Below are positions 1-64,000 of a stretch of 64,000 nt of DNA, piece by piece; within the stretch, counting starts at the first letter, position 1, and each line of letters begins with the position of its first letter. This stretch comes from Devosia ginsengisoli (GTDB taxonomy: Bacteria > Pseudomonadota > Alphaproteobacteria > Rhizobiales > Devosiaceae). The stretch covers positions 1-64,000 of the forward strand of contig NZ_JANQAJ010000004.1 of NCBI RefSeq assembly GCF_024707105.1, read 5' to 3'. Both the position numbers and the translations under genes were made by a program. The notes under the pieces were generated by a model. The model made no database searches. It was not told the origin of the DNA and worked only from the letters and a program-made list of their open reading frames with translations.

Positions 1-1077
1 CGCCTCTTCGAGCACCGAATAGGAATGCACCCGCGAGCCGGTCGAGAGCAGCGTGCGCTGCAAATGCCCGCCCGAGATGATGCAGTCGCCCGAAACCAGC
101 GAGTTCACCGCCGAACCGCGCCGCCCGTCGAAGTCATGCACGAACTTGGCAGGCGGGGTGATTTCCGCATAGGTCCAGATCGGCCAGTCACGGTCATAGA
201 GATCGAGCTGCGGCTCGATATCGGTCAGGTCGATCGAGGCCTTCCAATAGGCGTCGATCGTGCCCACGTCGCGCCAATAGGCCACGTCTTCCTTGGACGA
301 GCGCACGCAGCTCCGCGTGAAGCGATGCGCCCAGGCCGTGCCATTCTTGACGATATAGGGAATGATGTCCTTGCCGAAATCGCGGCTCGAGCCTTCCGTC
401 GCCGCGTCGCGCCGCAACTGCTCCATCAGGAACCGCGTCTCGAACACGTAGATGCCCATGCTGGCCAAGGCCGTGTCCGGCTTGTCCGGAATGGCCGGCG
501 GATCCTTGGGCTTCTCGACGAAGTCGATCACCCGGTCGCGCCCGTCCACATGCATCACGCCAAAGCCCGTGGCTTCCATGCGCGGCACTTCCAGGCACCC
601 GATGGTCACGTCCGCGCCCGTATCGACGTGCTGGCGCAGCATGATTTCGTAGTCCATCTTGTAGATGTGGTCGCCGGCCAGGATGACGATATAGCGCGCG
701 CCGTAATCCTCGATGATGTCCATGTTCTGGAACACGGCATCGGCGGTCCCGGCATACCACATGTCCTCGGCCACCCGCTGGCTCGCAGGCAGCACGTCGA
801 AGCTCTCGTTGCGTTCGGGCCGCAGGAAATTCCACCCACGCGACAAATGCCGGATCAGGCTATGCGCCTGATATTGCGTCGCCACCGAAATGCGGCGGAT
901 GCCCGAATTGATCGCATTGGAGAGCGCGAAGTCGATGATGCGCGACTTGCCCCCGAAATAGACGGCCGGCTTGGCGCGCCGGTCGGTCAGTTCCATCAGG
1001 CGCGTGCCGCGTCCTCCCGCCAGCACATAGGCCATGGCCTCGCGGGCCAGCGGCGATGGTGTTCTGTAGTCTGCCAT
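1..1077 (-). CDS. glgC: Glucose-1-phosphate adenylyltransferase (ADP-glucose pyrophosphorylase), 3' end outside window
   Basis: This enzyme makes ADP-glucose from glucose-1-phosphate and ATP, the committed step of bacterial glycogen synthesis in the cytoplasm. Translation from the ATG at 1077 gives 359 codons without a stop to the window edge. The N-terminus shows the nucleotide-binding motif [14 protein letters not shown], followed by KPAVYFGG and the segment [12 protein letters not shown], all typical of GlgC. The last visible residues, VHSYSVLEE, belong to the C-terminal beta-helix, so roughly 60 residues are missing. GGAGGG lies about 9 bases before the start. It follows glgB with a 55-base gap on the same strand, so the two are probably cotranscribed. 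Identification is secure; only the C-terminus is unseen. Confidence 0.95.
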
Positions 1078-1132
1078 TCTTCTAACCCTCCACTACTGCC
1101 CGTTTTCCGGGACGTATCTCACTCCATCCGGG

Positions 1133-3328
1133 TCACGCCGGCTCGTATTTCAGGAACAGTGTCGAGAGCGGCGGCAGGTAAACTTCTGCTTCCGCCGGCC
1201 AGTGCTTGCCCTCCACGGCATAGGCCTCGACCGCTCCCTGGTTTCCGGTATTGGACCCCGAATACCATCCCGCATCGGTATTGATGCGCTCCACCCATTT
1301 GCCGGCCACCGGCATGGGAATCTTGTAGCCACTGCGCGGCACCGGCGTGAAATTGGACACCACCAGCACGGGGTCGCTCCCTGGCGCCTTGCGCAACCAG
1401 GCAAACACCGAATTGGCGTGATCGTTGCCGATCACCCATTCGAACCCGTCCGGCTCGCAATCGCGCTCATGCAGGGCCGGCAATTCCCGATAGGCCAGGT
1501 TGAGGTCGGCGATCAGCCGCCGCATCCCCTCATGCATGCCCGCATCGAGCAGATACCAGTCCAGCGACTTGCCATCGGCCCATTCCTCGCGCTGCGCGAA
1601 TTCCTGCCCCATGAACAGGAGCTTCTTGCCCGGATGCCCCCACATGAAGGCGTAATAGGCCCGCAGATTGGCGAATTGCTGCCAGTCGTCGCCCGGCATC
1701 TTGGTCAGCAGCGAGCCCTTGCCATGCACCACTTCGTCATGGCTCAGCGGCAGCACGAAATTCTCGCTGAAGGCATAGACCGTGCCGAAGGTCATGTCGT
1801 TGTGGTGGTATTTGCGGTGCACCGCCTCGCGGCTCATGAAGCGCAGCGTGTCGTTCATGAAGCCCATATTCCACTTGAAGCCGAAGCCCAGCCCGCCCGT
1901 ATAGGCCGGATGGCTGACGCCGGGCCATGACGTGGATTCCTCGGCGATCATGAACGTGCCGGGATGCAGCCGATAGGCTTCCGAATTCACCCGGCGCAGG
2001 AATTCCACGGCCTCCAGGTTCTGGTTGCCGCCGAACTTGTTGGGCACCCACTGCCCCTGCTGGCGCGAATAATCGAGATAGAGCATCGACGCCACGGCAT
2101 CGACGCGCAGCCCGTCGATATGGAATTTCTCCAGCCAGTAGAGCGCATTGTTGACGAGGAAGCTCACCACCTCGCGCCGGCCGAAATTGTAGATCGCCGT
2201 GTTCCAGTCGGGGTGATAGCCCTGCCGCGGATCGGCATGCTCGTAAAGCGCCGTGCCGTCAAAACGGGCCAACCCATGCGCATCGGTCGGGAAATGCGCC
2301 GGTACCCAGTCGAGGATCACGCCAAGCCCCGCCTCATGCGCCGCATTGACGAAGCGGGCAAACGCCGCCGGATCGCCATGGCGCGAAGTCGGCGCGTACA
2401 TGCCCGTGGGCTGGTAACCCCAGCTCGGATCGAACGGATGCTCGGTGATCGGCAGCAGCTCGATATGGGTGTAGCCCATATCCGCCGCATAGGGCACGAG
2501 CTGCTCGGCCAGTTGGTCATAGCTCAAAAACCCGCCATCGGGCCGCCGCCGCCAGCTGCCCAGATGCACCTCGTAGATCGACATCGGCACCCGTCGCCAG
2601 TCGCGCATGGCGCGCTCTTCGATATATTTGGCGTCGGTCCAGGCGAATTCGGTCGGGTCGGGCACCACCGAGGCCGTGCGCGGCCGCAATTCCGATTGCC
2701 GGGCAAACGGGTCAGCCTTGAGCGGCTGCACCACGCCATCCGGCCCGACGATCTCGTATTTGTAGAGCGTGCCGGTGCCCAGCACGGGAATGAACACTTC
2801 CCAGATGCCGGTTTCCAGGCGGTTGCGCATCGGATTGCGCCGTCCGTCCCATTCGTTGAACGGGCCGACCACGCTCACGCGCTGCGCATTGGGAGCCCAC
2901 ACGGCAAAATGGGTGCCGTGAATGCCCTCGAATTCCATCTCATGGCTGCCGAGCTTGTCGAACAGCCGCAGGTGATTGCCTTCGCCGATATAGTAATCGT
3001 CCATCGGCCCCAGCACCGGCCCGAAGGAATAGGGGTCATAGACATCCCATTCCCCGCCGGCGTTTTTGGCGTGATAGCGGATCGGCTGGCGCCCGCTGAT
3101 GCTGATCTTGCCCTCGAAAAAGCCCCCGCCGTGGCGCGGAATGAGCGGACCGAGCGCCACCCCGTCCAGCGCATAGGCCGATACGGTCTCGGCATGCGGG
3201 ATGAAGGCCCGCAACACCCATTGCCCGCCAATCTCGTGCAGCCCCAGAAACGCGAACGGATTGGGATGCCGACCATTGACGATCGCCTCCACCTCCCGTG
3301 CATCGGCCTGCCAGTCTTCCTTGCTCAC
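1133..3328 (-). CDS. glgB: 1,4-alpha-glucan branching enzyme
   Basis: A GH13 enzyme that cuts alpha-1,4 glucan chains and re-attaches them by alpha-1,6 bonds in glycogen. The protein of 731 residues has an N-terminal CBM48-type domain (HFAVWAPNAQRVSVVGPFN), then the TIM barrel with the nucleophile region GLRVDAVASM (about residue 409), the acid/base region MIAEESTSWPG (about 461) and LSHDEVVHGKG (about 529). Length matches the family. I chose the GTG at 3328 because GGAGGA sits 8 bases upstream and the protein then begins VSKEDW; a longer frame to 3382 has no comparable site. It lies between glgP and glgC on the same strand, forming a glycogen operon. Confidence 0.96.
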   Translation of the reverse strand: MSKEDWQADAREVEAIVNGRHPNPFAFLGLHEIGGQWVLRAFIPHAETVSAYALDGVALGPLIPRHGGGFFEGKISISGRQPIRYHAKNAGGEWDVYDPYSFGPVLGPMDDYYIGEGNHLRLFDKLGSHEMEFEGIHGTHFAVWAPNAQRVSVVGPFNEWDGRRNPMRNRLETGIWEVFIPVLGTGTLYKYEIVGPDGVVQPLKADPFARQSELRPRTASVVPDPTEFAWTDAKYIEERAMRDWRRVPMSIYEVHLGSWRRRPDGGFLSYDQLAEQLVPYAADMGYTHIELLPITEHPFDPSWGYQPTGMYAPTSRHGDPAAFARFVNAAHEAGLGVILDWVPAHFPTDAHGLARFDGTALYEHADPRQGYHPDWNTAIYNFGRREVVSFLVNNALYWLEKFHIDGLRVDAVASMLYLDYSRQQGQWVPNKFGGNQNLEAVEFLRRVNSEAYRLHPGTFMIAEESTSWPGVSHPAYTGGLGFGFKWNMGFMNDTLRFMSREAVHRKYHHNDMTFGTVYAFSENFVLPLSHDEVVHGKGSLLTKMPGDDWQQFANLRAYYAFMWGHPGKKLLFMGQEFAQREEWADGKSLDWYLLDAGMHEGMRRLIADLNLAYRELPALHERDCEPDGFEWVIGNDHANSVFAWLRKAPGSDPVLVVSNFTPVPRSGYKIPMPVAGKWVERINTDAGWYSGSNTGNQGAVEAYAVEGKHWPAEAEVYLPPLSTLFLKYEPA

Positions 3329-3434
3329 GCGCGCGCTCCTCCGACGGCGGTGCAAGCCATCCGGCCCTGCCCCCCGAACCATTCATTGGCAACAGGTCCG
3401 GTCCGCATTTCCGCTTGCCGCCCCCTGCCCATGC

Positions 3435-5903
<2,469 letters not shown>

Positions 5904-6000
5904 ATCGCAATCCAGGTTTCATGACGATGTATTCCCCTCTAGAGACTTTAGTCTTGCACTTAATTTGGGCAGGCGGAAGCCCCCACGCGATACACCTGGA

Positions 6001-7863
6001 TCAGACGGGTTGTTTCGGATGCGTGCTTTTGGCCACCGCATCCTCGGCCGCTTCCTCGGCTACGGTGACGCCGCCCTCGCGCGCCTGCTCCTGCGCATTG
6101 CTGAGCAGCAGGCGCCCCAGGCCCCGCCAGTCCTCGCCCGCCAGTTGCAGCTCGAACCGCTGGCGGTCGCGGTCGCGCACGCCTTCGACCACCTCGGCAG
6201 CCTCCTCCTCAGTCGCCCCCAGCGCCCTGACCGCCGCGCCACCGAATTCCAGCGCCGACTCGAACATCTCGCGCAACTGGTATTCCACCCCGGCCTTGAC
6301 CAGTTCGATTGCATGACCACGGTCGAAGGCCCGCGCCATCACCCGCACCAGCGGAAACTCGTCGCGCATCAGTTCGGCGATACGCGTCGTCTGCTCCTTC
6401 CGGTCGGTACAGATCAGGATAAGGTCGGCCGTATCGGCGCCCGCCGCATGCAGGATATCGAGCCGCGTGCCATCGCCGTAATAGACCTTGAAGCCGATCT
6501 GCGCCGCCGCCCGTATCATCTCGGTGTCGTTGTCGATGATCGACACCGAGTGCCGCATCGCCAGCAGGGGCTGGCTGGCGATCTGGCCGAAACGCCCGAA
6601 GCCGATGATGAGAATGCGCCCGGACAGGCCATCGGCCGCCTCCACGCCCTCCATCGACTGCTCCGCCGCCTTGGGCGTCACGAAGCGCAGGCCGATGATG
6701 AAGAACGGCGTCAGCACCATCGAGACGATGACAGTCGCCGTGAAGATCGCATTGGTCGGCCCGTCGATGATCCCCGCCGAAACCGCTGTCGTATAGAGCA
6801 CGAAGGCGAATTCACCGCCCTGCCCCATCAACACCGCCCGCTCCAGCGCCACGGCATGGCTTGCCTTGAGCAGCCGGGCAATGACGTAGATGCCGGCCGC
6901 CTTGACCGCCATATAGGCCACCACGCTAAGGGCGATGATCTGCCAGTTGTCGCCGACAATGCCGAGGTCGAGCGACATGCCCACGGCCAGGAAGAACAGG
7001 CCGAGCAGGATGCCGCGGAACGGTTCGACATCGGCTTCGAGTTGGTGCCGGAATGTCGAGGTCGACAGCAGCACCCCGGCCAGGAACGCCCCCATGGCCA
7101 TGGACAGACCGCTCGCCTGGAACAGCAATGCGGCGCCGAAAATCACCAGCAGCGCGGCCGCCGTCATCACCTCGCGCAGCTTGCTGGAGGCCAATAGCGC
7201 GAAGAACGGATTCATGATGCGCTGGCCGATAAAGATCAGCAGCAGCACCGCCCCGATCGGCGCGGCGATGCTCAGGAGCCGCGTGACCATGTCGACCTCT
7301 TCGCCGCCGCCCGGCGCAAGGATGGCCACGATGGCCAGCAGCGGCACGATGGCCAGGTCCTCCAGCAGCAGGATCGACACCATGCGCTGGCCGCTATCGC
7401 TCGACAGTTCCCCGCGTTCTCCCAGGATCTGCATGACGATGGCCGTCGAGGTCATCACGAAGCCCATGCCGAAGATGAAGGCTACCACCGGCGCAAAGCC
7501 CAGCAGCACGCCCACCCCGGTCAACAGCGCCCCGCAACCGGCCACCTGGATCACGCCCAGCCCGAAGATCTGCTTGCGCAGCGCCCATAGCTTGGACGGC
7601 TCCATTTCGAGCCCGATGATGAAAAGAAACATCACCACGCCCAGTTCGGCCGTGGTCAAAATCGATTCCGGATCGTGGATCAGCCCGATCCCCGATGGTC
7701 CGAGCAGCAGCCCCGCCGCCAGATAGCCGAGCACCGAACCCAGCCCGATCCGCTTGAACAGCGGTACGGCGATGACCGCCGCGCCCAGCAGCGCCACCAC
7801 TGGAATGAGGTCCACGCCATGCGCCGCGGCTTCCGCCGCATGTCCAACAACCTCACTCGCCAC
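6001..7863 (-). CDS. CPA2-family monovalent cation:proton antiporter with RCK domain (KefB/KefC-like)
   Basis: An inner-membrane cation/H+ exchanger of the KefB/KefC type, 620 residues. Residues 1 to about 390 contain around a dozen hydrophobic segments, with the family stretches GYLAAGLLLGPSGIGLI and ELGVVMFLFIIGLEMEP near the start and GQGGEFAFVLYT later. After residue 410 a TrkA-N (RCK) Rossmann domain begins, with the nucleotide motif IIGFGRFGQ and the following acidic IIDND. An acidic tail follows. It is transcribed alone, upstream of glgP on the same strand with a gap of 97 bases. Substrate (K+ or Na+) cannot be decided from sequence, and no KefF/KefG partner is adjacent. Confidence 0.9.
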   Translation of the reverse strand: MASEVVGHAAEAAAHGVDLIPVVALLGAAVIAVPLFKRIGLGSVLGYLAAGLLLGPSGIGLIHDPESILTTAELGVVMFLFIIGLEMEPSKLWALRKQIFGLGVIQVAGCGALLTGVGVLLGFAPVVAFIFGMGFVMTSTAIVMQILGERGELSSDSGQRMVSILLLEDLAIVPLLAIVAILAPGGGEEVDMVTRLLSIAAPIGAVLLLIFIGQRIMNPFFALLASSKLREVMTAAALLVIFGAALLFQASGLSMAMGAFLAGVLLSTSTFRHQLEADVEPFRGILLGLFFLAVGMSLDLGIVGDNWQIIALSVVAYMAVKAAGIYVIARLLKASHAVALERAVLMGQGGEFAFVLYTTAVSAGIIDGPTNAIFTATVIVSMVLTPFFIIGLRFVTPKAAEQSMEGVEAADGLSGRILIIGFGRFGQIASQPLLAMRHSVSIIDNDTEMIRAAAQIGFKVYYGDGTRLDILHAAGADTADLILICTDRKEQTTRIAELMRDEFPLVRVMARAFDRGHAIELVKAGVEYQLREMFESALEFGGAAVRALGATEEEAAEVVEGVRDRDRQRFELQLAGEDWRGLGRLLLSNAQEQAREGGVTVAEEAAEDAVAKSTHPKQPV

Positions 7864-7942
7864 CGCAGACTCCGCACTTGGTCAGGAGCGGAGTTTTTCT
7901 GCCCCGCGCTATCGCGTCAAGCTTAACCGTCGCATGGCACGT

Positions 7943-9199
7943 CTACGTTGCCGGTTCTGCGCCGCTCGGCGCTGTGCCCTCGGGCGGCTGCAGCCGCTCT
8001 TCCTTGCGCTTTTCCGCCGGCTCCTGCTCCAGTTCGGCCTGTTCGCGAATGGCCTTGGCCGTATTGGCCAGCAATTCGTCGCGGTCGGTCATCCTGGCCG
8101 TGCGGCGCACCGGCCGGCTCGGTACCAGCGGCTTGCTCGGCAGCATATGCGCCAGCACCGATGTCGCGATCAGCAGCGTCGGCACCGCCACCAATCCGCC
8201 GACCGGCCCCCAGGCCCACAGCCAGAAGGTGATGGAGAGGAAGATCAGGAACGGATTGAGCGTCATCGTCCGCCCGATGAAATGCGGCGTCACGATCTGT
8301 CCCTCGACGAAATTGATGCCCACGTAACAGGCCACCGGCAGCAGGATCGCCGTCGGTTCCGTCTGCGTGCCCAGCCCCACGGCCAGCAGCACCAGGACCA
8401 TCACGCCCTGCCCCACATAGGGAATGTAGTTGAGCACCGCCGCCAGAGCGCCCCACAGAACAGGCGAGGGCATGCCGATCGCCCACATGGCCAGCGACAC
8501 CGCGCAACCGACGCAGAAATTGATGAAGGTGATCGACAGCAGAAACCGGCTGACCTTCTGCTCCACATCGCGGAACACATGCGCCGTGCGCCAGCGCATC
8601 CGCCGGCTGACGCAGAGCGACAGTACCGAGATGCGGATATGGTCGCGCGTCGCCACGAAGAAATAGAGGCTGGCAAGGAAGATCAGCATCTGCGCCAGGA
8701 TGGCCGGGGCAAGCATGGCGACGCTGATCATCTGCCCGCCATCCTCCACCGTCACCGCCATGGCGCTGTCGCTGCCGAAGATAGACGAGATTTGCGCCTG
8801 GAACGCGCTCACCGCCTCCAGCGGCCCTTCGAGGCTCGCCAATTGCTGCTGCAGCTTGTTCCAGATCATCGGCGCCCGCGCCACCCATTCGGACAGCGGC
8901 ACCGCAAACAGCGTCACCCCCGCCGCGATGACCCCGATCAGCATCAGCACCACGACACCGGCCGACAGCGCCGGCGGCACGCCGAAGCGCTCGACCCGGT
9001 CGGCCACCGGCCCGAACATCAGTCCGATCACGATGGCCAGCGTCACCGGCGCCAGAAACACCTGGCCCACCTGCAACGCGAACAGCAGGGCAAGAAATCC
9101 GACGAACATGATGGCAATGCGCGCGGCATTGGCAATGACGCGCTCGAACTGGCTTTCGCTCATGTCTTGTGGTGTCGCCGGCTTTGCTGCGCGTGCCAT
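7943..9199 (-). CDS. AI-2E family transporter (UPF0118/PerM-type permease)
   Basis: A polytopic inner-membrane protein of 418 residues in the AI-2E/PerM family; members have been linked to export of small molecules or Na+/H+ exchange, and the name does not prove autoinducer transport. The N-terminus shows a membrane hairpin (VGFLALLFALQVGQVFLAP then LAIVIGLMFGP), and the C-terminal half has the family pattern NFVEGQIVTPHFIGRTM followed by LNPFLIFLSITFWLWAWGP. The charged tail after residue 370 is rich in Arg and Glu. It sits alone, divergent from the nucleoside hydrolase gene. A second frame overlapping it is an antisense-like shadow and was ignored. Confidence 0.88.
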   Translation of the reverse strand: MARAAKPATPQDMSESQFERVIANAARIAIMFVGFLALLFALQVGQVFLAPVTLAIVIGLMFGPVADRVERFGVPPALSAGVVVLMLIGVIAAGVTLFAVPLSEWVARAPMIWNKLQQQLASLEGPLEAVSAFQAQISSIFGSDSAMAVTVEDGGQMISVAMLAPAILAQMLIFLASLYFFVATRDHIRISVLSLCVSRRMRWRTAHVFRDVEQKVSRFLLSITFINFCVGCAVSLAMWAIGMPSPVLWGALAAVLNYIPYVGQGVMVLVLLAVGLGTQTEPTAILLPVACYVGINFVEGQIVTPHFIGRTMTLNPFLIFLSITFWLWAWGPVGGLVAVPTLLIATSVLAHMLPSKPLVPSRPVRRTARMTDRDELLANTAKAIREQAELEQEPAEKRKEERLQPPEGTAPSGAEPAT

Positions 9200-9342
9200 G
9201 TCTTTTTCCCGAAACCCCTCGCGGATCGGTAACGCCGCCCCGGTACAAACGTTCCGTGCGAAGGCCTGCGCAGGGCAGTCGACCCCGGCCCCATCAATCG
9301 CTAGTGTGCCGGCCGGATTCTCTCTCCTGCCAAGGCCCTGTC

Positions 9343-10284
9343 ATGCCCCGCAAGATCATCATCGATACCGACCCCGGCCAGGACGATGCCGTTGCCATAT
9401 TGCTGGCACTGGCCTCCCCCGAAGAGCTTGACGTGCTGGGCGTGGTCGCCGTGGCGGGTAATGTGGGCCTGCATCACAACGCCAACAATGCCCGCAAGGT
9501 GGTCGAATTGTCAGGCCGCCGCGAGGTGCCCGTCTATGCCGGCTGCGCCCGCCCCATGCGCCGGCATCTGGTGACCGCCGAGCATGTGCATGGCGAAACC
9601 GGCCTCAATGGCCCCGACCTGCCCGAGCCCACCATTCCGCTGCAGGCCCAGCACGGCGTCGACTATATCATCGACACGCTGATGGCTTCAGAGCCCGGTA
9701 CCATCACCCTCTGCACCCTCGGCCCGCTGACCAATATCGCCATGGCCCTGGTCAAGCAGCCGGCCATTGCCGAACGCATCGCCGAAATCGTCATGATGGG
9801 CGGCGCCTATTTCGAGGTCGGCAACATCACCCCGGCGGCCGAGTTCAACATCTATGTCGATCCCGAAGCCGCCGATGTCGTGCTGCGCTGCGGCGCGCCC
9901 ATCACCATGCTGCCGCTCGACGTCACCCACCAGATCCAGTCCACTCCGGAACGCCTCGCCGCCATTGCCGGCCTGGGCAACAAATCCGGCAAGGCCGTCT
10001 ACGATATGCTGACCTTCTCGGAGAGTTTCGACCTCAAGAAATACGGCTGGTCCGGCGCTCCCCTGCACGACCCCACCGTCATCGCCTGGCTCCTCCGCCC
10101 CGACCTGTTCGCGGGCCGCCACTGCAATGTCACCATCGAAACCGCGAGCGACCTCACCGTCGGCATGACCGTCACCGACTACTGGCACGTCACTGGCAAG
10201 GTCCGGAACGTCAACTACCTCAGAACCGGCAATGCCGAAGGCTTTTACCAACTCCTGACCGAACGGCTCGCGCGGCTGCCTTAG
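9343..10284 (+). CDS. Inosine/uridine-preferring nucleoside hydrolase family protein
   Basis: Cytoplasmic hydrolase that cleaves the N-glycosidic bond of ribonucleosides, feeding base and ribose salvage. Translation from the ATG at 9343 gives 313 residues, the usual size. The calcium-binding signature DTDPGQDDA occupies residues 7-15. Further family segments are HGETGLNGPDLP, TLCTLGPLTNIA and EFNIYVDPEAA, and the C-terminal HDPTVIAWLL supplies the last conserved Asp. The frame is open upstream to 9169, but there the sequence does not resemble the family, so the start at MPRKIIIDTDP is preferred. Exact nucleoside preference cannot be read from sequence. Confidence 0.93.
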   Translation: MPRKIIIDTDPGQDDAVAILLALASPEELDVLGVVAVAGNVGLHHNANNARKVVELSGRREVPVYAGCARPMRRHLVTAEHVHGETGLNGPDLPEPTIPLQAQHGVDYIIDTLMASEPGTITLCTLGPLTNIAMALVKQPAIAERIAEIVMMGGAYFEVGNITPAAEFNIYVDPEAADVVLRCGAPITMLPLDVTHQIQSTPERLAAIAGLGNKSGKAVYDMLTFSESFDLKKYGWSGAPLHDPTVIAWLLRPDLFAGRHCNVTIETASDLTVGMTVTDYWHVTGKVRNVNYLRTGNAEGFYQLLTERLARLP

Positions 10285-10311
10285 CGCCGTCGCGCCATTC
10301 CCACCGGACCC

Positions 10312-10466
10312 ACCCTCCCCCTTGTGGGGAGGGAAGCGAGATAGGACTTAGCTTCAGCTAAGTCCGTTGAATCGAGCAGGGTGGGGGTGTCGAACTCTCC
10401 AGGAACTCGGCACTTGCGGAACCCTCGATACCCCCACCCTCGATCCCTCCCCACAAGAGGGAGGGA
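10312..10466. repeat. Nested palindromic intergenic element
   Basis: The stretch between the nucleoside hydrolase and LysE genes is an imperfect palindrome of about 155 bases. The outer arms 10312-10334 and 10444-10466 match in inverted orientation at 21 of 23 positions, and each arm is itself a hairpin (CCCTCCCC/GGGGAGGG). Inside lie a perfect 10-base stem at 10344-10365 (GGACTTAGCT, 2-base loop) and an inverted pair GTGGGGGTGTCGA/TCGATACCCCCAC at 10381-10393 and 10425-10437. It carries no coding frame of note. It resembles the mosaic or REP-like palindromic elements of alphaproteobacteria; a related short hairpin lies at 40884-40904. Confidence 0.8.
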
Positions 10467-10537
10467 GACGACTGCCACGGTCATTGGCAAATGACTGCAG
10501 GCGGCATAATCTCCGCCTCCCAACCGAGACCGCCCCC

Positions 10538-11149
10538 ATGGACCTCTTCACCCTCACCGCCTTCACCATCGCTTATGCCATCGCCGTCCTGGTCCCCGGC
10601 CCCGGCGTCGCGGCCGTGGTGGCGCGCGCTCTGGGCGGCGGCTTCAGGGGCGCCTTTCCCATGGTACTGGGCATCCTGGCCGGCGATCTGGTCTATTTCG
10701 TCTTCGCCGTCTTCGGCCTTGCCGCCATCGCCACCTGGTTCGGTCCCATCTTCGTCATCGTCCGCTGGGCCGGCGCGGCCTATCTGCTCTATGTCGCCTA
10801 CAAGTTCTGGACCGCCCGCCCCGGCTCCGAGCAGATGAAGCCGAAAAACGAAGACGGCTGGAAAACTTTCCTCGCCGGCTTCTCGCTGACCATGGGCAAT
10901 CCCAAGACCATCGTCTTCTATCTCGCCATCCTGCCCACGGTGATCCCGCTCGACCAGATGACGCCCCTGGCCTTCGCCGAACTCACCGCCATCGTGGTCG
11001 TTGTCCTCCTCATCATCGGCTGTGGCTATGCCTGGCTGGCCTCAGCCGCCCGCGAAATGTTCAAGAGCCCGCGCGCCCTTGGCCGCCTCAACAAGACCGC
11101 CGGTGTCATGATGGCCACCGCCGCCGGCCTCGTCGTCTGGCAGCACTAG
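10538..11149 (+). CDS. LysE/RhtB-family amino-acid exporter
   Basis: A small inner-membrane permease (203 residues) of the LysE/RhtB superfamily, which exports amino acids or related metabolites. It has about six hydrophobic segments. The N-terminal LVPGPGVAAVVARAL is the characteristic PGP motif region, and GNPKTIVFYLAILP is the second family landmark, at about residue 125. Start at the ATG at 10538, giving MDLFTLTAFTIAYAIAV. It stands alone after the palindromic element. Substrate is not predictable. Confidence 0.9.
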   Translation: MDLFTLTAFTIAYAIAVLVPGPGVAAVVARALGGGFRGAFPMVLGILAGDLVYFVFAVFGLAAIATWFGPIFVIVRWAGAAYLLYVAYKFWTARPGSEQMKPKNEDGWKTFLAGFSLTMGNPKTIVFYLAILPTVIPLDQMTPLAFAELTAIVVVVLLIIGCGYAWLASAAREMFKSPRALGRLNKTAGVMMATAAGLVVWQH

Positions 11150-11180
11150 CTCCTCAGAGGCACATCCCACCCACGTCACG

Positions 11181-11210
11181 TCAGGGCTTGACCCGAGGGC
11201 ACTGTACTTG
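11181..11210. repeat. Short dispersed repeat copy (TTGACCCGAGG-N7-ACTTG)
   Basis: The gap between the LysE gene and the next minus-strand gene contains TTGACCCGAGG, seven variable bases, then ACTTG. The same arrangement occurs at 41710-41732. The GGGCTTGACCC core can form a small hairpin. Two copies in one window, both between genes, suggest a genome-wide short repeat family. Confidence 0.55.
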
Positions 11211-11232
11211 GGGAGCCATTTGCAGCCCGGCC

Positions 11233-11586
11233 TCAGCCGAAAATGGGACGAACCTCGATTTCGCCCTCCCAGCCAGGCCAATGCTCGGTATGCAGGTTCG
11301 CGAACCGCACCGCCCAGTCCATCGCCGCTTCCATATCAGGCACCTCATAGACGGCATAGCCGCCCACCAGTTCCTTGCTCTCGGCAAACGGCCCGTCGGT
11401 GACGATCACCTTGCCACTGCGAATATTGATGAAGGCGCTCTGCTCCTTGCCCATCAGCCCGCCCTGCGTCACCAGCACCCCGGCCGCCTCGGCATCCACG
11501 CCCAGTTGCCCGATCGCCTGCATCAGTGCCATCGGTGGCGCACCGGCCCCGGCCTTGGTCGTCTTGACCAGCGTCATGACCTGCAT
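11233..11586 (-). CDS. YCII-related (DGPF domain) protein
   Basis: Small cytoplasmic protein of 117 residues in the YCII/DGPF family, an alpha-beta barrel fold related to muconolactone isomerase-like enzymes; its reaction is not established. The signature VTDGPFAESKELVGGY lies in the middle, and the N-terminus is MQVMTLVKTTKAGAG. The start at 11586 has GGAG about 8 bases upstream; the open frame continues to 11703 but without family resemblance. Such genes often sit next to ECF sigma factors, but none is adjacent here; the neighbour is the divergent nitrite operon leader. Confidence 0.88.
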   Translation of the reverse strand: MQVMTLVKTTKAGAGAPPMALMQAIGQLGVDAEAAGVLVTQGGLMGKEQSAFINIRSGKVIVTDGPFAESKELVGGYAVYEVPDMEAAMDWAVRFANLHTEHWPGWEGEIEVRPIFG

Positions 11587-11830
11587 CGTCTTTCTCCTTC
11601 TCTTCCAGGCCCATCCGGCCCTGCCTCCGCGACGAAGCACACTGTGCGGATTCGACAACGACACAAGATAACGCAACTGCGCAATTGGTGACCGAAAGCG
11701 CATACACGCCTATTTTTTGCGCAGTTTGACAATCGATTGAGCGCCCACCCCGCCTGCACGTCACCGGTTCGGTCGGCGAGGCACCCCCGTAAACCATTGC
11801 CCTATAAGCCTAATTCTTCCGTCCCTCGTT

Positions 11831-11847
11831 TTGGCACGCTTCCTGCT
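11831..11847 (+). promoter_or_regulatory. Candidate sigma-54 (RpoN) promoter of the nitrite operon
   Basis: TTGGCACGCTTCCTGCT matches the -24/-12 consensus YTGGCACG-N4-TTGCW at almost every position, with the invariant GG and GC exactly 10 bases apart. Only the first T of TTGC (here C) and position 9 deviate. Transcription would begin near 11858, about 25 bases before the leader RNA hairpins and 160 bases before nirB. Nitrogen-assimilation genes are classic RpoN/NtrC targets, which supports the call. No convincing enhancer site was identified. Confidence 0.72.
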
Positions 11848-11883
11848 TTGTAGGATTTGCGGCACTCCGGTGCCATCGCATTC

Positions 11884-11978
11884 GGTGTCCAATGTCGGGC
11901 ACCACACAGGCAAAGCTGCCAACTGACAAACGCTTCGGTCTTCGGACCAGGCGTGTCGGTTGGCAGCTTTTTTGTTTT
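11884..11978 (+). promoter_or_regulatory. Putative NasT-type ANTAR leader RNA with overlapping intrinsic terminator
   Basis: Hairpin P1 (11884-11903) is a 7-bp stem GGTGTCC/GGGCACC with the hexaloop AATGTC. Hairpin P2 (11909-11920) is GGC/GCC with the hexaloop AAAGCT. Both loops have A at position 1 and G at position 4, the defining feature of ANTAR-protein RNA targets. P2 shares bases with the left arm of a long terminator: AAAGCTGCCAAC at 11912-11923 pairs with GTTGGCAGCTTT at 11959-11970, followed by a T run to 11978. P2 and the terminator cannot both form, which gives antitermination logic. P2's stem is short, so it is the weaker element. NasT/NasS genes are not in the window. Confidence 0.68.
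11912..11978 (+). terminator. Rho-independent terminator in the nirB leader (attenuator)
   Basis: A 12-bp perfect stem (AAAGCTGCCAAC/GTTGGCAGCTTT) extended by GACA/TGTC and CGC/GCG pairs, with an inner GGTC-TTCG-GACC hairpin, is followed by TTTTTTGTTTT. It lies 40 bases upstream of nirB on the coding strand, so it would stop transcription before the operon unless prevented. See the overlapping leader entry for the proposed switch. Confidence 0.82.
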
Positions 11979-12015
11979 CACGGCTGCCCGGCAGCGGAGT
12001 GGGAGAAATACATCG

Positions 12016-14463
12016 ATGACCGAACGCCTCGTCATCATTGGTGCCGGCATGGCCTCTGGCCGCGCGCTCGAACATATCTTCGAAGACGCCCCCGGCCGGT
12101 TCGACGTCACCCTGTTCGGCGCCGAACCGCGCGGCAATTACAACCGGTTGATGCTCTCCCCGGTCCTGGCAGGCGAGAAGGACTACGAGCAGATCATCAC
12201 CCACGATGCCGCCTGGTACGCGGAGCATGGTGTTCACACCCGCTTTGGCGAAACCGTCACCGCCATCGACCGCGAGCGCAAGCTGGTCATCTCCAGAAGC
12301 GGCGAAACGCCCTATGACAAGCTGATCGTCGCCACCGGCTCGGCCCCCTTCATCATCCCCCTGCCCGGCAAGGACCTGCCCGGCGTCATGGCCTTCCGCG
12401 ACCTCGACGACGTGAACCGCATGGTCGATGTCTCCCGGCGTACCGGCGCGAAGGCCGTGGTCATCGGCGGAGGCCTGCTTGGCCTCGAAGCCGCCGCGGC
12501 CCTGCGCGCCCGCGGCATGGATGTGGTCGTGCTCCATCTCATGGGCCATGTCATGGAGCGCCAGCTCGATCCGGCTGCCGGCTACCTGCTGCAGCGCGAC
12601 CTCGAAGCCCGCGGCATCAAGGTTCACTGCAAGGCGCAGACCAAGGCCATTCTCGGCGAGACCAGCGTCGAGGCCGTCGCCCTCGAGGACGGCACCGTCT
12701 ACGGCGCCGATATCGTGGTCATGGCCGTGGGCATCCGCCCCGAAGTCCGCATCGCCGTGGATGCCGGCCTGCATGTCGAGCGCGGCATCGTGGTCAACGA
12801 CCAGATGGTCACCTCCGACCCGGACATCCTGGCGCTGGGCGAATGCGTCGAGCATGAGCGCATTGTCTACGGCCTCGTCGCCCCGCTCTACGATCAGGCC
12901 AAGGTACTGGCCAAGACCCTGGCCAAGGTGGACGCCGCCTTCCGCCCGGTCCAGACCGCCACCCAGCTCAAGGTCACCGGCGTCTCCGTCTATTCGGCCG
13001 GCGATTTCGCCGAGGCCGAAGACCGCAACGAGATCGTGCTGCGCGACGCCACTTCGGGCGTCTACAAGCGCCTCGTGCTCAAGCAGGACAAGGTCATCGG
13101 CGCCGTCCTCTATGGCGAAACCGGCGACGGCCCGTGGTTCTTCGACATGATCCGCAAGGGCACCGACACCAGCGAAATGCGCGACACGCTGATCTTCGGC
13201 CAGGCCTATCAGGGCGGCTCTCCCCTCGACCCGATGGCTGCCATCGCCGCCCTGCCCGACGATGCCGAAATCTGCGGCTGCAATGGCGTCTGCAAGGGCA
13301 CGATATCAGGCGCGATAGCGTCCAAGGGCCTCACCACGCTCGATGGCGTCCGCGCCCATACCAAGGCCTCCGCCTCCTGCGGCTCCTGCACCCATCTGGT
13401 CGAACAGCTCCTCCACGCCACCCTGGGCGACGCCTACAACCCCGCCGCCGTGCAGCCCATCTGCCCCTGCACCGAATATGGTCACGACGACGTCCGCCGC
13501 CTCATCATCGCCAAGGGCCTCAAATCCATTCCATCGGTCATGCAGGAACTGGAGTGGAAAACCTCCTGCGGCTGCGCCAAGTGCCGTCCGGCCCTCAATT
13601 ACTACCTCGTCTCCGATTGGCCGGGCGAATACGAGGACGATGGCCAGTCCCGTTTCATCAACGAGCGCGTCCACGCCAATATCCAGAAGGACGGCACCTA
13701 TTCCGTCGTGCCCCGCATGTGGGGCGGCATGACCAACCCCAAGGAATTGCGCGCCATCGCCGATGTCGCCGACAAGTTCCAGATTCCCGCCGTCAAGGTC
13801 ACCGGCGGCCAGCGCATCGACCTGCTCGGCGTGAAAAAGGAAGACCTCCCCGCCGTCTGGGCCGATCTCAATGCCGCCGGCATGGTCTCGGGCGCCGCCT
13901 ATGCCAAGGGCCTGCGCACGGTCAAGACCTGCGTCGGCTCCGACTGGTGTCGCTTCGGCACCCAGGATTCCACCGGCCTCGGCATCCGCCTCGAAAAATT
14001 CATGTGGGGTGCCTGGACTCCGGCCAAGGTCAAGCTCGCCGTCTCCGGCTGCCCGCGCAACTGCGCCGAAGCCACCTGCAAGGATATCGGCGTCGTCTGC
14101 GTGGATTCCGGCTACGACATCCATTTCGCCGGCGCCGCCGGCCTCGACATCAAACCCACCGAGCTCCTTTGCCACGCCGATACCGAGGATGAAGCCCTCG
14201 AGATCATCGTCGCCCTCACCCAGCTCTACCGCGAGCAGGGCCGCTATCTCGAGCGCATCTACAAATGGGCCAGGCGCGTGGGCAAGGAATCCATAACAGC
14301 CAATGTCGTTACCGACCGCGACAAGCGCCGCGCCTATTACGAGCGCTTCGTCTACGCGCAGACCTTCGCCCAGGTCGATCCCTGGCAGGAACGCGTCAAC
14401 GGCAAGGACGCCCACGAATTCGCCGCCCTGGCCGACTTCGGCATGCCCGTAGCGGCAGAATAG
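12016..14463 (+). CDS. nirB: Assimilatory nitrite reductase [NAD(P)H], large subunit
   Basis: Catalyses six-electron reduction of nitrite to ammonium with NAD(P)H in the cytoplasm. The 815-residue protein starts with an FAD/NAD(P) domain (IIGAGMASGRALEHIF and the second GGGLLGLEAAAALR). BFD-type [2Fe-2S] cysteines follow: CGCNGVC near 419 and CGSC near 455, then a second Cys cluster CPC/CGCAKC around 484-520. The siroheme/[4Fe-4S] ligands are in CVGSDWC (about 638) and CPRNC (about 678). The ATG at 12016 has GGGAGA upstream. It is first in nirB-nirD-transporter-PP2C/kinase, 11 bases from nirD, and is preceded by the RpoN promoter and leader described separately. Confidence 0.97.
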   Translation: MTERLVIIGAGMASGRALEHIFEDAPGRFDVTLFGAEPRGNYNRLMLSPVLAGEKDYEQIITHDAAWYAEHGVHTRFGETVTAIDRERKLVISRSGETPYDKLIVATGSAPFIIPLPGKDLPGVMAFRDLDDVNRMVDVSRRTGAKAVVIGGGLLGLEAAAALRARGMDVVVLHLMGHVMERQLDPAAGYLLQRDLEARGIKVHCKAQTKAILGETSVEAVALEDGTVYGADIVVMAVGIRPEVRIAVDAGLHVERGIVVNDQMVTSDPDILALGECVEHERIVYGLVAPLYDQAKVLAKTLAKVDAAFRPVQTATQLKVTGVSVYSAGDFAEAEDRNEIVLRDATSGVYKRLVLKQDKVIGAVLYGETGDGPWFFDMIRKGTDTSEMRDTLIFGQAYQGGSPLDPMAAIAALPDDAEICGCNGVCKGTISGAIASKGLTTLDGVRAHTKASASCGSCTHLVEQLLHATLGDAYNPAAVQPICPCTEYGHDDVRRLIIAKGLKSIPSVMQELEWKTSCGCAKCRPALNYYLVSDWPGEYEDDGQSRFINERVHANIQKDGTYSVVPRMWGGMTNPKELRAIADVADKFQIPAVKVTGGQRIDLLGVKKEDLPAVWADLNAAGMVSGAAYAKGLRTVKTCVGSDWCRFGTQDSTGLGIRLEKFMWGAWTPAKVKLAVSGCPRNCAEATCKDIGVVCVDSGYDIHFAGAAGLDIKPTELLCHADTEDEALEIIVALTQLYREQGRYLERIYKWARRVGKESITANVVTDRDKRRAYYERFVYAQTFAQVDPWQERVNGKDAHEFAALADFGMPVAAE

Positions 14464-14474
14464 GGAGATCACTC

Positions 14475-14807
14475 ATGAGCGACTGGATCGAGATCGGCAC
14501 TATTGACGCCATCCCCCGCCGCGGCGCCCGCTGCGTCAACACCCCGGCCGGAAGGATCGCGGTGTTCCGCACCCAGGAAGACCAGGTCTTCGCCATCGAA
14601 AACCGTTGCCCGCACAAGCACGGCCCCCTCAGCGAAGGCATCGTCCACGGCGCCTCCGTCACCTGCCCCTTGCATAATTGGGTCTTCGACCTCGCCACCG
14701 GCCAGGCGCTCGGCGCCGACGAAGGCCAGGTCCGGACTTACCCGATCGACCTCGTCGATGGCCGCATTTTCATGGCGTTCGAAAACGCCCTGGTCGCCGC
14801 CGAATAG
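14475..14807 (+). CDS. nirD: Nitrite reductase [NAD(P)H], small subunit (Rieske-type)
   Basis: Small partner of NirB, 110 residues, with a Rieske fold. It keeps the full cluster-ligand pattern: Cys45-x-His47 (NRCPHKH) and Cys64-x2-His67 (TCPLHNW). Some NirD proteins lack these ligands, so a bound [2Fe-2S] cluster is plausible here. The ATG at 14475 follows GGGAGA and lies 11 bases after the nirB stop, indicating translation as part of one operon. The nitrite transporter gene follows after 40 bases. Confidence 0.95.
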   Translation: MSDWIEIGTIDAIPRRGARCVNTPAGRIAVFRTQEDQVFAIENRCPHKHGPLSEGIVHGASVTCPLHNWVFDLATGQALGADEGQVRTYPIDLVDGRIFMAFENALVAAE

Positions 14808-14847
14808 TACCTCAACCCAGCAAGCCCCCTGCTCCCAAGGAGACGAA

Positions 14848-15681
14848 ATGGCCTACGTCATACCAACCGAATTTGTGACCAAGATGATCGACGCCGGCGA
14901 GGCCAAGGTCTTCATGTCCACCCGCGACACACTGATCCGCGCCTATATGGCCGGCGCCATCCTGACATTGGCCGCAGCATTCGCCGTCACCGTCAACGTG
15001 CAGACCGGCCAGCCGCTCGCCGGCGCCATCCTCTTCCCGGTCGGCTTCTGCCTGCTCTATCTCATGGGCTTTGACCTGCTGACCGGCGTCATGACGCTGG
15101 TCCCCCTCGCTCTCATCGACAAGCGCCCCGGTGTCACCCTGGCCGGCCTGTTCCGCAATTGGGGCCTGGTCTTTCTGGGCAATTTCGGTGGTGCCTTCAC
15201 CGTCGCGGTGCTGATGGCGATCACCTTCACCTTCGGCTTCAGCCAGGAGCCCAACGCCGTGGGCCAGGCCATCGGCCATATCGGCGAAGGCCGCACCGTC
15301 GGCTATGCCGAGCACGGCGCCGCCGGCATGCTGACCCTGTTCGTCCGTGGCGTGCTCTGCAACTGGATGGTCTCGACCGGTGTCGTCGCCGCCATGATGT
15401 CCACCTCGGTTTCCGGCAAGGTGATCGGCATGTGGATGCCCATCATGCTGTTCTTCTACATGGGCTTCGAGCATTCCATCGTGAACATGTACCTGTTCCC
15501 CTCGGGCCTCATGCTGGGCGGCCAGTTCTCCATCATGGACTACCTGATCTGGAACGAAATCCCCACCATCCTTGGCAACCTGGTCGGCGGTCTGGCCTTC
15601 GTTGGCCTGGCCCTCTATGCCACCCACAGCACCAGGGCCACTCAGCGGGCGGCCTCGCATAAGTTTGTCCCTGCCGAATAA
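14848..15681 (+). CDS. nirC: Formate/nitrite transporter family channel, probable nitrite importer
   Basis: FNT-family pentameric membrane channel, 277 residues with six hydrophobic segments. The conserved central-His region FFYMGFEHSIVNM is present, as are the half-helix breaker GNFGGAF and LCNWMV. Starting at the ATG at 14848, it has a strong ribosome site AAGGAG 7 bases upstream. Its place directly after nirBD makes nitrite the likely substrate; formate channels are the alternative within the family. The protein is inner-membrane and would bring nitrite to NirBD. Confidence 0.9.
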   Translation: MAYVIPTEFVTKMIDAGEAKVFMSTRDTLIRAYMAGAILTLAAAFAVTVNVQTGQPLAGAILFPVGFCLLYLMGFDLLTGVMTLVPLALIDKRPGVTLAGLFRNWGLVFLGNFGGAFTVAVLMAITFTFGFSQEPNAVGQAIGHIGEGRTVGYAEHGAAGMLTLFVRGVLCNWMVSTGVVAAMMSTSVSGKVIGMWMPIMLFFYMGFEHSIVNMYLFPSGLMLGGQFSIMDYLIWNEIPTILGNLVGGLAFVGLALYATHSTRATQRAASHKFVPAE

Positions 15682-15690
15682 TACACATCG

Positions 15691-15714
15691 GGCGCTCCGC
15701 AATCGCGGGGCGCC
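15691..15714 (+). terminator. Stem-loop between nirC and the kinase gene
   Basis: GGCGCTCCGC and GCGGGGCGCC form a 10-bp stem (one G-T pair) with the loop AATC, followed by TTCTTA. The T run is weak, so partial termination or RNA-end protection is likely; it would lower expression of the downstream PP2C/kinase relative to nirBDC. Confidence 0.55.
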
Positions 15715-15731
15715 TTCTTACCGGATCGTCC

Positions 15732-17459
15732 ATGAGCGCCAGCCTCGCCATTTCCCTCGGCCAGCATTCCGACAAGGGTCTGAAGCCCACCAATCAGGAT
15801 TTCCATGGTGCACTGATCCCCAGCCAGCCGGCGCTCGACCTCAAAGGCATCGCCATCGCTTTGGCCGATGGCATTTCCACCAGCGCCGTCGGCTCCATCG
15901 CCGCCCAGACGGCCATCAAGAGCTTCCTCACCGACTATTACGGCACCTCGGATACCTGGCCGGTCAAGACATCAGCCCATCGCGTCATCTCGGCCACCAA
16001 TGCCTGGCTCCACGCCCAGACCCGCGCGCAAGGCGCCGACGACGTCGATAGCGGCTATGTCTGCACGCTCAGCATCCTCGTGCTCAAGTCACGCGCCGCG
16101 CATATCTTCCATATCGGGGATTCCCGCATCTATCGCTTGGCCGGCCGCTCTCTGGAGCAACTTACCACCGACCACCACGTCCCAGCCGCCCCCAACCGCT
16201 TCTATCTCGGCCGCGCTCTGGGCATCGGCAGCAATATTGAAGTGGACTACCGCAGCGTACCGGTCGGCGTGGGCGATGTCTTCGTGCTCACCACCGACGG
16301 CGTCCACGAATATGTCAATGGCGCCACCATCGCCAACGCTATCCAAGCCAGTCCCGACGATCTCGACGCCGCCGCCCGCCACATCGTCACCAGCGCTTTG
16401 CACAATGGCAGCCCTGACAATCTCACCATCCAGATCGCCCGCATCGATGCCCTGCCCGGCGGCGAACCCGCCGATTTCCTCGGCCAGTCCGCCGACCTGC
16501 CTCTGCCGCCACCCATCGAGCCGGGCATGGATTTCGACTTCTACCGCATCCTGCGCCCGCTCCATGCCAATGCCCGCAGCCAGGTCTTTCTCGCCCAGGA
16601 CCATGCCGATGGCCGCCTCGCCGTCATCAAGGTCCCCGGGTTGGACATGCGCGACGACCCGGCCTTCCTCCGCCGCTTCATGATGGAAGAATGGATCGCC
16701 AGCCGCCTCAACAGCGCCCACACACTCCGCATCCACCGGCAGGACCGCAAGCGCCACTACCTCTATCTCGCCACCGAATATGTCGATGGCCAGACCCTGA
16801 CCCAGTGGATGGCCGACAATCCCCGGCCCGATCTCAATACCGTCCGCGACCTCATCGAACAGATTGCCCGCGGCCTCAACGCCTTCCACCGCCAGGAAAT
16901 GGTCCATCAGGACCTGCGTCCCGACAACATCATGATCGACAAAACAGGCACGGTGAAGATCATCGATTTCGGCTCCACCAAGGTCGCCGGCGTCATCGAG
17001 GCCCAGCCCATGGGCGACGATGCCGAGCTCGGAACCGTGCAATATGCCGCGCCCGAATATCGTATCGGCGATACCGGCACCGATCGGTCCGACCAGTTCT
17101 CCCTCGGCGTCATCGCCTACCAGATGCTGACCGGCCGGCTGCCCTACGGAGCCCACGCCGCCATGCTGCGTAGCCGCGCCGATCTCGCCCGCCTGCTCTA
17201 CCACCCCGCCGCCACGCCGGATTTCGACATCCCCGACTGGGTCGACCGCGCCCTCGAAAAAGCCGTCCAGCCGGACCCCGTCAAGCGCTACGAAGCCCTC
17301 TCCGAATTCACCTACGACCTCCGCCACCCCAACCCGGAATTCGCCACGCTGCCACCGCGGCCGCTGCTGACGCGCAACCCGGTTCGCTTCTGGCAAATGC
17401 TGTCGCTAACCCTGGCCGGCACGGTCCTCGTGCTGCTGGGCTTGCTGATCGGGGGATAA
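15732..17459 (+). CDS. Bifunctional PP2C-type phosphatase / serine-threonine protein kinase
   Basis: A 575-residue fusion. Residues 1 to about 245 form a PP2C phosphatase: NQDFHG, ADGISTSAVG, HIGDSRIYRL, TTDGVHEYV and SPDNLTI carry its metal-binding Asp residues. From about 270 a Hanks-type kinase follows: VIKVPG (catalytic Lys), HQDLRPDN near residue 391, IDFG near 412, AAPEYR and DQFSLGVIAYQMLTG. The Gly-rich loop is degenerate (LHANARSQVF). The last 25 residues are a single membrane anchor. It begins 50 bases after the nitrite channel gene. A kinase gene next to nirBD and a nitrate transporter is also known in Pseudomonas aeruginosa, so a role in regulating nitrate/nitrite assimilation is likely but unproven. 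Confidence 0.92.
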   Translation: MSASLAISLGQHSDKGLKPTNQDFHGALIPSQPALDLKGIAIALADGISTSAVGSIAAQTAIKSFLTDYYGTSDTWPVKTSAHRVISATNAWLHAQTRAQGADDVDSGYVCTLSILVLKSRAAHIFHIGDSRIYRLAGRSLEQLTTDHHVPAAPNRFYLGRALGIGSNIEVDYRSVPVGVGDVFVLTTDGVHEYVNGATIANAIQASPDDLDAAARHIVTSALHNGSPDNLTIQIARIDALPGGEPADFLGQSADLPLPPPIEPGMDFDFYRILRPLHANARSQVFLAQDHADGRLAVIKVPGLDMRDDPAFLRRFMMEEWIASRLNSAHTLRIHRQDRKRHYLYLATEYVDGQTLTQWMADNPRPDLNTVRDLIEQIARGLNAFHRQEMVHQDLRPDNIMIDKTGTVKIIDFGSTKVAGVIEAQPMGDDAELGTVQYAAPEYRIGDTGTDRSDQFSLGVIAYQMLTGRLPYGAHAAMLRSRADLARLLYHPAATPDFDIPDWVDRALEKAVQPDPVKRYEALSEFTYDLRHPNPEFATLPPRPLLTRNPVRFWQMLSLTLAGTVLVLLGLLIGG

Positions 17460-17528
17460 GGGAAGAAGGTGGGGAGGCTCTGAGGCGCAGCCATACGCTC
17501 CCCTCCCATACTGATATGTAGCGCATAA

Positions 17529-17547
17529 GGGGCTTGCTTCAAGCCCC
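17529..17547 (+). terminator. Stem-loop after the nitrite operon
   Basis: GGGGCTTG and CAAGCCCC make a perfect 8-bp stem with a 3-base loop, 70 bases after the kinase stop. There is no T run, so it is only a possible terminator or RNA-end structure. Confidence 0.4.
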
Positions 17548-17595
17548 CGGTCATCCCGTAAAACACCGGCCCAGCCAGAGGATACGGAGCGACAG

Positions 17596-19098
17596 ATGCG
17601 CAAATCCGAACATGCCGTGATCATTGCCGGTGGCGGCCCTGTCGGGCTGATGCTGGCCGGCGAACTCGCTTTGGCGGGCGTCGACGTCGCCATTGTCGAA
17701 CGCCGCCCCAATCAGGACATCAACGGCTCGCGCGCCGGCGGCCTCCATGCCCGCACTATCGAAATCCTCGATCAGCGTGGCATTGCCGACCGCTTCATTG
17801 CCGAGGGACAGAAGGTCCAGACCACCGGCTTTGCCGGCGTCACCTTCGACATCAGCGCCTTTCCCACGCGCCACCCCTATACGCTCGGCCTGTGGCAGAA
17901 GCATATCGAGCGCATCATGGCGGCCTGGGTCGAGGAGCTCAGCGTGCCGACCTATCGCGGTCTCGCGGTGACCGACCTTACCCAGGACGTATCAGGCGTC
18001 ACCGTCACGCTCGGCGACGGCCAGTCGCTGCACGCGCAATATCTCGTCGGCTGCGATGGCGGCCGCAGCCTCGTGCGCAAGGCGGCCGGCATTGATTTCC
18101 CCGGCGCCGAGCCGACGACCAGCAACATCATCGCCACAGCCGAACTGGCCGAGCTGCCGCCCGAATGGGGCATCCGCCGCGACGCCATCGGCATCCACTC
18201 TCTCGGCCGGGTGGACTACGAAATCCGCGACGGCAAGATCGTCTACGCCGATACCGGCCCGGTCGGCATCCTCGTCACCGAGCAAAACCCCGACGCCACC
18301 ACCGAACCCACCCTGGACGATCTCCGCGCCGCCATGGTCGCCGCCTTCGGCACCGACTACGGCGTCCACTCCCCCAGTTCGATCGCCCGCTTCACCGATG
18401 CCGCCCGCCAGGCCGCCACTTATCGCAAGGACCGGGTCATGCTGGCCGGCGATGCCGCCCATACCCATCCGCCCGACGGCGGCCAGGGCCTGCAGACCGG
18501 GATGCAGGATGCGGTCAATCTCGGCTGGAAACTGGCACAGGTGGTCAAGGGCATTTCACCGCAAAGCCTGCTCGATACCTACCACGCCGAGCGTCATCCG
18601 GTGGGCGCCCGTGTGCTGCGCAACACGCTCGCCGCCAGCACCCTGCGCCGCGATGACGAGCGCACCAGGGCTCTGCGCGATACCGTGGCCGAACTTCTCG
18701 CCATGGACGAGCCGCGCACCCATTTCGCCGCCATGATGACGGGCCTCGACATCCACTACGATCTCGGCGAGGGCCACGCCCTGCTCGGTCGCCGCATGCC
18801 CGATCTCGACCTGCAAACCGCCAATGGCCCGCTGCGCCTCTTCACCCTGCTGCACGACGCAAACCCGGTCCTGCTCAATCTCGGCCGGCCCGGCGCCATC
18901 GACATCGCGCCCTGGGCCAACAGGGTGAAGCTGATCGACGCCGAATATGCCGGCCCCTGGACCCTCCCGGCTCTCGGCTCGGTCCCGGCACCCTCTGCCG
19001 TGCTGATCCGCCCGGACGGCTACGTTGCCTGGACGGACACCCAGCCAACCCTCGCCGACGCCCTGACCACATGGTTCGGGCCGCCAACCAGCGCTTGA
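17596..19098 (+). CDS. FAD-dependent aromatic hydroxylase (PheA/TfdB-like monooxygenase)
   Basis: A 500-residue class A flavoprotein monooxygenase. The FAD-binding motif GGGPVGLMLAGELALAG lies at the N-terminus, the DG-type motif LVGCDGGRSLVRKAAG near residue 155, and GDAAHTHPPDGGQGLQTG near 286 binds the FAD ribityl chain. The C-terminal ~100 residues look like the thioredoxin-like domain of phenol hydroxylase relatives. The closest family by architecture includes rifampicin monooxygenases and polyketide hydroxylases, so the substrate is probably an aromatic or polyketide compound; it cannot be fixed from sequence. It is a single gene convergent with the response regulator that follows. Confidence 0.88.
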   Translation: MRKSEHAVIIAGGGPVGLMLAGELALAGVDVAIVERRPNQDINGSRAGGLHARTIEILDQRGIADRFIAEGQKVQTTGFAGVTFDISAFPTRHPYTLGLWQKHIERIMAAWVEELSVPTYRGLAVTDLTQDVSGVTVTLGDGQSLHAQYLVGCDGGRSLVRKAAGIDFPGAEPTTSNIIATAELAELPPEWGIRRDAIGIHSLGRVDYEIRDGKIVYADTGPVGILVTEQNPDATTEPTLDDLRAAMVAAFGTDYGVHSPSSIARFTDAARQAATYRKDRVMLAGDAAHTHPPDGGQGLQTGMQDAVNLGWKLAQVVKGISPQSLLDTYHAERHPVGARVLRNTLAASTLRRDDERTRALRDTVAELLAMDEPRTHFAAMMTGLDIHYDLGEGHALLGRRMPDLDLQTANGPLRLFTLLHDANPVLLNLGRPGAIDIAPWANRVKLIDAEYAGPWTLPALGSVPAPSAVLIRPDGYVAWTDTQPTLADALTTWFGPPTSA

Positions 19099-19131
19099 GA
19101 CGAGAAGGTGAGTCGAAGAACCGGCGCGGCC

Positions 19132-19794
19132 CTACCGGTGCAGGGCGCTTTCCTGATCCTGGCTCAACCGGGAGGCAATGACCACTTCCACCCGGTTGCG
19201 CGCCTTGAGCTTGAGCATCAGGCCGGTCATGTAGTGCTTGACCGTTTTCTCGCTGATATGCAGTGCCGCGGCGATCTCCCGATTGGTCCGGGCCTGCATG
19301 AGATGGCCGACGATCTGCTTCTCGCGCACATTGAGCTTGATCGCGTCATCGAGCGCCTGTCGCCGTGCGCGGTCCCGCAGCCCGTTCATCACCTGGCTGG
19401 CATATTGCCTGGTCACGAACATCTGGCCGGCCATGACCGTATCGATGGCTTCCAGCAGTTCCGATGATGGGCTGCCCTTGAGGGCGAAGCCGGTTGCCCC
19501 GGCATCCAGCGCCTTGAGCGCCGATTCGATGCTGCAAAAGGCGGTGAAAACCACCACTTTGGTCTCGGGCGCGGTGGCCACGATCTGGGCAATGGTCCGG
19601 AACACGTCTCCCGGCATGCTCAGGTCCATGATGATGACGTCGGGGCTGACCGCTTTCACCACCTCTAGGCTGGAATCGGCGCAAACGGCTTGTCCGACAA
19701 TTTGGTGCCTGTCGCTGCCGGCAAACAAAGACACCATTCCAGCAAGCAAAACCGGGTGATCATCCGCGATAGCGACTGTCGTCAGTTTTCTCAT
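19132..19794 (-). CDS. NarL/FixJ-family response regulator
   Basis: A 220-residue DNA-binding response regulator. The receiver domain shows the acidic pair DDHP at residues 11-14, phosphoacceptor Asp57 in IIMDLSMPG, and Thr/Lys switch residues VVFTAF and LKGSPSS. The LuxR-type helix-turn-helix is at about 167-193 (NREIAAALHISEKTVKHYM). No kinase is beside it; the nearest is the DegS/NarX-like kinase at 31850. It lies at the edge of the type I secretion cluster on the same strand as the exporter genes, after a 129-base AT-richer gap, and is a candidate regulator of that cluster. Confidence 0.92.
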   Translation of the reverse strand: MRKLTTVAIADDHPVLLAGMVSLFAGSDRHQIVGQAVCADSSLEVVKAVSPDVIIMDLSMPGDVFRTIAQIVATAPETKVVVFTAFCSIESALKALDAGATGFALKGSPSSELLEAIDTVMAGQMFVTRQYASQVMNGLRDRARRQALDDAIKLNVREKQIVGHLMQARTNREIAAALHISEKTVKHYMTGLMLKLKARNRVEVVIASRLSQDQESALHR

Positions 19795-19923
19795 GGTACG
19801 CCAACGGTACTAACCTGCCGCCCCAATAGTCTGTGGACGCCAATTGTACGACTAAATTAACGGTCGGTAAATTCCCTTTCGGCAAGCCATGGAATATTTA
19901 ATTAACGCAAGCGTCAGCATTAC

Positions 19924-21270
19924 TTACTCTTCCCGGAACGCTCGCACGATCTGGTCGGTGAAGGGTTTGACGAAATAAGCGATCGCCACCTGCTCATCGG
20001 TCTGGACGAAAACATCCACCGGCATGCCGGGAATAAGCCCGCGCTCGCCCAGTTGGGACAGGTCTCCCTTCACTTCGGCCTCGGCGAGATAATAGCTCTG
20101 CCCGCTCTGCGGGTCGCTGGTCGGGGCCGCCGATACCCGCGATACGATTGCCGGGATTTCCGGGGTCGTTCGCTGGTTGAACGCGCTGAAGCGAAGCTTG
20201 ACCTCCTGCCCCAGCAGGATCTGGTCGATGTCATGCACCGCGACCTGGAACTCGATCTTGAGCTCCGCGTCTGCGGGAACGATAGTGAGCAGGCGTTCCG
20301 CCGGGCTGATGACCCCGCCTAGCGTGGTCACCGACAATTCGTTCACCGTCCCCGTCACCGGCGCACGGATGAGCGTCCGGTCCAGCCGGTCTTCAACCTC
20401 GGCCAGGCGATCGCGCAATTCCGTGATATTGGCGGCGACGGCACGCAATTCCCGCTGGGCATCGGTATAGGCCATGTCGTCGATGGCCAGGATTTGCAGC
20501 TTGACCTCACTGATCCGGGCATTGGACCGCGCGATATTGGCGGTCAGCTCGCCCTGCGAGCCGAGCATGCGTGCCAATTCGCGGTCCGCCACGTTGAGCC
20601 GGGTCGTTTCGATCAGCGCCTTCTCCGACAGGGCGCCAATGCGAACCCGCTCGTCGCGCGCCAGCGCCAGTTCATCGGCCAGTGCCGCGGCCTGGAATTG
20701 CAGTCCGCCCACCTCCTCCTCCAGTTGGGCCACCTGAAGCTCCAACTGTTCGCGTCGCGACTGCCGGTTGCGCGCCGTGCTGTCGAACAATTGCTGCTCG
20801 CCCTGCCGGATGAGATCGGCATTGGGATAGGCGGTCAGGAAATCGTCGGGAAACGCAATCGTCCCCGCCGCATCGCGCTCGGCGATCAGCCGCGCCTGGC
20901 GCGCCACCAGTTCGGCCAGTTGCCCCATCAGGATCGAGCGCTCCGTTCTGATGGGAATGTCTTCGAGCCGCAGCAGCACATCGCCGGCGACCACGTTCTG
21001 CCCCTTTTGCACATCGATCGCGGCAATCACCCCGCCATCCAGATGCTGCACGACCTTGACATTCTCCGCCACCAGCACCGTTCCGCTGGAAATGACGGCG
21101 CCGGACAGCTTGGCCGTCGCGGCCCATCCGCCTATGCCGCCCAGCAGCAGGATAGCGGCAATACTGCCCGTGACCACCCGGCCACGCAGCGAAAAATCCG
21201 ACATCTTGACCTTGCTGCGCGAGCGCTCGGCGCGCGGATAGGGTGCCGTCATGTCCATGATACTCATCAC
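19924..21270 (-). CDS. Type I secretion membrane-fusion (HlyD-type) adaptor protein
   Basis: Periplasmic adaptor linking the ABC exporter to a TolC-like outer-membrane channel; 448 residues. One N-terminal membrane segment (VVTGSIAAILLLGGIGGWAA) is followed by a biotinyl-lipoyl half (GGVIAAIDVQKGQNVVAGDVLLRLED), a long helical hairpin (about 110-290) and the second lipoyl half ending IRAPVTGTVNELSV. The C-terminal part has GMPVDVFVQTD, typical of PrtE/HlyD proteins. It starts 14 bases after the stop of the RTX gene, so it is translated in the same operon. No outer-membrane TolC gene is present in the window. Confidence 0.94.
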   Translation of the reverse strand: MMSIMDMTAPYPRAERSRSKVKMSDFSLRGRVVTGSIAAILLLGGIGGWAATAKLSGAVISSGTVLVAENVKVVQHLDGGVIAAIDVQKGQNVVAGDVLLRLEDIPIRTERSILMGQLAELVARQARLIAERDAAGTIAFPDDFLTAYPNADLIRQGEQQLFDSTARNRQSRREQLELQVAQLEEEVGGLQFQAAALADELALARDERVRIGALSEKALIETTRLNVADRELARMLGSQGELTANIARSNARISEVKLQILAIDDMAYTDAQRELRAVAANITELRDRLAEVEDRLDRTLIRAPVTGTVNELSVTTLGGVISPAERLLTIVPADAELKIEFQVAVHDIDQILLGQEVKLRFSAFNQRTTPEIPAIVSRVSAAPTSDPQSGQSYYLAEAEVKGDLSQLGERGLIPGMPVDVFVQTDEQVAIAYFVKPFTDQIVRAFREE

Positions 21271-21284
21271 CGTCTCCCCGCGCG

Positions 21285-23051
21285 TCAGGCCACCTGATGA
21301 TCGATCATCATGGGCAACTGGACGCCCCTCAGCGTTATGGAAATCTCGTAGAAATCGTTGCGGTCGACATCCGCCTCGATGACGGTGTGGTCGGCATCGT
21401 CGTAATAGGCGTGGATGACGCGGACCGGCAGGTTGGCCTCGAAGCCCGCTTCCAGCTCGTCATAGATTTTGCCGAACCGCTCCTCTTCCAGTTGTTCGGC
21501 GCGCGACGAGAGTTGGTATTCGGCGACATGAACGCGGTCGCCCACCACGAAATCCAGTATCTCGAACATCAACTGCCGGCTGAGGAGCGGGGTTTCCTGG
21601 CTCACCGTGAAGATGAAGAGATCGTCGCCCGGCCCGCCCGTGATAATCGCCGTCGTGTCGCTGAATATGAGCGTATCGTTGCCCGACCCGCCGATCACCG
21701 CCTCGACATTTTCGTAGAGATCCTCGCCGATTTCCTCGCTCCAGGCCACGCCCGCTTCGAAGTCGAGATGGATGTCGGCCGAGAATTCCGAATAATCGAG
21801 CGTATCGTGGCCATCTCCGCCATCGATACGGTCATTGCCCGCATCGCCGGTAATCGTGTCGTCCCCGGCGCCGCCATTGAGCAGGTCGTCGCCCTCCGCT
21901 CCCGACAGGGTATCGTTGCCCGACCCGCCATCCACGGCATCATCGCCCGGCCCGCCTGCCAATTGATCGTCGCCGTCACCGCCCTCGATGACATCGTCAC
22001 CCTCATCGCCGCTGATACTGTCATTGCCGGCGCCGCCAATGAGCACGTCATCGCCCTCATTGCCTTCGAGCACATCGTCGCCGTCCCCGCCATAGAGCGT
22101 GTCATTGCCCGCCTCGCCAAAAAGACGGTCATTGCCGGCACCGCCGCCGATCACATCATTGCCGCGCCCACCGAAGATCACATCGTCGCCCAGACCGCCG
22201 AACAGTTGGTCATTGCCATCGCCGCCGCGGATATGGTCGTCGCCATCGCCGCCGGTGACGATATCGTTGCCGGCACGGGCATCGATGATGTCGTCGCCTT
22301 CAAGCCCGTCGATATTGTCGTCCCAGGGCGTACCGACAAAGGCATCGTCCGATGGCGTCAGCAGCACGCTGTTCTGCACCACGTCCAGCATGGCCGTCTG
22401 CACGGCCGCAAGCAGGCCGTCGCTGATCGCGTAGCTGAAGGTGATGACCCCGAACATGCCGGGAAGCGTCACGAAGGACCAGCCGGCGCTGACCTGCACC
22501 AATGTGCCACCCGTGGCCGTGATGTTGTTGATGGTGAGGCTGTCGCCATCTGGATCGGAGGCACCCAGCAGCAGGTCGGAAAGCCCGATCAGCACCACCT
22601 GCCCCGCAAACACCTCGCGCAGCCGCACCGGCCCGACCGTGACCGGAACACGATTCCCTGGCGCGGTCTCGTCGTCATCATCGTCGTCCCCGTCCGGCGG
22701 CGCCGGCTCTTCCCCCTCGTCATCGCCGTCAGGCCCGGTTTCCGCGTCGACCACCGGCTGGGCGGATGCGACAATGGCCGGGCTGGACGACCCGGGCGCC
22801 CGGAAACCCGCGCCGCGCGGTAGCGGGACATTGTCGTTCTGCGGCTGATAGTTGAAGGCTGCGGGAAAGAAGGCCGCCACCTGCGGCCCCAGATAGTCGA
22901 AATGGGTCGCCGCATAGTGGAAGGACATCGGGTCGGTCAGCGACAATCCGCTGCTCCAGCCGGAGCGCGCACCGCCGGCCGCGGCATCACTCCCCTCATC
23001 GCCCATACCGCCCGCCATGGCCTCATCGATATCGGCTTCCCCGAGCTCCAC
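21285..23051 (-). CDS. RTX (hemolysin-type calcium-binding repeat) secreted protein, main body of the gene
   Basis: Formally 588 residues from a GTG at 23051. An acidic low-complexity linker (residues ~105-135) precedes a cadherin-like/tandem-type domain, then about 17 nonapeptide RTX repeats (GGxGxDxux, such as GGDGDDHIRGGDGNDQLFGG) from about residue 240 to 415, and a C-terminal domain ending in the likely secretion signal. Ca2+ binds the repeats after export. The GTG start is unlikely to be the true one: the frame extends upstream to a stop at 23115-23117, and a second fragment (23115-23285) looks like its N-terminus. See the frameshift findings. It lies between the exporter ABC gene and the HlyD gene, so it is probably a substrate of this system. 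Confidence 0.86.
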   Translation of the reverse strand: MELGEADIDEAMAGGMGDEGSDAAAGGARSGWSSGLSLTDPMSFHYAATHFDYLGPQVAAFFPAAFNYQPQNDNVPLPRGAGFRAPGSSSPAIVASAQPVVDAETGPDGDDEGEEPAPPDGDDDDDDETAPGNRVPVTVGPVRLREVFAGQVVLIGLSDLLLGASDPDGDSLTINNITATGGTLVQVSAGWSFVTLPGMFGVITFSYAISDGLLAAVQTAMLDVVQNSVLLTPSDDAFVGTPWDDNIDGLEGDDIIDARAGNDIVTGGDGDDHIRGGDGNDQLFGGLGDDVIFGGRGNDVIGGGAGNDRLFGEAGNDTLYGGDGDDVLEGNEGDDVLIGGAGNDSISGDEGDDVIEGGDGDDQLAGGPGDDAVDGGSGNDTLSGAEGDDLLNGGAGDDTITGDAGNDRIDGGDGHDTLDYSEFSADIHLDFEAGVAWSEEIGEDLYENVEAVIGGSGNDTLIFSDTTAIITGGPGDDLFIFTVSQETPLLSRQLMFEILDFVVGDRVHVAEYQLSSRAEQLEEERFGKIYDELEAGFEANLPVRVIHAYYDDADHTVIEADVDRNDFYEISITLRGVQLPMMIDHQVA

Positions 23052-23114
23052 GATGACGCCGGACGGCGCACCACCATCCTCGGCAGCTTCATCGCCCCCG
23101 GCGGGGGTGACCTG

Positions 23115-23285
23115 TCATGCGCCTGCGCCGTGAAGGCGCTTTTGAGAAAAAAACGCGATCCCGGTGACGATAAGCGCGAAATAAACCGGGAGGCGCGACG
23201 TCTTTTCCGGCGTGTTGAACTCCAGCCGCTTGCGGGAGTCTTCCGGTTCGGGCTGCTGACGATTGGCCTTGCCTTCGATGATCAT
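23115..23285 (-). pseudogene. Detached N-terminal fragment of the RTX gene
   Basis: The ATG at 23285 overlaps the stop of the upstream ABC gene (ATGA), suggesting translational coupling and marking the real start of the RTX gene. It reads 56 residues (MIIEGKANRQQPEPEDSRKR...), including one hydrophobic segment, LPVYFALIVTGIAFF, then stops at 23115. If the run of seven A at 23147-23153 were six and one base were added in the G5/C5 runs around 23095-23107, the frame would pass through FFLKSAFTAQAHDRSPP and join the acidic start of the RTX body. Whether this is decay, programmed shifting or sequencing error cannot be settled here. Confidence 0.62.
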
Positions 23286-25032
23286 GCCAATTCTCCCGTT
23301 TCGGCCAGAGGCTCCACCACCTTTGGCACGTTGGCATTGGCTTGCCGCTGGCCCGCAACGATTTCCTCTTTGGGCCCGAAGGCGGTCATGCGGCCATTCT
23401 GGATGACAGCCACCATATCCACCTCGGCCAGGATCGAAGGCCGGTGCGCCACGATCACCGCAATACCGCCGCGGGCGCGGATCTGCCTTATCGCCAGGTT
23501 CAGGGCCTGTTCGCCCTCGGCATCGAGAAAGGCATTGGGCTCATCCATGATGACCATGAACGGGTCGCCATAAAGCGCCCGCGCCAGGCCGATGCGTTGC
23601 CTTTGCCCCGCCGACAATGCCGTCCCCATCGGCCCAAGCTGGGTGTCGTAGCCATCAGGCAGCCGCACGATCATCTCATGCACCCCCGCCGCCTTGGTCG
23701 CGGCGACGATCGCCCGCGCATCGCGCTGCGGCGCCAGGCGGGTAATATTCTCCACGATCGTGCCGTCGAGCAGCGCCACGTCCTGCGGCAGGTAGCCGAC
23801 ATATTCGCCGATCTTTTCCTCGTCCCACTGCGTCAGGTCGGCGTCATCCAGCCTTATGGCGCCGCGCAGCGCCGGCCAGATACCGGTCAGTGCCCGCACC
23901 AGCGTCGTCTTGCCACCGCCGCTCGGCCCGATCACGCCAAGCCCCTGGCCCGCTTTGAGCTCGAATGCGACCTCGGTCAGCAGCACCCGTCCCGATGCGG
24001 GGGCCGCGACGGTGACCTTGTCGACCTTGAGCGAGTTGGTCGGCGCCGGCAAATCCAGCGGTTTGGTCATGCCGGCCAGGGCGACCATCGTATCGCGCAG
24101 GCGCTTGAACGCCTGCCGCGCCGCGACCACGCCCTTCCAGTTGCCGATGGCCATGTCGATGGGCGCCAGCGCGCGCGACGCCGCGACGGACACCGCGATA
24201 ATGGCGCCCGCCGACATCTGCCCCTGAATGGTCAGGTAGGCCCCCGTCCCCAGCAGCGCCGATTGCAGCACCATGCGCAGCACGCGCGAAAAGGCGCCGA
24301 ACGTGCCCACCACATCGCTGGCGCGCGTTTGCAGCGTCAGGTGATCCTGGTTTGCAGTGTTGAAGCGCGCCACGGCGCGCCCGGCAAAACCCATAGCCTT
24401 GAGAACATCGGCGTTGCGGGCATTGGAATCGGCAATGGCATTGCGGGTCAGGTGCGCCTGCTGCGCCGCCGAAGCCAGCTTGCGCGACTTGAGCTCGGTC
24501 CAGACCGTCAGCAGCGTGAGCACGATCGCCCCGCCCAGCGTCATCGCGCCCAGTACCGGATGCAAGAAATAGACGAAGAGGATATAGAGCGGCACCCAGG
24601 GCAGGTCGAACAGGGCCACCGGCCCCTGGCTGCCCATGAATGAGCGGATGGTATCGACATCGCGACCGCGTTCGAGGGCCTCCCCGTCGAAAAGCCGAAG
24701 CGGGGCATGTCGACGCTGACCCGATGGGCAATGGGCGCCAGCAGCCGGTCGAACCGGGCGCCGATGCGCACCAGCAACTGGCTGCGAATGATGTCGAACA
24801 CGCCCTGGAACAGATAGAGCCCGATCACCAGAACGGAAAGAGCGGCCAGCGTTGGTACGCTGCCGCTGGTCAGGGCTCGATCGTAGATCTGCAGCATGTA
24901 GAAGGAGCCGGTCAGCGCCAGCACGTTGATGATGCCGGAAATCCAGAACAGGAAAACGGCAATGGCCTTGAATTCCTTGCGCAGCATCTCGTTGCCGCGG
25001 TGTTCGGCCATCGCCTTTGCGGTCAATGCCAT
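23282..25032 (-). pseudogene. Type I secretion ABC exporter (PrtD/HlyB-type ATPase), frameshifted
   Basis: Two overlapping frames together make one exporter of about 583 residues, the PrtD size. The first (from ATG 25032, RBS GAGGGG) has membrane segments VFLFWISGIINVLALTGSFYM and LSVLVIGLYLFQGV, then MPRFGFSTG. The second, from about 24690, continues EALERGRDVDTIRSFMG, ALFDLPWVPLYILF, Walker A GPSGGGKTT, signature LSAGQRQR, and Walker B MVIMDEPNAFLD. They are joined by adding one base to the C4 run at 24682-24685. As written, only a truncated ATPase half (451 residues from 24637) and a 163-residue N-terminus are made. The nucleotide-binding domain is otherwise intact. It is the exporter for the adjacent RTX proteins. 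Confidence 0.83.
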
Positions 25033-25104
25033 GATGTCAGCCCCTCGTTGGATCGATAATGGGCACGAGACCCGGCTGGCAGGGCCAGCCGGGTCGGCTC
25101 GAGG

Positions 25105-28100
25105 CTAGAGAACGAAGTTGCTCTCGGTCAGCGCATGGTTGCCGGCGATGCTGATGCGGAATTCAGGGACGTTGTTTCCCGCCGTGTCGCCCGAGATGAC
25201 GGTATATTCGCCGTCCTCGCGTGTTTCATGCGTCACCACGATCTGGCCGGGGGCCGTCGTCGCCTGGCCGCTTTCCAGGGTGAACGTGTCATTCCCTGCG
25301 CTTTCGCCATTGGCATCGATGCCGGACAGGTCGATCTTGTCACCCGGTTCGAACCCCCGGATCGTATCGCCATTCGCCGCCGCCGCCGATCCGAAGACGA
25401 ACACATCCTCGCCCTGGCCGCCGTCCACCACGTTGACGGCATTGCTCATGGTGATCGTGTCGTTCCCCGCGCCCGTCGTGACGTTTTCAATGCCCCAGAG
25501 CGTGTCGGCGCCACTCTGGCTGCTGACCGCGCTACCGCGGCCGCCGACACCGGTTCCCAGGTCGACCGTGGCATCGACCGTCAGAAACCCCATATCGAGC
25601 ACGTCGATGCCGTCATCGGCGGAGACGTCACCACCATAATAGGTGTCGTCGCCATCATTGAGCGAAGCCACGATCGTGTCATTGCCGGTGCCGCCGAAGA
25701 CCAGGTCATTGCCTTCCCCGCCTTCGAGCAGGTCATTGCCATGCTGGCCGAACAGCCGATCCTCACCGGCGCCACCATCCAGCATGTCGTGATTGCCACC
25801 GCCGAACAGGTCATCATCGCCGTCTTCACCCAGCAGGATATCCCGCCCGGCCTGGCCATCGACCAGGTCGTCCCCGGCGCCGGCCCGGACCACGTCGGCC
25901 CCGGCACCCGTTACGATGAAGTCGGTCCCGGCATAGCCGAACACCAGATCCCCGGCCGACGTCCCGACCAGGACATCATGCTGCGGCGTGCCGACGATCT
26001 GGCCCAGCGCAGCCGGGGCATCGTCGTCATCGTCATCATCATAGTCGTGGTCGTCATCATCATCTTCTTCCTCGTCGTCATCATGGGCGAGGTAGCTGAC
26101 GCTGCTGGCTCCCAGGGTGCGGGTGGTAACGCCATCGTCGCCGGTGGTCTCGGTATAGTCCGAGCCATCGGGCATTTCGATCACGTCCTGCGGCCGCAGG
26201 GTCCCGATAATGGTGTCATTGCCGCCATTGGACTTGAAGACGATCCGATGCGCCGATGACAGCGAGGATATGTCGACAATGTCGTCACCCGCGGTGCCCT
26301 CGATGGTGATGGTGTTGAAGTCCAGGCTCGTCGCGGTGAAGTCGCCGATCACGATGATCTGGTCGCCCCCACTATTCCCGCCGCCGGCGCCGCCGGGCGT
26401 GGTCACATCAAGGGCATTGACGCCGATCTCCTCGATATTGTCGAGTTCGGCAATGACCGACGCCAGGTTGGTGCCGTTCCGCGTGATCACGATCTCGGTA
26501 TTGGCATTGAGGGCGGCGCCATTATTGCCGGCCACCGCATCCCAGGCAGCCCGCGTATAGATGCGGAAGACCTCGGCCTCAGCCACACCATTGAGCTGGT
26601 AAGTGTCAGTGTCGGCACCGCCATCAACGAAGTCGCGGCCACCGGAATCGCTTGTGTGATTGATCACATCATTGCCGGCCCCGCCATTGATGAAGTCGCG
26701 GTTTGCGCCACCATCGATTGTGTCGTCGCCAAGCCCACCATCCAGCGTGTCTCCACCGACATCACCATTCATGGTGTCGTTGCCGGCCCCACCGAGAATT
26801 TGGTCAGCCGCACCACCACCATTCAGCACGTCATCGCCGTCACCACCGTCGAGCGTATCGGCCCCGCCGCCGCCCGATAGCGTGTCCGCTCCGTCGTTGC
26901 CGTAGAGCTGATCCGATCCGTTGTTGCCCGCGCCGATATCGTCACCATCAGTGCCATTGAGGATGTTGTTGGCAGCATTGCCGACCCAGTTGACGCCGGT
27001 CGGTCCGGTCGCTCCGGACGTCACGGTTTCCACATTCCCGGCGCCGTCGGTGAAGGTCACCACCACCCGGAGCTGCAACCCGGCCTGGGCGCCGAAGAGC
27101 TGCCCGCCCGGGTTGGCCGGCGTGAACGTCGCCGCCGTTGCCCCGGCAATATTCGCCCATGTCGTGCCATCGGGCGATGACTGCCATTGATAGGAAAATG
27201 CACCCAGTCCGTTGCCATCGCCTATGGAACTGGTATCGGCGCTAAGTTGCTGGCCCTCGGTTGGAGTCAGATCGCTGACGACAGGGGCTCCCGTCGCGGC
27301 CACATTGCCGCCCAAGGTCACATCAGCGAACTTCAGCGCCTCGATATTCCACAGCGTATCGACGCCGTCGGATTCAAGACCGTCAGAGACATTCGTGTGG
27401 GCGACCGTTACCGAGCCATCGTCATTGTTGGTGATCGTGTACGCGGCCAGGACATCGGCGAATACCGCCGTATCGACATCGTCGCTCCCGTCAGCCGTCC
27501 GGATCGTCCGGACGATGCTCAACTGGCCGGGATTGATCGTGCCGGCAAACATGGCTGAGGCGAGCTCGGTCATGCTCTTGTGCAGGGAGATGGGCGTGCC
27601 CTGGTGATTGGTGTCGCCGGGCGCAAAGACGCCGATCTGCACGTCGAGCCACTTGTCGCCGTCGATGATGTCGTCGCCCATCTGGCCGGTAATCATATCG
27701 CTCCCGTCGCCACCCAGGATGATGTCACCGGCCGAGAAGGAGGTCACGCCGGCCCCGAGCAATTCCTGCAGCCCGTCGATAAGGGCGATGCCCTCCGCAT
27801 TGAGCGCGCTGCCCTGATAGCCTTCCAGCGGCGTCACATTGTTGACCGGATGGAACGGCAGCCGTTCCTCGGCAAGGATATTGGAGCCCTTGAGGATATC
27901 GTTGCCGGCCGAGCCCGACAGCCCCTCTATTGACTGGTACTCATCCAGCGCCGCGTTCTCGGGGATGATCGGCGCTTCGTCGAACACGATCGGGATCGAC
28001 AGGTCGGCATTGACGCCGGTAGTGCCGATCGCGCTGTCCTTGTAGGTCGCCCAGTCGAAGCCCGACATGCCCACCATCTTGCCGCGGCCGGGGCTGCCGA

Positions 28101-31100
28101 CCATGATGTCATCACCGCCCTCGCCGATGAACTCGTCGAACCCGCCGTCGCCGATGAACACGTCGTGCCCGTTGATGCTGTCATGGGCGAAGATTTCATC
28201 GAAATTGTCGCCGGGGGCGCCGTCGAAGGTACCGGTTTCGATCCAGTCATTGCCTTCATTACCGAGGATGCGCTCGGCATTGCGGTTGCCGAAGATGAAG
28301 TCGTTGCCCTCGCCGGCAAACACTTCGGATCCTTCGTCAGTGCCCAGGAAGATAAAGTCCTGTCCCGCGCCACCCATCACCAGGTCGAGGCCCGGACCGG
28401 CATGGACGACGTCATTGCCGTCGCCGGCCTTGATATTGTCGTCGCCGCCTGCATCGACGATGATGTCGTCACCATCCCCGCCATTCAGGATATCGTTGCC
28501 GAAACCGCCATCGAGCCGGTCATTGCCGGCATCGCCGAACAGCGTATCGTCGCCGATACCGCCGGTCAGCACATTGTCCGCGGCCGTACCGCCCAGAACA
28601 ACGTGCTCGTCGCCATTGTAGCGCAGGTTGTTGGGTCCGCTGCGCACGACCAGTTGCGTCAGGATGCCCGAACCCACCGGGTCGAGGCTGTCGAGCAGGC
28701 CATCGCCATCCGTATCGTTGAACTGCTTGGTCTGGTCGACTTCCAGGATCAGCCCGGGCGTCGAGAACACGTCCGACGGCAGATGCGTCGCATCGGTATT
28801 GCGCATGGCCATGGCGGCGAAGGAGTTGTTCTCCATCTCGCCGAACAGGTGCAGCCCGTCGAGCCGCTGCAGATAGTAGAAGCGGTCACCGCTCTGCAGC
28901 TTCTCCATCTGGATTTCGAAGACGAAGTTGAAGGTCGAGCCCAGCATGCCGCCGAACGGCATGGTTTCCTCGGCCAGGCCGCCGATCCACAGGTCGACAG
29001 TCTCGAGCCCGCCGAGGCTGTTCGCGACCCCACCGGCATAAGGCCCGCTCGCATTCAGGAACGCCAGCCGGTCGGCCGGAACCACCAGCCCGCCGACCGA
29101 AACGCCGGTAATGATGGTCAGGGCCGCGTCGCGCTTGCCGTCGATCGTGGTCTGCGACGTGATCAGCTCATGGTCGCCATAGGCCGCGATGAAGTTGATG
29201 ATCGAGGCCTCGTTCTTCAGATGGCTCGCGAAATCCACCCAGCTCTCATAGGGCTTGAGCAGGATATTCTGCTGCGTCGCCTCGTAGAATTCGCGGCGCG
29301 CCTCGTTGAGCGAAGGCACGCCCGTATCACGGCCGCGGGCGAGATTGATGGTCGCGAGATCGAGCGGCAGGCCCAGCAGGTTGTTGCGGAGCGCGCTGGT
29401 GACGAATTCGTCGATCTGGTTGCCTGCCTGGCGCGTCATGCCGCGGATGATGGCCCCGGCCGCGATATCGGCATCGACGGTCGAAGCGCCACCATTGTTC
29501 TGGAATTCCAGCGGATTGAGGAAACCTTCGATCAGGCTGATCTGGTCGGACGTCATCGTCGGATCGAACCGGTCGATCGTCTCGGTCAGCATCGAGTGGC
29601 CGAAGCGATAGACGACATGGGCGAACTCGGCCACGATCGAGGGGTCGATGGTGACGTCATAGCCGTCAGGCACCAGGAAGGCATTGATCGCCGGCTGGAC
29701 CTTGCGGGCGAATTCCTCGAAGACGAGGTGCTGATACTGCATCTCGGTGCCGAACTTGGCCGCCTGGAACAGGCGCGCGCCATCCCACACCAGCCCGGCC
29801 GTGCTGGCCGGCACGGTGGCCACATCGGCGATGAGCCACTCATTGAGGAACGCCACGGCCTCGGCCTGGCTGGCGCCATTGGCCAGCATCGCCTGGGCGT
29901 CGGCAAGGGTCACCGCCTTGGTATGCTCGACCAGCCGGTTGTGCTCGGAATGGAATACGTGGTGGACCGCTGTCAGCCCGATATTCTCGTTCACCCTGCC
30001 GTCGCCGGCCATGAAATGGGCGTCGAGCAGTTCATTGTCATAAAAGCCGTCGGTCGCCGAGCCGTCCCCATTGCCGAGGCCGATCTCGATATCGCCATCC
30101 TCAAGCCCGTCAGGCACGGCGCTATGGGCAATATCGGCAAGGAAGGCGTGCCCGGTCTGGATGGCGCCCACGATCGAGATACCCAGTCCGCCATTGGCAG
30201 CCGGATTGCCCTCCACCAGCACCGGCGGATCGCTCGGCGTGGGGCCGGGGAAGACCACTTGCGGGAAGCCGTTCGGTCCGGGAATGAAATTGCCGTATTC
30301 ATCCGTGGCCAGCAGCGGGACATTGCCCACGTCCTGGTCGCGCAGCCAGATGCCCAGCAGGTCGCTGGCCTGTTCCTTGAGATCGGCCCAGGTGGCCATG
30401 CCGCTATTGCTGCCCTCGATCAGATGACCGGTATTGACCGGGTCGCCGGCCCCGTTGAACTCATATTGCCGCAGGAAGACCTGGTGCGAGGCGTGCGAGG
30501 CATAGGTCTGGTTCTGGTCGACAAACGCGGTCGTGGTGTTGAGCGCCTCCCCGTTCTCGTCCAGCGTCGCCCGGGTCAGCACCATGAAATTGGTGCTGCT
30601 GCCGGGCACGTAAAGCGGGTCATCCGGCATCAGCGGGATGAACACCGTGCCGGCGCCTCCTTTGGCGACCAGGTCGAGGCCATGGTCGAAGAACTGGCCG
30701 AATAGCGTGAACCACGAGTTGAACGGCGCTGACAGGCCCTCGTCGGGCGCGACATTCTTGATCTGCACATTGTCGCCTTCCAGCACGATGCCATTTTCCG
30801 TCAGCAAGGCATCGAGCGGTCCGCGCACGGCCGTCAGTGCGGCGGTGGCGTCGTTGAATGCCGCAAGCGCGTCGGCCGCCGCCTGCTGGGCCGCCGGATC
30901 GCCGGGATTGGCCGCCGCAGTGGTCGCCGCATTGAAATAGGCGACCTTTGTCTGGCTGACGGCCAGGAATTCGGCCTCGATCAGTTCATAGGCGGCCGTA
31001 ATGGTCCCCAGCGCCGTCATTTCGTCGGCCGGAGCAACCATCCCGCCACGCTGCAACCCGGTCAGGATGGCCGAAGGATTGCCCAGCGTCTGGTCGACGA

Positions 31101-31473
31101 TCAGGTTGCTGATCGTGCGGACATAGGGATCGAACACGTCGCTGGGGCCGGCCGTTCCGGGGCCGTCATTATCGACACCCGGCTGGTAGCTGACCGGCAT
31201 CGGCGCCATGCCGCCGGGGCCGTCGGGATCGACCATGATCGTCCGGTATTCCGGGGTCAGCAATGTCGGGAACGGGTTGTCCGAGGCGCCGTCTTCGGAC
31301 CGCCCCGGCAGCAGGTTGTTATAAGTACCATCGACCGTACGCAGGCCCCAGGACAGGTTGTAGCTGGGGATCAGCCCGCCAGGCCCATAGAGCGGCTGGC
31401 CGCTGGCATGCGCCTCGGAGATCTTGATCTGCTTCAGGATGAATTCGAGGTCGCTCTTGATATAGGTAACCAT
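25105..31473 (-). CDS. Giant RTX protein with animal-type heme peroxidase domain (peroxicin-like)
   Basis: A 2122-residue secreted protein. Residues ~60-950 form an animal-type heme peroxidase: distal His in FGQFFDHGLDL (residue 264), ENIGLTAVHHVFHSEHNRL near 500, and proximal His in VVYRFGHSML (residue 626). RTX repeats begin near 965 (GGIGDDTLFGDAGNDRL). An immunoglobulin-like domain (~1390-1500, YQWQSSPDGTTW) follows, then more RTX blocks, a run rich in Asp/Glu near 1797-1815, and further repeats to the C-terminal secretion signal. I chose the ATG at 31473 because GAGGGG lies 8 bases upstream; the open frame starts at 31617. Expected role: extracellular oxidation or defence, exported by the adjacent type I system. 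It lies 72 bases upstream of the exporter gene. Confidence 0.93.
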   Translation of the reverse strand: MVTYIKSDLEFILKQIKISEAHASGQPLYGPGGLIPSYNLSWGLRTVDGTYNNLLPGRSEDGASDNPFPTLLTPEYRTIMVDPDGPGGMAPMPVSYQPGVDNDGPGTAGPSDVFDPYVRTISNLIVDQTLGNPSAILTGLQRGGMVAPADEMTALGTITAAYELIEAEFLAVSQTKVAYFNAATTAAANPGDPAAQQAAADALAAFNDATAALTAVRGPLDALLTENGIVLEGDNVQIKNVAPDEGLSAPFNSWFTLFGQFFDHGLDLVAKGGAGTVFIPLMPDDPLYVPGSSTNFMVLTRATLDENGEALNTTTAFVDQNQTYASHASHQVFLRQYEFNGAGDPVNTGHLIEGSNSGMATWADLKEQASDLLGIWLRDQDVGNVPLLATDEYGNFIPGPNGFPQVVFPGPTPSDPPVLVEGNPAANGGLGISIVGAIQTGHAFLADIAHSAVPDGLEDGDIEIGLGNGDGSATDGFYDNELLDAHFMAGDGRVNENIGLTAVHHVFHSEHNRLVEHTKAVTLADAQAMLANGASQAEAVAFLNEWLIADVATVPASTAGLVWDGARLFQAAKFGTEMQYQHLVFEEFARKVQPAINAFLVPDGYDVTIDPSIVAEFAHVVYRFGHSMLTETIDRFDPTMTSDQISLIEGFLNPLEFQNNGGASTVDADIAAGAIIRGMTRQAGNQIDEFVTSALRNNLLGLPLDLATINLARGRDTGVPSLNEARREFYEATQQNILLKPYESWVDFASHLKNEASIINFIAAYGDHELITSQTTIDGKRDAALTIITGVSVGGLVVPADRLAFLNASGPYAGGVANSLGGLETVDLWIGGLAEETMPFGGMLGSTFNFVFEIQMEKLQSGDRFYYLQRLDGLHLFGEMENNSFAAMAMRNTDATHLPSDVFSTPGLILEVDQTKQFNDTDGDGLLDSLDPVGSGILTQLVVRSGPNNLRYNGDEHVVLGGTAADNVLTGGIGDDTLFGDAGNDRLDGGFGNDILNGGDGDDIIVDAGGDDNIKAGDGNDVVHAGPGLDLVMGGAGQDFIFLGTDEGSEVFAGEGNDFIFGNRNAERILGNEGNDWIETGTFDGAPGDNFDEIFAHDSINGHDVFIGDGGFDEFIGEGGDDIMVGSPGRGKMVGMSGFDWATYKDSAIGTTGVNADLSIPIVFDEAPIIPENAALDEYQSIEGLSGSAGNDILKGSNILAEERLPFHPVNNVTPLEGYQGSALNAEGIALIDGLQELLGAGVTSFSAGDIILGGDGSDMITGQMGDDIIDGDKWLDVQIGVFAPGDTNHQGTPISLHKSMTELASAMFAGTINPGQLSIVRTIRTADGSDDVDTAVFADVLAAYTITNNDDGSVTVAHTNVSDGLESDGVDTLWNIEALKFADVTLGGNVAATGAPVVSDLTPTEGQQLSADTSSIGDGNGLGAFSYQWQSSPDGTTWANIAGATAATFTPANPGGQLFGAQAGLQLRVVVTFTDGAGNVETVTSGATGPTGVNWVGNAANNILNGTDGDDIGAGNNGSDQLYGNDGADTLSGGGGADTLDGGDGDDVLNGGGAADQILGGAGNDTMNGDVGGDTLDGGLGDDTIDGGANRDFINGGAGNDVINHTSDSGGRDFVDGGADTDTYQLNGVAEAEVFRIYTRAAWDAVAGNNGAALNANTEIVITRNGTNLASVIAELDNIEEIGVNALDVTTPGGAGGGNSGGDQIIVIGDFTATSLDFNTITIEGTAGDDIVDISSLSSAHRIVFKSNGGNDTIIGTLRPQDVIEMPDGSDYTETTGDDGVTTRTLGASSVSYLAHDDDEEEDDDDDHDYDDDDDDDAPAALGQIVGTPQHDVLVGTSAGDLVFGYAGTDFIVTGAGADVVRAGAGDDLVDGQAGRDILLGEDGDDDLFGGGNHDMLDGGAGEDRLFGQHGNDLLEGGEGNDLVFGGTGNDTIVASLNDGDDTYYGGDVSADDGIDVLDMGFLTVDATVDLGTGVGGRGSAVSSQSGADTLWGIENVTTGAGNDTITMSNAVNVVDGGQGEDVFVFGSAAAANGDTIRGFEPGDKIDLSGIDANGESAGNDTFTLESGQATTAPGQIVVTHETREDGEYTVISGDTAGNNVPEFRISIAGNHALTESNFVL

Positions 31474-31849
31474 TTTCAATCCCCTCTGACGCGCGGCGCG
31501 GCTCTGCATGGGCAGGCACGTCGGCTTGTTTCGCCACGGCAGATGCCATGGCTCTCGACACTGGAGGGGATACTGCCCAACTGCGCGGCGGAGCGTCAGG
31601 TCAGAACGTCGGGTCAATCAGCGGCATGAAGGTCTGATGAAAAACAAGACCTCCGGGCACACCAACCCTGTACTTTAGGTCAGTATGGCACCGGCCCACT
31701 CATATCTATTGCCGCATGCCTTCGCGTTGCGCCGGATATTCTCGGGGCTATTTCGCCAATCCGGCCAATCTGGATAATCAACGCAAATTTTAGTATAAGT
31801 ACTTGGATGCAGACCGTGAAACAATCACTGCTGCGGCGTGGGGTAGGTG
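31474..31849. other. Divergent intergenic region between the RTX peroxidase and the kinase
   Basis: This 376-base gap separates two divergent starts and should hold both promoters. It is less GC-rich toward the kinase side (31660-31830). I see a tandem 9-mer pair GCCAATCCG-GCCAATCTG at 31755-31772 but no clear consensus promoter or operator, and no gene. Confidence 0.4.
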
Positions 31850-33241
31850 ATGATCGACCCGGGCGATCGTCTGAAACGTCTGAGGGACAGGTGGAACAGG
31901 TTCCCGCTCGCCCATAAGTTCGCGATATCAGGGGCCCTCGTCACCCTCGCCGCCATGCTGCTGTCGGGCATATTGACCACCACCGTCATGACGGAAATCG
32001 TTCTGGCGCGTCGCGGTGAGGTGGTTTTCGCGGCCGCCCAGCGCGTCCTCTCGCCCACCATCCAGGATTTGGACCCGGATGGGTCGATCACCCGTCGGGG
32101 GCTGGACCAGCTCGATGCGATCATGAGCGACGAGACCTTCGCCGCCGAGTTTCCCTATCTCGACCTGTGGCGCCCCGACGGCACCATCCTCTATTCCAAC
32201 GCGCCGGGCCTGACGGTGCGCCGGCTGGACCCACCGCCCGAAGTTCGGCGCGCCTTTGGCGGCCAGGTCGCCGTCGGCTTCACCGACATTGCTTCTGCCG
32301 ACTATCGCGAGCACCAGCTTTCGACCGACTATATCGAAATCTCCCTGCCCCTGCGCGACATGGGCACCGGCGAAATCGTCGCCGTGGCCCAGTTGCGCGA
32401 GGTGACCACTTCCCTCGAAAGCGACCTGTGGTCGCTGACCATAGCAAGCTGGGTAACCGCGATGGTCGTCACCTCGGTCATGGTGGTCATCCTGTTCAGC
32501 ATCGTGCTCGAGGGGAGCCGCAAGATCGAGCGGCAGGGCCGCATCCTCTCCAAGCGGCTGGCCCAGTCCCACGCCCGCGCTGCCCGCCACCGGGAGCTGA
32601 AGGCCGAGGCGCAGCAGGCATCGCGCAGCGTCACCGAACTGACCGACAAGCATTTGCGCACCATCGGCACCGATCTGCATGATGGCCCCGCGCAGTCGAT
32701 CAGCTTTGCCGTGCTGCGACTGGACCAGATACGGCGCCTGTCGCGGGCGGCCGAGCGCAATGCCGTCGTGTCTGATATCGAGGATATTCTCCGCGATGCC
32801 CTGTTCGAGATCCGCTCCATTGCGATCGCCGTGGTCCTGCCGGATATCGAGGATCTCGACCTGGCCCAGGTGATCGACCGGGCCATCCAGCAACATGTGC
32901 AGCGGACCGAGAGCGTCATTGCCGTGGACAGCACGGTGGAACCGGTTCATGTTCCGCCAGAGGTCGCAGTCTGCGTATTCCGCTTCATCCAGGAAGGCCT
33001 CAATAATGCGTTCCACCACGGCCTGCCCGAGGGGCAGGCTTTGTCTGCCATGTTGCAGCGCGGAGTGCTGAAATTGTCGATTACCAACAACTATGTCGAG
33101 AGCGAGCGCGCCGAGCGCTCCGACCATCTTGGCATCGGCCTTTATGGCCTGCGCGCCCGCGTCCAGAGCATCGGCGGCAACTTCGCCTTCGTACAGAACG
33201 ATGGTCATACCCGCCTCGAAATGTGGCTGCGAGATGTGTGA
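31850..33241 (+). CDS. Sensor histidine kinase, NarX/DegS type (HisKA_3)
   Basis: Membrane sensor of 463 residues. Two hydrophobic segments (about 24-45 and 198-222) bracket an extracytoplasmic sensor domain of ~150 residues. The cytoplasmic part has the HisKA_3 H-box DLHDGPAQ (phospho-His near 277), an N-box-like QEGLNNAFHHG, and GIGLYGLRARV. The ATG at 31850 was chosen over the GTG one codon earlier because GGGG gives better spacing. Its stop overlaps the following response-regulator start, so they are a pair. It is divergent from the RTX peroxidase gene. Confidence 0.9.
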   Translation: MIDPGDRLKRLRDRWNRFPLAHKFAISGALVTLAAMLLSGILTTTVMTEIVLARRGEVVFAAAQRVLSPTIQDLDPDGSITRRGLDQLDAIMSDETFAAEFPYLDLWRPDGTILYSNAPGLTVRRLDPPPEVRRAFGGQVAVGFTDIASADYREHQLSTDYIEISLPLRDMGTGEIVAVAQLREVTTSLESDLWSLTIASWVTAMVVTSVMVVILFSIVLEGSRKIERQGRILSKRLAQSHARAARHRELKAEAQQASRSVTELTDKHLRTIGTDLHDGPAQSISFAVLRLDQIRRLSRAAERNAVVSDIEDILRDALFEIRSIAIAVVLPDIEDLDLAQVIDRAIQQHVQRTESVIAVDSTVEPVHVPPEVAVCVFRFIQEGLNNAFHHGLPEGQALSAMLQRGVLKLSITNNYVESERAERSDHLGIGLYGLRARVQSIGGNFAFVQNDGHTRLEMWLRDV

Positions 33242-33911
33242 CTGCGCGCTTCAGACCTCCGCCGCCACGATCAGGATCGTCGTCGTCGATGACCACCCCA
33301 TGTTCCGCACCGGCCTGATCCAGGCGGTCGCGGCCGATGGCGACATCACGGTCATCGGCGAGGGCGGCAGCGCTGCCGAAGCGGTGGACCTGGTGGGGGC
33401 GCTGCAGCCGGACATATTGCTGCTCGACGCGCGGATGCAGGACAATGGCCTGGACCGCGTCGGCGATGTCCTGCTGGCCTACCCCCAGGTGCGGATCATC
33501 ATGGTGACCGCCTCCGAGGACGAGGCCGACATCGCCCGGGCACTCGAAGCCGGCGTGTCGGGCTATGTGCTCAAGGGCACGACGGGACCGGATATGCGCA
33601 GCATCGTCAGGCTGGTGAATACCGGCGAGACCTTCATTCCCAAGGACGTGGTCGGGCGGCTGCTCAACATTTTGAGGGATAATTGGGGCAACGCCTGGCA
33701 GGAGCGGCCGAACGCCCTCTCCGGCCAGGAAAGCCAGGTCCTGCAGGCCCTGGCGACCGGCCTCAACAATCGCGAAATCGGCGCGCGGCTCGGCGTCACC
33801 GAGCGTACCGTCAAGTTCCACCTGTCAAACGCGTTCGCCAAGCTGCGGGTCCGCAACCGCGTCGAAGCCAGCATCATCGCCCGCCGCATGTGGCCCGACC
33901 TCGAAAAATAG
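33234..33911 (+). CDS. NarL-family response regulator, partner of the adjacent kinase
   Basis: 225 residues: receiver domain with VVVDDHPMF at the start, phosphoacceptor Asp65 (ILLLDARMQ), VTAS and VLKGTT switch residues, then a LuxR-type helix-turn-helix near the C-terminus (NREIGARLGVTERTVKFHLS). The ATG at 33234 overlaps the kinase stop by 8 bases, showing a cotranslated two-component pair. It resembles the regulator at 19132-19794 in architecture, so the secretion cluster is bracketed by two NarL-type regulators. Confidence 0.93.
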   Translation: MCDCALQTSAATIRIVVVDDHPMFRTGLIQAVAADGDITVIGEGGSAAEAVDLVGALQPDILLLDARMQDNGLDRVGDVLLAYPQVRIIMVTASEDEADIARALEAGVSGYVLKGTTGPDMRSIVRLVNTGETFIPKDVVGRLLNILRDNWGNAWQERPNALSGQESQVLQALATGLNNREIGARLGVTERTVKFHLSNAFAKLRVRNRVEASIIARRMWPDLEK

Positions 33912-33928
33912 GCATCTGCGCTGGGAAA

Positions 33929-34004
33929 TGGTGGGCCCGGCTGGATTCGAACCAGCGACCAATCCGTTATGAGCGGACGGCTCTAACCGCTGAGCTACAG
34001 GCCC
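33929..34004 (-). tRNA. tRNA with CAU anticodon, probably tRNA-Ile2 (lysidine type)
   Basis: A complete 76-nt cloverleaf on the minus strand: acceptor GGGCCTG/CGGGCCC, D-arm GCTC/GAGC, anticodon stem GTCCG/CGGAT with the loop CTCATAA (anticodon CAT), T-arm GCTGG/CCAGC, and an encoded CCA. The acceptor pairs C4-G69 and C5-G68 fit the tRNA-Ile2 that TilS converts to lysidine, rather than elongator Met, but sequence alone does not exclude Met. Confidence 0.92.
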
Positions 34005-34146
34005 CCGCCCCGCGTCTTAGCAGGGTCACGCTCGCTGGCAAGAGGGAAGTCGCCGCGATACCCCATTCGCCACCCTTCATCACCCATCCGCACCCACCGC
34101 CACAGCGCCCAATCCTTCCCATCATATCATTTACCCGCCACGTCAG

Positions 34147-34234
34147 TTTCCACCCACAGCATCAACTTCCACCACCGGGTCACTTGCACCCACAGGGTCA
34201 TTCCACCACCGGATCATCCCCATCCACCAGGTCA
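34147..34234 (+). repeat. Imperfect 18-bp tandem repeat (five units)
   Basis: Five consecutive units at 34147-34164, 34165-34182, 34183-34200, 34201-34216 and 34217-34234 (18, 18, 18, 16, 18 bases) share the form TTCCACCACCGGGTCA with variation, and each ends in TCA. The run ends just before TTCCCGCGAAAGCG, a common short extragenic sequence. It lies in the 355-base gap between the tRNA and the IclR-type gene, which is otherwise non-coding. Confidence 0.65.
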
Positions 34235-34302
34235 TTCCCGCGAAAGCGCGAACCTCCGATTCCTGCCATTCCGGACGCGTTTCCTGCCCACTCCGACACC
34301 TC

Positions 34303-34329
34303 TGTGCGACAACCGATCTTTGTGCGACA
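34303..34329 (+). promoter_or_regulatory. Direct repeat TGTGCGACA, candidate operator for the IclR-type regulator
   Basis: TGTGCGACA occurs at 34303-34311 and again at 34321-34329, with starts 18 bases apart and 30 bases before the regulator's ATG. IclR-family proteins often autoregulate through sites overlapping their own promoter. The binding role is inference from position and repetition only. Confidence 0.42.
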
Positions 34330-34359
34330 GTCGCTCCACCAAATCCTCCGGAGCCCCCC

Positions 34360-35115
34360 ATGCGCGAAGGCGATATCATCAATGGCCTGGTCAAGGGCCT
34401 CTCGGTCATCGAGTGTTTCGACGAGGAACATGCCAGCCAGTCGATCACCGATGTCGCCAATCGCACCGGGCTCGAGCGCGCCACCGCCCGCCGCTGCCTG
34501 CTCACCCTCGTCCATCTCGGCTACGCCACCTATGACGGCAAGTTCTTCCGCCTCACCCCGCGCGTGCTCAATCTGGGCCATTCCTACCTCGCCGCCACGC
34601 CCCTGCCGCGGCTGATCCAGCCCTTCCTCGAGGAGCTTTCCGGCCAGATCAACGAAAGCTCCTCGGCCGCCGTGCTCGACAATACCGAAATCCTCTACAT
34701 TGCCCGCGCCTCCTACCGCCGGGTCATGTCGATCAATCTCGGCGCCGGCGCGCGCCTGCCGGCCTATTGCACCTCCATGGGCCGCATTCTGCTCGCCGCC
34801 CTGCCGCCCGCGACGGCACGCGCCGTGCTCGATCGGTCCGATCTCGTCGCCTACACCGCGAAAACCAAGGCCGACCTGCCCTCGATCACCACCGAGCTGG
34901 CCGTCGTCGCTGCCCAGGGCTTTGCCGTGATTGACGAGGAACTCGAGCTCGGCCTCTGCTCCATCGCCGTGCCCCTGTTCAATGCCAGCGGCCACATTGT
35001 CGCCGCCCTCAATATCGGCGCCCAGTCGGCCCGCGCCTCCACCTCGCACATGATCGCCAATTTCCTGCCTCTGATGCGCAAGGTGCAGGCCGAGGTGCGC
35101 CCCCTGCTGCGCTGA
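34360..35115 (+). CDS. IclR-family transcriptional regulator (PcaR/PcaU subgroup-like)
   Basis: A 251-residue regulator. The N-terminal winged helix-turn-helix spans about residues 10-70 (SITDVANRTGLERATARRCLLTL), and the effector-binding domain includes YCTSMGRILLAALPP and GLCSIAVPLFN, both family landmarks. The sequence style with VKGLSVIECFDEEH resembles PcaR/PcaU-type regulators of protocatechuate and beta-ketoadipate genes, but no such catabolic genes lie in the window, so its target is unknown. It stands alone between the tRNA and the Pho locus. Confidence 0.88.
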   Translation: MREGDIINGLVKGLSVIECFDEEHASQSITDVANRTGLERATARRCLLTLVHLGYATYDGKFFRLTPRVLNLGHSYLAATPLPRLIQPFLEELSGQINESSSAAVLDNTEILYIARASYRRVMSINLGAGARLPAYCTSMGRILLAALPPATARAVLDRSDLVAYTAKTKADLPSITTELAVVAAQGFAVIDEELELGLCSIAVPLFNASGHIVAALNIGAQSARASTSHMIANFLPLMRKVQAEVRPLLR

Positions 35116-35200
35116 GCTGCGCGGGCATCCCCGATAGCAAGACTGTCACAATCGTCCGTTAGCTTCGGTTCAATATGGCCGGACCGAGACTCGGCCCCGC

Positions 35201-35220
35201 CTGTCGCAATCTGTCACATT
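35201..35220 (+). promoter_or_regulatory. Pho-box-like direct repeat (upstream copy)
   Basis: CTGTCGCAAT followed at once by CTGTCACATT. The units resemble the CTGTCAT half-site, but the period is 10 rather than 11 bases, so it is a weaker PhoB site than the one at 35289. Another half-site, CTGTCAC, lies at 35143. Confidence 0.5.
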
Positions 35221-35288
35221 CGCAAGCCATCGCGGAATGCGGCCAACGACTTTCTCCCGACATTGCCATGATTTTTCAGCGCCTTAGC

Positions 35289-35306
35289 CTGTCACAAACG
35301 CGTCAT
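35289..35306 (+). promoter_or_regulatory. Pho box upstream of pstS
   Basis: CTGTCAC-AAAC-GCGTCAT has two 7-base half-sites with the 4-base spacer (11-base period) of the PhoB consensus CTGTCAT-N4-CTGTCAT. It lies 120 bases before the pstS start, with one more half-site (CTGTCGC) at 35322, three helical turns downstream. PhoB itself is encoded at the end of the same locus, so autoregulation under phosphate starvation is expected. The 312-base gap 35116-35427 holds no gene. Confidence 0.72.
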
Positions 35307-35427
35307 GCAACCGCAATAAAACTGTCGCGCAGCACCCATATGGTCCCCCTCGTCAAGGGCGGCGCCGGGGAATGAACTGCCGGATCGGCCAGCCAGGTTT
35401 GAACTGAATTCCGAAAGGGAACTCCCC

Positions 35428-36435
35428 ATGAAGATCGCACTCTACACCAGTGCCGCCGTGCTCGCGCTTGCCGCCTTCGGCACGCCCGCTTTCGCCCAGT
35501 CGCGCGACACCATCCAGGTTGCCGGTTCCTCCACCGTGCTGCCCTTCGCCTCGATCGTGGCCGAGGAATTCGGCGCCGCTTTCCCCGAATTCAAGACCCC
35601 CGTCGTTGGTTCGGGCGGCACCGGCGGCGGCTTCAGCCAGTTCTGCGCCGGCGTGGGCGACAATACCATCGACATCGCCAATGCCTCCCGCCCGATCAAG
35701 GAAGGCGAAACCGAAGCCTGCACCACCGCCGGCGTCACCGATATCCGTGAAGTCCAGTTCGGCTATGACGGCATCGTCTTCGCCTCGGCCGCTTCGGGTC
35801 CCGATTTCGCCCTGACCCCGCTCCAGGTCTACAAGGCCATTGCCGCCAATGTCGTTGTCGATGGCGCCCTGGTTCCGAACCCTTATACCAGCTGGGCCCA
35901 GGTTGACGCCGCCCTGCCCGACCAGCCGATCGCCCTGGCCGTTCCGGCCTCCAACCACGGCACCCGTGAAGTCTTCCAGGAACGCGTCGTGACCGCCGGT
36001 TGCGAAGAAGCCGGCCTGCCTGAAGGCGCTCCGGAAGATGCTTGCACCGCCTTCCGTCAGGATGTCGTCACCGAAATCTCCGGCGACTATACCGAAACCC
36101 TGGCTCGCCTGAATTCCGATCCCAACACGGTCGGCGTGTTCGGCCTCTCCTTCTACGAGCAGAACACCGACACCCTGAAGGTCGCGACCGTCAGCGGCGT
36201 CGTCCCGTCCAAGGCATCGGTCATTGCCGGTGAATACCCGGTCAGCCGCCCGCTGTTCTTCTACGTCAAAGGCCAGCACATCGGCACCGTCCCCGGCATC
36301 GAGGAATATGTTCAGTTCTTCCTCTCCGAGCAGATCGCCGGCGACGGTGGCATCCTGGAAGCTGCCGGCCTGATCCCGCAGCCGGCCGAAAAGACCGCTG
36401 AAGTACTCGCCGCTTTCGAAGCCGGCGCTCAGTAA
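35428..36435 (+). CDS. pstS: Phosphate ABC transporter, periplasmic substrate-binding protein
   Basis: Periplasmic high-affinity phosphate binder, 335 residues. A signal peptide of about 23 residues ends AFGTPAFAQ. The ligand region begins with QVAGSSTVLPFA and contains GSGGTGGGFSQFC and ASRPIKEGE; later NHGTREVF is also typical. Start has GGGAA upstream. It is first in pstS-pstC-pstA-pstB-phoU-phoB, with Pho boxes before it and a strong stem-loop just after it that may keep its mRNA more abundant than the permease genes. Confidence 0.96.
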   Translation: MKIALYTSAAVLALAAFGTPAFAQSRDTIQVAGSSTVLPFASIVAEEFGAAFPEFKTPVVGSGGTGGGFSQFCAGVGDNTIDIANASRPIKEGETEACTTAGVTDIREVQFGYDGIVFASAASGPDFALTPLQVYKAIAANVVVDGALVPNPYTSWAQVDAALPDQPIALAVPASNHGTREVFQERVVTAGCEEAGLPEGAPEDACTAFRQDVVTEISGDYTETLARLNSDPNTVGVFGLSFYEQNTDTLKVATVSGVVPSKASVIAGEYPVSRPLFFYVKGQHIGTVPGIEEYVQFFLSEQIAGDGGILEAAGLIPQPAEKTAEVLAAFEAGAQ

Positions 36436-36444
36436 ATCGACCCT

Positions 36445-36469
36445 GGGCCGCGCCACCACGGCGCGGCCC
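36445..36469 (+). terminator. Intercistronic stem-loop after pstS
   Basis: GGGCCGCGCC and GGCGCGGCCC form a perfect 10-bp GC stem with the loop ACCAC, only 10 bases after the pstS stop. There is no T run, so it looks like an mRNA-stabilising or attenuating structure rather than a full terminator. Confidence 0.7.
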
Positions 36470-36497
36470 GCTTCATTCCGTCCGGGGAGCCCGTCCC

Positions 36498-37874
36498 ATG
36501 AATGCCTTGATCGTTGCCGGCCTGCTGCTGGTCCTGCTGGGCGTAGCCTACCAGTCCGGCTGGTCCCGTAGCCGGGGCCTCGTCACTGCTGATGGCGTCA
36601 AGATCCATTCCCGCCCGCAATATCACGGCTCGTTCGTGGCCATCTGGGCCATGGTGCCCACCCTCGTCATCCTCGGCCTCTGGGCCTGGTTCGGCGGTGG
36701 CATCACTCGGGACTACACGGTTTCGCTGATCCCCACCGACATCATGATGTCGCTCGATCAGGTCGGCCTCAATGCCGCCATCGCCCGCATCGGCGCCCTG
36801 GCCTCCGGCTATGGCGTCACCGGCGAAAGCCCCGCCTGGGAACAGGCGGCCGGCGATGCCCTGCGCTCCTTCCAGATGCTGACCTTTGTCGGCGTGCTGG
36901 TCCTGGCCCTCGTGGCCGGCGGCGCGGCCCTCGTCTATGCCCGCAGCCGCATCAATGCCCGCCTGCGGGCCCGCAACGCCGTCGAGCGCGTCGTCAATCT
37001 CGCACTGCTCGCCTGCTCCGCCGTTGCCATCCTCACCACTGTGGGCATCGTCGCCTCGCTGGTATCGGAAGCCTTCCGCTTCTTCACCTTCATCCACCCG
37101 TTCGATTTCTTCTTCGGCACGGTCTGGAATCCCAACAATGCCGGCTCCGCTGGCAATTGGGGCAGCTACGGCCTGCTGCCGCTGCTGTCGGGCACGCTGA
37201 TGATCACGGCCATCGCCATGCTGGTGGCCGTGCCCGTCGGCCTCATGGCCGCGATCTATCTCAGCCAGTATGCCCCGGCCCAGTTGCGCGCCGTCGCCAA
37301 GCCGATGATCGAAATCCTCGCCGGCATTCCCACCATCGTCTTCGGCTTCTTCGCCCTGGTCACGGTCGGCCCCTTCCTGCGCGATCTCGGCAATCTGGTC
37401 GGCCTGTCCATCAATGCCACCAGCGCCCTCACCGCCGGCATCGTCATGGGCATCATGATCATCCCCTTCGTGTCGTCCCTGTCCGACGACATTCTCAACC
37501 AGGTTCCGCGCACCCTGCGTGATGGTGCCTATGGCCTGGGCGCCACCCAGTCCGAAACCATCCGCAATGTGCTGCTGCCCGCCGCCCTGCCCGGCATTGT
37601 CGGCGCCTTCCTGCTCGCCGTCAGCCGCGCCATCGGCGAAACCATGATCGTGGTGCTCGCCGCCGGCAATGCCCCCGTCCTGCGCGGCAATCCCTTCGAG
37701 CCGGTCGCCACCATCACCGTTTCCATCGTCAACCAGCTCACCGGCGATACCGATTTCACCGGGCCGCAATCGCTGGTCGGCTTCGCGCTGGGCCTCACGC
37801 TCTTCGTCATCACGCTCGGCCTCAACATAGTCGCCCTCTACATCGTCCGCCGCTTCCGGGAGCAGTACGAATAA
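36498..37874 (+). CDS. pstC: Phosphate ABC transporter, permease PstC
   Basis: Inner-membrane permease, 458 residues, longer than the Escherichia coli protein because of an N-terminal extension carrying two extra membrane segments (residues ~5-75), as is usual in Rhizobiales. The C-terminal half has six membrane segments and the permease motif AIYLSQYAPAQLR, GIPTIVFGFFAL and the EAA-type loop DGAYGLGATQSETIRNVLLPAALPG (shown in part by its conserved Gly and Pro). The pstA start follows 2 bases after the stop, so translation is coupled. Confidence 0.95.
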   Translation: MNALIVAGLLLVLLGVAYQSGWSRSRGLVTADGVKIHSRPQYHGSFVAIWAMVPTLVILGLWAWFGGGITRDYTVSLIPTDIMMSLDQVGLNAAIARIGALASGYGVTGESPAWEQAAGDALRSFQMLTFVGVLVLALVAGGAALVYARSRINARLRARNAVERVVNLALLACSAVAILTTVGIVASLVSEAFRFFTFIHPFDFFFGTVWNPNNAGSAGNWGSYGLLPLLSGTLMITAIAMLVAVPVGLMAAIYLSQYAPAQLRAVAKPMIEILAGIPTIVFGFFALVTVGPFLRDLGNLVGLSINATSALTAGIVMGIMIIPFVSSLSDDILNQVPRTLRDGAYGLGATQSETIRNVLLPAALPGIVGAFLLAVSRAIGETMIVVLAAGNAPVLRGNPFEPVATITVSIVNQLTGDTDFTGPQSLVGFALGLTLFVITLGLNIVALYIVRRFREQYE

Positions 37875-37876
37875 TC

Positions 37877-39241
37877 ATGACCGATACGCTCTCCACCACC
37901 CGCCAGGCTTCCATCGAGCGCACGCAGCGCATCCGCGCCGGCCTGCGCCGCCGCCACATGGGCGAAACCATCTTCCGCGGCCTCGGCCTCGCCGCCATCG
38001 TGTTAGCCTTGGGCTTCGTCGCCCTGCTCTTCGTCGATGTGGTGCGCAAGGGCATCCCGGCCTTCACCCAGTCCAATCTGCACCTGGCGGTCAATTTCGA
38101 TCCCGAACTGCTCCAGGTCGATCCGGCCCCGACCCGTACCGCCTTCGCCTCGCAGGCCGAATACAACGCCGCCAGCCTCAAATGGCAGCGCGACGTCGCC
38201 ATGCTCAACTGGAACAAGGTGGTCGAAGCCTCGCTCCGCACTGCCGCCCCCGCCGATATCGAGATCGACAGCCGCCAGATCCTCTCCATCGCCGAAACCG
38301 ACGCGCGCCACGATATCCGTGAAATGTTCGTCGCCGATCCGTCCCTGCTCGGCCGGACGGTCGAGGTCGAGGTGCTCGCCTCGGCCAATGCCGCCAACTG
38401 GATCAAGGGCAATATCAATCGCTCCCTGGGCGATGCCCAGCAGCAGCTCTCGGCTCCGGCCCGCGCCCTTATCGATACCTTCGTGGAAGACGGCACCATT
38501 TCCAACGGCTTTGCCTGGTCCATCTTCACCAATGTCGATAGCCGCGCCGCCCCGGCTTCCGCCGGCCTGCTCGGCGCCTTTGTCGGCACCCTCTGGATGA
38601 TGCTGATCGTCATCATCCTCGCCGTGCCGATCGGCGTGGCCGCGGCCGTCTATCTCGAGGAATTCGCCCCCCGCTCGCGCTTGACCGATCTCATCGAGGT
38701 CAACATCAACAATCTCGCCGCCGTGCCCTCCATCGTCTTCGGCCTGCTCGGCGCCGCCGTCTTCATCAACTACATGCACCTGCCCATTTCCGCCCCGCTC
38801 GTCGGCGGCCTGGTGCTGACCCTGATGACCCTGCCCACCATCATCATCGCTACCCGCGGTGCCTTGCAGGGCGTCTCTCCCGCTTTGCGCCAGGCCGCCC
38901 TGGGCATGGGCGCTTCGCGCACCCAGATGGTGTTCCACCACGTCCTGCCGGTGACCTTCCCGTCCATCCTCACCGCCACTATCATCGGCGTGGCGCAGGC
39001 TCTGGGCGAAACCGCGCCCCTCCTGCTCATCGGCATGAAAGCCTTCGTCGCCTCGGTCCCCCTGACCCCGCTCGATCAGGCCACCGCCCTGCCCGTCCAG
39101 ATCTATCTCTGGCAGGGCAATGAAAACCGCAATTTCTTCGAACCGCGCACCGCCGCCGCCATCATGGTCCTGCTTGCTGTGATGATCCTGCTCAACGGCG
39201 TCGCCATCTACCTGCGCTCGCGCCTCGAAAAGCGCGCCTAG
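37877..39241 (+). CDS. pstA: Phosphate ABC transporter, permease PstA (with DUF3333 N-terminus)
   Basis: Partner permease, 454 residues. Residues 1-~230 contain a membrane anchor plus a soluble, DUF3333-like insertion rich in Ala and Asp, absent from the short E. coli form. The permease core follows with MMLIVIILAVPIGVAAAVYLEEF, AVPSIVFGLLG and the EAA loop with ALGMGASRTQMVFHH. The last membrane segment ends in a basic tail RSRLEKRA. It lies between pstC (2-base gap) and pstB (16-base gap) on the same strand. Confidence 0.94.
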   Translation: MTDTLSTTRQASIERTQRIRAGLRRRHMGETIFRGLGLAAIVLALGFVALLFVDVVRKGIPAFTQSNLHLAVNFDPELLQVDPAPTRTAFASQAEYNAASLKWQRDVAMLNWNKVVEASLRTAAPADIEIDSRQILSIAETDARHDIREMFVADPSLLGRTVEVEVLASANAANWIKGNINRSLGDAQQQLSAPARALIDTFVEDGTISNGFAWSIFTNVDSRAAPASAGLLGAFVGTLWMMLIVIILAVPIGVAAAVYLEEFAPRSRLTDLIEVNINNLAAVPSIVFGLLGAAVFINYMHLPISAPLVGGLVLTLMTLPTIIIATRGALQGVSPALRQAALGMGASRTQMVFHHVLPVTFPSILTATIIGVAQALGETAPLLLIGMKAFVASVPLTPLDQATALPVQIYLWQGNENRNFFEPRTAAAIMVLLAVMILLNGVAIYLRSRLEKRA

Positions 39242-39257
39242 CTAAAGGACACGTCAA

Positions 39258-40094
39258 ATGGATATGGTCGCCGGCAAGGTTAAGATGACCCAGCAATCAG
39301 TGAAATCAGCCATGAACCCGACCGACATGCTCGAACGCCCGATCCGGCTTACCGCCCGTGACGTCACCGTCCATTACGGCGCCAAGCAGGCCCTGCACGG
39401 CATTTCGATCGACATTCCCGATCGCGCCGTCACCTCCTTCATCGGACCTTCGGGCTGCGGCAAGTCCACCTTCCTGCGCTGCATCAACCGCATGAACGAC
39501 ACGATCGAGGGCGCCAAGGTCGGCGGCACGATCAAGCTCGACGGCGAAGATATCTACGATCCTTCCCTCGACGTGGTCGAATTGCGCGCCCGCATCGGCA
39601 TGGTGTTCCAGAAGCCCAATCCCTTCCCCAAGTCGATCTACGAAAACGTCGCCTATGGCCCGCGCATCCATGGCCTGGCCCGTAACAAGACCGATATGGA
39701 CGAGATCGTCGTTTCCTCATTGCGCAAGGCGGGCCTCTTCGAAGAGGTCAAGGATCGCCTCAACGAGCCCGGCACCGGCCTCTCCGGCGGCCAGCAGCAG
39801 CGCCTCTGCATCGCCCGTGCCATCGCCGTCGGCCCCGAAGTCATCCTGATGGACGAGCCCTGCTCGGCCCTGGACCCCATCGCCACCGCCATCATCGAAG
39901 AGCTGATCGACGAGTTGCGCGAGAACTATACCATCGTCATCGTCACCCACTCGATGCAGCAGGCCGCCCGCGTCAGCCAGAAGACGGCCTTCTTCCACCT
40001 GGGCAACCTGATCGAGGAAGGCGTCACCGAAGACATCTTCACCAACCCGGTCAACAAGCAGACCCAGGACTATATCATGGGCCGCATCGGCTGA
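39258..40094 (+). CDS. pstB: Phosphate ABC transporter, ATP-binding protein
   Basis: Cytoplasmic ATPase of the Pst system, 278 residues. Walker [10 protein letters not shown] is at 63-71, the signature LSGGQQQR near 175, and Walker B VILMDEP near 195; the D-loop and His switch ITHSMQQ are present. Start at the ATG 39258 with AAAGGA upstream; the family core begins near residue 28, so a later start is possible. It lies 16 bases after pstA and 29 before phoU. Confidence 0.96.
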
Positions 40095-40123
40095 TCCGCC
40101 TGCGGTTTGAAGAGGATTTCACC

Positions 40124-40831
40124 ATGCCCACCGGCACCGAACATATCGTTACCGCCTATTCGGACGAGTTGACCGGCCTTGCCCAGTTGATCGCCGAAAT
40201 GGGCGGTCAGGTCGAAGTCGCCATCGAGAATGGCACCAAGGCCCTGCTCAAGCTCGACCGCGAACTGGCCGATCTCACCATCATCGCCGACCAGCGCATC
40301 GATGACATGCAGCGCCGCATCGACGATATGGCTGTCTCCATGATTGCCCGCCGCCAGCCCATGGCCTCGGACCTGCGCGCCATCATCACCGCCATCCACG
40401 TCGCCTCCGACCTCGAACGCGTCGGCGACATGGCCAAGCAACTGGCCCGCCGCTCGCTCAAGCTCGAAGGCATGAACCTGCAGCCCACCTTCTATAACGG
40501 GGTCAAGAACATGACGGCCCTGGTGCTGCGCCAGATCAAGGAAGCGCTGGACGCCTATTCCAACCGCGATTCCGCCCGCGCCATCGAGGTCTGCAACCGC
40601 GATGACGAGGTCGATGCCATGCACACCTCGCTGTTCCGCGAACTCCTCACCTACATGATGGAAGATCCGCGCAACATCACGCCCTGCACCCATCTGCTGT
40701 TCTGCGCCAAGAACCTCGAACGCATCGGCGACCACGCCACCAACATCGCCGAGCGCGCCTATTACCTGCAGACCGGCAAGCAGCTCACCAGCGAAGTCCA
40801 GGAACTCCAGCGCACCCAGATCAAGGCGTAG
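40124..40831 (+). CDS. phoU: Phosphate signalling complex protein PhoU
   Basis: Cytoplasmic helical protein of 235 residues with two repeated three-helix bundles. Metal-binding type motifs are visible in VASDLERVGDMAKQLA and FCAKNLERIGDHATNIAERA (E/DxxxD pattern). It is the negative regulator that connects PstSCAB activity to the PhoR/PhoB system. It lies directly between pstB and phoB on the same strand. No PhoR sensor gene is present in the window, so it must be encoded elsewhere. Confidence 0.95.
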   Translation: MPTGTEHIVTAYSDELTGLAQLIAEMGGQVEVAIENGTKALLKLDRELADLTIIADQRIDDMQRRIDDMAVSMIARRQPMASDLRAIITAIHVASDLERVGDMAKQLARRSLKLEGMNLQPTFYNGVKNMTALVLRQIKEALDAYSNRDSARAIEVCNRDDEVDAMHTSLFRELLTYMMEDPRNITPCTHLLFCAKNLERIGDHATNIAERAYYLQTGKQLTSEVQELQRTQIKA

Positions 40832-40883
40832 GAGCAGGCCTGCTCCTGCTCTGCTCGAATGCAGCCACACCCACCGCCCGGTT

Positions 40884-40904
40884 CCTCCCCCTGCCAGGGG
40901 GAGG
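40884..40904. repeat. Perfect palindrome between phoU and phoB
   Basis: CCTCCCCCTG and CAGGGGGAGG are perfect inverted 10-mers around a single base. It shares the CCTCCCC/GGGGAGG core with the outer arms of the element at 10312-10466. It may be a partial copy of the same repeat family, or a stem-loop that lowers phoB expression. Confidence 0.6.
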
Positions 40905-40968
40905 CCAGGAGGGGGTACAGCCACAAGCACCCCATGTGGTGCAGACAAAACCGATGGGAGCCACCCCC

Positions 40969-41670
40969 ATGCCTGCCACCATTCTCGTGGTCGAAGACGA
41001 AGGCGATATCGCCATCCTGCTGCGCTACAATCTCGAAGCCGAGGGCTTCCGCGTCGTCACCGCCGAATCCGGTGACGAGGCCCAGCATGCCATCCAGGAA
41101 AAGCTGCCCGACCTGATCCTGCTCGATTGGATGCTGCCCGAAATATCAGGCATCGAACTCTGCCGGCGCCTGCGCGCCCGCGAGGAAACCGCCCGCGTGC
41201 CGATCATCATGCTCACCGCCCGCGGCGAGGAAGAAGAACGCGTCCGGGGTCTGGCCACCGGGGCCGACGACTATGTCGTCAAACCCTTCTCGGTTCCCGA
41301 ACTGGTCGCCCGCATCCATGCTCTGCTGCGCCGCGCCAATCCCAATCTCGTCACCGCCGCCCTCAAGGTCGGCGATCTCGAACTCGACCGCACCACCCAC
41401 CGCGTCCGCCGCGCCAACCGCGACGTCCATCTCGGCCCCACAGAATACCGCCTGCTCGAATACCTGATGCGCCATCCCGGCCGCGTCTATTCGCGCGAGC
41501 AACTGCTCGACGGCGTCTGGGGCAATGACGTCTATGTCGATGAGCGCACCGTCGACGTCCATATCGGCCGCCTCCGCCGCGCCATCAACCGCGGCCGCGA
41601 AACCGACCCCATCCGCACCGTCCGCGGCGCCGGCTACGCGTTTGATGAGCGCTTCGCACAGGTCGCCTGA
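40969..41670 (+). CDS. phoB: Phosphate regulon response regulator PhoB
   Basis: OmpR-type regulator of the Pho regulon, 233 residues. The receiver has VEDEGD and phosphoacceptor Asp53 (LILLDWMLPE), with TARGEEEERVRGLATGAD and VKPFS as switch residues. The C-terminal winged helix has LTPTEYRLLEYL-like LGPTEYRLLEYLM and GNDVYVDERTVDVHIGRLR. The ATG at 40969 has GGGAG 7 bases upstream and gives the standard MPATILVVEDE start. Separated from phoU by a 137-base gap with a palindrome, so it may be expressed from a promoter of its own as well. Confidence 0.96.
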   Translation: MPATILVVEDEGDIAILLRYNLEAEGFRVVTAESGDEAQHAIQEKLPDLILLDWMLPEISGIELCRRLRAREETARVPIIMLTARGEEEERVRGLATGADDYVVKPFSVPELVARIHALLRRANPNLVTAALKVGDLELDRTTHRVRRANRDVHLGPTEYRLLEYLMRHPGRVYSREQLLDGVWGNDVYVDERTVDVHIGRLRRAINRGRETDPIRTVRGAGYAFDERFAQVA

Positions 41671-41709
41671 GGGGATACGCACGACTAGACTCGATCGTCA
41701 CCCTTGGGT

Positions 41710-41732
41710 TTGACCCGAGGTTTCTATACTTG
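41710..41732. repeat. Short dispersed repeat copy (TTGACCCGAGG-N7-ACTTG)
   Basis: Second copy of the arrangement described at 11181-11210, here with CCTTGGGTTTGACCCGAGG able to pair as a small hairpin. It lies 40 bases after phoB, in front of a larger palindromic element. Confidence 0.55.
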
Positions 41733-41779
41733 CGGATGCCTCGCCGCCGTCGGGAATGCTCCTCATCCATCAGAATGGC

Positions 41780-41930
41780 ACCAAGGACCGGTCGAGATTC
41801 AGCTCAGGCTGAGTCGAAAATGCTGGTTTGCGAGAACCGGACCGGAGCGTACTCCAGTACGTGAGGACCGGAAGCGCAGCACACCGGCATTTGCAGGCCA
41901 GCATGGGCTGAATCTCGGCCGGTCCTCGGT
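41780..41930. repeat. Large imperfect palindrome (~150 bp) between phoB and the MFS gene
   Basis: Outer arms 41780-41803 and 41907-41930 match in inverted orientation at 22 of 24 positions. Inside are CGTACTCCAGTACG (41848-41861), a TGCTGG/CCAGCA pair, and repeats of GACCGG. It contains no plausible coding frame. Its right end touches the end of the MFS gene, which stops at 41932, so it could also work as a terminator there. Confidence 0.75.
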
Positions 41931-41931
41931 C

Positions 41932-43557
41932 CTAAACCTCCGGCCCCTCCCGTAGCGGGGTATCATCCCGCAGCGGCACGGTCTGCCGCTCGATCATCCG
42001 CCGTACCTTCGGCAGTCCCTCGCCCCGATGCATCGCGCGGATCAAATCGGTATTCTCCGAATCCGCCTTGGTCCGCCGCAGATTGTGCCGCAGGTAGTCG
42101 ATCCAGGTCGGCACATGGTAGGATTCGGTCCAGGTCTCGGGGTGCTCCAGATCGCGCAGCAGCCCCCATTGGCGCGCCCCGTCGCGGATGCGGATTTGCC
42201 GCCGCTCGGCCATCAGCGCCAGGAATTGGGGAATGTCCTCCTGGGCGATCACATAGTCGATCATCACCATGATCGGCCCGCTGCGTGGCCGCAGATCCAG
42301 CCTGAGGATGGGTTCGTTGAACGTATCGAGCGGATTGAGGTCGCGCGCATTAAATTGCGGCAGCGGCAAGCGGAATCCCACCAGCGCACAGACCAGCAAT
42401 ATCCATCCGGCCAGCGTCAGCGCCCAGCCCGGTCCCACCGCGTCGGCCGAAAGGCCCCAGATCCAGCTCCCTGCCGCCATGCCGCCAAACGTCGCCGTCT
42501 GGTAGAGCGACAGTGCCCGCCCCACCACCCAGCGGGGTGACGAAAGCTGGATCGACACGTTGAACAGCGACAACGACAACACCCAGCACGCCCCGGCGGG
42601 CAGCAGCGCGAGATGGCTCAGCACGGGGTCGCGGCTGAACCCCACCACGGCGCAGCTCACCGCGAAGCCCACACAGGCCAGCCGCACGATCACTTCATTG
42701 CTGTAGCGCTCGCGCACCTGCCCATTGAGAAAGGCGCCCCCGATCGCCCCCAGCCCAAAGCAGCCCAGCAGCGTGCCATAGACCAGCGCCCCGCCGCCCA
42801 CATATTCGCTCGCCACCGATGGCAGCAGCGCCAGCACGGAAATGGCGCCGAACCCGAACAGGAACGCGCGCAGCAACACCGTCATCAGGTTGGGCGACAG
42901 CGACACGTAGCGGATGCCGGCCCACATGGCGCTGCCGAAATTCTCGCGCGGCAACCGGTTGGCCGTCCGCTCGGGCTTCCACCGCCCCAGCGCGAAGATC
43001 AACGGCACATAGGATATCGCATTGACCGTAAAGGCGGCCCCGGCCCCGGCCAGCGCCACGATCAACCCGCCCACGGCCGGGCCGACGCTGCGCATCATGT
43101 TGAAGCCCATGGAATTGAGCGTCACCGCACCGGCCAGTTCCTGCCGCGGCACGATATCGCCCATCGAGGCCTGCCAGGACGGGTTGAACAAAGCCGTGCC
43201 GCAGCCGATCAGGAAGGTGAAGCCCAGCAGCAGCCACGGGCTGAGCATTCCCAGGAAGGCCAGCACGGCCAGCGCCACCGACACCACCATCATCCCGCCC
43301 TGCGCGATCAGCATGATGGTGCGGCGATCGAAATTGTCGGCCAATGCCCCCGAAGCCAGCGAGAACACCATGATCGGCAGCGTGGTCGACGCCTGCACCA
43401 GCGCAATCATGTTGTGCGAGTCCGTCAGCGTGGTCATCATCCAGCCGGCGCCCACCGACTGCACCAGTCCGCCCAGATTGGATACCAGCGTCGCCAGCCA
43501 CAGCAGCCGGAAGGTTTCATGCCGAAACGGCGCCAACACGGACATTCGCTCAGCCAT
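41932..43557 (-). CDS. MFS transporter of the transmembrane secretion effector family (MFS_3) with C-terminal soluble domain
   Basis: Inner-membrane exporter of 541 residues. Twelve hydrophobic segments fill residues ~10-400, with the loop ALADNFDRRTIMLI matching the MFS motif between helices 2 and 3. Residues ~420-541 are soluble (IDYVIAQEDIPQFLALMAERR, WTESYHVPTWIDYLRH), resembling an antibiotic-monooxygenase-like alpha/beta-barrel fold seen in this family. The ATG at 43557 has AGAAGG close upstream; the frame reaches 43593. Substrate is unknown; EntS-type relatives export siderophores. Confidence 0.85.
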   Translation of the reverse strand: MAERMSVLAPFRHETFRLLWLATLVSNLGGLVQSVGAGWMMTTLTDSHNMIALVQASTTLPIMVFSLASGALADNFDRRTIMLIAQGGMMVVSVALAVLAFLGMLSPWLLLGFTFLIGCGTALFNPSWQASMGDIVPRQELAGAVTLNSMGFNMMRSVGPAVGGLIVALAGAGAAFTVNAISYVPLIFALGRWKPERTANRLPRENFGSAMWAGIRYVSLSPNLMTVLLRAFLFGFGAISVLALLPSVASEYVGGGALVYGTLLGCFGLGAIGGAFLNGQVRERYSNEVIVRLACVGFAVSCAVVGFSRDPVLSHLALLPAGACWVLSLSLFNVSIQLSSPRWVVGRALSLYQTATFGGMAAGSWIWGLSADAVGPGWALTLAGWILLVCALVGFRLPLPQFNARDLNPLDTFNEPILRLDLRPRSGPIMVMIDYVIAQEDIPQFLALMAERRQIRIRDGARQWGLLRDLEHPETWTESYHVPTWIDYLRHNLRRTKADSENTDLIRAMHRGEGLPKVRRMIERQTVPLRDDTPLREGPEV

Positions 43558-43798
43558 AACGCCTTCTCTTGCCTCCAATACCGCACTGGCCACGCTTGCT
43601 TTGGCAAACGCGGCATCGACCGAACCACAATGGGGGAGAATTACCCGTTGCGCCAGCCGTCAGCAGGCGCGGAACACAAGCCCACCGCCGACGACGCGGC
43701 TTTCACCACTCGCCGCGCTCGATGCTAACAGTGTGCTAACCAATTCGAGGGGAATGCGGTCCATTTTCGGCGCGCCGCAAAAACTTATCCCCGCCAAT

Positions 43799-43820
43799 CG
43801 CCACCCCGGCCGGGGTGGCG
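43799..43820 (-). terminator. Perfect 22-bp palindrome downstream of the aldehyde dehydrogenase gene
   Basis: CGCCACCCCGG directly followed by its inverted copy, 15 bases after the dehydrogenase stop codon on the minus strand, then GATAAGTTTTT further on. It can fold into a strong hairpin and is a likely terminator. The rest of the gap up to 43835 and back to the MFS start shows nothing else. Confidence 0.55.
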
Positions 43821-43835
43821 ATCCCACCGGCAATC

Positions 43836-45275
43836 CTAGCCGGCCGCGGTATAGGCAGTCTTCACCACGGTGAAGAATTCGGCCGCATATTTGCCCTGCT
43901 CGCGCGGGCCATAGCTCGAGCCCTTGCGCCCACCAAACGGCACGTGGAAATCCACACCGGCCGTCGGCACATTGACCATCACCATGCCGGCTTCGGCATT
44001 GCGCTTGAAATGCGTCGCATATTTCAGCGACGTCGTAACGATGCCGGCCGACAGCCCGAATTCGGTGTCATTCGCCGTCGCCAGCGCCTCGTCATAATCC
44101 TTGACGCGGATGACCGATGCCACCGGCCCGAAGATTTCCTCGCGCGAAATCCGCATGGAATTGGTCGCTTCGGTAAACAGCGTGGGCTGCAGGAAATAGC
44201 CCTCGGTCGAAGCCTTCACCAGCTCGCCGCCGGCCGCCAGCTTGGCGCCTTCGGCCTTGCCGATGGCGATATAGTCGGTGTCCTGCTTGAGCTGGCTGGG
44301 GTCCACCACCGGCCCGATTTCCGTGTCCTTGGCGAGGGCATCGCCCACCCGCAGGTTGCGTGTCCGCTCGGCTAGGGCCTCGACGAACTTGTCGTGGATG
44401 CCCTCGGTCACGATGACGCGCGAGCTGGCCGTGCAGCGCTGCCCGGTCGAGAAGAAGGCCGACTGCGCCACGCTTTCCACCGCCACCTTGAGGTCGGCAT
44501 CGTCAAGCACCACGGTCGGGTTCTTGCCGCCCATTTCCAACTGGAACTTGCGGCCCACCTCGATGGATGCCGCCGCCACCTTCTTGCCCGTCCCCACCGA
44601 GCCGGTGAAGCTGATGGCATTGACATCTTTGCTTTCCAGCAGCGTCTGGCCGACGACGGAGCCGCGGCCCATCACTAGGTTCAGCACGCCCTTGGGCAGG
44701 CCGGCACGCACCAGGATATCGACAATCGCCCAGGTCGAGCCTGGCACCAGGTCGGCCGGCTTGATCACCACCGTATTGCCATAGGCCAGGGCCGGCGCGA
44801 TCTTCCAGGTCGGAATGGCGATGGGGAAATTCCATGGCGTGATGATGCCGATCACCCCGATCGGCTCGCGGGTGATTTCCACGCCCACGCCCGGCCGCAC
44901 GCTCGGCAGCACTTCGCCGGCCAGCCGCAGCACTTCACCGGCAAAGAAGTCGAAAATCTGCGCTGCGCGCGTCACTTCGCCAATGCCCTCGGGCAATGTC
45001 TTGCCCTCTTCGCGGCTCAGCAATTCACCCAATTCGGCCTTGCGCGCCAGGATTTCCTGGCTGGTCTTGGAGAGGATCGCATGACGTTCCAGGATGCCCG
45101 AGCGCGACCACGCGGGAAATGCCGCCTTGGCGGCGGCGATAGCCTGCTTGGTTTCCTCAGCGGTAGCCCGGGCATAGACGCCCACCACTTCTGATGTGTT
45201 GGACGGGTTGATATTCTCGACCCCATCCGAGCCAACCCATTCCCCGTTGATGAGGTTCTTGTGCAATTCAGCCAT
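43836..45275 (-). CDS. Aldehyde dehydrogenase, probable 2,5-dioxopentanoate (alpha-ketoglutarate semialdehyde) dehydrogenase
   Basis: NAD(P)-dependent aldehyde dehydrogenase of 479 residues. TPWNFPIAIPTWKIAPAL is the cofactor-binding region, the general base is in LEMGGKNP, and the catalytic Cys lies in FFSTGQRCTASS near residue 281. The C-terminal SSYGPREQGKYAAEFFT is typical of ketoglutarate semialdehyde dehydrogenases. It sits downstream of the FAH-family gene (24-base gap, same strand), the two enzymes that turn 2-keto-3-deoxy sugar acids into 2-oxoglutarate. The exact substrate is inferred from this pairing. Confidence 0.88.
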   Translation of the reverse strand: MAELHKNLINGEWVGSDGVENINPSNTSEVVGVYARATAEETKQAIAAAKAAFPAWSRSGILERHAILSKTSQEILARKAELGELLSREEGKTLPEGIGEVTRAAQIFDFFAGEVLRLAGEVLPSVRPGVGVEITREPIGVIGIITPWNFPIAIPTWKIAPALAYGNTVVIKPADLVPGSTWAIVDILVRAGLPKGVLNLVMGRGSVVGQTLLESKDVNAISFTGSVGTGKKVAAASIEVGRKFQLEMGGKNPTVVLDDADLKVAVESVAQSAFFSTGQRCTASSRVIVTEGIHDKFVEALAERTRNLRVGDALAKDTEIGPVVDPSQLKQDTDYIAIGKAEGAKLAAGGELVKASTEGYFLQPTLFTEATNSMRISREEIFGPVASVIRVKDYDEALATANDTEFGLSAGIVTTSLKYATHFKRNAEAGMVMVNVPTAGVDFHVPFGGRKGSSYGPREQGKYAAEFFTVVKTAYTAAG

Positions 45276-45298
45276 TCTGGGATGCCTTTCGGATAGAG

Positions 45299-46450
45299 CT
45301 AAAGAAGGTCGGCCTGGGCGAGGTCACGCAGCAGGTTGCTGGTACCATAGGTCCAGGGCGGACATTTGGTGGAGAGGTTCACCCTGTTAGATAGAGTACC
45401 CAGCTCGGATGTCGATATCGAGACCACGTCGCCGAGCTTGTGGGTAAAGCCCTTGCCGATGCCGTCGCGGTCCTTCACCGGCGCGAACATGGTGCCGAGA
45501 TAAAGCACCAGCCCGTCAGGATATTGATGATGCTCGCCGATCGTCGCCGCCACCAGCGATTCCGGCGTCCGCGAAATCTGGCTCATCGATGAATGGCCTT
45601 CCAGCACGAAGCCGTCCTCGCCCTCGACCAGCAGCGCCAGCTCCGATTGCTTGACCGTTTCCAGCGAAAACTCGCCGTCGAACAGCCGGATGAACGGCCC
45701 CAGCGAGGCCGAGGCATTATTGTCCTTGGCCTTGCCCAGCAGCAGTGCCGAACGGCCTTCGACGTCGCGCAGGTTCACGTCATTGCCCAGCGTCGCGCCG
45801 ATGATCTCACCCTTGCTGGTCACCACCAGCGCCACTTCCGGCTCGGGATTGTTCCAGCTCGACACCGGATGCAGCCCCACTTCGGCGCCATAGCCCACCG
45901 AACTCATCGGCTGGCTCTTGGTGAAGATTTCGGCATCCGGTCCGATGCCCACTTCCAGATATTGGCTCCACACGCCCTTGGCGATCAGCGCCGCCTTGAC
46001 CTTCATGGCCGTTTCCGACCCCGGCACCAGCGCACTGAGATCGGTCCCGATCAGCTCGAGAATTTCCCCGCGCAGCGAATCGGCGCGAGACTTATCCCCA
46101 CGGGCCTGTTCTTCGATTACTCTTTCCAGCAGCGAAACGACGAAAGTGACGCCCGAGGCCTTGATGGCCTGCAGATCGATGGGGGATAACAGGCTCGGCA
46201 GGTCGGCATTACCCTGCCCCGCGATGGAATTGGCCAGGATTGCATCCACGCTGCCGAGCGACCGGCCGGCGGCCATACGCACATGCTCGGCCGCGCGGCC
46301 GCTTTCGGCAATATCGCGCACCGTGGCGAAGCCCTTGGTCGTGATATCGATCAGCTCATCGTTACGGACCGTAACGATACGGGGATGCATATGCCCCGGA
46401 ACGCGGGCCCGGCCCAGCAATGTGCCATCGGGATAGTGCCTGTCGCCCAT
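45299..46450 (-). CDS. Fumarylacetoacetate-hydrolase family protein, probable 2-keto-3-deoxy-sugar-acid dehydratase
   Basis: 383 residues of the FAH superfamily. The C-terminal half holds the metal-site region NNPEPEVALVV, GATLGNDVNLRDVEGRSALLLGKAKD and SISTSELGTLSN. This longer form matches the Weimberg-pathway dehydratases (XylX/KdaD type, acting on 2-keto-3-deoxyxylonate or -arabonate) better than true fumarylacetoacetases. The aldehyde dehydrogenase gene follows after 24 bases and would complete conversion to 2-oxoglutarate. The pathway assignment is an inference; sugar dehydrogenase and lactonase genes are not in the window. Confidence 0.82.
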   Translation of the reverse strand: MGDRHYPDGTLLGRARVPGHMHPRIVTVRNDELIDITTKGFATVRDIAESGRAAEHVRMAAGRSLGSVDAILANSIAGQGNADLPSLLSPIDLQAIKASGVTFVVSLLERVIEEQARGDKSRADSLRGEILELIGTDLSALVPGSETAMKVKAALIAKGVWSQYLEVGIGPDAEIFTKSQPMSSVGYGAEVGLHPVSSWNNPEPEVALVVTSKGEIIGATLGNDVNLRDVEGRSALLLGKAKDNNASASLGPFIRLFDGEFSLETVKQSELALLVEGEDGFVLEGHSSMSQISRTPESLVAATIGEHHQYPDGLVLYLGTMFAPVKDRDGIGKGFTHKLGDVVSISTSELGTLSNRVNLSTKCPPWTYGTSNLLRDLAQADLL

Positions 46451-46529
46451 GTCATGCCCCTGAAATATCAGCGCAGTCAGTACCCCACCGGTACCCCGGC
46501 ACGCAACCGTTTAAAGTCATACTTTTGTC

Positions 46530-46570
46530 GATGAACCGATCTCCACAACCGCGTTCAACTCCGGTTCATC
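46530..46570. promoter_or_regulatory. Inverted repeat in the divergent promoter region (candidate operator)
   Basis: GATGAACCG at 46530-46538 and CGGTTCATC at 46562-46570 are exact inverted copies with a 23-base spacer, lying between the divergent FAH-family and SIMPL-domain genes. The arrangement fits a regulator binding site or an mRNA stem; nothing else supports a choice. Confidence 0.35.
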
Positions 46571-46632
46571 TATGCCGCAATACTGACGCAATGGATGGGG
46601 AGTAGTCCCCCGATACCTGTTTGGAGTGTCTC

Positions 46633-47346
46633 ATGGCCCGCTTTGCCGCCCTCGCCCCTTTCGCCCTGCTCGCCGGTCTCTCGCTGCCGGCCTATGCCGG
46701 TACCGTCACCATTGAAGGTCACGGTGAAATCATGGCGGCGCCCGACATGGCGCAGATCAATTCCGGCGTGACCACCCAGGGCGCTACCGCCCGCGAGGCG
46801 CTCGACGCCAACACGGCTGCCATGGCCGAACTGATCGCCGAGCTCAAGACCGCTGGCATCGAAGCCCGCGACATCCAGACCTCGGGCTTCTCGGTCAATC
46901 CCAACTACGTCTATACCGACGAGCGCGATGCCAACGGCTATACCCTCCCGCCCAAGATCAACGGCTACCAGGTCAGCAACACGGTCACCGTCACCGTGCG
47001 CAAGCTCGATACGCTGGGCTCCATTCTCGACAAGTCGGTGACTGTCGGCGCCAACACCATCAACGGCGTCAGCTTCTCGGTGGCCGATCCGTCCGAACTC
47101 TATAACGAAGCCCGCAAGGCCGCCTTCACCGATGCCCGCGCCAAGGCCGAGCTCTACGCCACCGCTGCCGGCGGCTCACTGGGCGAAATCGAGTCGATTT
47201 CCGAGACGCAGGGCTTCAACAACCCGCAGCCCTACCCCATGTATGCCAGGGCCGAAATGGCGGCCAGCGCCCCGGTTCCTGTCGAAGCGGGCGAACTGGC
47301 CTTTGCCATCAACGTCAACGTCCAGTGGGAACTGGATACCAAGTAA
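46633..47346 (+). CDS. SIMPL-domain (DUF541) periplasmic protein
   Basis: 237-residue exported protein of the SIMPL family, function poorly known, linked to oxidative-stress tolerance in some bacteria. A signal peptide of about 20 residues (LAPFALLAGLSLPAYAG) precedes ITIEGHGEIMAAPDMAQINSG-like sequence (here VTIEGHGEIMAAPD), and NGYQVSNTVTVTVRKL is the second landmark. The ATG at 46633 with GGAG upstream is preferred to the TTG at 46621. It is convergent with the TauE gene. Confidence 0.9.
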   Translation: MARFAALAPFALLAGLSLPAYAGTVTIEGHGEIMAAPDMAQINSGVTTQGATAREALDANTAAMAELIAELKTAGIEARDIQTSGFSVNPNYVYTDERDANGYTLPPKINGYQVSNTVTVTVRKLDTLGSILDKSVTVGANTINGVSFSVADPSELYNEARKAAFTDARAKAELYATAAGGSLGEIESISETQGFNNPQPYPMYARAEMAASAPVPVEAGELAFAINVNVQWELDTK

Positions 47347-47437
47347 GCGCTTCAGGACAAGTGGATACCGGTTTTCCAGTTCGAAAGCGCGACCCATGAA
47401 GCCATCAATTTCCATCCCCTCCCATCGGGGCTTGGGC

Positions 47438-47479
47438 GGTGGGAACGGTTCGGAAATACCGTAGTCACCCGTTCCCACC
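47438..47479 (+). other. Inverted repeat downstream of the SIMPL gene
   Basis: GGTGGGAACGG at 47438-47448 and CCGTTCCCACC at 47469-47479 are perfect inverted 11-mers with a 20-base loop. It lies just before the terminator at 47492 and may add to the 3'-end structure. Confidence 0.45.
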
Positions 47480-47491
47480 AACCTCATCCGG

Positions 47492-47519
47492 CAAAGCCCT
47501 CGCGCAAGCGGGGGCTTTG
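47492..47519. terminator. Bidirectional-type stem-loop between convergent genes
   Basis: CAAAGCCCTCGC and GCGGGGGCTTTG form a 12-bp stem (one G-T pair) closed by the tetraloop GCAA, ending 2 bases before the TauE stop. It lies between the convergent SIMPL and TauE/SafE genes and would end transcripts from both sides. Confidence 0.7.
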
Positions 47520-47521
47520 TC

Positions 47522-48352
47522 TTATCCGAACACGACCTTCCACAGCATGTTGAGCCCCACCACGACCAGGAAGATCGCGAAGACATATTTGAGCGTTTTC
47601 TGGTCCAGCCGATGCGCCAGCGCCGCGCCGAGTGGCGCGAACACAGCCGCCAGCACCGCCACCAGCACCAGCGCCACCAGGTTGATATAGCCCAGGCTGA
47701 GCGGCGGCAGGTCCGCCGCGCCCCAGCCCGAAATGATGAAGCCCAGCGTTCCCGACAGGGCGATTGCCACCCCGACCCCCGCCGACGTGCCCACGGCAGC
47801 ATGCATGGTGGCGCCAAACGCCACCAGTGTCGGCACAGTCAGCGACCCGCCGCCGATCCCCATCAGCGAGGAGATATAGCCCACGACGAAAGCCGAGACC
47901 CGGTGCGTTGTGGACGATCCATTCAGGTGCCCCATCAGCTTGGTCTGGAAGGCGAAGATGATATTGGCCGCAATCACGAAAGCCATCACCGCAAAGACCA
48001 CGCGCAGCACGTCGCCCGAGAACAGCCCGGCCATCAGCCCGCCGATGAACGTGCCGGCCACGATGAACGGCGCCCATAGCTTGAGCACCTTGAGATCCAG
48101 CGCCCCCCGCTTGTAATGCGCCCGCGCGCTCATGATCCCGGTGGGAATGATGATGGCGAGCGACGTGCCGACCGCCACATGCTGCACTACATCGGCATCA
48201 TAGCCGAGCAGCAGTAGCGCATTGCTCAAGGCTGGCACGATGATGGCCCCGCCGCCAATACCCAGCAGACCTGCTGCCACCCCCGAGACCACACCGGTCA
48301 CCATCAGCCCAAGTACAAAGGGCCAGTAGCCGGCCAGTGTCGCCCAGTCCAT
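47522..48352 (-). CDS. TauE/SafE-family sulfite or sulfoacetate exporter-like permease
   Basis: Inner-membrane protein of 276 residues with about eight hydrophobic segments. The two family repeats GLLGIGGGAIIVPAL and GIGGGSLTVPTLVAFGAT are present. Substrate can be sulfite, sulfoacetate or other anions, not predictable here. The ATG at 48352 overlaps the YjbQ stop by one base (TGATG) and GGAGA lies just upstream, so the two genes are cotranslated. Confidence 0.9.
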   Translation of the reverse strand: MDWATLAGYWPFVLGLMVTGVVSGVAAGLLGIGGGAIIVPALSNALLLLGYDADVVQHVAVGTSLAIIIPTGIMSARAHYKRGALDLKVLKLWAPFIVAGTFIGGLMAGLFSGDVLRVVFAVMAFVIAANIIFAFQTKLMGHLNGSSTTHRVSAFVVGYISSLMGIGGGSLTVPTLVAFGATMHAAVGTSAGVGVAIALSGTLGFIISGWGAADLPPLSLGYINLVALVLVAVLAAVFAPLGAALAHRLDQKTLKYVFAIFLVVVGLNMLWKVVFG

Positions 48353-48774
48353 CAACGATCTCCAATCAGATGCAGCACCACCTGCCGCCGATGCGGGCGA
48401 CGTCGATGCTCGAACAGATAAATCCCCTGCCAGGTGCCGAATACCGGCTGCCCCTCGACCACCGGTATGCCGATGGAGGTTTGCGTCAGCGCCGCCTTGA
48501 TATGCGCCGGCATGTCATCCGGTCCCTCGGTGGTGTGGACCAGCCAGTCCATGCCCTCGGGCACCAGCCGCCGGAAGAAGCCATCGAGGTCGGTCTTCAC
48601 GTCGGAATCGGCATTTTCCTGGATCAGTAGCGAGCACGACGTATGCTGCACGAAGGCTGTCAACAGCCCCGTCGCGACATCGGCATTGGTCACGAATTCC
48701 CGCAGCGACCGCGTGAATTCGTAGAGGCCGGGCCCCTGTGTCGGAATGGTGAGCGTATCGACGGCCTGCTGCAT
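48352..48774 (-). CDS. YjbQ/UPF0047 family protein (thiamine-phosphate-synthase-like)
   Basis: 140-residue protein of the YjbQ family, small alpha/beta enzymes; weak thiamine phosphate synthase activity is reported for some members. Conserved residues are in FVQHTSCSLLIQENAD, HTTEGPDDMPAHIKAAL and GTWQGIYLFEHRRRPHRRQV. It lies immediately upstream of the TauE/SafE gene with overlapping ends. Whether it acts on a sulfur or thiamine compound linked to that transporter is unknown. Confidence 0.9.
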   Translation of the reverse strand: MQQAVDTLTIPTQGPGLYEFTRSLREFVTNADVATGLLTAFVQHTSCSLLIQENADSDVKTDLDGFFRRLVPEGMDWLVHTTEGPDDMPAHIKAALTQTSIGIPVVEGQPVFGTWQGIYLFEHRRRPHRRQVVLHLIGDR

Positions 48775-49016
48775 GGAACCGGCCTATCATGATCGTTGCA
48801 TCCCGGCCAAGCGCATCGCAGCCGAAAGCGTCCACCCGCCGCATTGGCGCCATCTTCCGCTGGCCACCGTCTGCGGGGAACCAACGCAGAATCCAGGCGT
48901 TGCGGGTCTTGCGGGGAGAAAGCATCGCCTATCCGGCTGACAATCCATTCAGTCTGCGTTCAGAATGGCACCACGATGCTTGGCTCAAGTGTCAACCGAC
49001 ATAAAGGAAAAGAACA

Positions 49017-51227
49017 ATGCGCCTTAGAAATTGGCTCCTGACCGGCACCAGCATCGGCCTCATGGCCCTGCTGCCGCTGACTGTGCGCGCGCAGGACGGT
49101 GATCTCGTCGCTGCGTACCAGGCCTATGCCGCCGCTCAGGCATCCGGTGACGCCGCCGCGCTCGAAGCAGCGCAAGCCAACCTGACCGAGCTCTGCATCG
49201 TGGCTGGCTATGCCAGCATCGACGAATGCATCGCCGCCGTATCCGCCGGCCCGGCGCCGGCCGAGGCCGCCCCGGCGCCTGAGCCCGTACCCAAAGCCGC
49301 GCCCGTGGAAGAGGCGCCTGTCGTCGAGGAAGCGCCGCCTGAGCCTGCTCCCGTCGAAGCGGCGCCCGAGCCCGCTCCCCAGCCGGAGCCCGCGCCTGCC
49401 CCCGAACCGGCTCCCCAGCCTGAACCGGCCCCTGCGCCTGAGCCAGCCCCTGCGCCTGAGCCAGCCCCTGCGCCGGCACCGGCTCCCGAGCCTGCCCCGG
49501 AGCCTGCGCCTCCCGTGGAAGCCGCTCCGGTTGAAGCCCAGCCCGCGCCCGTAGCAGAGGAACCCGCCCCGGCCGCCGAACCGGCTCCGGTTGAGGAGCC
49601 TGCCCCGGTCGAAGCACCCGCCCCTGCCCCGGCCGTCGATATCTCGGCTGACCTGCAGGTCCAGGTCGACCTCTACAATGCCGCCGTCGCCGACCTGATG
49701 TCCGGTGGCGACGCCACCGCTGCGCAGGCCCAGATTGCCGCGGCACAGGCCGAAATCGCGACGCTCTGCGCCGAGGTCGGCATTACCGACGTCAATGCAT
49801 GCCTCGCCCAGTATGGCCTCGCGCTGCCGGCCGTGCCCAATCTGCCGGCTCCCGCCGAGCAGCCTGCTGCCGAACCGGCCCCTGCCGAAGAAACTCCTGC
49901 TGCAGAACCGGAGCAGCCTGCCGCGGAAGCGCCGGTTGACCCGACGACCCTGCCGGCAGAGCCCGTCGAGATCGTCGAGGACCTGCCCGAAGGCGTGACC
50001 CAGGAACAGCTCGCGCCCGTGCTCGACAGCGCCAAGGACGTCGAGGCCGATCCGGCAGCCGAGGTCGAGATGGAAGCCGAAGTAGCCGCCGAGCCGGTTG
50101 CCCCGCCGCCGGAAAGCGACGCTGCAGCACAGTCGGAAGCCATTCGTGAGTTTGCCGCCGAACCGGTTGCCGCCGAGCAAGGCACCGAAATCACGGCAAC
50201 CGAGAACACAACGGTTAACCAGACGGTGGTGAACAACTACATCAACAACATCACGAACATCACCAACAACACGACGAACACCAACGTCACCAATAACGTG
50301 ACCAACAACACGCAGAACAATATCGGCCAGCAGAACAACATCACCGTTGTCGAGCAGACCGCCGTTCAGCCTGTCAGCACCGGCGATATCATCACCCAGG
50401 TCATCCTGCAGGTCGGCACCCAGCTCGTGGTCAATTCCATCGGCCAGGATACCGATCGCTTCTACGATCCCCAGCAGGACGAGATCTTCTACGAAAACCT
50501 GAGCAACGGCCGCGTGCGTGAAGTCATCACCCGCCCGGACGGCAGCCAGATCGTGACGGTGCGCAACCGCAATGGCGACATTGTCCGCCGCTCGCGCATC
50601 ACCCCGGATGGCCGCGAATACGTGCTGGCCTACTTCGATGACCGCTACAGCGAAGACCTGGTCGAATGGCGCGATCCGGGTCGGGACCTGCCCCCGCTGC
50701 GTCTCAACATCCCGGTTCAGGACTATGTGCTGGATGCCCGCTATGCCGACGAGAACGAAGTGGTGGACTTCTTCGCCCAGCCGCCGGTCGAGCAGGTCGC
50801 GCGCCTCTACTCGATCGACGAGGTCAAGCGTTCGGCCCGTATCCGCGACAGCGTGCGTCGGCTTGAAGTCGGCGGGCTGACCTTCGACACCGGTGCGGCC
50901 ACCATCGGCCGCGACCAGGTCGGCGCCCTCTCGGCCACCGCCAATGCGATGCTGACACTGTTGCAGAACAATCCGGGCGAGACCTTCCTCATCGAAGGCC
51001 ACACCGACGCGGTGGGTTCGGATATCTCCAACCTGCGCCTGTCGGACCTGCGTGCTGCCACCGTGGCTCGCATCCTGACCGACTTCTACGGCGTGCCGCC
51101 GGAAAACCTGGCTACCCAGGGCTATGGCGAACGCTACCTCAAGATCCGCACCGAAGCGGCCGAGCGCGAAAACCGTCGCGTCACCATCCGCCGCATCACG
51201 CCGCTGATCACCGTCGCCAGCAACTGA
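49017..51227 (+). CDS. OmpA-family cell-envelope protein with Pro/Ala and Asn/Thr low-complexity regions
   Basis: 736 residues. Signal peptide of about 26 (LLTGTSIGLMALLPLTVRAQ). Residues ~75-205 are a long Pro-Ala-Glu linker (PAPEPAPQ-like repeats), followed by two short Cys-containing helical modules repeated (residues ~28-75 and ~210-265, AQANLTELCIVAGYASIDEC and AQAEIATLCAEVGITDVNAC). Residues ~395-435 are Asn/Thr-rich (NNYINNITNITNN). The C-terminal OmpA domain (from about 620) contains IEGHTDAVGSDISNLRLSD and RENRRVTIRR, for peptidoglycan binding. It probably ties the envelope to the wall; a terminator follows at 51255. Confidence 0.88.
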   Translation: MRLRNWLLTGTSIGLMALLPLTVRAQDGDLVAAYQAYAAAQASGDAAALEAAQANLTELCIVAGYASIDECIAAVSAGPAPAEAAPAPEPVPKAAPVEEAPVVEEAPPEPAPVEAAPEPAPQPEPAPAPEPAPQPEPAPAPEPAPAPEPAPAPAPAPEPAPEPAPPVEAAPVEAQPAPVAEEPAPAAEPAPVEEPAPVEAPAPAPAVDISADLQVQVDLYNAAVADLMSGGDATAAQAQIAAAQAEIATLCAEVGITDVNACLAQYGLALPAVPNLPAPAEQPAAEPAPAEETPAAEPEQPAAEAPVDPTTLPAEPVEIVEDLPEGVTQEQLAPVLDSAKDVEADPAAEVEMEAEVAAEPVAPPPESDAAAQSEAIREFAAEPVAAEQGTEITATENTTVNQTVVNNYINNITNITNNTTNTNVTNNVTNNTQNNIGQQNNITVVEQTAVQPVSTGDIITQVILQVGTQLVVNSIGQDTDRFYDPQQDEIFYENLSNGRVREVITRPDGSQIVTVRNRNGDIVRRSRITPDGREYVLAYFDDRYSEDLVEWRDPGRDLPPLRLNIPVQDYVLDARYADENEVVDFFAQPPVEQVARLYSIDEVKRSARIRDSVRRLEVGGLTFDTGAATIGRDQVGALSATANAMLTLLQNNPGETFLIEGHTDAVGSDISNLRLSDLRAATVARILTDFYGVPPENLATQGYGERYLKIRTEAAERENRRVTIRRITPLITVASN

Positions 51228-51254
51228 CGCTGCCGAGCCGACACCGAACATGGG

Positions 51255-51286
51255 AAAGGCCGGGCCCAGCGCCCGGTCTTTTCTTT
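51255..51286 (+). terminator. Rho-independent terminator after the OmpA-family gene
   Basis: CCGGGC and GCCCGG (51260-51265 and 51271-51276) with the loop CCAGC, extended by AAAG/CTTT-type pairs, are followed by TCTTTTCTTT. It starts 27 bases after the stop codon. Confidence 0.8.
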
Positions 51287-51513
51287 GGGCCCATCTGGCC
51301 ACTCAGGGCCAAAAAAATCGGCCGCAGCGATAAAGTTTTTTGTCGCGCCGCCCCTTCGCGCGGATTTCAGTACGCCGCGTGGGGTCACCAACCAACTGAA
51401 TCAAAAGCGCTATTTTTGCTGCGACAATCCGCGCACAGCGTGATCACGCTTTCGGGAACGAAAACAAAAAGCCCGCGTTTCTTTGCCATACGGTGAAACA
51501 AAGGAGCGAACTC

Positions 51514-51909
51514 ATGGCTATCCCTGAACGCGATACCGTTTATACCAACGACGGCAACCGGACCGTCTACACCCGCGAAAGCAGTGGTACCGGCTGGTTC
51601 GTCGGCATCATTGTTGCCCTGGCCCTGCTGGCCATCGGCTACCTGGTGTTCTCTGCCAATTCGGGCCCGTCGACTTCGGTCGATGTGAACGGCGCCCCGG
51701 TGACTGAAGCCCCGGTCGATCCGACCCTGGCCCCGGCTCCGATGACTGAAGCCCCTGCGGCTCCGGCCACTGACGCCGCCCCCATGACTGAGGCCCCGGC
51801 CGCTCCGGCGACCGATGCGGCTCCCATGACCGAGGCTCCGGCTCCTGATGCCGCCCCGGCTACGGAGGCCCCCGCTACCGAGGCCCCGGCCGCTGAACCT
51901 GCCGTCTAA
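51514..51909 (+). CDS. Small single-pass membrane protein with 14-residue Pro/Ala/Thr repeats, function unknown
   Basis: 131 residues. A hydrophilic N-terminus is followed by one membrane segment (residues ~30-50, WFVGIIVALALLAIGYLVF) and a tail of imperfect 14-residue repeats (APMTEAPAAPATDA, two full and partial copies). The ATG at 51514 has AAGGAG upstream. It is not recognisable as a known family. The repetitive, Ala/Pro-rich tail is like the linkers in the neighbouring OmpA-family protein; an envelope role is a guess. Confidence 0.75.
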   Translation: MAIPERDTVYTNDGNRTVYTRESSGTGWFVGIIVALALLAIGYLVFSANSGPSTSVDVNGAPVTEAPVDPTLAPAPMTEAPAAPATDAAPMTEAPAAPATDAAPMTEAPAPDAAPATEAPATEAPAAEPAV

Positions 51910-51932
51910 CAACGGCAACAACTAGCCTCCCC

Positions 51933-51964
51933 CGATATTGCCAGCCCTCCCTCTGGCAATATCG
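51933..51964 (+). other. Strong stem-loop after the small membrane protein gene
   Basis: CGATATTGCCAG and CTGGCAATATCG are perfect 12-mers with an 8-base loop. It lies 24 bases after the stop and 7 bases before a second, terminator-like hairpin. The extra hairpin is unusual for a plain terminator and could mark a small RNA or an RNA-stability element. Confidence 0.6.
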
Positions 51965-51970
51965 AAAAGG

Positions 51971-52004
51971 AGACCCCGGCCGCCCCGCCGGGGTCTTGCT
52001 TTTT
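51971..52004 (+). terminator. Rho-independent terminator
   Basis: AGACCCCGGC and GCCGGGGTCT (51971-51980, 51987-51996) with the loop CGCCCC, then TGCTTTTT. It ends transcription from the small membrane protein gene ahead of the DUF533 gene. Confidence 0.82.
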
Positions 52005-52085
52005 GGGCTCGGCAATACGGCTCCCGCGCCTTGCGCAGGACCATTTGCATCCCCATTTGCAGGGGCAACAAAGAAGGGAGCCCCC

Positions 52086-52769
52086 ATGTTCAATATCGAC
52101 CAGATCGTCAAAGCCCTCCAGACCGACCCCAATGCCCAGCGCACCGCCATGACCGGTGCCGCGGGCCTCGCCGCCGGCATGCTGCTGAGCGGTGGCGGCT
52201 TGGGCAAGCTTGCCGGCAATGCCGTCAAGATCGGCGCCGTCGCGGCCGTTGGCGGCCTCGCCTACAACGCCTGGCAGAACTACCAGAAGAACCAGCAGGG
52301 CACCCCCGTACCAACCCAGGATGCCTTCATTCCATCCGCCGGCGATATCAACGCCCAGGAAGAACTCGGCAAGTCGCTGGTCCGCGCCATGATCGCTGCC
52401 GCCAAGGCCGATGGCCGCATCGACGCTGACGAGAAGGAAGCCATCTTTTCCAAGCTCGAGAGCATGAACCTGTCTGCCGAGGAAAAAGCCTGGGTCTTCG
52501 ACGAGCTCTCCAGCCCGCTGGACATCAACGCTGTCGTTGCTCGCGCCGACACGCCCGAGCACGCCACCGAAATCTATGCGGCCTCACTGGTCGCTATCAC
52601 AGCCGACACGGCCTCGGAACGCGCCTATCTCGACGCGCTGGCCTCCAAGCTGACACTGGCTCCCGCCCTCGTGGCGGAAATCCACAAGGCCGCCGGCGAA
52701 AAGGCGCCCGAACCGGCAACGGCTCCCGCCGCGCCCTTTGCCTATACGCCTTCCGGCAGCAACGTCTGA
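52086..52769 (+). CDS. DUF533 (YebE/TerB-like) inner-membrane-associated protein
   Basis: 227 residues. The N-terminal half has a Gly-rich hydrophobic stretch (GAAGLAAGMLLSGGGLGKLAGNAVKIGAVAAVGGLAYNAWQ, shown by its pattern), then a TerB-like helical domain from about residue 95 (LVRAMIAAAKADGRIDADEK) with the conserved DGRID. The tail is Ala/Pro-rich. Function of the family is not established. ATG at 52086. A GC palindrome at 52776-52797 follows the stop. Confidence 0.88.
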   Translation: MFNIDQIVKALQTDPNAQRTAMTGAAGLAAGMLLSGGGLGKLAGNAVKIGAVAAVGGLAYNAWQNYQKNQQGTPVPTQDAFIPSAGDINAQEELGKSLVRAMIAAAKADGRIDADEKEAIFSKLESMNLSAEEKAWVFDELSSPLDINAVVARADTPEHATEIYAASLVAITADTASERAYLDALASKLTLAPALVAEIHKAAGEKAPEPATAPAAPFAYTPSGSNV

Positions 52770-52775
52770 TTCCAG

Positions 52776-52797
52776 CCGCGCGCTCATGGGCGCGCGG
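52776..52797 (+). terminator. GC-rich hairpin after the DUF533 gene
   Basis: CCGCGCGC and GCGCGCGG with a 6-base loop. No T run follows, so termination is possible but not certain. Confidence 0.4.
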
Positions 52798-52867
52798 TTA
52801 CATCGCTGTGCGTTCTTGATCGCGCTTGGCCGGCAAGCCATCTGTCACTCAACCAGGAGTCACCCAG

Positions 52868-53905
52868 ATGGAACTCGGACTTTATTCCTTCGCCGAAAAC
52901 ACGCCCGACCCGCTCAACGGCGATGCGCTGCAAAGCCCCGCCGAGCGGCTGAGCGACCTGCTCGAAGAAATCGAGCTGGCTGATCAACTAGGCCTCAGCT
53001 TTTATGGTCTCGGCGAACATCATCGCCCCGATTTCGTGGCCTCTGCCCCCGTGACCATTCTTGCCGCAGCCGCTGCGCGCACGAAATCCATCCGCCTCTC
53101 CACGGCGGTCACCGTGCTGAGTTCGGAAGACCCGATCCGTGTCTGGCAGCAATTCGCCACGCTCGACCTGCTGAGCGATGGCCGCGCCGAAATCATGGCC
53201 GGACGGGGCTCCTTCGTCGAAAGCTTCCCGCTCTTCGGCCTAGACCTCAACGATTATGACAGCCTGTTCGAGGAAAAGCTCGAACTGCTGCTCAAGATAC
53301 GCGAAGGCGGCAAGGTCGCCTGGCCGGGTAGTCAGCACACCAAGCCCATTCCCGGCCTCGACATCTATCCCAAGCCGGTACAGGATCCGCTGCCGGTCTG
53401 GATCGCCGTTGGCGGCACACCCAATTCGGTGGCCCGCGCCGCCTATTACGGCCTGCCGCTGATGATCGCCATCATCGGCGGCCAACCGCAGCAATTCGCA
53501 CCATTGGTGCAATTCTATCGCGACACCGCCGAGAAGGTCGGCCGCGAGCCCAAAACCCTGCCGGTCGGCATTTCTTCGCACGGCTTCATCGCTGTCGACG
53601 GCCAGGACGCCCGCGACATCGCCTTCCCGGCTCACAGCGCCGCCATGAGCCGCATTGGCAAGGAACGCGGCTGGCCTCCGACCACCCGCGCCCAGTTCGA
53701 CGCTGGGGCTACCCCGCAAGGCGCTTATTTCATGGGCTCACCGCAGGAGATCATCGACAAGATCCTGATGCAGCACGAATGGTTCAAGCATGACCGCTTC
53801 GGCCTGCAATTGAGCGTCGGCACCCTGCCTCACGACAAGGTCATGAAGGCCATCGAACTCTATGGAACCGTGGTGAAACCGGCGGTGGACAAGGCGTTAA
53901 GCTGA
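52868..53905 (+). CDS. LLM-class flavin-dependent oxidoreductase (bacterial luciferase-like)
   Basis: 345-residue (beta/alpha)8-barrel of the luciferase-like monooxygenase superfamily, using reduced FMN; substrate unknown. Landmarks are [12 protein letters not shown] near residue 50, [34 protein letters not shown] and the closing [13 protein letters not shown]. The ATG at 52868 follows CAGGAG. It is convergent with the small secreted protein gene; the stops are 8 bases apart. Nothing nearby tells its role. Confidence 0.92.
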
Positions 53906-53913
53906 TATCTGCG

Positions 53914-54420
53914 CTAGTTGCGCAGGTCCACAGCGAGGTCGCGGACCCGCTGGCTGACATCGCGGCCAGCGGGATAACTGCACCGCAATCCCTCGACTGC
54001 GGCCATTTTGGTCCAAAGCAGCAATTCTATGGAAAATGCCTCGACGCCGGACTGAAACGCATAGCTGGCCGTGACCCAGTCCAGCCCTGAAAATGAAACC
54101 AGCTCGGGCCCTGACAAACGATCCCCACCCAACATGTCGCCGGGGTCGAGATCGTCGCGATCACTCATGGTTGCGGCGACCATGGCATAGTCCATCTGGC
54201 CCCATGGCAGATGATCTGTTTTCGTCAGGTCTGCTGGCCGTAGGCCCTTGGCCCCGGGATGTGAGAACGTGACACAAACCACCCGGTCCTTGGCGCACTC
54301 ATCCTCGCAGACATAGCGCTCGGCGCCGACAAAGCCTGTCTCGGTGCGCACCCATCCTTCCTGTGCAAAGACCTCGGTGCTTCCAAGCATCAGGATCAGG
54401 ACGGCTTGTAGCCGTTTCAT
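53914..54420 (-). CDS. Hypothetical secreted protein
   Basis: 168 residues not matched to a known family. A signal peptide (RLQAVLILMLGSTEVFAQ) is followed by VCEDECAKDRVVC, a Cys cluster that could form disulfides, and one more Cys near the C-terminus. The start overlaps the stop of the upstream gene (ATGA), so the two are translated together. Probably periplasmic; no role can be assigned. Confidence 0.72.
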   Translation of the reverse strand: MKRLQAVLILMLGSTEVFAQEGWVRTETGFVGAERYVCEDECAKDRVVCVTFSHPGAKGLRPADLTKTDHLPWGQMDYAMVAATMSDRDDLDPGDMLGGDRLSGPELVSFSGLDWVTASYAFQSGVEAFSIELLLWTKMAAVEGLRCSYPAGRDVSQRVRDLAVDLRN

Positions 54421-54638
54421 TTCCCCGAACGCTTGATCGTCTTGATCTCCAGCGGCGGCAGGCCTGACTTTTCCGAAATCGCACGATCCTGCTCCTCGAT
54501 AGCAGCCTTGGCCGGCTCATCGCCATCGAGGCCACCGAGCAGGCTGGCATCCACCTTGCGGTTGGAGCGCTGGCTGCCGTCTTCGTAGATCACGTCGAAC
54601 ATCACGAATTCGCTGCGTGCTGTGGGTTTCTTGGCCAT
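54417..54638 (-). CDS. Small hypothetical protein
   Basis: 73 residues, soluble, rich in charged residues (MAKKPTARSEFVMFDVIYEDG...RSNRKV). The ATG at 54638 has AGGAG 8 bases upstream. It overlaps the downstream secreted-protein gene by 4 bases. No family recognised. Confidence 0.7.
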   Translation of the reverse strand: MAKKPTARSEFVMFDVIYEDGSQRSNRKVDASLLGGLDGDEPAKAAIEEQDRAISEKSGLPPLEIKTIKRSGK

Positions 54639-54721
54639 TGATATTCTCCTGTGCGAAAAGCCGGCCCCGCAGGACATGTGTCCGCGGGCTCCGGCAATAC
54701 TGAAATTTGCGATAGTCCGGC

Positions 54722-55012
54722 TTAGCGGAAGATGCCTTCGCCTTGCTCGTCGATGATCTGCCGACCCTTGCTCAATGCCAGGGCCACCAGGTCGTCGCGG
54801 GAACTCATGCGGTCGGCGCGGATGAAACGATAGGTCTTGAGTTCGCCACCGACATCCTTCTCGATCGTGCCGGCCAGTTGCAACTCGCTGCCCGCCTTCA
54901 TCTCGATCGCCTTGATGAGGAAGCCCTTGTAGCTTTCCTCGCCCAGCGCCTTGTCGCCTTCCGGCTCACTGCTCGACGAACCGCCACCGAACAGGTTCTT
55001 CCAAAACGACAT
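54722..55012 (-). CDS. HlyU-family protein
   Basis: 96 residues of the HlyU family (PF10115 type), with a Ser-rich N-terminus (NLFGGGSSSSEPE) then YKGFLIKAIEMKAG, IEKDVGGELKTYRFIRAD and ALSKGRQIIDEQG. Vibrio HlyU controls hemolysin genes but belongs to a different, DNA-binding group; this short alphaproteobacterial type has unknown function. It lies 21 bases after the DUF2442 gene in the run rpoD-DUF2442-HlyU. Confidence 0.85.
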   Translation of the reverse strand: MSFWKNLFGGGSSSSEPEGDKALGEESYKGFLIKAIEMKAGSELQLAGTIEKDVGGELKTYRFIRADRMSSRDDLVALALSKGRQIIDEQGEGIFR

Positions 55013-55033
55013 GGCTCGTCTCCTTCTCGTTGG

Positions 55034-55324
55034 TCAGCGCCTGCGGCGGACCGGCAGCGGCAATTGCAACTCGCCGCGTTTTTCCATTTCCTCGCGCAGC
55101 CAGTCCGGCGAGATATCGAAGTGGTTCGGCCAGGTCGGCACGCCGTTCTTCAGTTCGACCGTGCCAAAGAACCGCCGATCCCGCAACGGCTCCGTACCCT
55201 CGCCCCGCTCCCCGATCATCGGCGCCGCATCGAACGTGCCGTATGATCCATCGGAAAACGCCACCACCAGCCGGAACGGCACGATGGCACGAATGCTGGT
55301 GAGCTTGAGGCGCGGAACGGCCAT
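55034..55324 (-). CDS. DUF2442 domain protein
   Basis: 96 residues of the DUF2442 family: LVVAFSDGSYGTFD, LRDRRFFGTVELKNG and WPNHFDISPDWL are its conserved parts. Function unknown; some members are toxin-antitoxin associated, but no partner toxin was seen here. It starts 12 bases after the rpoD stop, so it probably rides on the rpoD transcript. Confidence 0.85.
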   Translation of the reverse strand: MAVPRLKLTSIRAIVPFRLVVAFSDGSYGTFDAAPMIGERGEGTEPLRDRRFFGTVELKNGVPTWPNHFDISPDWLREEMEKRGELQLPLPVRRRR

Positions 55325-55336
55325 GTGAGCCGTCCC

Positions 55337-57406
<2,070 letters not shown>

Positions 57407-57595
57407 CTGGTACTCCGTCGGAACCCGCGATCGCACGGGTCCGGGTAAGGCTTAAGTGGTGACACCTCAAGGCAAGGTAAAGGTTTGGTCACTCAGGCGT
57501 TAACGTCCTGGCTGCGACCAAGGTTCGCCTCGGATGACTTCACATATCGCCATATGCAAAATCGCGCGTACCCGCGGGCTTTTTCGGGTCATCCC

Positions 57596-59530
57596 CTAAA
57601 AGCTGCGTGTCGCGCGTCCCGATAACGAACCGAATCCTTCGATCAATGCCTCTGTGCCATCGACAGTGGTAATCTGGTTCTTGATGTCCCGCAGCCTTTC
57701 AAAGGTTTCTTCGCTCGGGTCTTCGCCCAGCGCCGCTTCGGCTGCCTTGAGTTCCCTATTTAGCTGAACTTTCTTGTTATGCAAGGCCAGTGCGTGACTC
57801 AATCCGGTCTCGGCATCGACCAAAGCGATTTCCGAGGCGATCTGCCACACGCCCTGGCGGGCCAGCACATCGCTCATCTTGTCCAGCGCCGGCCCGTGTC
57901 CGCGCACGCCCAAAGCCGCCTTCAGGTCGTCGCCCGAGATGTCGTGGTGACGCACCACCAGGCTCAGAATTTCGTTCATCACTTTTTGCGCTGTCGGCGT
58001 TTCGAAATCGAGCGCCGCCAGTGCCTCGAACTTGTCCTCGACCAAAGCCGGATGGTTGACCAGGCTCAGGATGATCGCCGCCTCGCGCGGCGTCGCCTCG
58101 GCCATGGCGCCCGGCTTGAGCAGCCGCGAATTGCGCAAGGTGTCGGAAACGACGAGCCGCGGCGTGCCGCCGCGCGGATAGCCATAGGCCCCGCTCTGGC
58201 CATAGCGCTGCTGCCCGCCGCGCGGCTCGAACCGGTTCTGCCGTACCGGTGCGAAAAAGGCCCGCAGCTTCTCGTCGAACGCCTGCGCATAATGGAAGCG
58301 CACCGAACCGTCCTGAATGCCATTGGCACGTTCCCGCAGTCGCGCCTGCAGCGCAGCCCGCGCCTCCGGCGTCTCGGGCACCAGCCCGCCCGTCTCCATG
58401 CTCCAGATCACGTCCGACAGGCTTCGCGCCCGCTCGATCACATCGGCAAAGGCACCCCGGCCCTGCGCCTTGATCAGATCGTCGGGGTCCTGCCCTTCCG
58501 GTAGCGTGGCGATACGCACGGAAAAGCCCGGCCTGAGATGCGGCATCACCAGGTCCGCCGCCCGCTCCGCCGCCTTGAGACCGGCCTTGTCGCCGTCAAA
58601 GCAGAGCACCGGCGAATCCGTCATTCGCCACAGCAATTGCAGATGCTCTTCGGTCAGCGCCGTTCCCAGCGGCGCCACCGTGCCCTCGAAGCCCGCCGCC
58701 ACCGCGGCGATCACATCGAGATAGCCTTCCACCACGACGACCGTGCTGCCATCGCGCGCGGCCTGCCTCGCGGTCTGCCCGTTATAGAGCGTCTGCCGCT
58801 TGTGGAAGAGTTCGGTCTCGGGCGAATTGAGATATTTTGCCGGCACGTCGGCCGACATGGCGCGGCCACCAAAGGCGATGACCCGCCCGCGAAAATCCAT
58901 GATCGGAAACATGACGCGGTTGCGGAACCGGTCATAGGTCAGCGGATCGTCGTCGCGGCTGGTCACCAGCCCGGTATCCACCATGTCCTGCGCCGAAACC
59001 CCGTTGGCTGCCAGATGCTCCTTGAGCCCGTTGCGACTGTCCGGTGCGAAGCCGATGCGGAAGCGCGTCTGGCTCTGGGCCGAAACCCCGCGCTCCAGCA
59101 GGTAACCCCGCGCCCGCGCGCCGATATTATGGCTCAGCGCCGCCTCGAAATATTTCGTCGCCAGTTCCATGACGTCGATCAGGCTCTTGCGCTCGGCCTC
59201 GCGCTTTTCCTGGCGTTCATCGCGCGCCGGCATCGGCACGCCGGCCATGCCGGCCAGCTTTTCCACCGCCTCGGGAAAGCTCATCCCGGCCTTTTCGGTC
59301 AGGAACTTGAAGTGGTCGCCCGATACCCCGCAACCGAAGCAGTGATAGATGCCGCGTCGGTCATCGGCGTGAAAGCTCGGGCTTTTCTCGCCATGAAACG
59401 GGCAGCAGGCCCACATGTCGCCCTTGCCCGGCTGGCTCTTGCGCTTGTCCCACATGACATGCTCGCCCACTACCTGCGTAATCGGCAGGCGCTGACGGAT
59501 TTCATCGAGGAACTGATCGGAAAAGCGCAT
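57596..59530 (-). CDS. dnaG: DNA primase
   Basis: 644-residue primase making RNA primers for replication. The N-terminal zinc ribbon is CCPFHGEKSPSF with HCFGCG (CHC2 type, residues ~40-67). The RNA polymerase domain contains FPIMDFRGRVIAFGGRA, and the Toprim domain has VVVVEGYLDVIAA and LCFDGDKAG. The helicase-binding C-terminal region is variable. It lies upstream of rpoD on the same strand. Confidence 0.97.
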   Translation of the reverse strand: MRFSDQFLDEIRQRLPITQVVGEHVMWDKRKSQPGKGDMWACCPFHGEKSPSFHADDRRGIYHCFGCGVSGDHFKFLTEKAGMSFPEAVEKLAGMAGVPMPARDERQEKREAERKSLIDVMELATKYFEAALSHNIGARARGYLLERGVSAQSQTRFRIGFAPDSRNGLKEHLAANGVSAQDMVDTGLVTSRDDDPLTYDRFRNRVMFPIMDFRGRVIAFGGRAMSADVPAKYLNSPETELFHKRQTLYNGQTARQAARDGSTVVVVEGYLDVIAAVAAGFEGTVAPLGTALTEEHLQLLWRMTDSPVLCFDGDKAGLKAAERAADLVMPHLRPGFSVRIATLPEGQDPDDLIKAQGRGAFADVIERARSLSDVIWSMETGGLVPETPEARAALQARLRERANGIQDGSVRFHYAQAFDEKLRAFFAPVRQNRFEPRGGQQRYGQSGAYGYPRGGTPRLVVSDTLRNSRLLKPGAMAEATPREAAIILSLVNHPALVEDKFEALAALDFETPTAQKVMNEILSLVVRHHDISGDDLKAALGVRGHGPALDKMSDVLARQGVWQIASEIALVDAETGLSHALALHNKKVQLNRELKAAEAALGEDPSEETFERLRDIKNQITTVDGTEALIEGFGSLSGRATRSF

Positions 59531-59599
59531 GGGATGTTAAGTAAGCATTCGGGTCGTCCGAGTCACGGGCCCATGACTTATCCACAGCAGGAGTTTCCG

Positions 59600-59995
59600 G
59601 TGGCCATCCCCAGCAGGTTTCCCTTCCGGCTCTTCGCGGCGCTGACCGTACTGCCCGCCCTGCTGATCGGCGGCGTATTGTGGTACCTCTCGAGCCTGCT
59701 GCCCGGCTGTGAGACTGCCGAGCATGACCGACTGACCTCGCCCGACGCCAGCTTCGATCTGGTGATATTCTCACGCAACTGTGGCGCCACGACCGGCCTG
59801 AACACGCAGGCAGCACTCATCCCCGCGGGCGATGAGCTGCCCGACGACGCCACCAGCTTCGTCTCGATCGGAGCCGAGGCAGACTTTGATCCACGCTGGG
59901 ACGCCTATGGCAATATCGAACTGACCCTGCCGGCAGACGCCACTATCTACCGGCAGGACGATGCTGTTGCCGGCATCGCCGTCATCTATCGCTGA
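59600..59995 (+). CDS. Hypothetical single-pass membrane protein
   Basis: 131 residues: an N-terminal membrane segment (LFAALTVLPALLIGGVLWYL), then a Cys-containing soluble part (GCETAEHDRL, SRNCGATTGLN). The GTG at 59600 was chosen because AGGAG lies 7 bases upstream; an ATG nine codons earlier (59573) lacks one. It starts 69 bases from dnaG on the opposite strand. Not recognised. Confidence 0.65.
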   Translation: MAIPSRFPFRLFAALTVLPALLIGGVLWYLSSLLPGCETAEHDRLTSPDASFDLVIFSRNCGATTGLNTQAALIPAGDELPDDATSFVSIGAEADFDPRWDAYGNIELTLPADATIYRQDDAVAGIAVIYR

Positions 59996-59998
59996 GGC

Positions 59999-60562
59999 TC
60001 AGGCCGCCTTGCTGCGCTGATAGAGCCGCCAGGCCCAGCCGAACAGGCCGAAGGCGAAGAACACCAGCAGCACGCCGCCGAAGATGACCCCGATCGAGGC
60101 GCTAAGCAGCGGGAAGAACAGGAAGACCAGGCCCAGCAGGATGTAGGAAATGCCCGAGAGCACGACCGGCCAGATGCGCGCATAGCTTTCCCGCTCGCGC
60201 ACAACGACCCAGATCTGCATGATGCCCACCACCAGCGCCGCGATACCGACCAGCGTCGACAGGAACGTCACGGTAAAGATTGTCGCCAGCAACGGGCTGA
60301 TCAGGATGAGAACACCCAGGATCAGCGACAGCGCATTCGACACCACGTCGAACCAGTAATTGCCGCTCTTGCCGCCCCCGAAGGTCAGGCTCCACAGGCC
60401 CAGTGCACCGTCGATCACCAGCAGGATGCCGCCGGCCAGCACCAGCACGGTCAGAGCCTCCCCCGGCCAGATGATGGCATAGAGCCCCGCCAGCAGCATC
60501 AATATACCGCGCAACGCCGTTGCCAGCGCAAACCGTCTCTTCGTCTCAGCCGAAACCGTCAT
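59999..60562 (-). CDS. HdeD-family (DUF308) membrane protein
   Basis: 187 residues, six hydrophobic segments, each about 18-20 residues, matching the HdeD/DUF308 family linked to acid-stress tolerance in E. coli. GEALTVLVLAGGILLVIDGALGL and GISYILLGLVFLFFP are the family repeats. The ATG at 60562 has GAGGAG upstream. It is convergent with the gene at 59600. Confidence 0.88.
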   Translation of the reverse strand: MTVSAETKRRFALATALRGILMLLAGLYAIIWPGEALTVLVLAGGILLVIDGALGLWSLTFGGGKSGNYWFDVVSNALSLILGVLILISPLLATIFTVTFLSTLVGIAALVVGIMQIWVVVRERESYARIWPVVLSGISYILLGLVFLFFPLLSASIGVIFGGVLLVFFAFGLFGWAWRLYQRSKAA

Positions 60563-60743
60563 TGTCGCCTCCTCAAGGACTCGCCGCTTGTCCGCAAAGC
60601 AGTTTAGCCTAGCCAGCGGCGCTGCCAAGCCGCCGTCCATTTAAGATTATCTATAGCGCGCGCAGCAATTTGTTGATTGCGACCGGCCCGTCTCCATGGT
60701 TTGAGACCTCTTCAATCGAGGCCCGCCTGACGGCGGTTGATTC

Positions 60744-61922
60744 ATGTCGCTCCCGCTCATTGCCCTGTTTCTTGCCGCTTTCGCCTTCGGCACGGCTGAA
60801 TTCGTCATCGCCGGCGTGCTGCCGGATGTGGCTCTTGGCCTCGGCGTCACCATTCCGGTCGCGGGCTATCTTGTCACCTCCTATGCCATCGGCATCGCCA
60901 TTGGCGGCCCTTTGCTGGCCGTGGCAACCAAGAAACTGTCGCGCAAGACGCTGATCCTGTTGCTGGGTGGCGTTTTCACGGTCGGGCAGGCGCTCTGCGC
61001 AATAGCGCCCAGTTTCGAACTGCTGCTGGTAGCCCGCGTGCTCGTTTCGGTGGTCCATGGCACCTATTTCGGCATCGCCGCCATTGTCGCGGTCGGCCTC
61101 GTTCCCGCCGACAAGCGCGGTTTTGCCGTGGCGCTGATCCTGTCCGGCCTCACCGTCTCCAACATATTGGGCGTGCCCGGCGGCACGGCCATCGGCAATG
61201 CGCTGGGCTGGCGTGCCACCTTCTGGGCGGTTGGCGCCCTTGGTCTGCTTTCAACCCTCGCCATCGCGATATTCTTGCCGGCCAATACCGGCGAAACCGC
61301 GACTGGCGGCAGCTTCCTGCGCGAGTTCAAGGCCCTCGCCCGCCAGCAGATCGTGACTTCCCTGGCCATCGCTCTCCTGACGATGATCGGGCAATACAGC
61401 CTCTTCACCTATATCGCCCCGTTATTGCTCGAGGTCACGGGCCTCGACACCGCCACCCTGCCCTGGATGCTGCTGCTCTACGGCGTCGGCTCCACCATCG
61501 GTGTATTCATCGGCGGCCGCCTGGCCGATTGGAAGCTGATGCCTTCGCTGATCGGCATCCTCGCCACCCAGGCGCTGGCCTTCACCATCGTCTATCTGGT
61601 CAGCCCCAACCCACTGGTCATGACCGTTGCGGTCCTGTTCTGGGGCGGCGTCAATTTCGCCTTCGGTTCCCCCCTGCAGTCGCGCATCCTCACCTGGGCG
61701 GCCGATGCCCCCAATCTGGCCTCGGCGCTCATCCCGTCCTGCTTCAATATCGGCATCGCCATCGGCGCCGTGCTGGGCGGGACCCTGCTCGAAGCCGGCT
61801 TCGGCTATCGCAACCTGCCACTCATCGGAACCGCCGCGCTCGTCCTGGCGCTGCTGATCGCCATCGGCTCCTACCTGGCCGAGCAGCGAGCTGCACCTGC
61901 CATACCAGATGCAGCGGAATGA
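60744..61922 (+). CDS. MFS transporter, DHA1 (AraJ-like) family
   Basis: 392-residue, twelve-segment inner-membrane exporter. Start FAFGTAEFVIAGVLPDVA is the AraJ/YdhP signature, and motif A-like GPLLAVATKKLSRKTLILL follows. The second half contains FGSPLQSRILTWAADAPNLASAL. Substrate (sugar or drug) unknown. Alone between HdeD and the GGDEF gene. Confidence 0.9.
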   Translation: MSLPLIALFLAAFAFGTAEFVIAGVLPDVALGLGVTIPVAGYLVTSYAIGIAIGGPLLAVATKKLSRKTLILLLGGVFTVGQALCAIAPSFELLLVARVLVSVVHGTYFGIAAIVAVGLVPADKRGFAVALILSGLTVSNILGVPGGTAIGNALGWRATFWAVGALGLLSTLAIAIFLPANTGETATGGSFLREFKALARQQIVTSLAIALLTMIGQYSLFTYIAPLLLEVTGLDTATLPWMLLLYGVGSTIGVFIGGRLADWKLMPSLIGILATQALAFTIVYLVSPNPLVMTVAVLFWGGVNFAFGSPLQSRILTWAADAPNLASALIPSCFNIGIAIGAVLGGTLLEAGFGYRNLPLIGTAALVLALLIAIGSYLAEQRAAPAIPDAAE

Positions 61923-62049
61923 GCCGACTAAACACCGATCAAAACTAACGATTTGGTGACCAAGTCCGGTGTCAATGCCCACCCAGCAATTCTTCTTTCT
62001 GTAAGCCGCACCATATTGGCGGAAACGGCAGGACGGCGCGGACAGCTCG

Positions 62050-63195
62050 ATGATCGACAACAGCACATTGATGATAGCCATCGCATTCTCAAGCGGTGCG
62101 CTGATGCTGACGCTGGTGCTGAGCTGGCTGAATGCCCGTCATGACGGCCACCTGATCAGTTGGGCCGCCGGCATGGCCTTCGTCGTCATCGCGCTGGCCG
62201 CACTCGGCCTGCGCAATGGCCGTTACGACATGCTCATGCAGTTAGGCCCCTTTTCGGCGCTGATCTCGGGGATGGCACTGATCCATGTCGGCATCTGCCA
62301 GTTCCGCACCGGCCGGGCGCGCGTGCTTCCCGCGGCACTGCTGTGGGTAGTCGCCATGCTGGCGACAGGTCTGCCATTTTTCATGGGCCTGTCCGGCGTC
62401 GGCACGATCGCGCTCAATCTCTTCTGCGCCATCTATATGGCCCTGTGCGGGTATCAATATTGGGCCGGCCGCGCCGAAGCCCCCGTTCCGTTGCTGACCG
62501 CGGCAGTCCTGTTCGCGCTGACCGGCATCTCGTTCCTCGCCTGCGCAGTGCTGCTGGTCATAGAAGGCCGGTTCGTGCTGACGACGCCACCCAATAACTG
62601 GGCCGAGGCGTTTAACTCCATCATGGCCATTATCGGCCTCACCGGCATCGGCGCGCTGTCGCTGACACTCAACCAGTCCCGTGCCGCAAGGCGCCACCGG
62701 CTGGAAGCCCAGACCGACTCGCTGACCGGGCTGCTCAACCGCCGCGCCCTGTTCGACCGTTTCGGCAAGGCCGAACTGCCTGTCGGCACCGCGGTCCTGA
62801 TGTTCGATATCGACCATTTCAAGCAGATCAACGATCGCCAGGGCCATGCGGCCGGTGACGCCGTGATCCAGCAATTCGCCGCCATCCTGCGCCAGAACCT
62901 GCGCGACGACGACAGCATGGCCCGGATCGGGGGCGAGGAATTCTGCGCCGTGCTGCAACCGATGCCCGTCGATCAGGCCAAGCTCGTTGCCGAGCGTATC
63001 CGTACCGATTTCGAGCAGGCCGCGGTGCGGCTGCTGTCCGAGAATATCCGCTCGACCGTCAGCGTCGGCGTGGCCACCAGCGGCGCCGACGAATCGTTCT
63101 CGTCGGTGCTCAACCGCGCCGATTCCGCGCTCTACAAGGCCAAGGACAACGGCCGCAATAGGGTCACGGCCGCTGCCCTGCGCCTCATTGCCTAG
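62050..63195 (+). CDS. Diguanylate cyclase (GGDEF), membrane-bound
   Basis: 381 residues. The first ~210 residues contain about seven membrane segments, a likely sensor. The GGDEF domain spans ~225-375: DSLTGLLNRRAL, FDIDHFKQINDRQGH (metal Asp), then RIGGEEF as the active-site GGEEF. Residues RDDD just before it form an intact I-site for product inhibition. Active cyclase making c-di-GMP is therefore expected. The stop overlaps the convergent yqeY stop by four bases (CTAG). Confidence 0.93.
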   Translation: MIDNSTLMIAIAFSSGALMLTLVLSWLNARHDGHLISWAAGMAFVVIALAALGLRNGRYDMLMQLGPFSALISGMALIHVGICQFRTGRARVLPAALLWVVAMLATGLPFFMGLSGVGTIALNLFCAIYMALCGYQYWAGRAEAPVPLLTAAVLFALTGISFLACAVLLVIEGRFVLTTPPNNWAEAFNSIMAIIGLTGIGALSLTLNQSRAARRHRLEAQTDSLTGLLNRRALFDRFGKAELPVGTAVLMFDIDHFKQINDRQGHAAGDAVIQQFAAILRQNLRDDDSMARIGGEEFCAVLQPMPVDQAKLVAERIRTDFEQAAVRLLSENIRSTVSVGVATSGADESFSSVLNRADSALYKAKDNGRNRVTAAALRLIA

Positions 63196-63644
63196 GCACT
63201 GAGCGCTGCCCGTACCTTGCCGCTCGCCTTGCCGAAGTCGATGCGGCCCGGATAGTCGACCTTGAGCTGGGCAATGACCTTGCCCATGTCTTTGGGGCCT
63301 TCGGCTCCCGTCGCAGCGATGGCCGCGGTGATCGCCGCATCGACCTCTTCCTCGGTCAGTCCTTTGGGCAGGAACTCGTTGAGAATGTCGATCTCTTCCT
63401 TTTCCACAGTGGCGAGGTCGGCGCGGCCGGCCTGCGCATAGATGGCAAAGCTCTCTTCGCGCTGCTTGACCATCTTCTGCACGATGGCGAGGATTTCCTC
63501 GTTGGTCGCCGGACCGCGATTCTCGGTGCGGATGGCGATATCCTTGTCCTTGATCGCGGCGGTGATGGCCCGCAGCGTCGCCGTGCGGCGCTGGTCGCGG
63601 GCCTTGAGGGCCGTCTTGAGGCCCTCGCTGAACTGTTCGCGCAT
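63192..63644 (-). CDS. GatB/YqeY domain protein
   Basis: 150-residue protein of the YqeY family, related to the tRNA-binding tail of GatB; proposed link to tRNA-dependent amidotransfer. [32 protein letters not shown] and [21 protein letters not shown] are the landmarks. ATG at 63644 has GAGG 9 bases upstream, better than the ATG at 63653. It lies divergent from carA, the usual Rhizobiales layout. Confidence 0.92.
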
Positions 63645-63838
63645 GGCTATCATCCTCTTGCTATGCATTTTGTGCGGCCCATATAGGCACAATAAGCCGC
63701 CTGCGCTACTTGCGCCGGACGCGACAGGCTTCTAAAGGGAAGCCTCAACCGACATATCGCGAGCGTGGTCAGGAAAAGTTGCGAGACTTTCCCGGTTCGG
63801 CCGCGCGACCATTTGAAACCAACCCCTGGAGGCCCACC

Positions 63839-64000
63839 GTGACCGGCTGGCAGCAATCCCCCGCGACCGCTCTTCTGATCCTTGCAGACGGTACGCGCCT
63901 GGAAGGCCGCGGCATCGGAGCGGTTGGACACGCCGCCGGCGAAGTGTGCTTCAACACCGCCATGACCGGCTATCAGGAAGTTCTCACCGATCCCTCCTAT
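63839..64000 (+). CDS. carA: Carbamoyl-phosphate synthase small subunit, 5' part
   Basis: The first 54 codons of CarA, from a GTG at 63839 with GGAGG 6 bases upstream. The visible [15 protein letters not shown] and [17 protein letters not shown] are characteristic. CarA provides glutamine amidotransfer for carbamoyl-phosphate in arginine and pyrimidine synthesis. The rest lies beyond the window. Confidence 0.95.

Follow-up and report, generated by a model that had tools for sequence, protein, structure and literature searches.

The region at 11832–11978 of the window (the whole stretch of 64,000 nucleotides of Devosia ginsengisoli DNA analyzed here) very probably comprises a dual-hexaloop leader behind a promoter sequence of the sigma-54 type, and this leader is predicted to act as the NasT-controlled antitermination leader of a presumed nirB-nirD-transporter-kinase operon. 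From this architecture and from precedent in other bacteria, we infer that the operon is under double control, once at initiation and once at antitermination. A preliminary description of the DNA had read the architecture as NasT antitermination combined with nitrogen-dependent initiation, a reading supported here, as a prediction, by the elements themselves, their conservation, and the presence of genes for NasT, NasS, RpoN, and NtrC-like proteins.

Promoter and leader upstream of nirB

Sigma-54-type promoters are common in nitrogen starvation. In the window, TGGCACGCTTCCTGC at 11832–11846 on the forward strand (TGGCAC-N6-TGC) fits TGG-N10-GC, the sigma-54 (-24/-12) promoter pattern, and +1 would be expected near 11858. 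The genome encodes RpoN, and the domain of sigma-54 activators (enhancer-binding proteins) gave nine matches in it, seven of them strong, with two of the seven looking like NtrC and NtrX (named by eye). With two matches to the pattern in the window versus 1.3 expected, its letters alone are not rarer than chance, so the box counts by its position and conservation: it lies 15–48 nt upstream of the hairpins in all 42 distinct leaders collected from the genus (44 pattern matches, less two within nasA coding sequence). The chance-level number of pattern matches in the window would suit the alternative that transcription starts elsewhere, from a sigma-70 promoter, and that the sigma-54 match is accidental, leaving only the NasT control real. 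Against it stand the placement of the box in 42 of 42 leaders and the result of a simple promoter and terminator scanner (covering sigma-70 promoters and simple stems with 3–8 nt loops), which gave no match in 11500–12300, with 0.3 sigma-70-like sites expected there; we consider this alternative very unlikely. The near-consensus sigma-54 promoter placed upstream of the leader by the preliminary description is thus retained.

Downstream of the box, folding predicts a 5'-terminal hairpin of the leader RNA at 11859–11879, beginning at the expected +1. It is followed by the P1 hairpin (11884–11903), in which the arms GGTGTCC and GGGCACC enclose the hexaloop AATGTC, a 5-nt linker (11904–11908), and the P2 hairpin (11909–11920; GGC-AAAGCT-GCC), with the hexaloop AAAGCT. 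Both loops carry A at position 1 and G at position 4 (A1/G4), and both hairpins were identified from the sequence, a pattern scan, and the relatives. The predicted intrinsic terminator (11912–11978), based on folding and compensatory changes, has a left arm that begins inside the P2 loop, at 11912, a right arm that runs to about 11970, and a T-rich tail that ends at 11978, ahead of the nirB start codon (ATG at 12016). ANTAR-target leaders are defined by two hexaloop stem-loops (PMC3369931), and the sequence features of a dual-hexaloop leader were found, namely a pair of hairpins, each with a stem of 3 bp or more and a loop of six bases, A1 and G4 in both, a short linker, and a second hairpin that is mutually exclusive with an intrinsic terminator (common bases and arm covariation). 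In Enterococcus faecalis, linkers of 5–12 nt are reported to work, those of 3 or 14 nt to harm function, and the 3-nt linker to harm eutP induction (PMC3369931); in the relatives of our leader the linker is about 3–9 nt, some having the 3 nt that harmed eutP.

The leader fold reaches -67.6 kcal/mol (z = -8.3), with 0 of 200 shuffles as good. A scan for the architecture, in which a terminator overlaps the second of two hairpins with six-base loops, gave one match on both strands of the 64 kb, which was this leader, and the same single match was obtained without requiring the loop letters. The shuffle control, which was run with A1/G4 required only, gave no architecture match in 20 dinucleotide shuffles (both strands). 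The P2 stem consists of three G-C pairs only, and in isolation P2 favors a 4-bp stem with a tetraloop (-5.2 versus -4.3 kcal/mol). Between +1 and P1, a 5' fold of -3 kcal/mol or lower occurs in 39 of the 42 genus leaders, with differing sequences and z-scores of about -0.6 to -3.1. The two A1/G4 hairpins of the preliminary description, the overlap of the second with the left arm of a strong terminator, and the position of the leader before nirB were therefore all borne out.

By analogy with characterized systems, nitrogen limitation would lead phosphorylated NtrC and RNA polymerase carrying sigma-54 to start transcription near 11858. As long as nitrite and nitrate are absent, NasT would be kept bound by NasS, so that the terminator would form and set free a leader RNA of about 120 nt. 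Either anion would free NasT from NasS; NasT would then engage the A1/G4 loops, first that of P1 and next that of P2, keeping P2 folded and blocking the terminator, such that the polymerase would reach nirB. Successive binding of two loops is described for EutV (PMC8934654).

Conservation of the leader and its antiterminator in the genus

Nothing in Rfam reached its gathering score at the leader, and the weak matches up to E 10 comprised only sau-19 (19.6 bits) and narK RNA (14 bits). We therefore built a model from the leaders of relatives (R1). The nirB-like genes were looked up in 100 relatives and the own genome, and 21 of the 30 same-genus nirB loci gave a leader under a strict rule that makes no demand on the loop letters; the remaining nine gave none by this rule, some having a leader further upstream or one that the rule missed. 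Initial loop-letter counts had used an anchor demanding A1/G4 in P2, and were repeated without that demand. In the repeat, the P2 loop was A1/G4 in 21/21 leaders and the P1 loop in 19/20 of those scored, the exception (L025) being an alternative hairpin picked by the script and one P1 (L024) being unscored. In a count by stem pattern, three of 31 chosen loci fail (L006, L012, and L024); the recount without a letter demand finds A1/G4 in both loops of L006 and L012, and in P2 only of L024. Conservation of the hexaloops in relatives, on which the preliminary description depended, is thus seen, with A1 and G4 fixed in both loops and the other loop positions varying.

An alignment of 28 leaders was further analyzed for covariation, using shuffles that ignore common ancestry. 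In P1, 14 cells changed on both sides of a pair versus 4.7 in shuffles, and in the terminator arm over P2, 28 did so versus 8.0 (0/500 shuffles reaching the value in either case). These changes fall in two pairs in P1, and compensatory changes occur in 3 of 12 pairs in the terminator arm; the number of both-side pairs and of pair types in P1 and the terminator arm is not above shuffles (311, 260, 355, and 443 of 500 reach it). The three pairs of P2 itself are invariant, so covariation speaks neither for nor against P2. Position 3 of the P2 loop forms AU, GC, CG, and UA combinations with its terminator partner and is unpaired in only 1 of the 28 leaders; it therefore covaries with that partner, indicating that the common bases serve both folds. 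The genus-wide conserved pairs of leader and antiterminator could test how a single loop is recognized by the protein (through positions 1 and 4) and also pairs within the terminator (through positions 3, 5, and 6).

The preliminary description also expected an ANTAR protein and nasT/nasS in the genome. A single ANTAR protein was found at E 0.001, a NasT of 196 a.a. with a receiver-like domain, and directly downstream of its gene lies that of a NasS of 404 a.a. (NMT1/NrtA type), together a putative NasS-NasT system. Both genes lie on another contig than the leader, giving no neighborhood link in the own genome. The closest NasT among named records is that of Devosia submarina (85% identical). 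Upon alignment to 6wsh (chain numbering shifted by 2, by our own count), NasT keeps seven of the eight RNA-contact residues described for EutV (PMC8934654), namely R142, K143, K149, E160, Y164, R168, and M172, with Gln in place of K147.

Across 61 genomes of the genus, including the own, an R1 match of at least 36 bits (a line chosen after the scores were seen) occurs in 41/41 genomes with an ANTAR protein versus 1/20 without, several of the latter being incomplete (Fisher p = 7e-15, ignoring common ancestry). At E 0.01, 12 further non-ANTAR genomes of the genus have weak leader matches of 25.8 bits or less, a range in which chance matches occur in the own genome as well. Here, only the copy in the window matches strongly (62 bits, a score given by construction since R1 was built from leaders including this one, and R1 E-values are rough), with the next at 23 bits. 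Further NasT targets were sought among the 41 matches in this genome at E up to 10, and those of 23 bits or less were treated as chance. R1 was also run on 80 NasT loci from named records (Devosia, Mesorhizobium, Rhizobium, and others), of which 46 gave a total of 50 matches reaching 25 bits (E up to 1.5e-5). These mostly lie 1.4–1.7 kb past the match to nasT, the place where nasS should finish given the gene order of the own genome; the other 34 loci have no match of 25 bits.

Several genomes depart from the common arrangement. The sole non-ANTAR genome with a strong leader (G053, locus L102) has an adjoining nirB broken by stops, an apparent joint decay. A reverse loss is seen in G045 (L104), where nrtABC-like genes, nirB, and nasA are present, with no ANTAR protein and no leader match. 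In G003 (L100) and G017 (L101), the leader precedes a transporter gene of the formate/nitrite family and genes for a NirA-like reductase and a flavoprotein (identities by Pfam for G003 only), and no full nirB match was found.

Two other explanations of the leader can be weighed against this record. If the terminator were a fixed attenuator that lowers nirB expression, with NasT uninvolved and the loops kept for another reason, it would be hard to see why A1 and G4 are fixed while neighboring positions vary, or why a strong leader accompanies the ANTAR protein in every such genome and is found in just one of the 20 others; we regard this as extremely improbable. A less remote, but still unlikely, explanation is that the terminated leader of about 120 nt, produced when nitrogen is limiting, acts on other messages as a small RNA in its own right and controls nirB as just one of its tasks. 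Bounded by a 5' hairpin and a strong terminator, such a short RNA would be stable, the Pseudomonas leader carries an RNA name of its own (NalA; review PMC12830290), and CTCCCAAGACG, an anti-Shine-Dalgarno-like sequence, lies near the RNA 5' end in 18 of the 42 genus leaders (counted by eye). The sequence of the 5' hairpin, however, is not conserved across the genus, and this common loop is absent from the leader in the window. NasT-controlled antitermination remains our preferred reading.

The operon and relatives lacking nasS

The presumed operon comprises four genes on the forward strand, the first of which is nirB (12016–14463), encoding the large subunit of NADH-nitrite reductase (TIGR02374, 877 bits, above the cut-off, and Pfam). 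It is followed by nirD (14475–14807), encoding the Rieske-type small subunit (PF13806/PF00355), a nirC-like gene (14848–15681) for a formate/nitrite-family transporter (PF01226; below the NCBIfam cut-offs for FocA, FocB, and NirC), and a last gene (15732–17459) for a fusion of a PP2C phosphatase and a protein kinase (PF13672 and PF00069). Elsewhere in the window, on the minus strand, 19924–31617 encodes an HlyD-like adaptor, an ABC exporter, and two long proteins whose repeats are rich in aspartate and glycine (by eye), which together resemble a type I secretion locus, and a tRNA gene lies at 33932–34004 (minus strand; Rfam RF00005, 68.5 bits).

Homology searches of the draft genome (98.6% complete) at E 1e-100 gave no relative of the NasA that lies beside nirB in another genome of our set (G005, L038). 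A search with PF00384 gave three molybdopterin enzymes. One resembles NuoG, another looks formate-dehydrogenase/DMSO-reductase-like but stays below every curated cut-off shown, and the third resembles an oxidoreductase of the FdhF/YdeP type. Given that no nitrate reductase was found, the operon looks to be nitrite-only. The same holds for 12 other genomes, such that 13 of the 41 ANTAR genomes of the genus (including the own, G000) keep NasT and the leader without a NasA-type nitrate reductase at E 1e-100, two of the 13 (G037 and G049) being less than 80% complete.

Searches at E 1e-30 gave no nasS anywhere in the genomes of two relatives, G010 and G046. At their nasT loci (L097, about 4512–5233, and L098, about 5172–5804, respectively), nasS is missing between otherwise conserved neighbors and nasT is intact; as in the own genome, an epimerase-like gene lies on one side and MFS and GNAT genes on the other (by eye). 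The leaders of both genomes keep the sigma-54 box, both A1/G4 loops, and the terminator. A tie between NasS loss and a missing 5' hairpin was considered and dropped, as two leaders that lack this hairpin (L074 of G031 and L105 of G049) belong to NasS-encoding genomes. Nor did we see a consistent signal of relaxed selection on NasT upon NasS loss: the receiver part of the G010 NasT is 76% identical to that of the own NasT versus 91% in both G008 and G046, and in G046 it was the ANTAR part that had changed more than the receiver, compared to G008.

In a nasS mutant of Paracoccus denitrificans, activity is described as nitrate-independent yet still ammonium-repressed (PMC5424462), and for this reason the species without nasS may rely on the sigma-54 promoter alone. 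In the own genome, a GGDEF-type gene (by eye) follows the GNAT gene as the third after nasS (L002, 13938–15161, contig C5), and one lies at the same place in G010, though not in G046. Cyclic di-GMP is reported to weaken NasT in Pseudomonas putida (review PMC12830290), which, together with this gene, suggests another possible input to NasT. We tentatively propose, as something possible rather than probable, that the lineage rebuilt a nitrate switch as a nitrite-only one and is now losing the sensor, with NasT in the two nasS-less relatives working alone, either always on (the sigma-54 promoter then deciding) or under another input such as cyclic di-GMP. These two close relatives amount to a natural experiment on NasT without its sensor.

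Rfam narK RNA and known double-control systems

The leader in the window falls outside the Rfam family narK RNA (RF03032), scoring 14 bits against a gathering score of 43.2, but shares much of its architecture. Among 398 genomes of the phylum, narK RNA is matched at E 0.001 in 21 (in six families and nine genera), and in 16 of these the match exceeds the family cut-off. We read 30 (L116–L145) of the 36 listed copies, eight of the 30 being below the family cut-off. TGG-N10-GC occupies model positions 1–14 plus the preceding base in 28/30 copies. P1 loops are A1/G4 in 23/23 of those scored (of 30), mostly AACGGC. In 22 copies, a P2-like loop (mostly AAAGRC, inside the terminator) extends by pairing into a terminator with a T-rich end, A1 being present in 19/22 and G4 in 20/22, some picks being wrong hairpins. 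An ANTAR protein is encoded in 21/21 narK RNA genomes versus 155/398 overall (hypergeometric p = 1e-9, ignoring ancestry), and in eight genomes (e.g., G404, G303, and G458) no more than 240 bases separate the narK RNA from the match to the ANTAR domain. A downstream gene matches NarK, NasS (some with NasT), NasA, NirB, or NrtA at 29/30 loci.

With a sigma-54 box, an A1/G4 P1, a P2 inside the terminator, and an ANTAR protein in the genome, all as for the leader in the window, narK RNA looks like a sigma-54 promoter followed by a NasT-type leader. Merging the Devosia leaders with narK RNA through a sequence model was tried and rejected, as R1 finds only 5/30 narK copies in place at E up to 0.5, one clearly (L128) and four weakly (L122, L123, L126, and L138). 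This architecture would explain narK RNA, which is listed in Rfam only as cis-regulatory, and would make model positions 1–14 part of the promoter DNA, not RNA. The original description of narK RNA is reportedly that of Weinberg in 2017. It lay outside the scope of our literature search, which gave no paper naming 'narK RNA' or 'narK motif', and the link may be stated elsewhere.

Beyond narK RNA, a survey of sigma-54 promoters reports that the targets include ANTAR genes and those for NAD(P)H-nitrite reductase (PMC12316311). In Bradyrhizobium, nirA and a coxS-like gene are predicted to have NasT-type hairpins, and at most NasT-dependent genes the report gives none (PMC6759348). In P. denitrificans, nitrate or nitrite is described to dissociate NasS-NasT, and NasT to bind the nasA leader (PMC3795266); growth on nitrate requires hairpin HI of the leader, and ammonium control acts via Ntr (PMC5424462). 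The same protein pair is encoded in the genome studied here. However, the Paracoccus nasTS genes adjoin nasA in an operon that includes nitrate reductase, whereas here nasTS lie apart from an operon that looks to handle nitrite only. The nasF system of Klebsiella oxytoca, as described in PMC5424462, couples Ntr-controlled initiation to antitermination by the ANTAR protein NasR, the same two levels of control as predicted in the window, but NasR is a one-protein nitrate sensor, whereas here the sensor (NasS) and antiterminator (NasT) are separate.

A close layout is that of nirBD in Pseudomonas, where, according to the review PMC12830290 (citing Romeo 2012 and Nie 2024 as the originals), a sigma-54/NtrC promoter precedes the leader NalA and its terminator is overridden by NasT. 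The window likewise has a sigma-54-type promoter sequence, predicted to act with NtrC, a leader terminator predicted to respond to NasT, and nirBD downstream. Unlike in Pseudomonas, nirBD is followed by the genes for the formate/nitrite-family transporter and the phosphatase-kinase fusion, in a genome in which no nitrate reductase was found. Given that each half of the double-control device, as well as their combination, has precedents, the device is already known in other bacteria, and the nirB leader is a further example of it.
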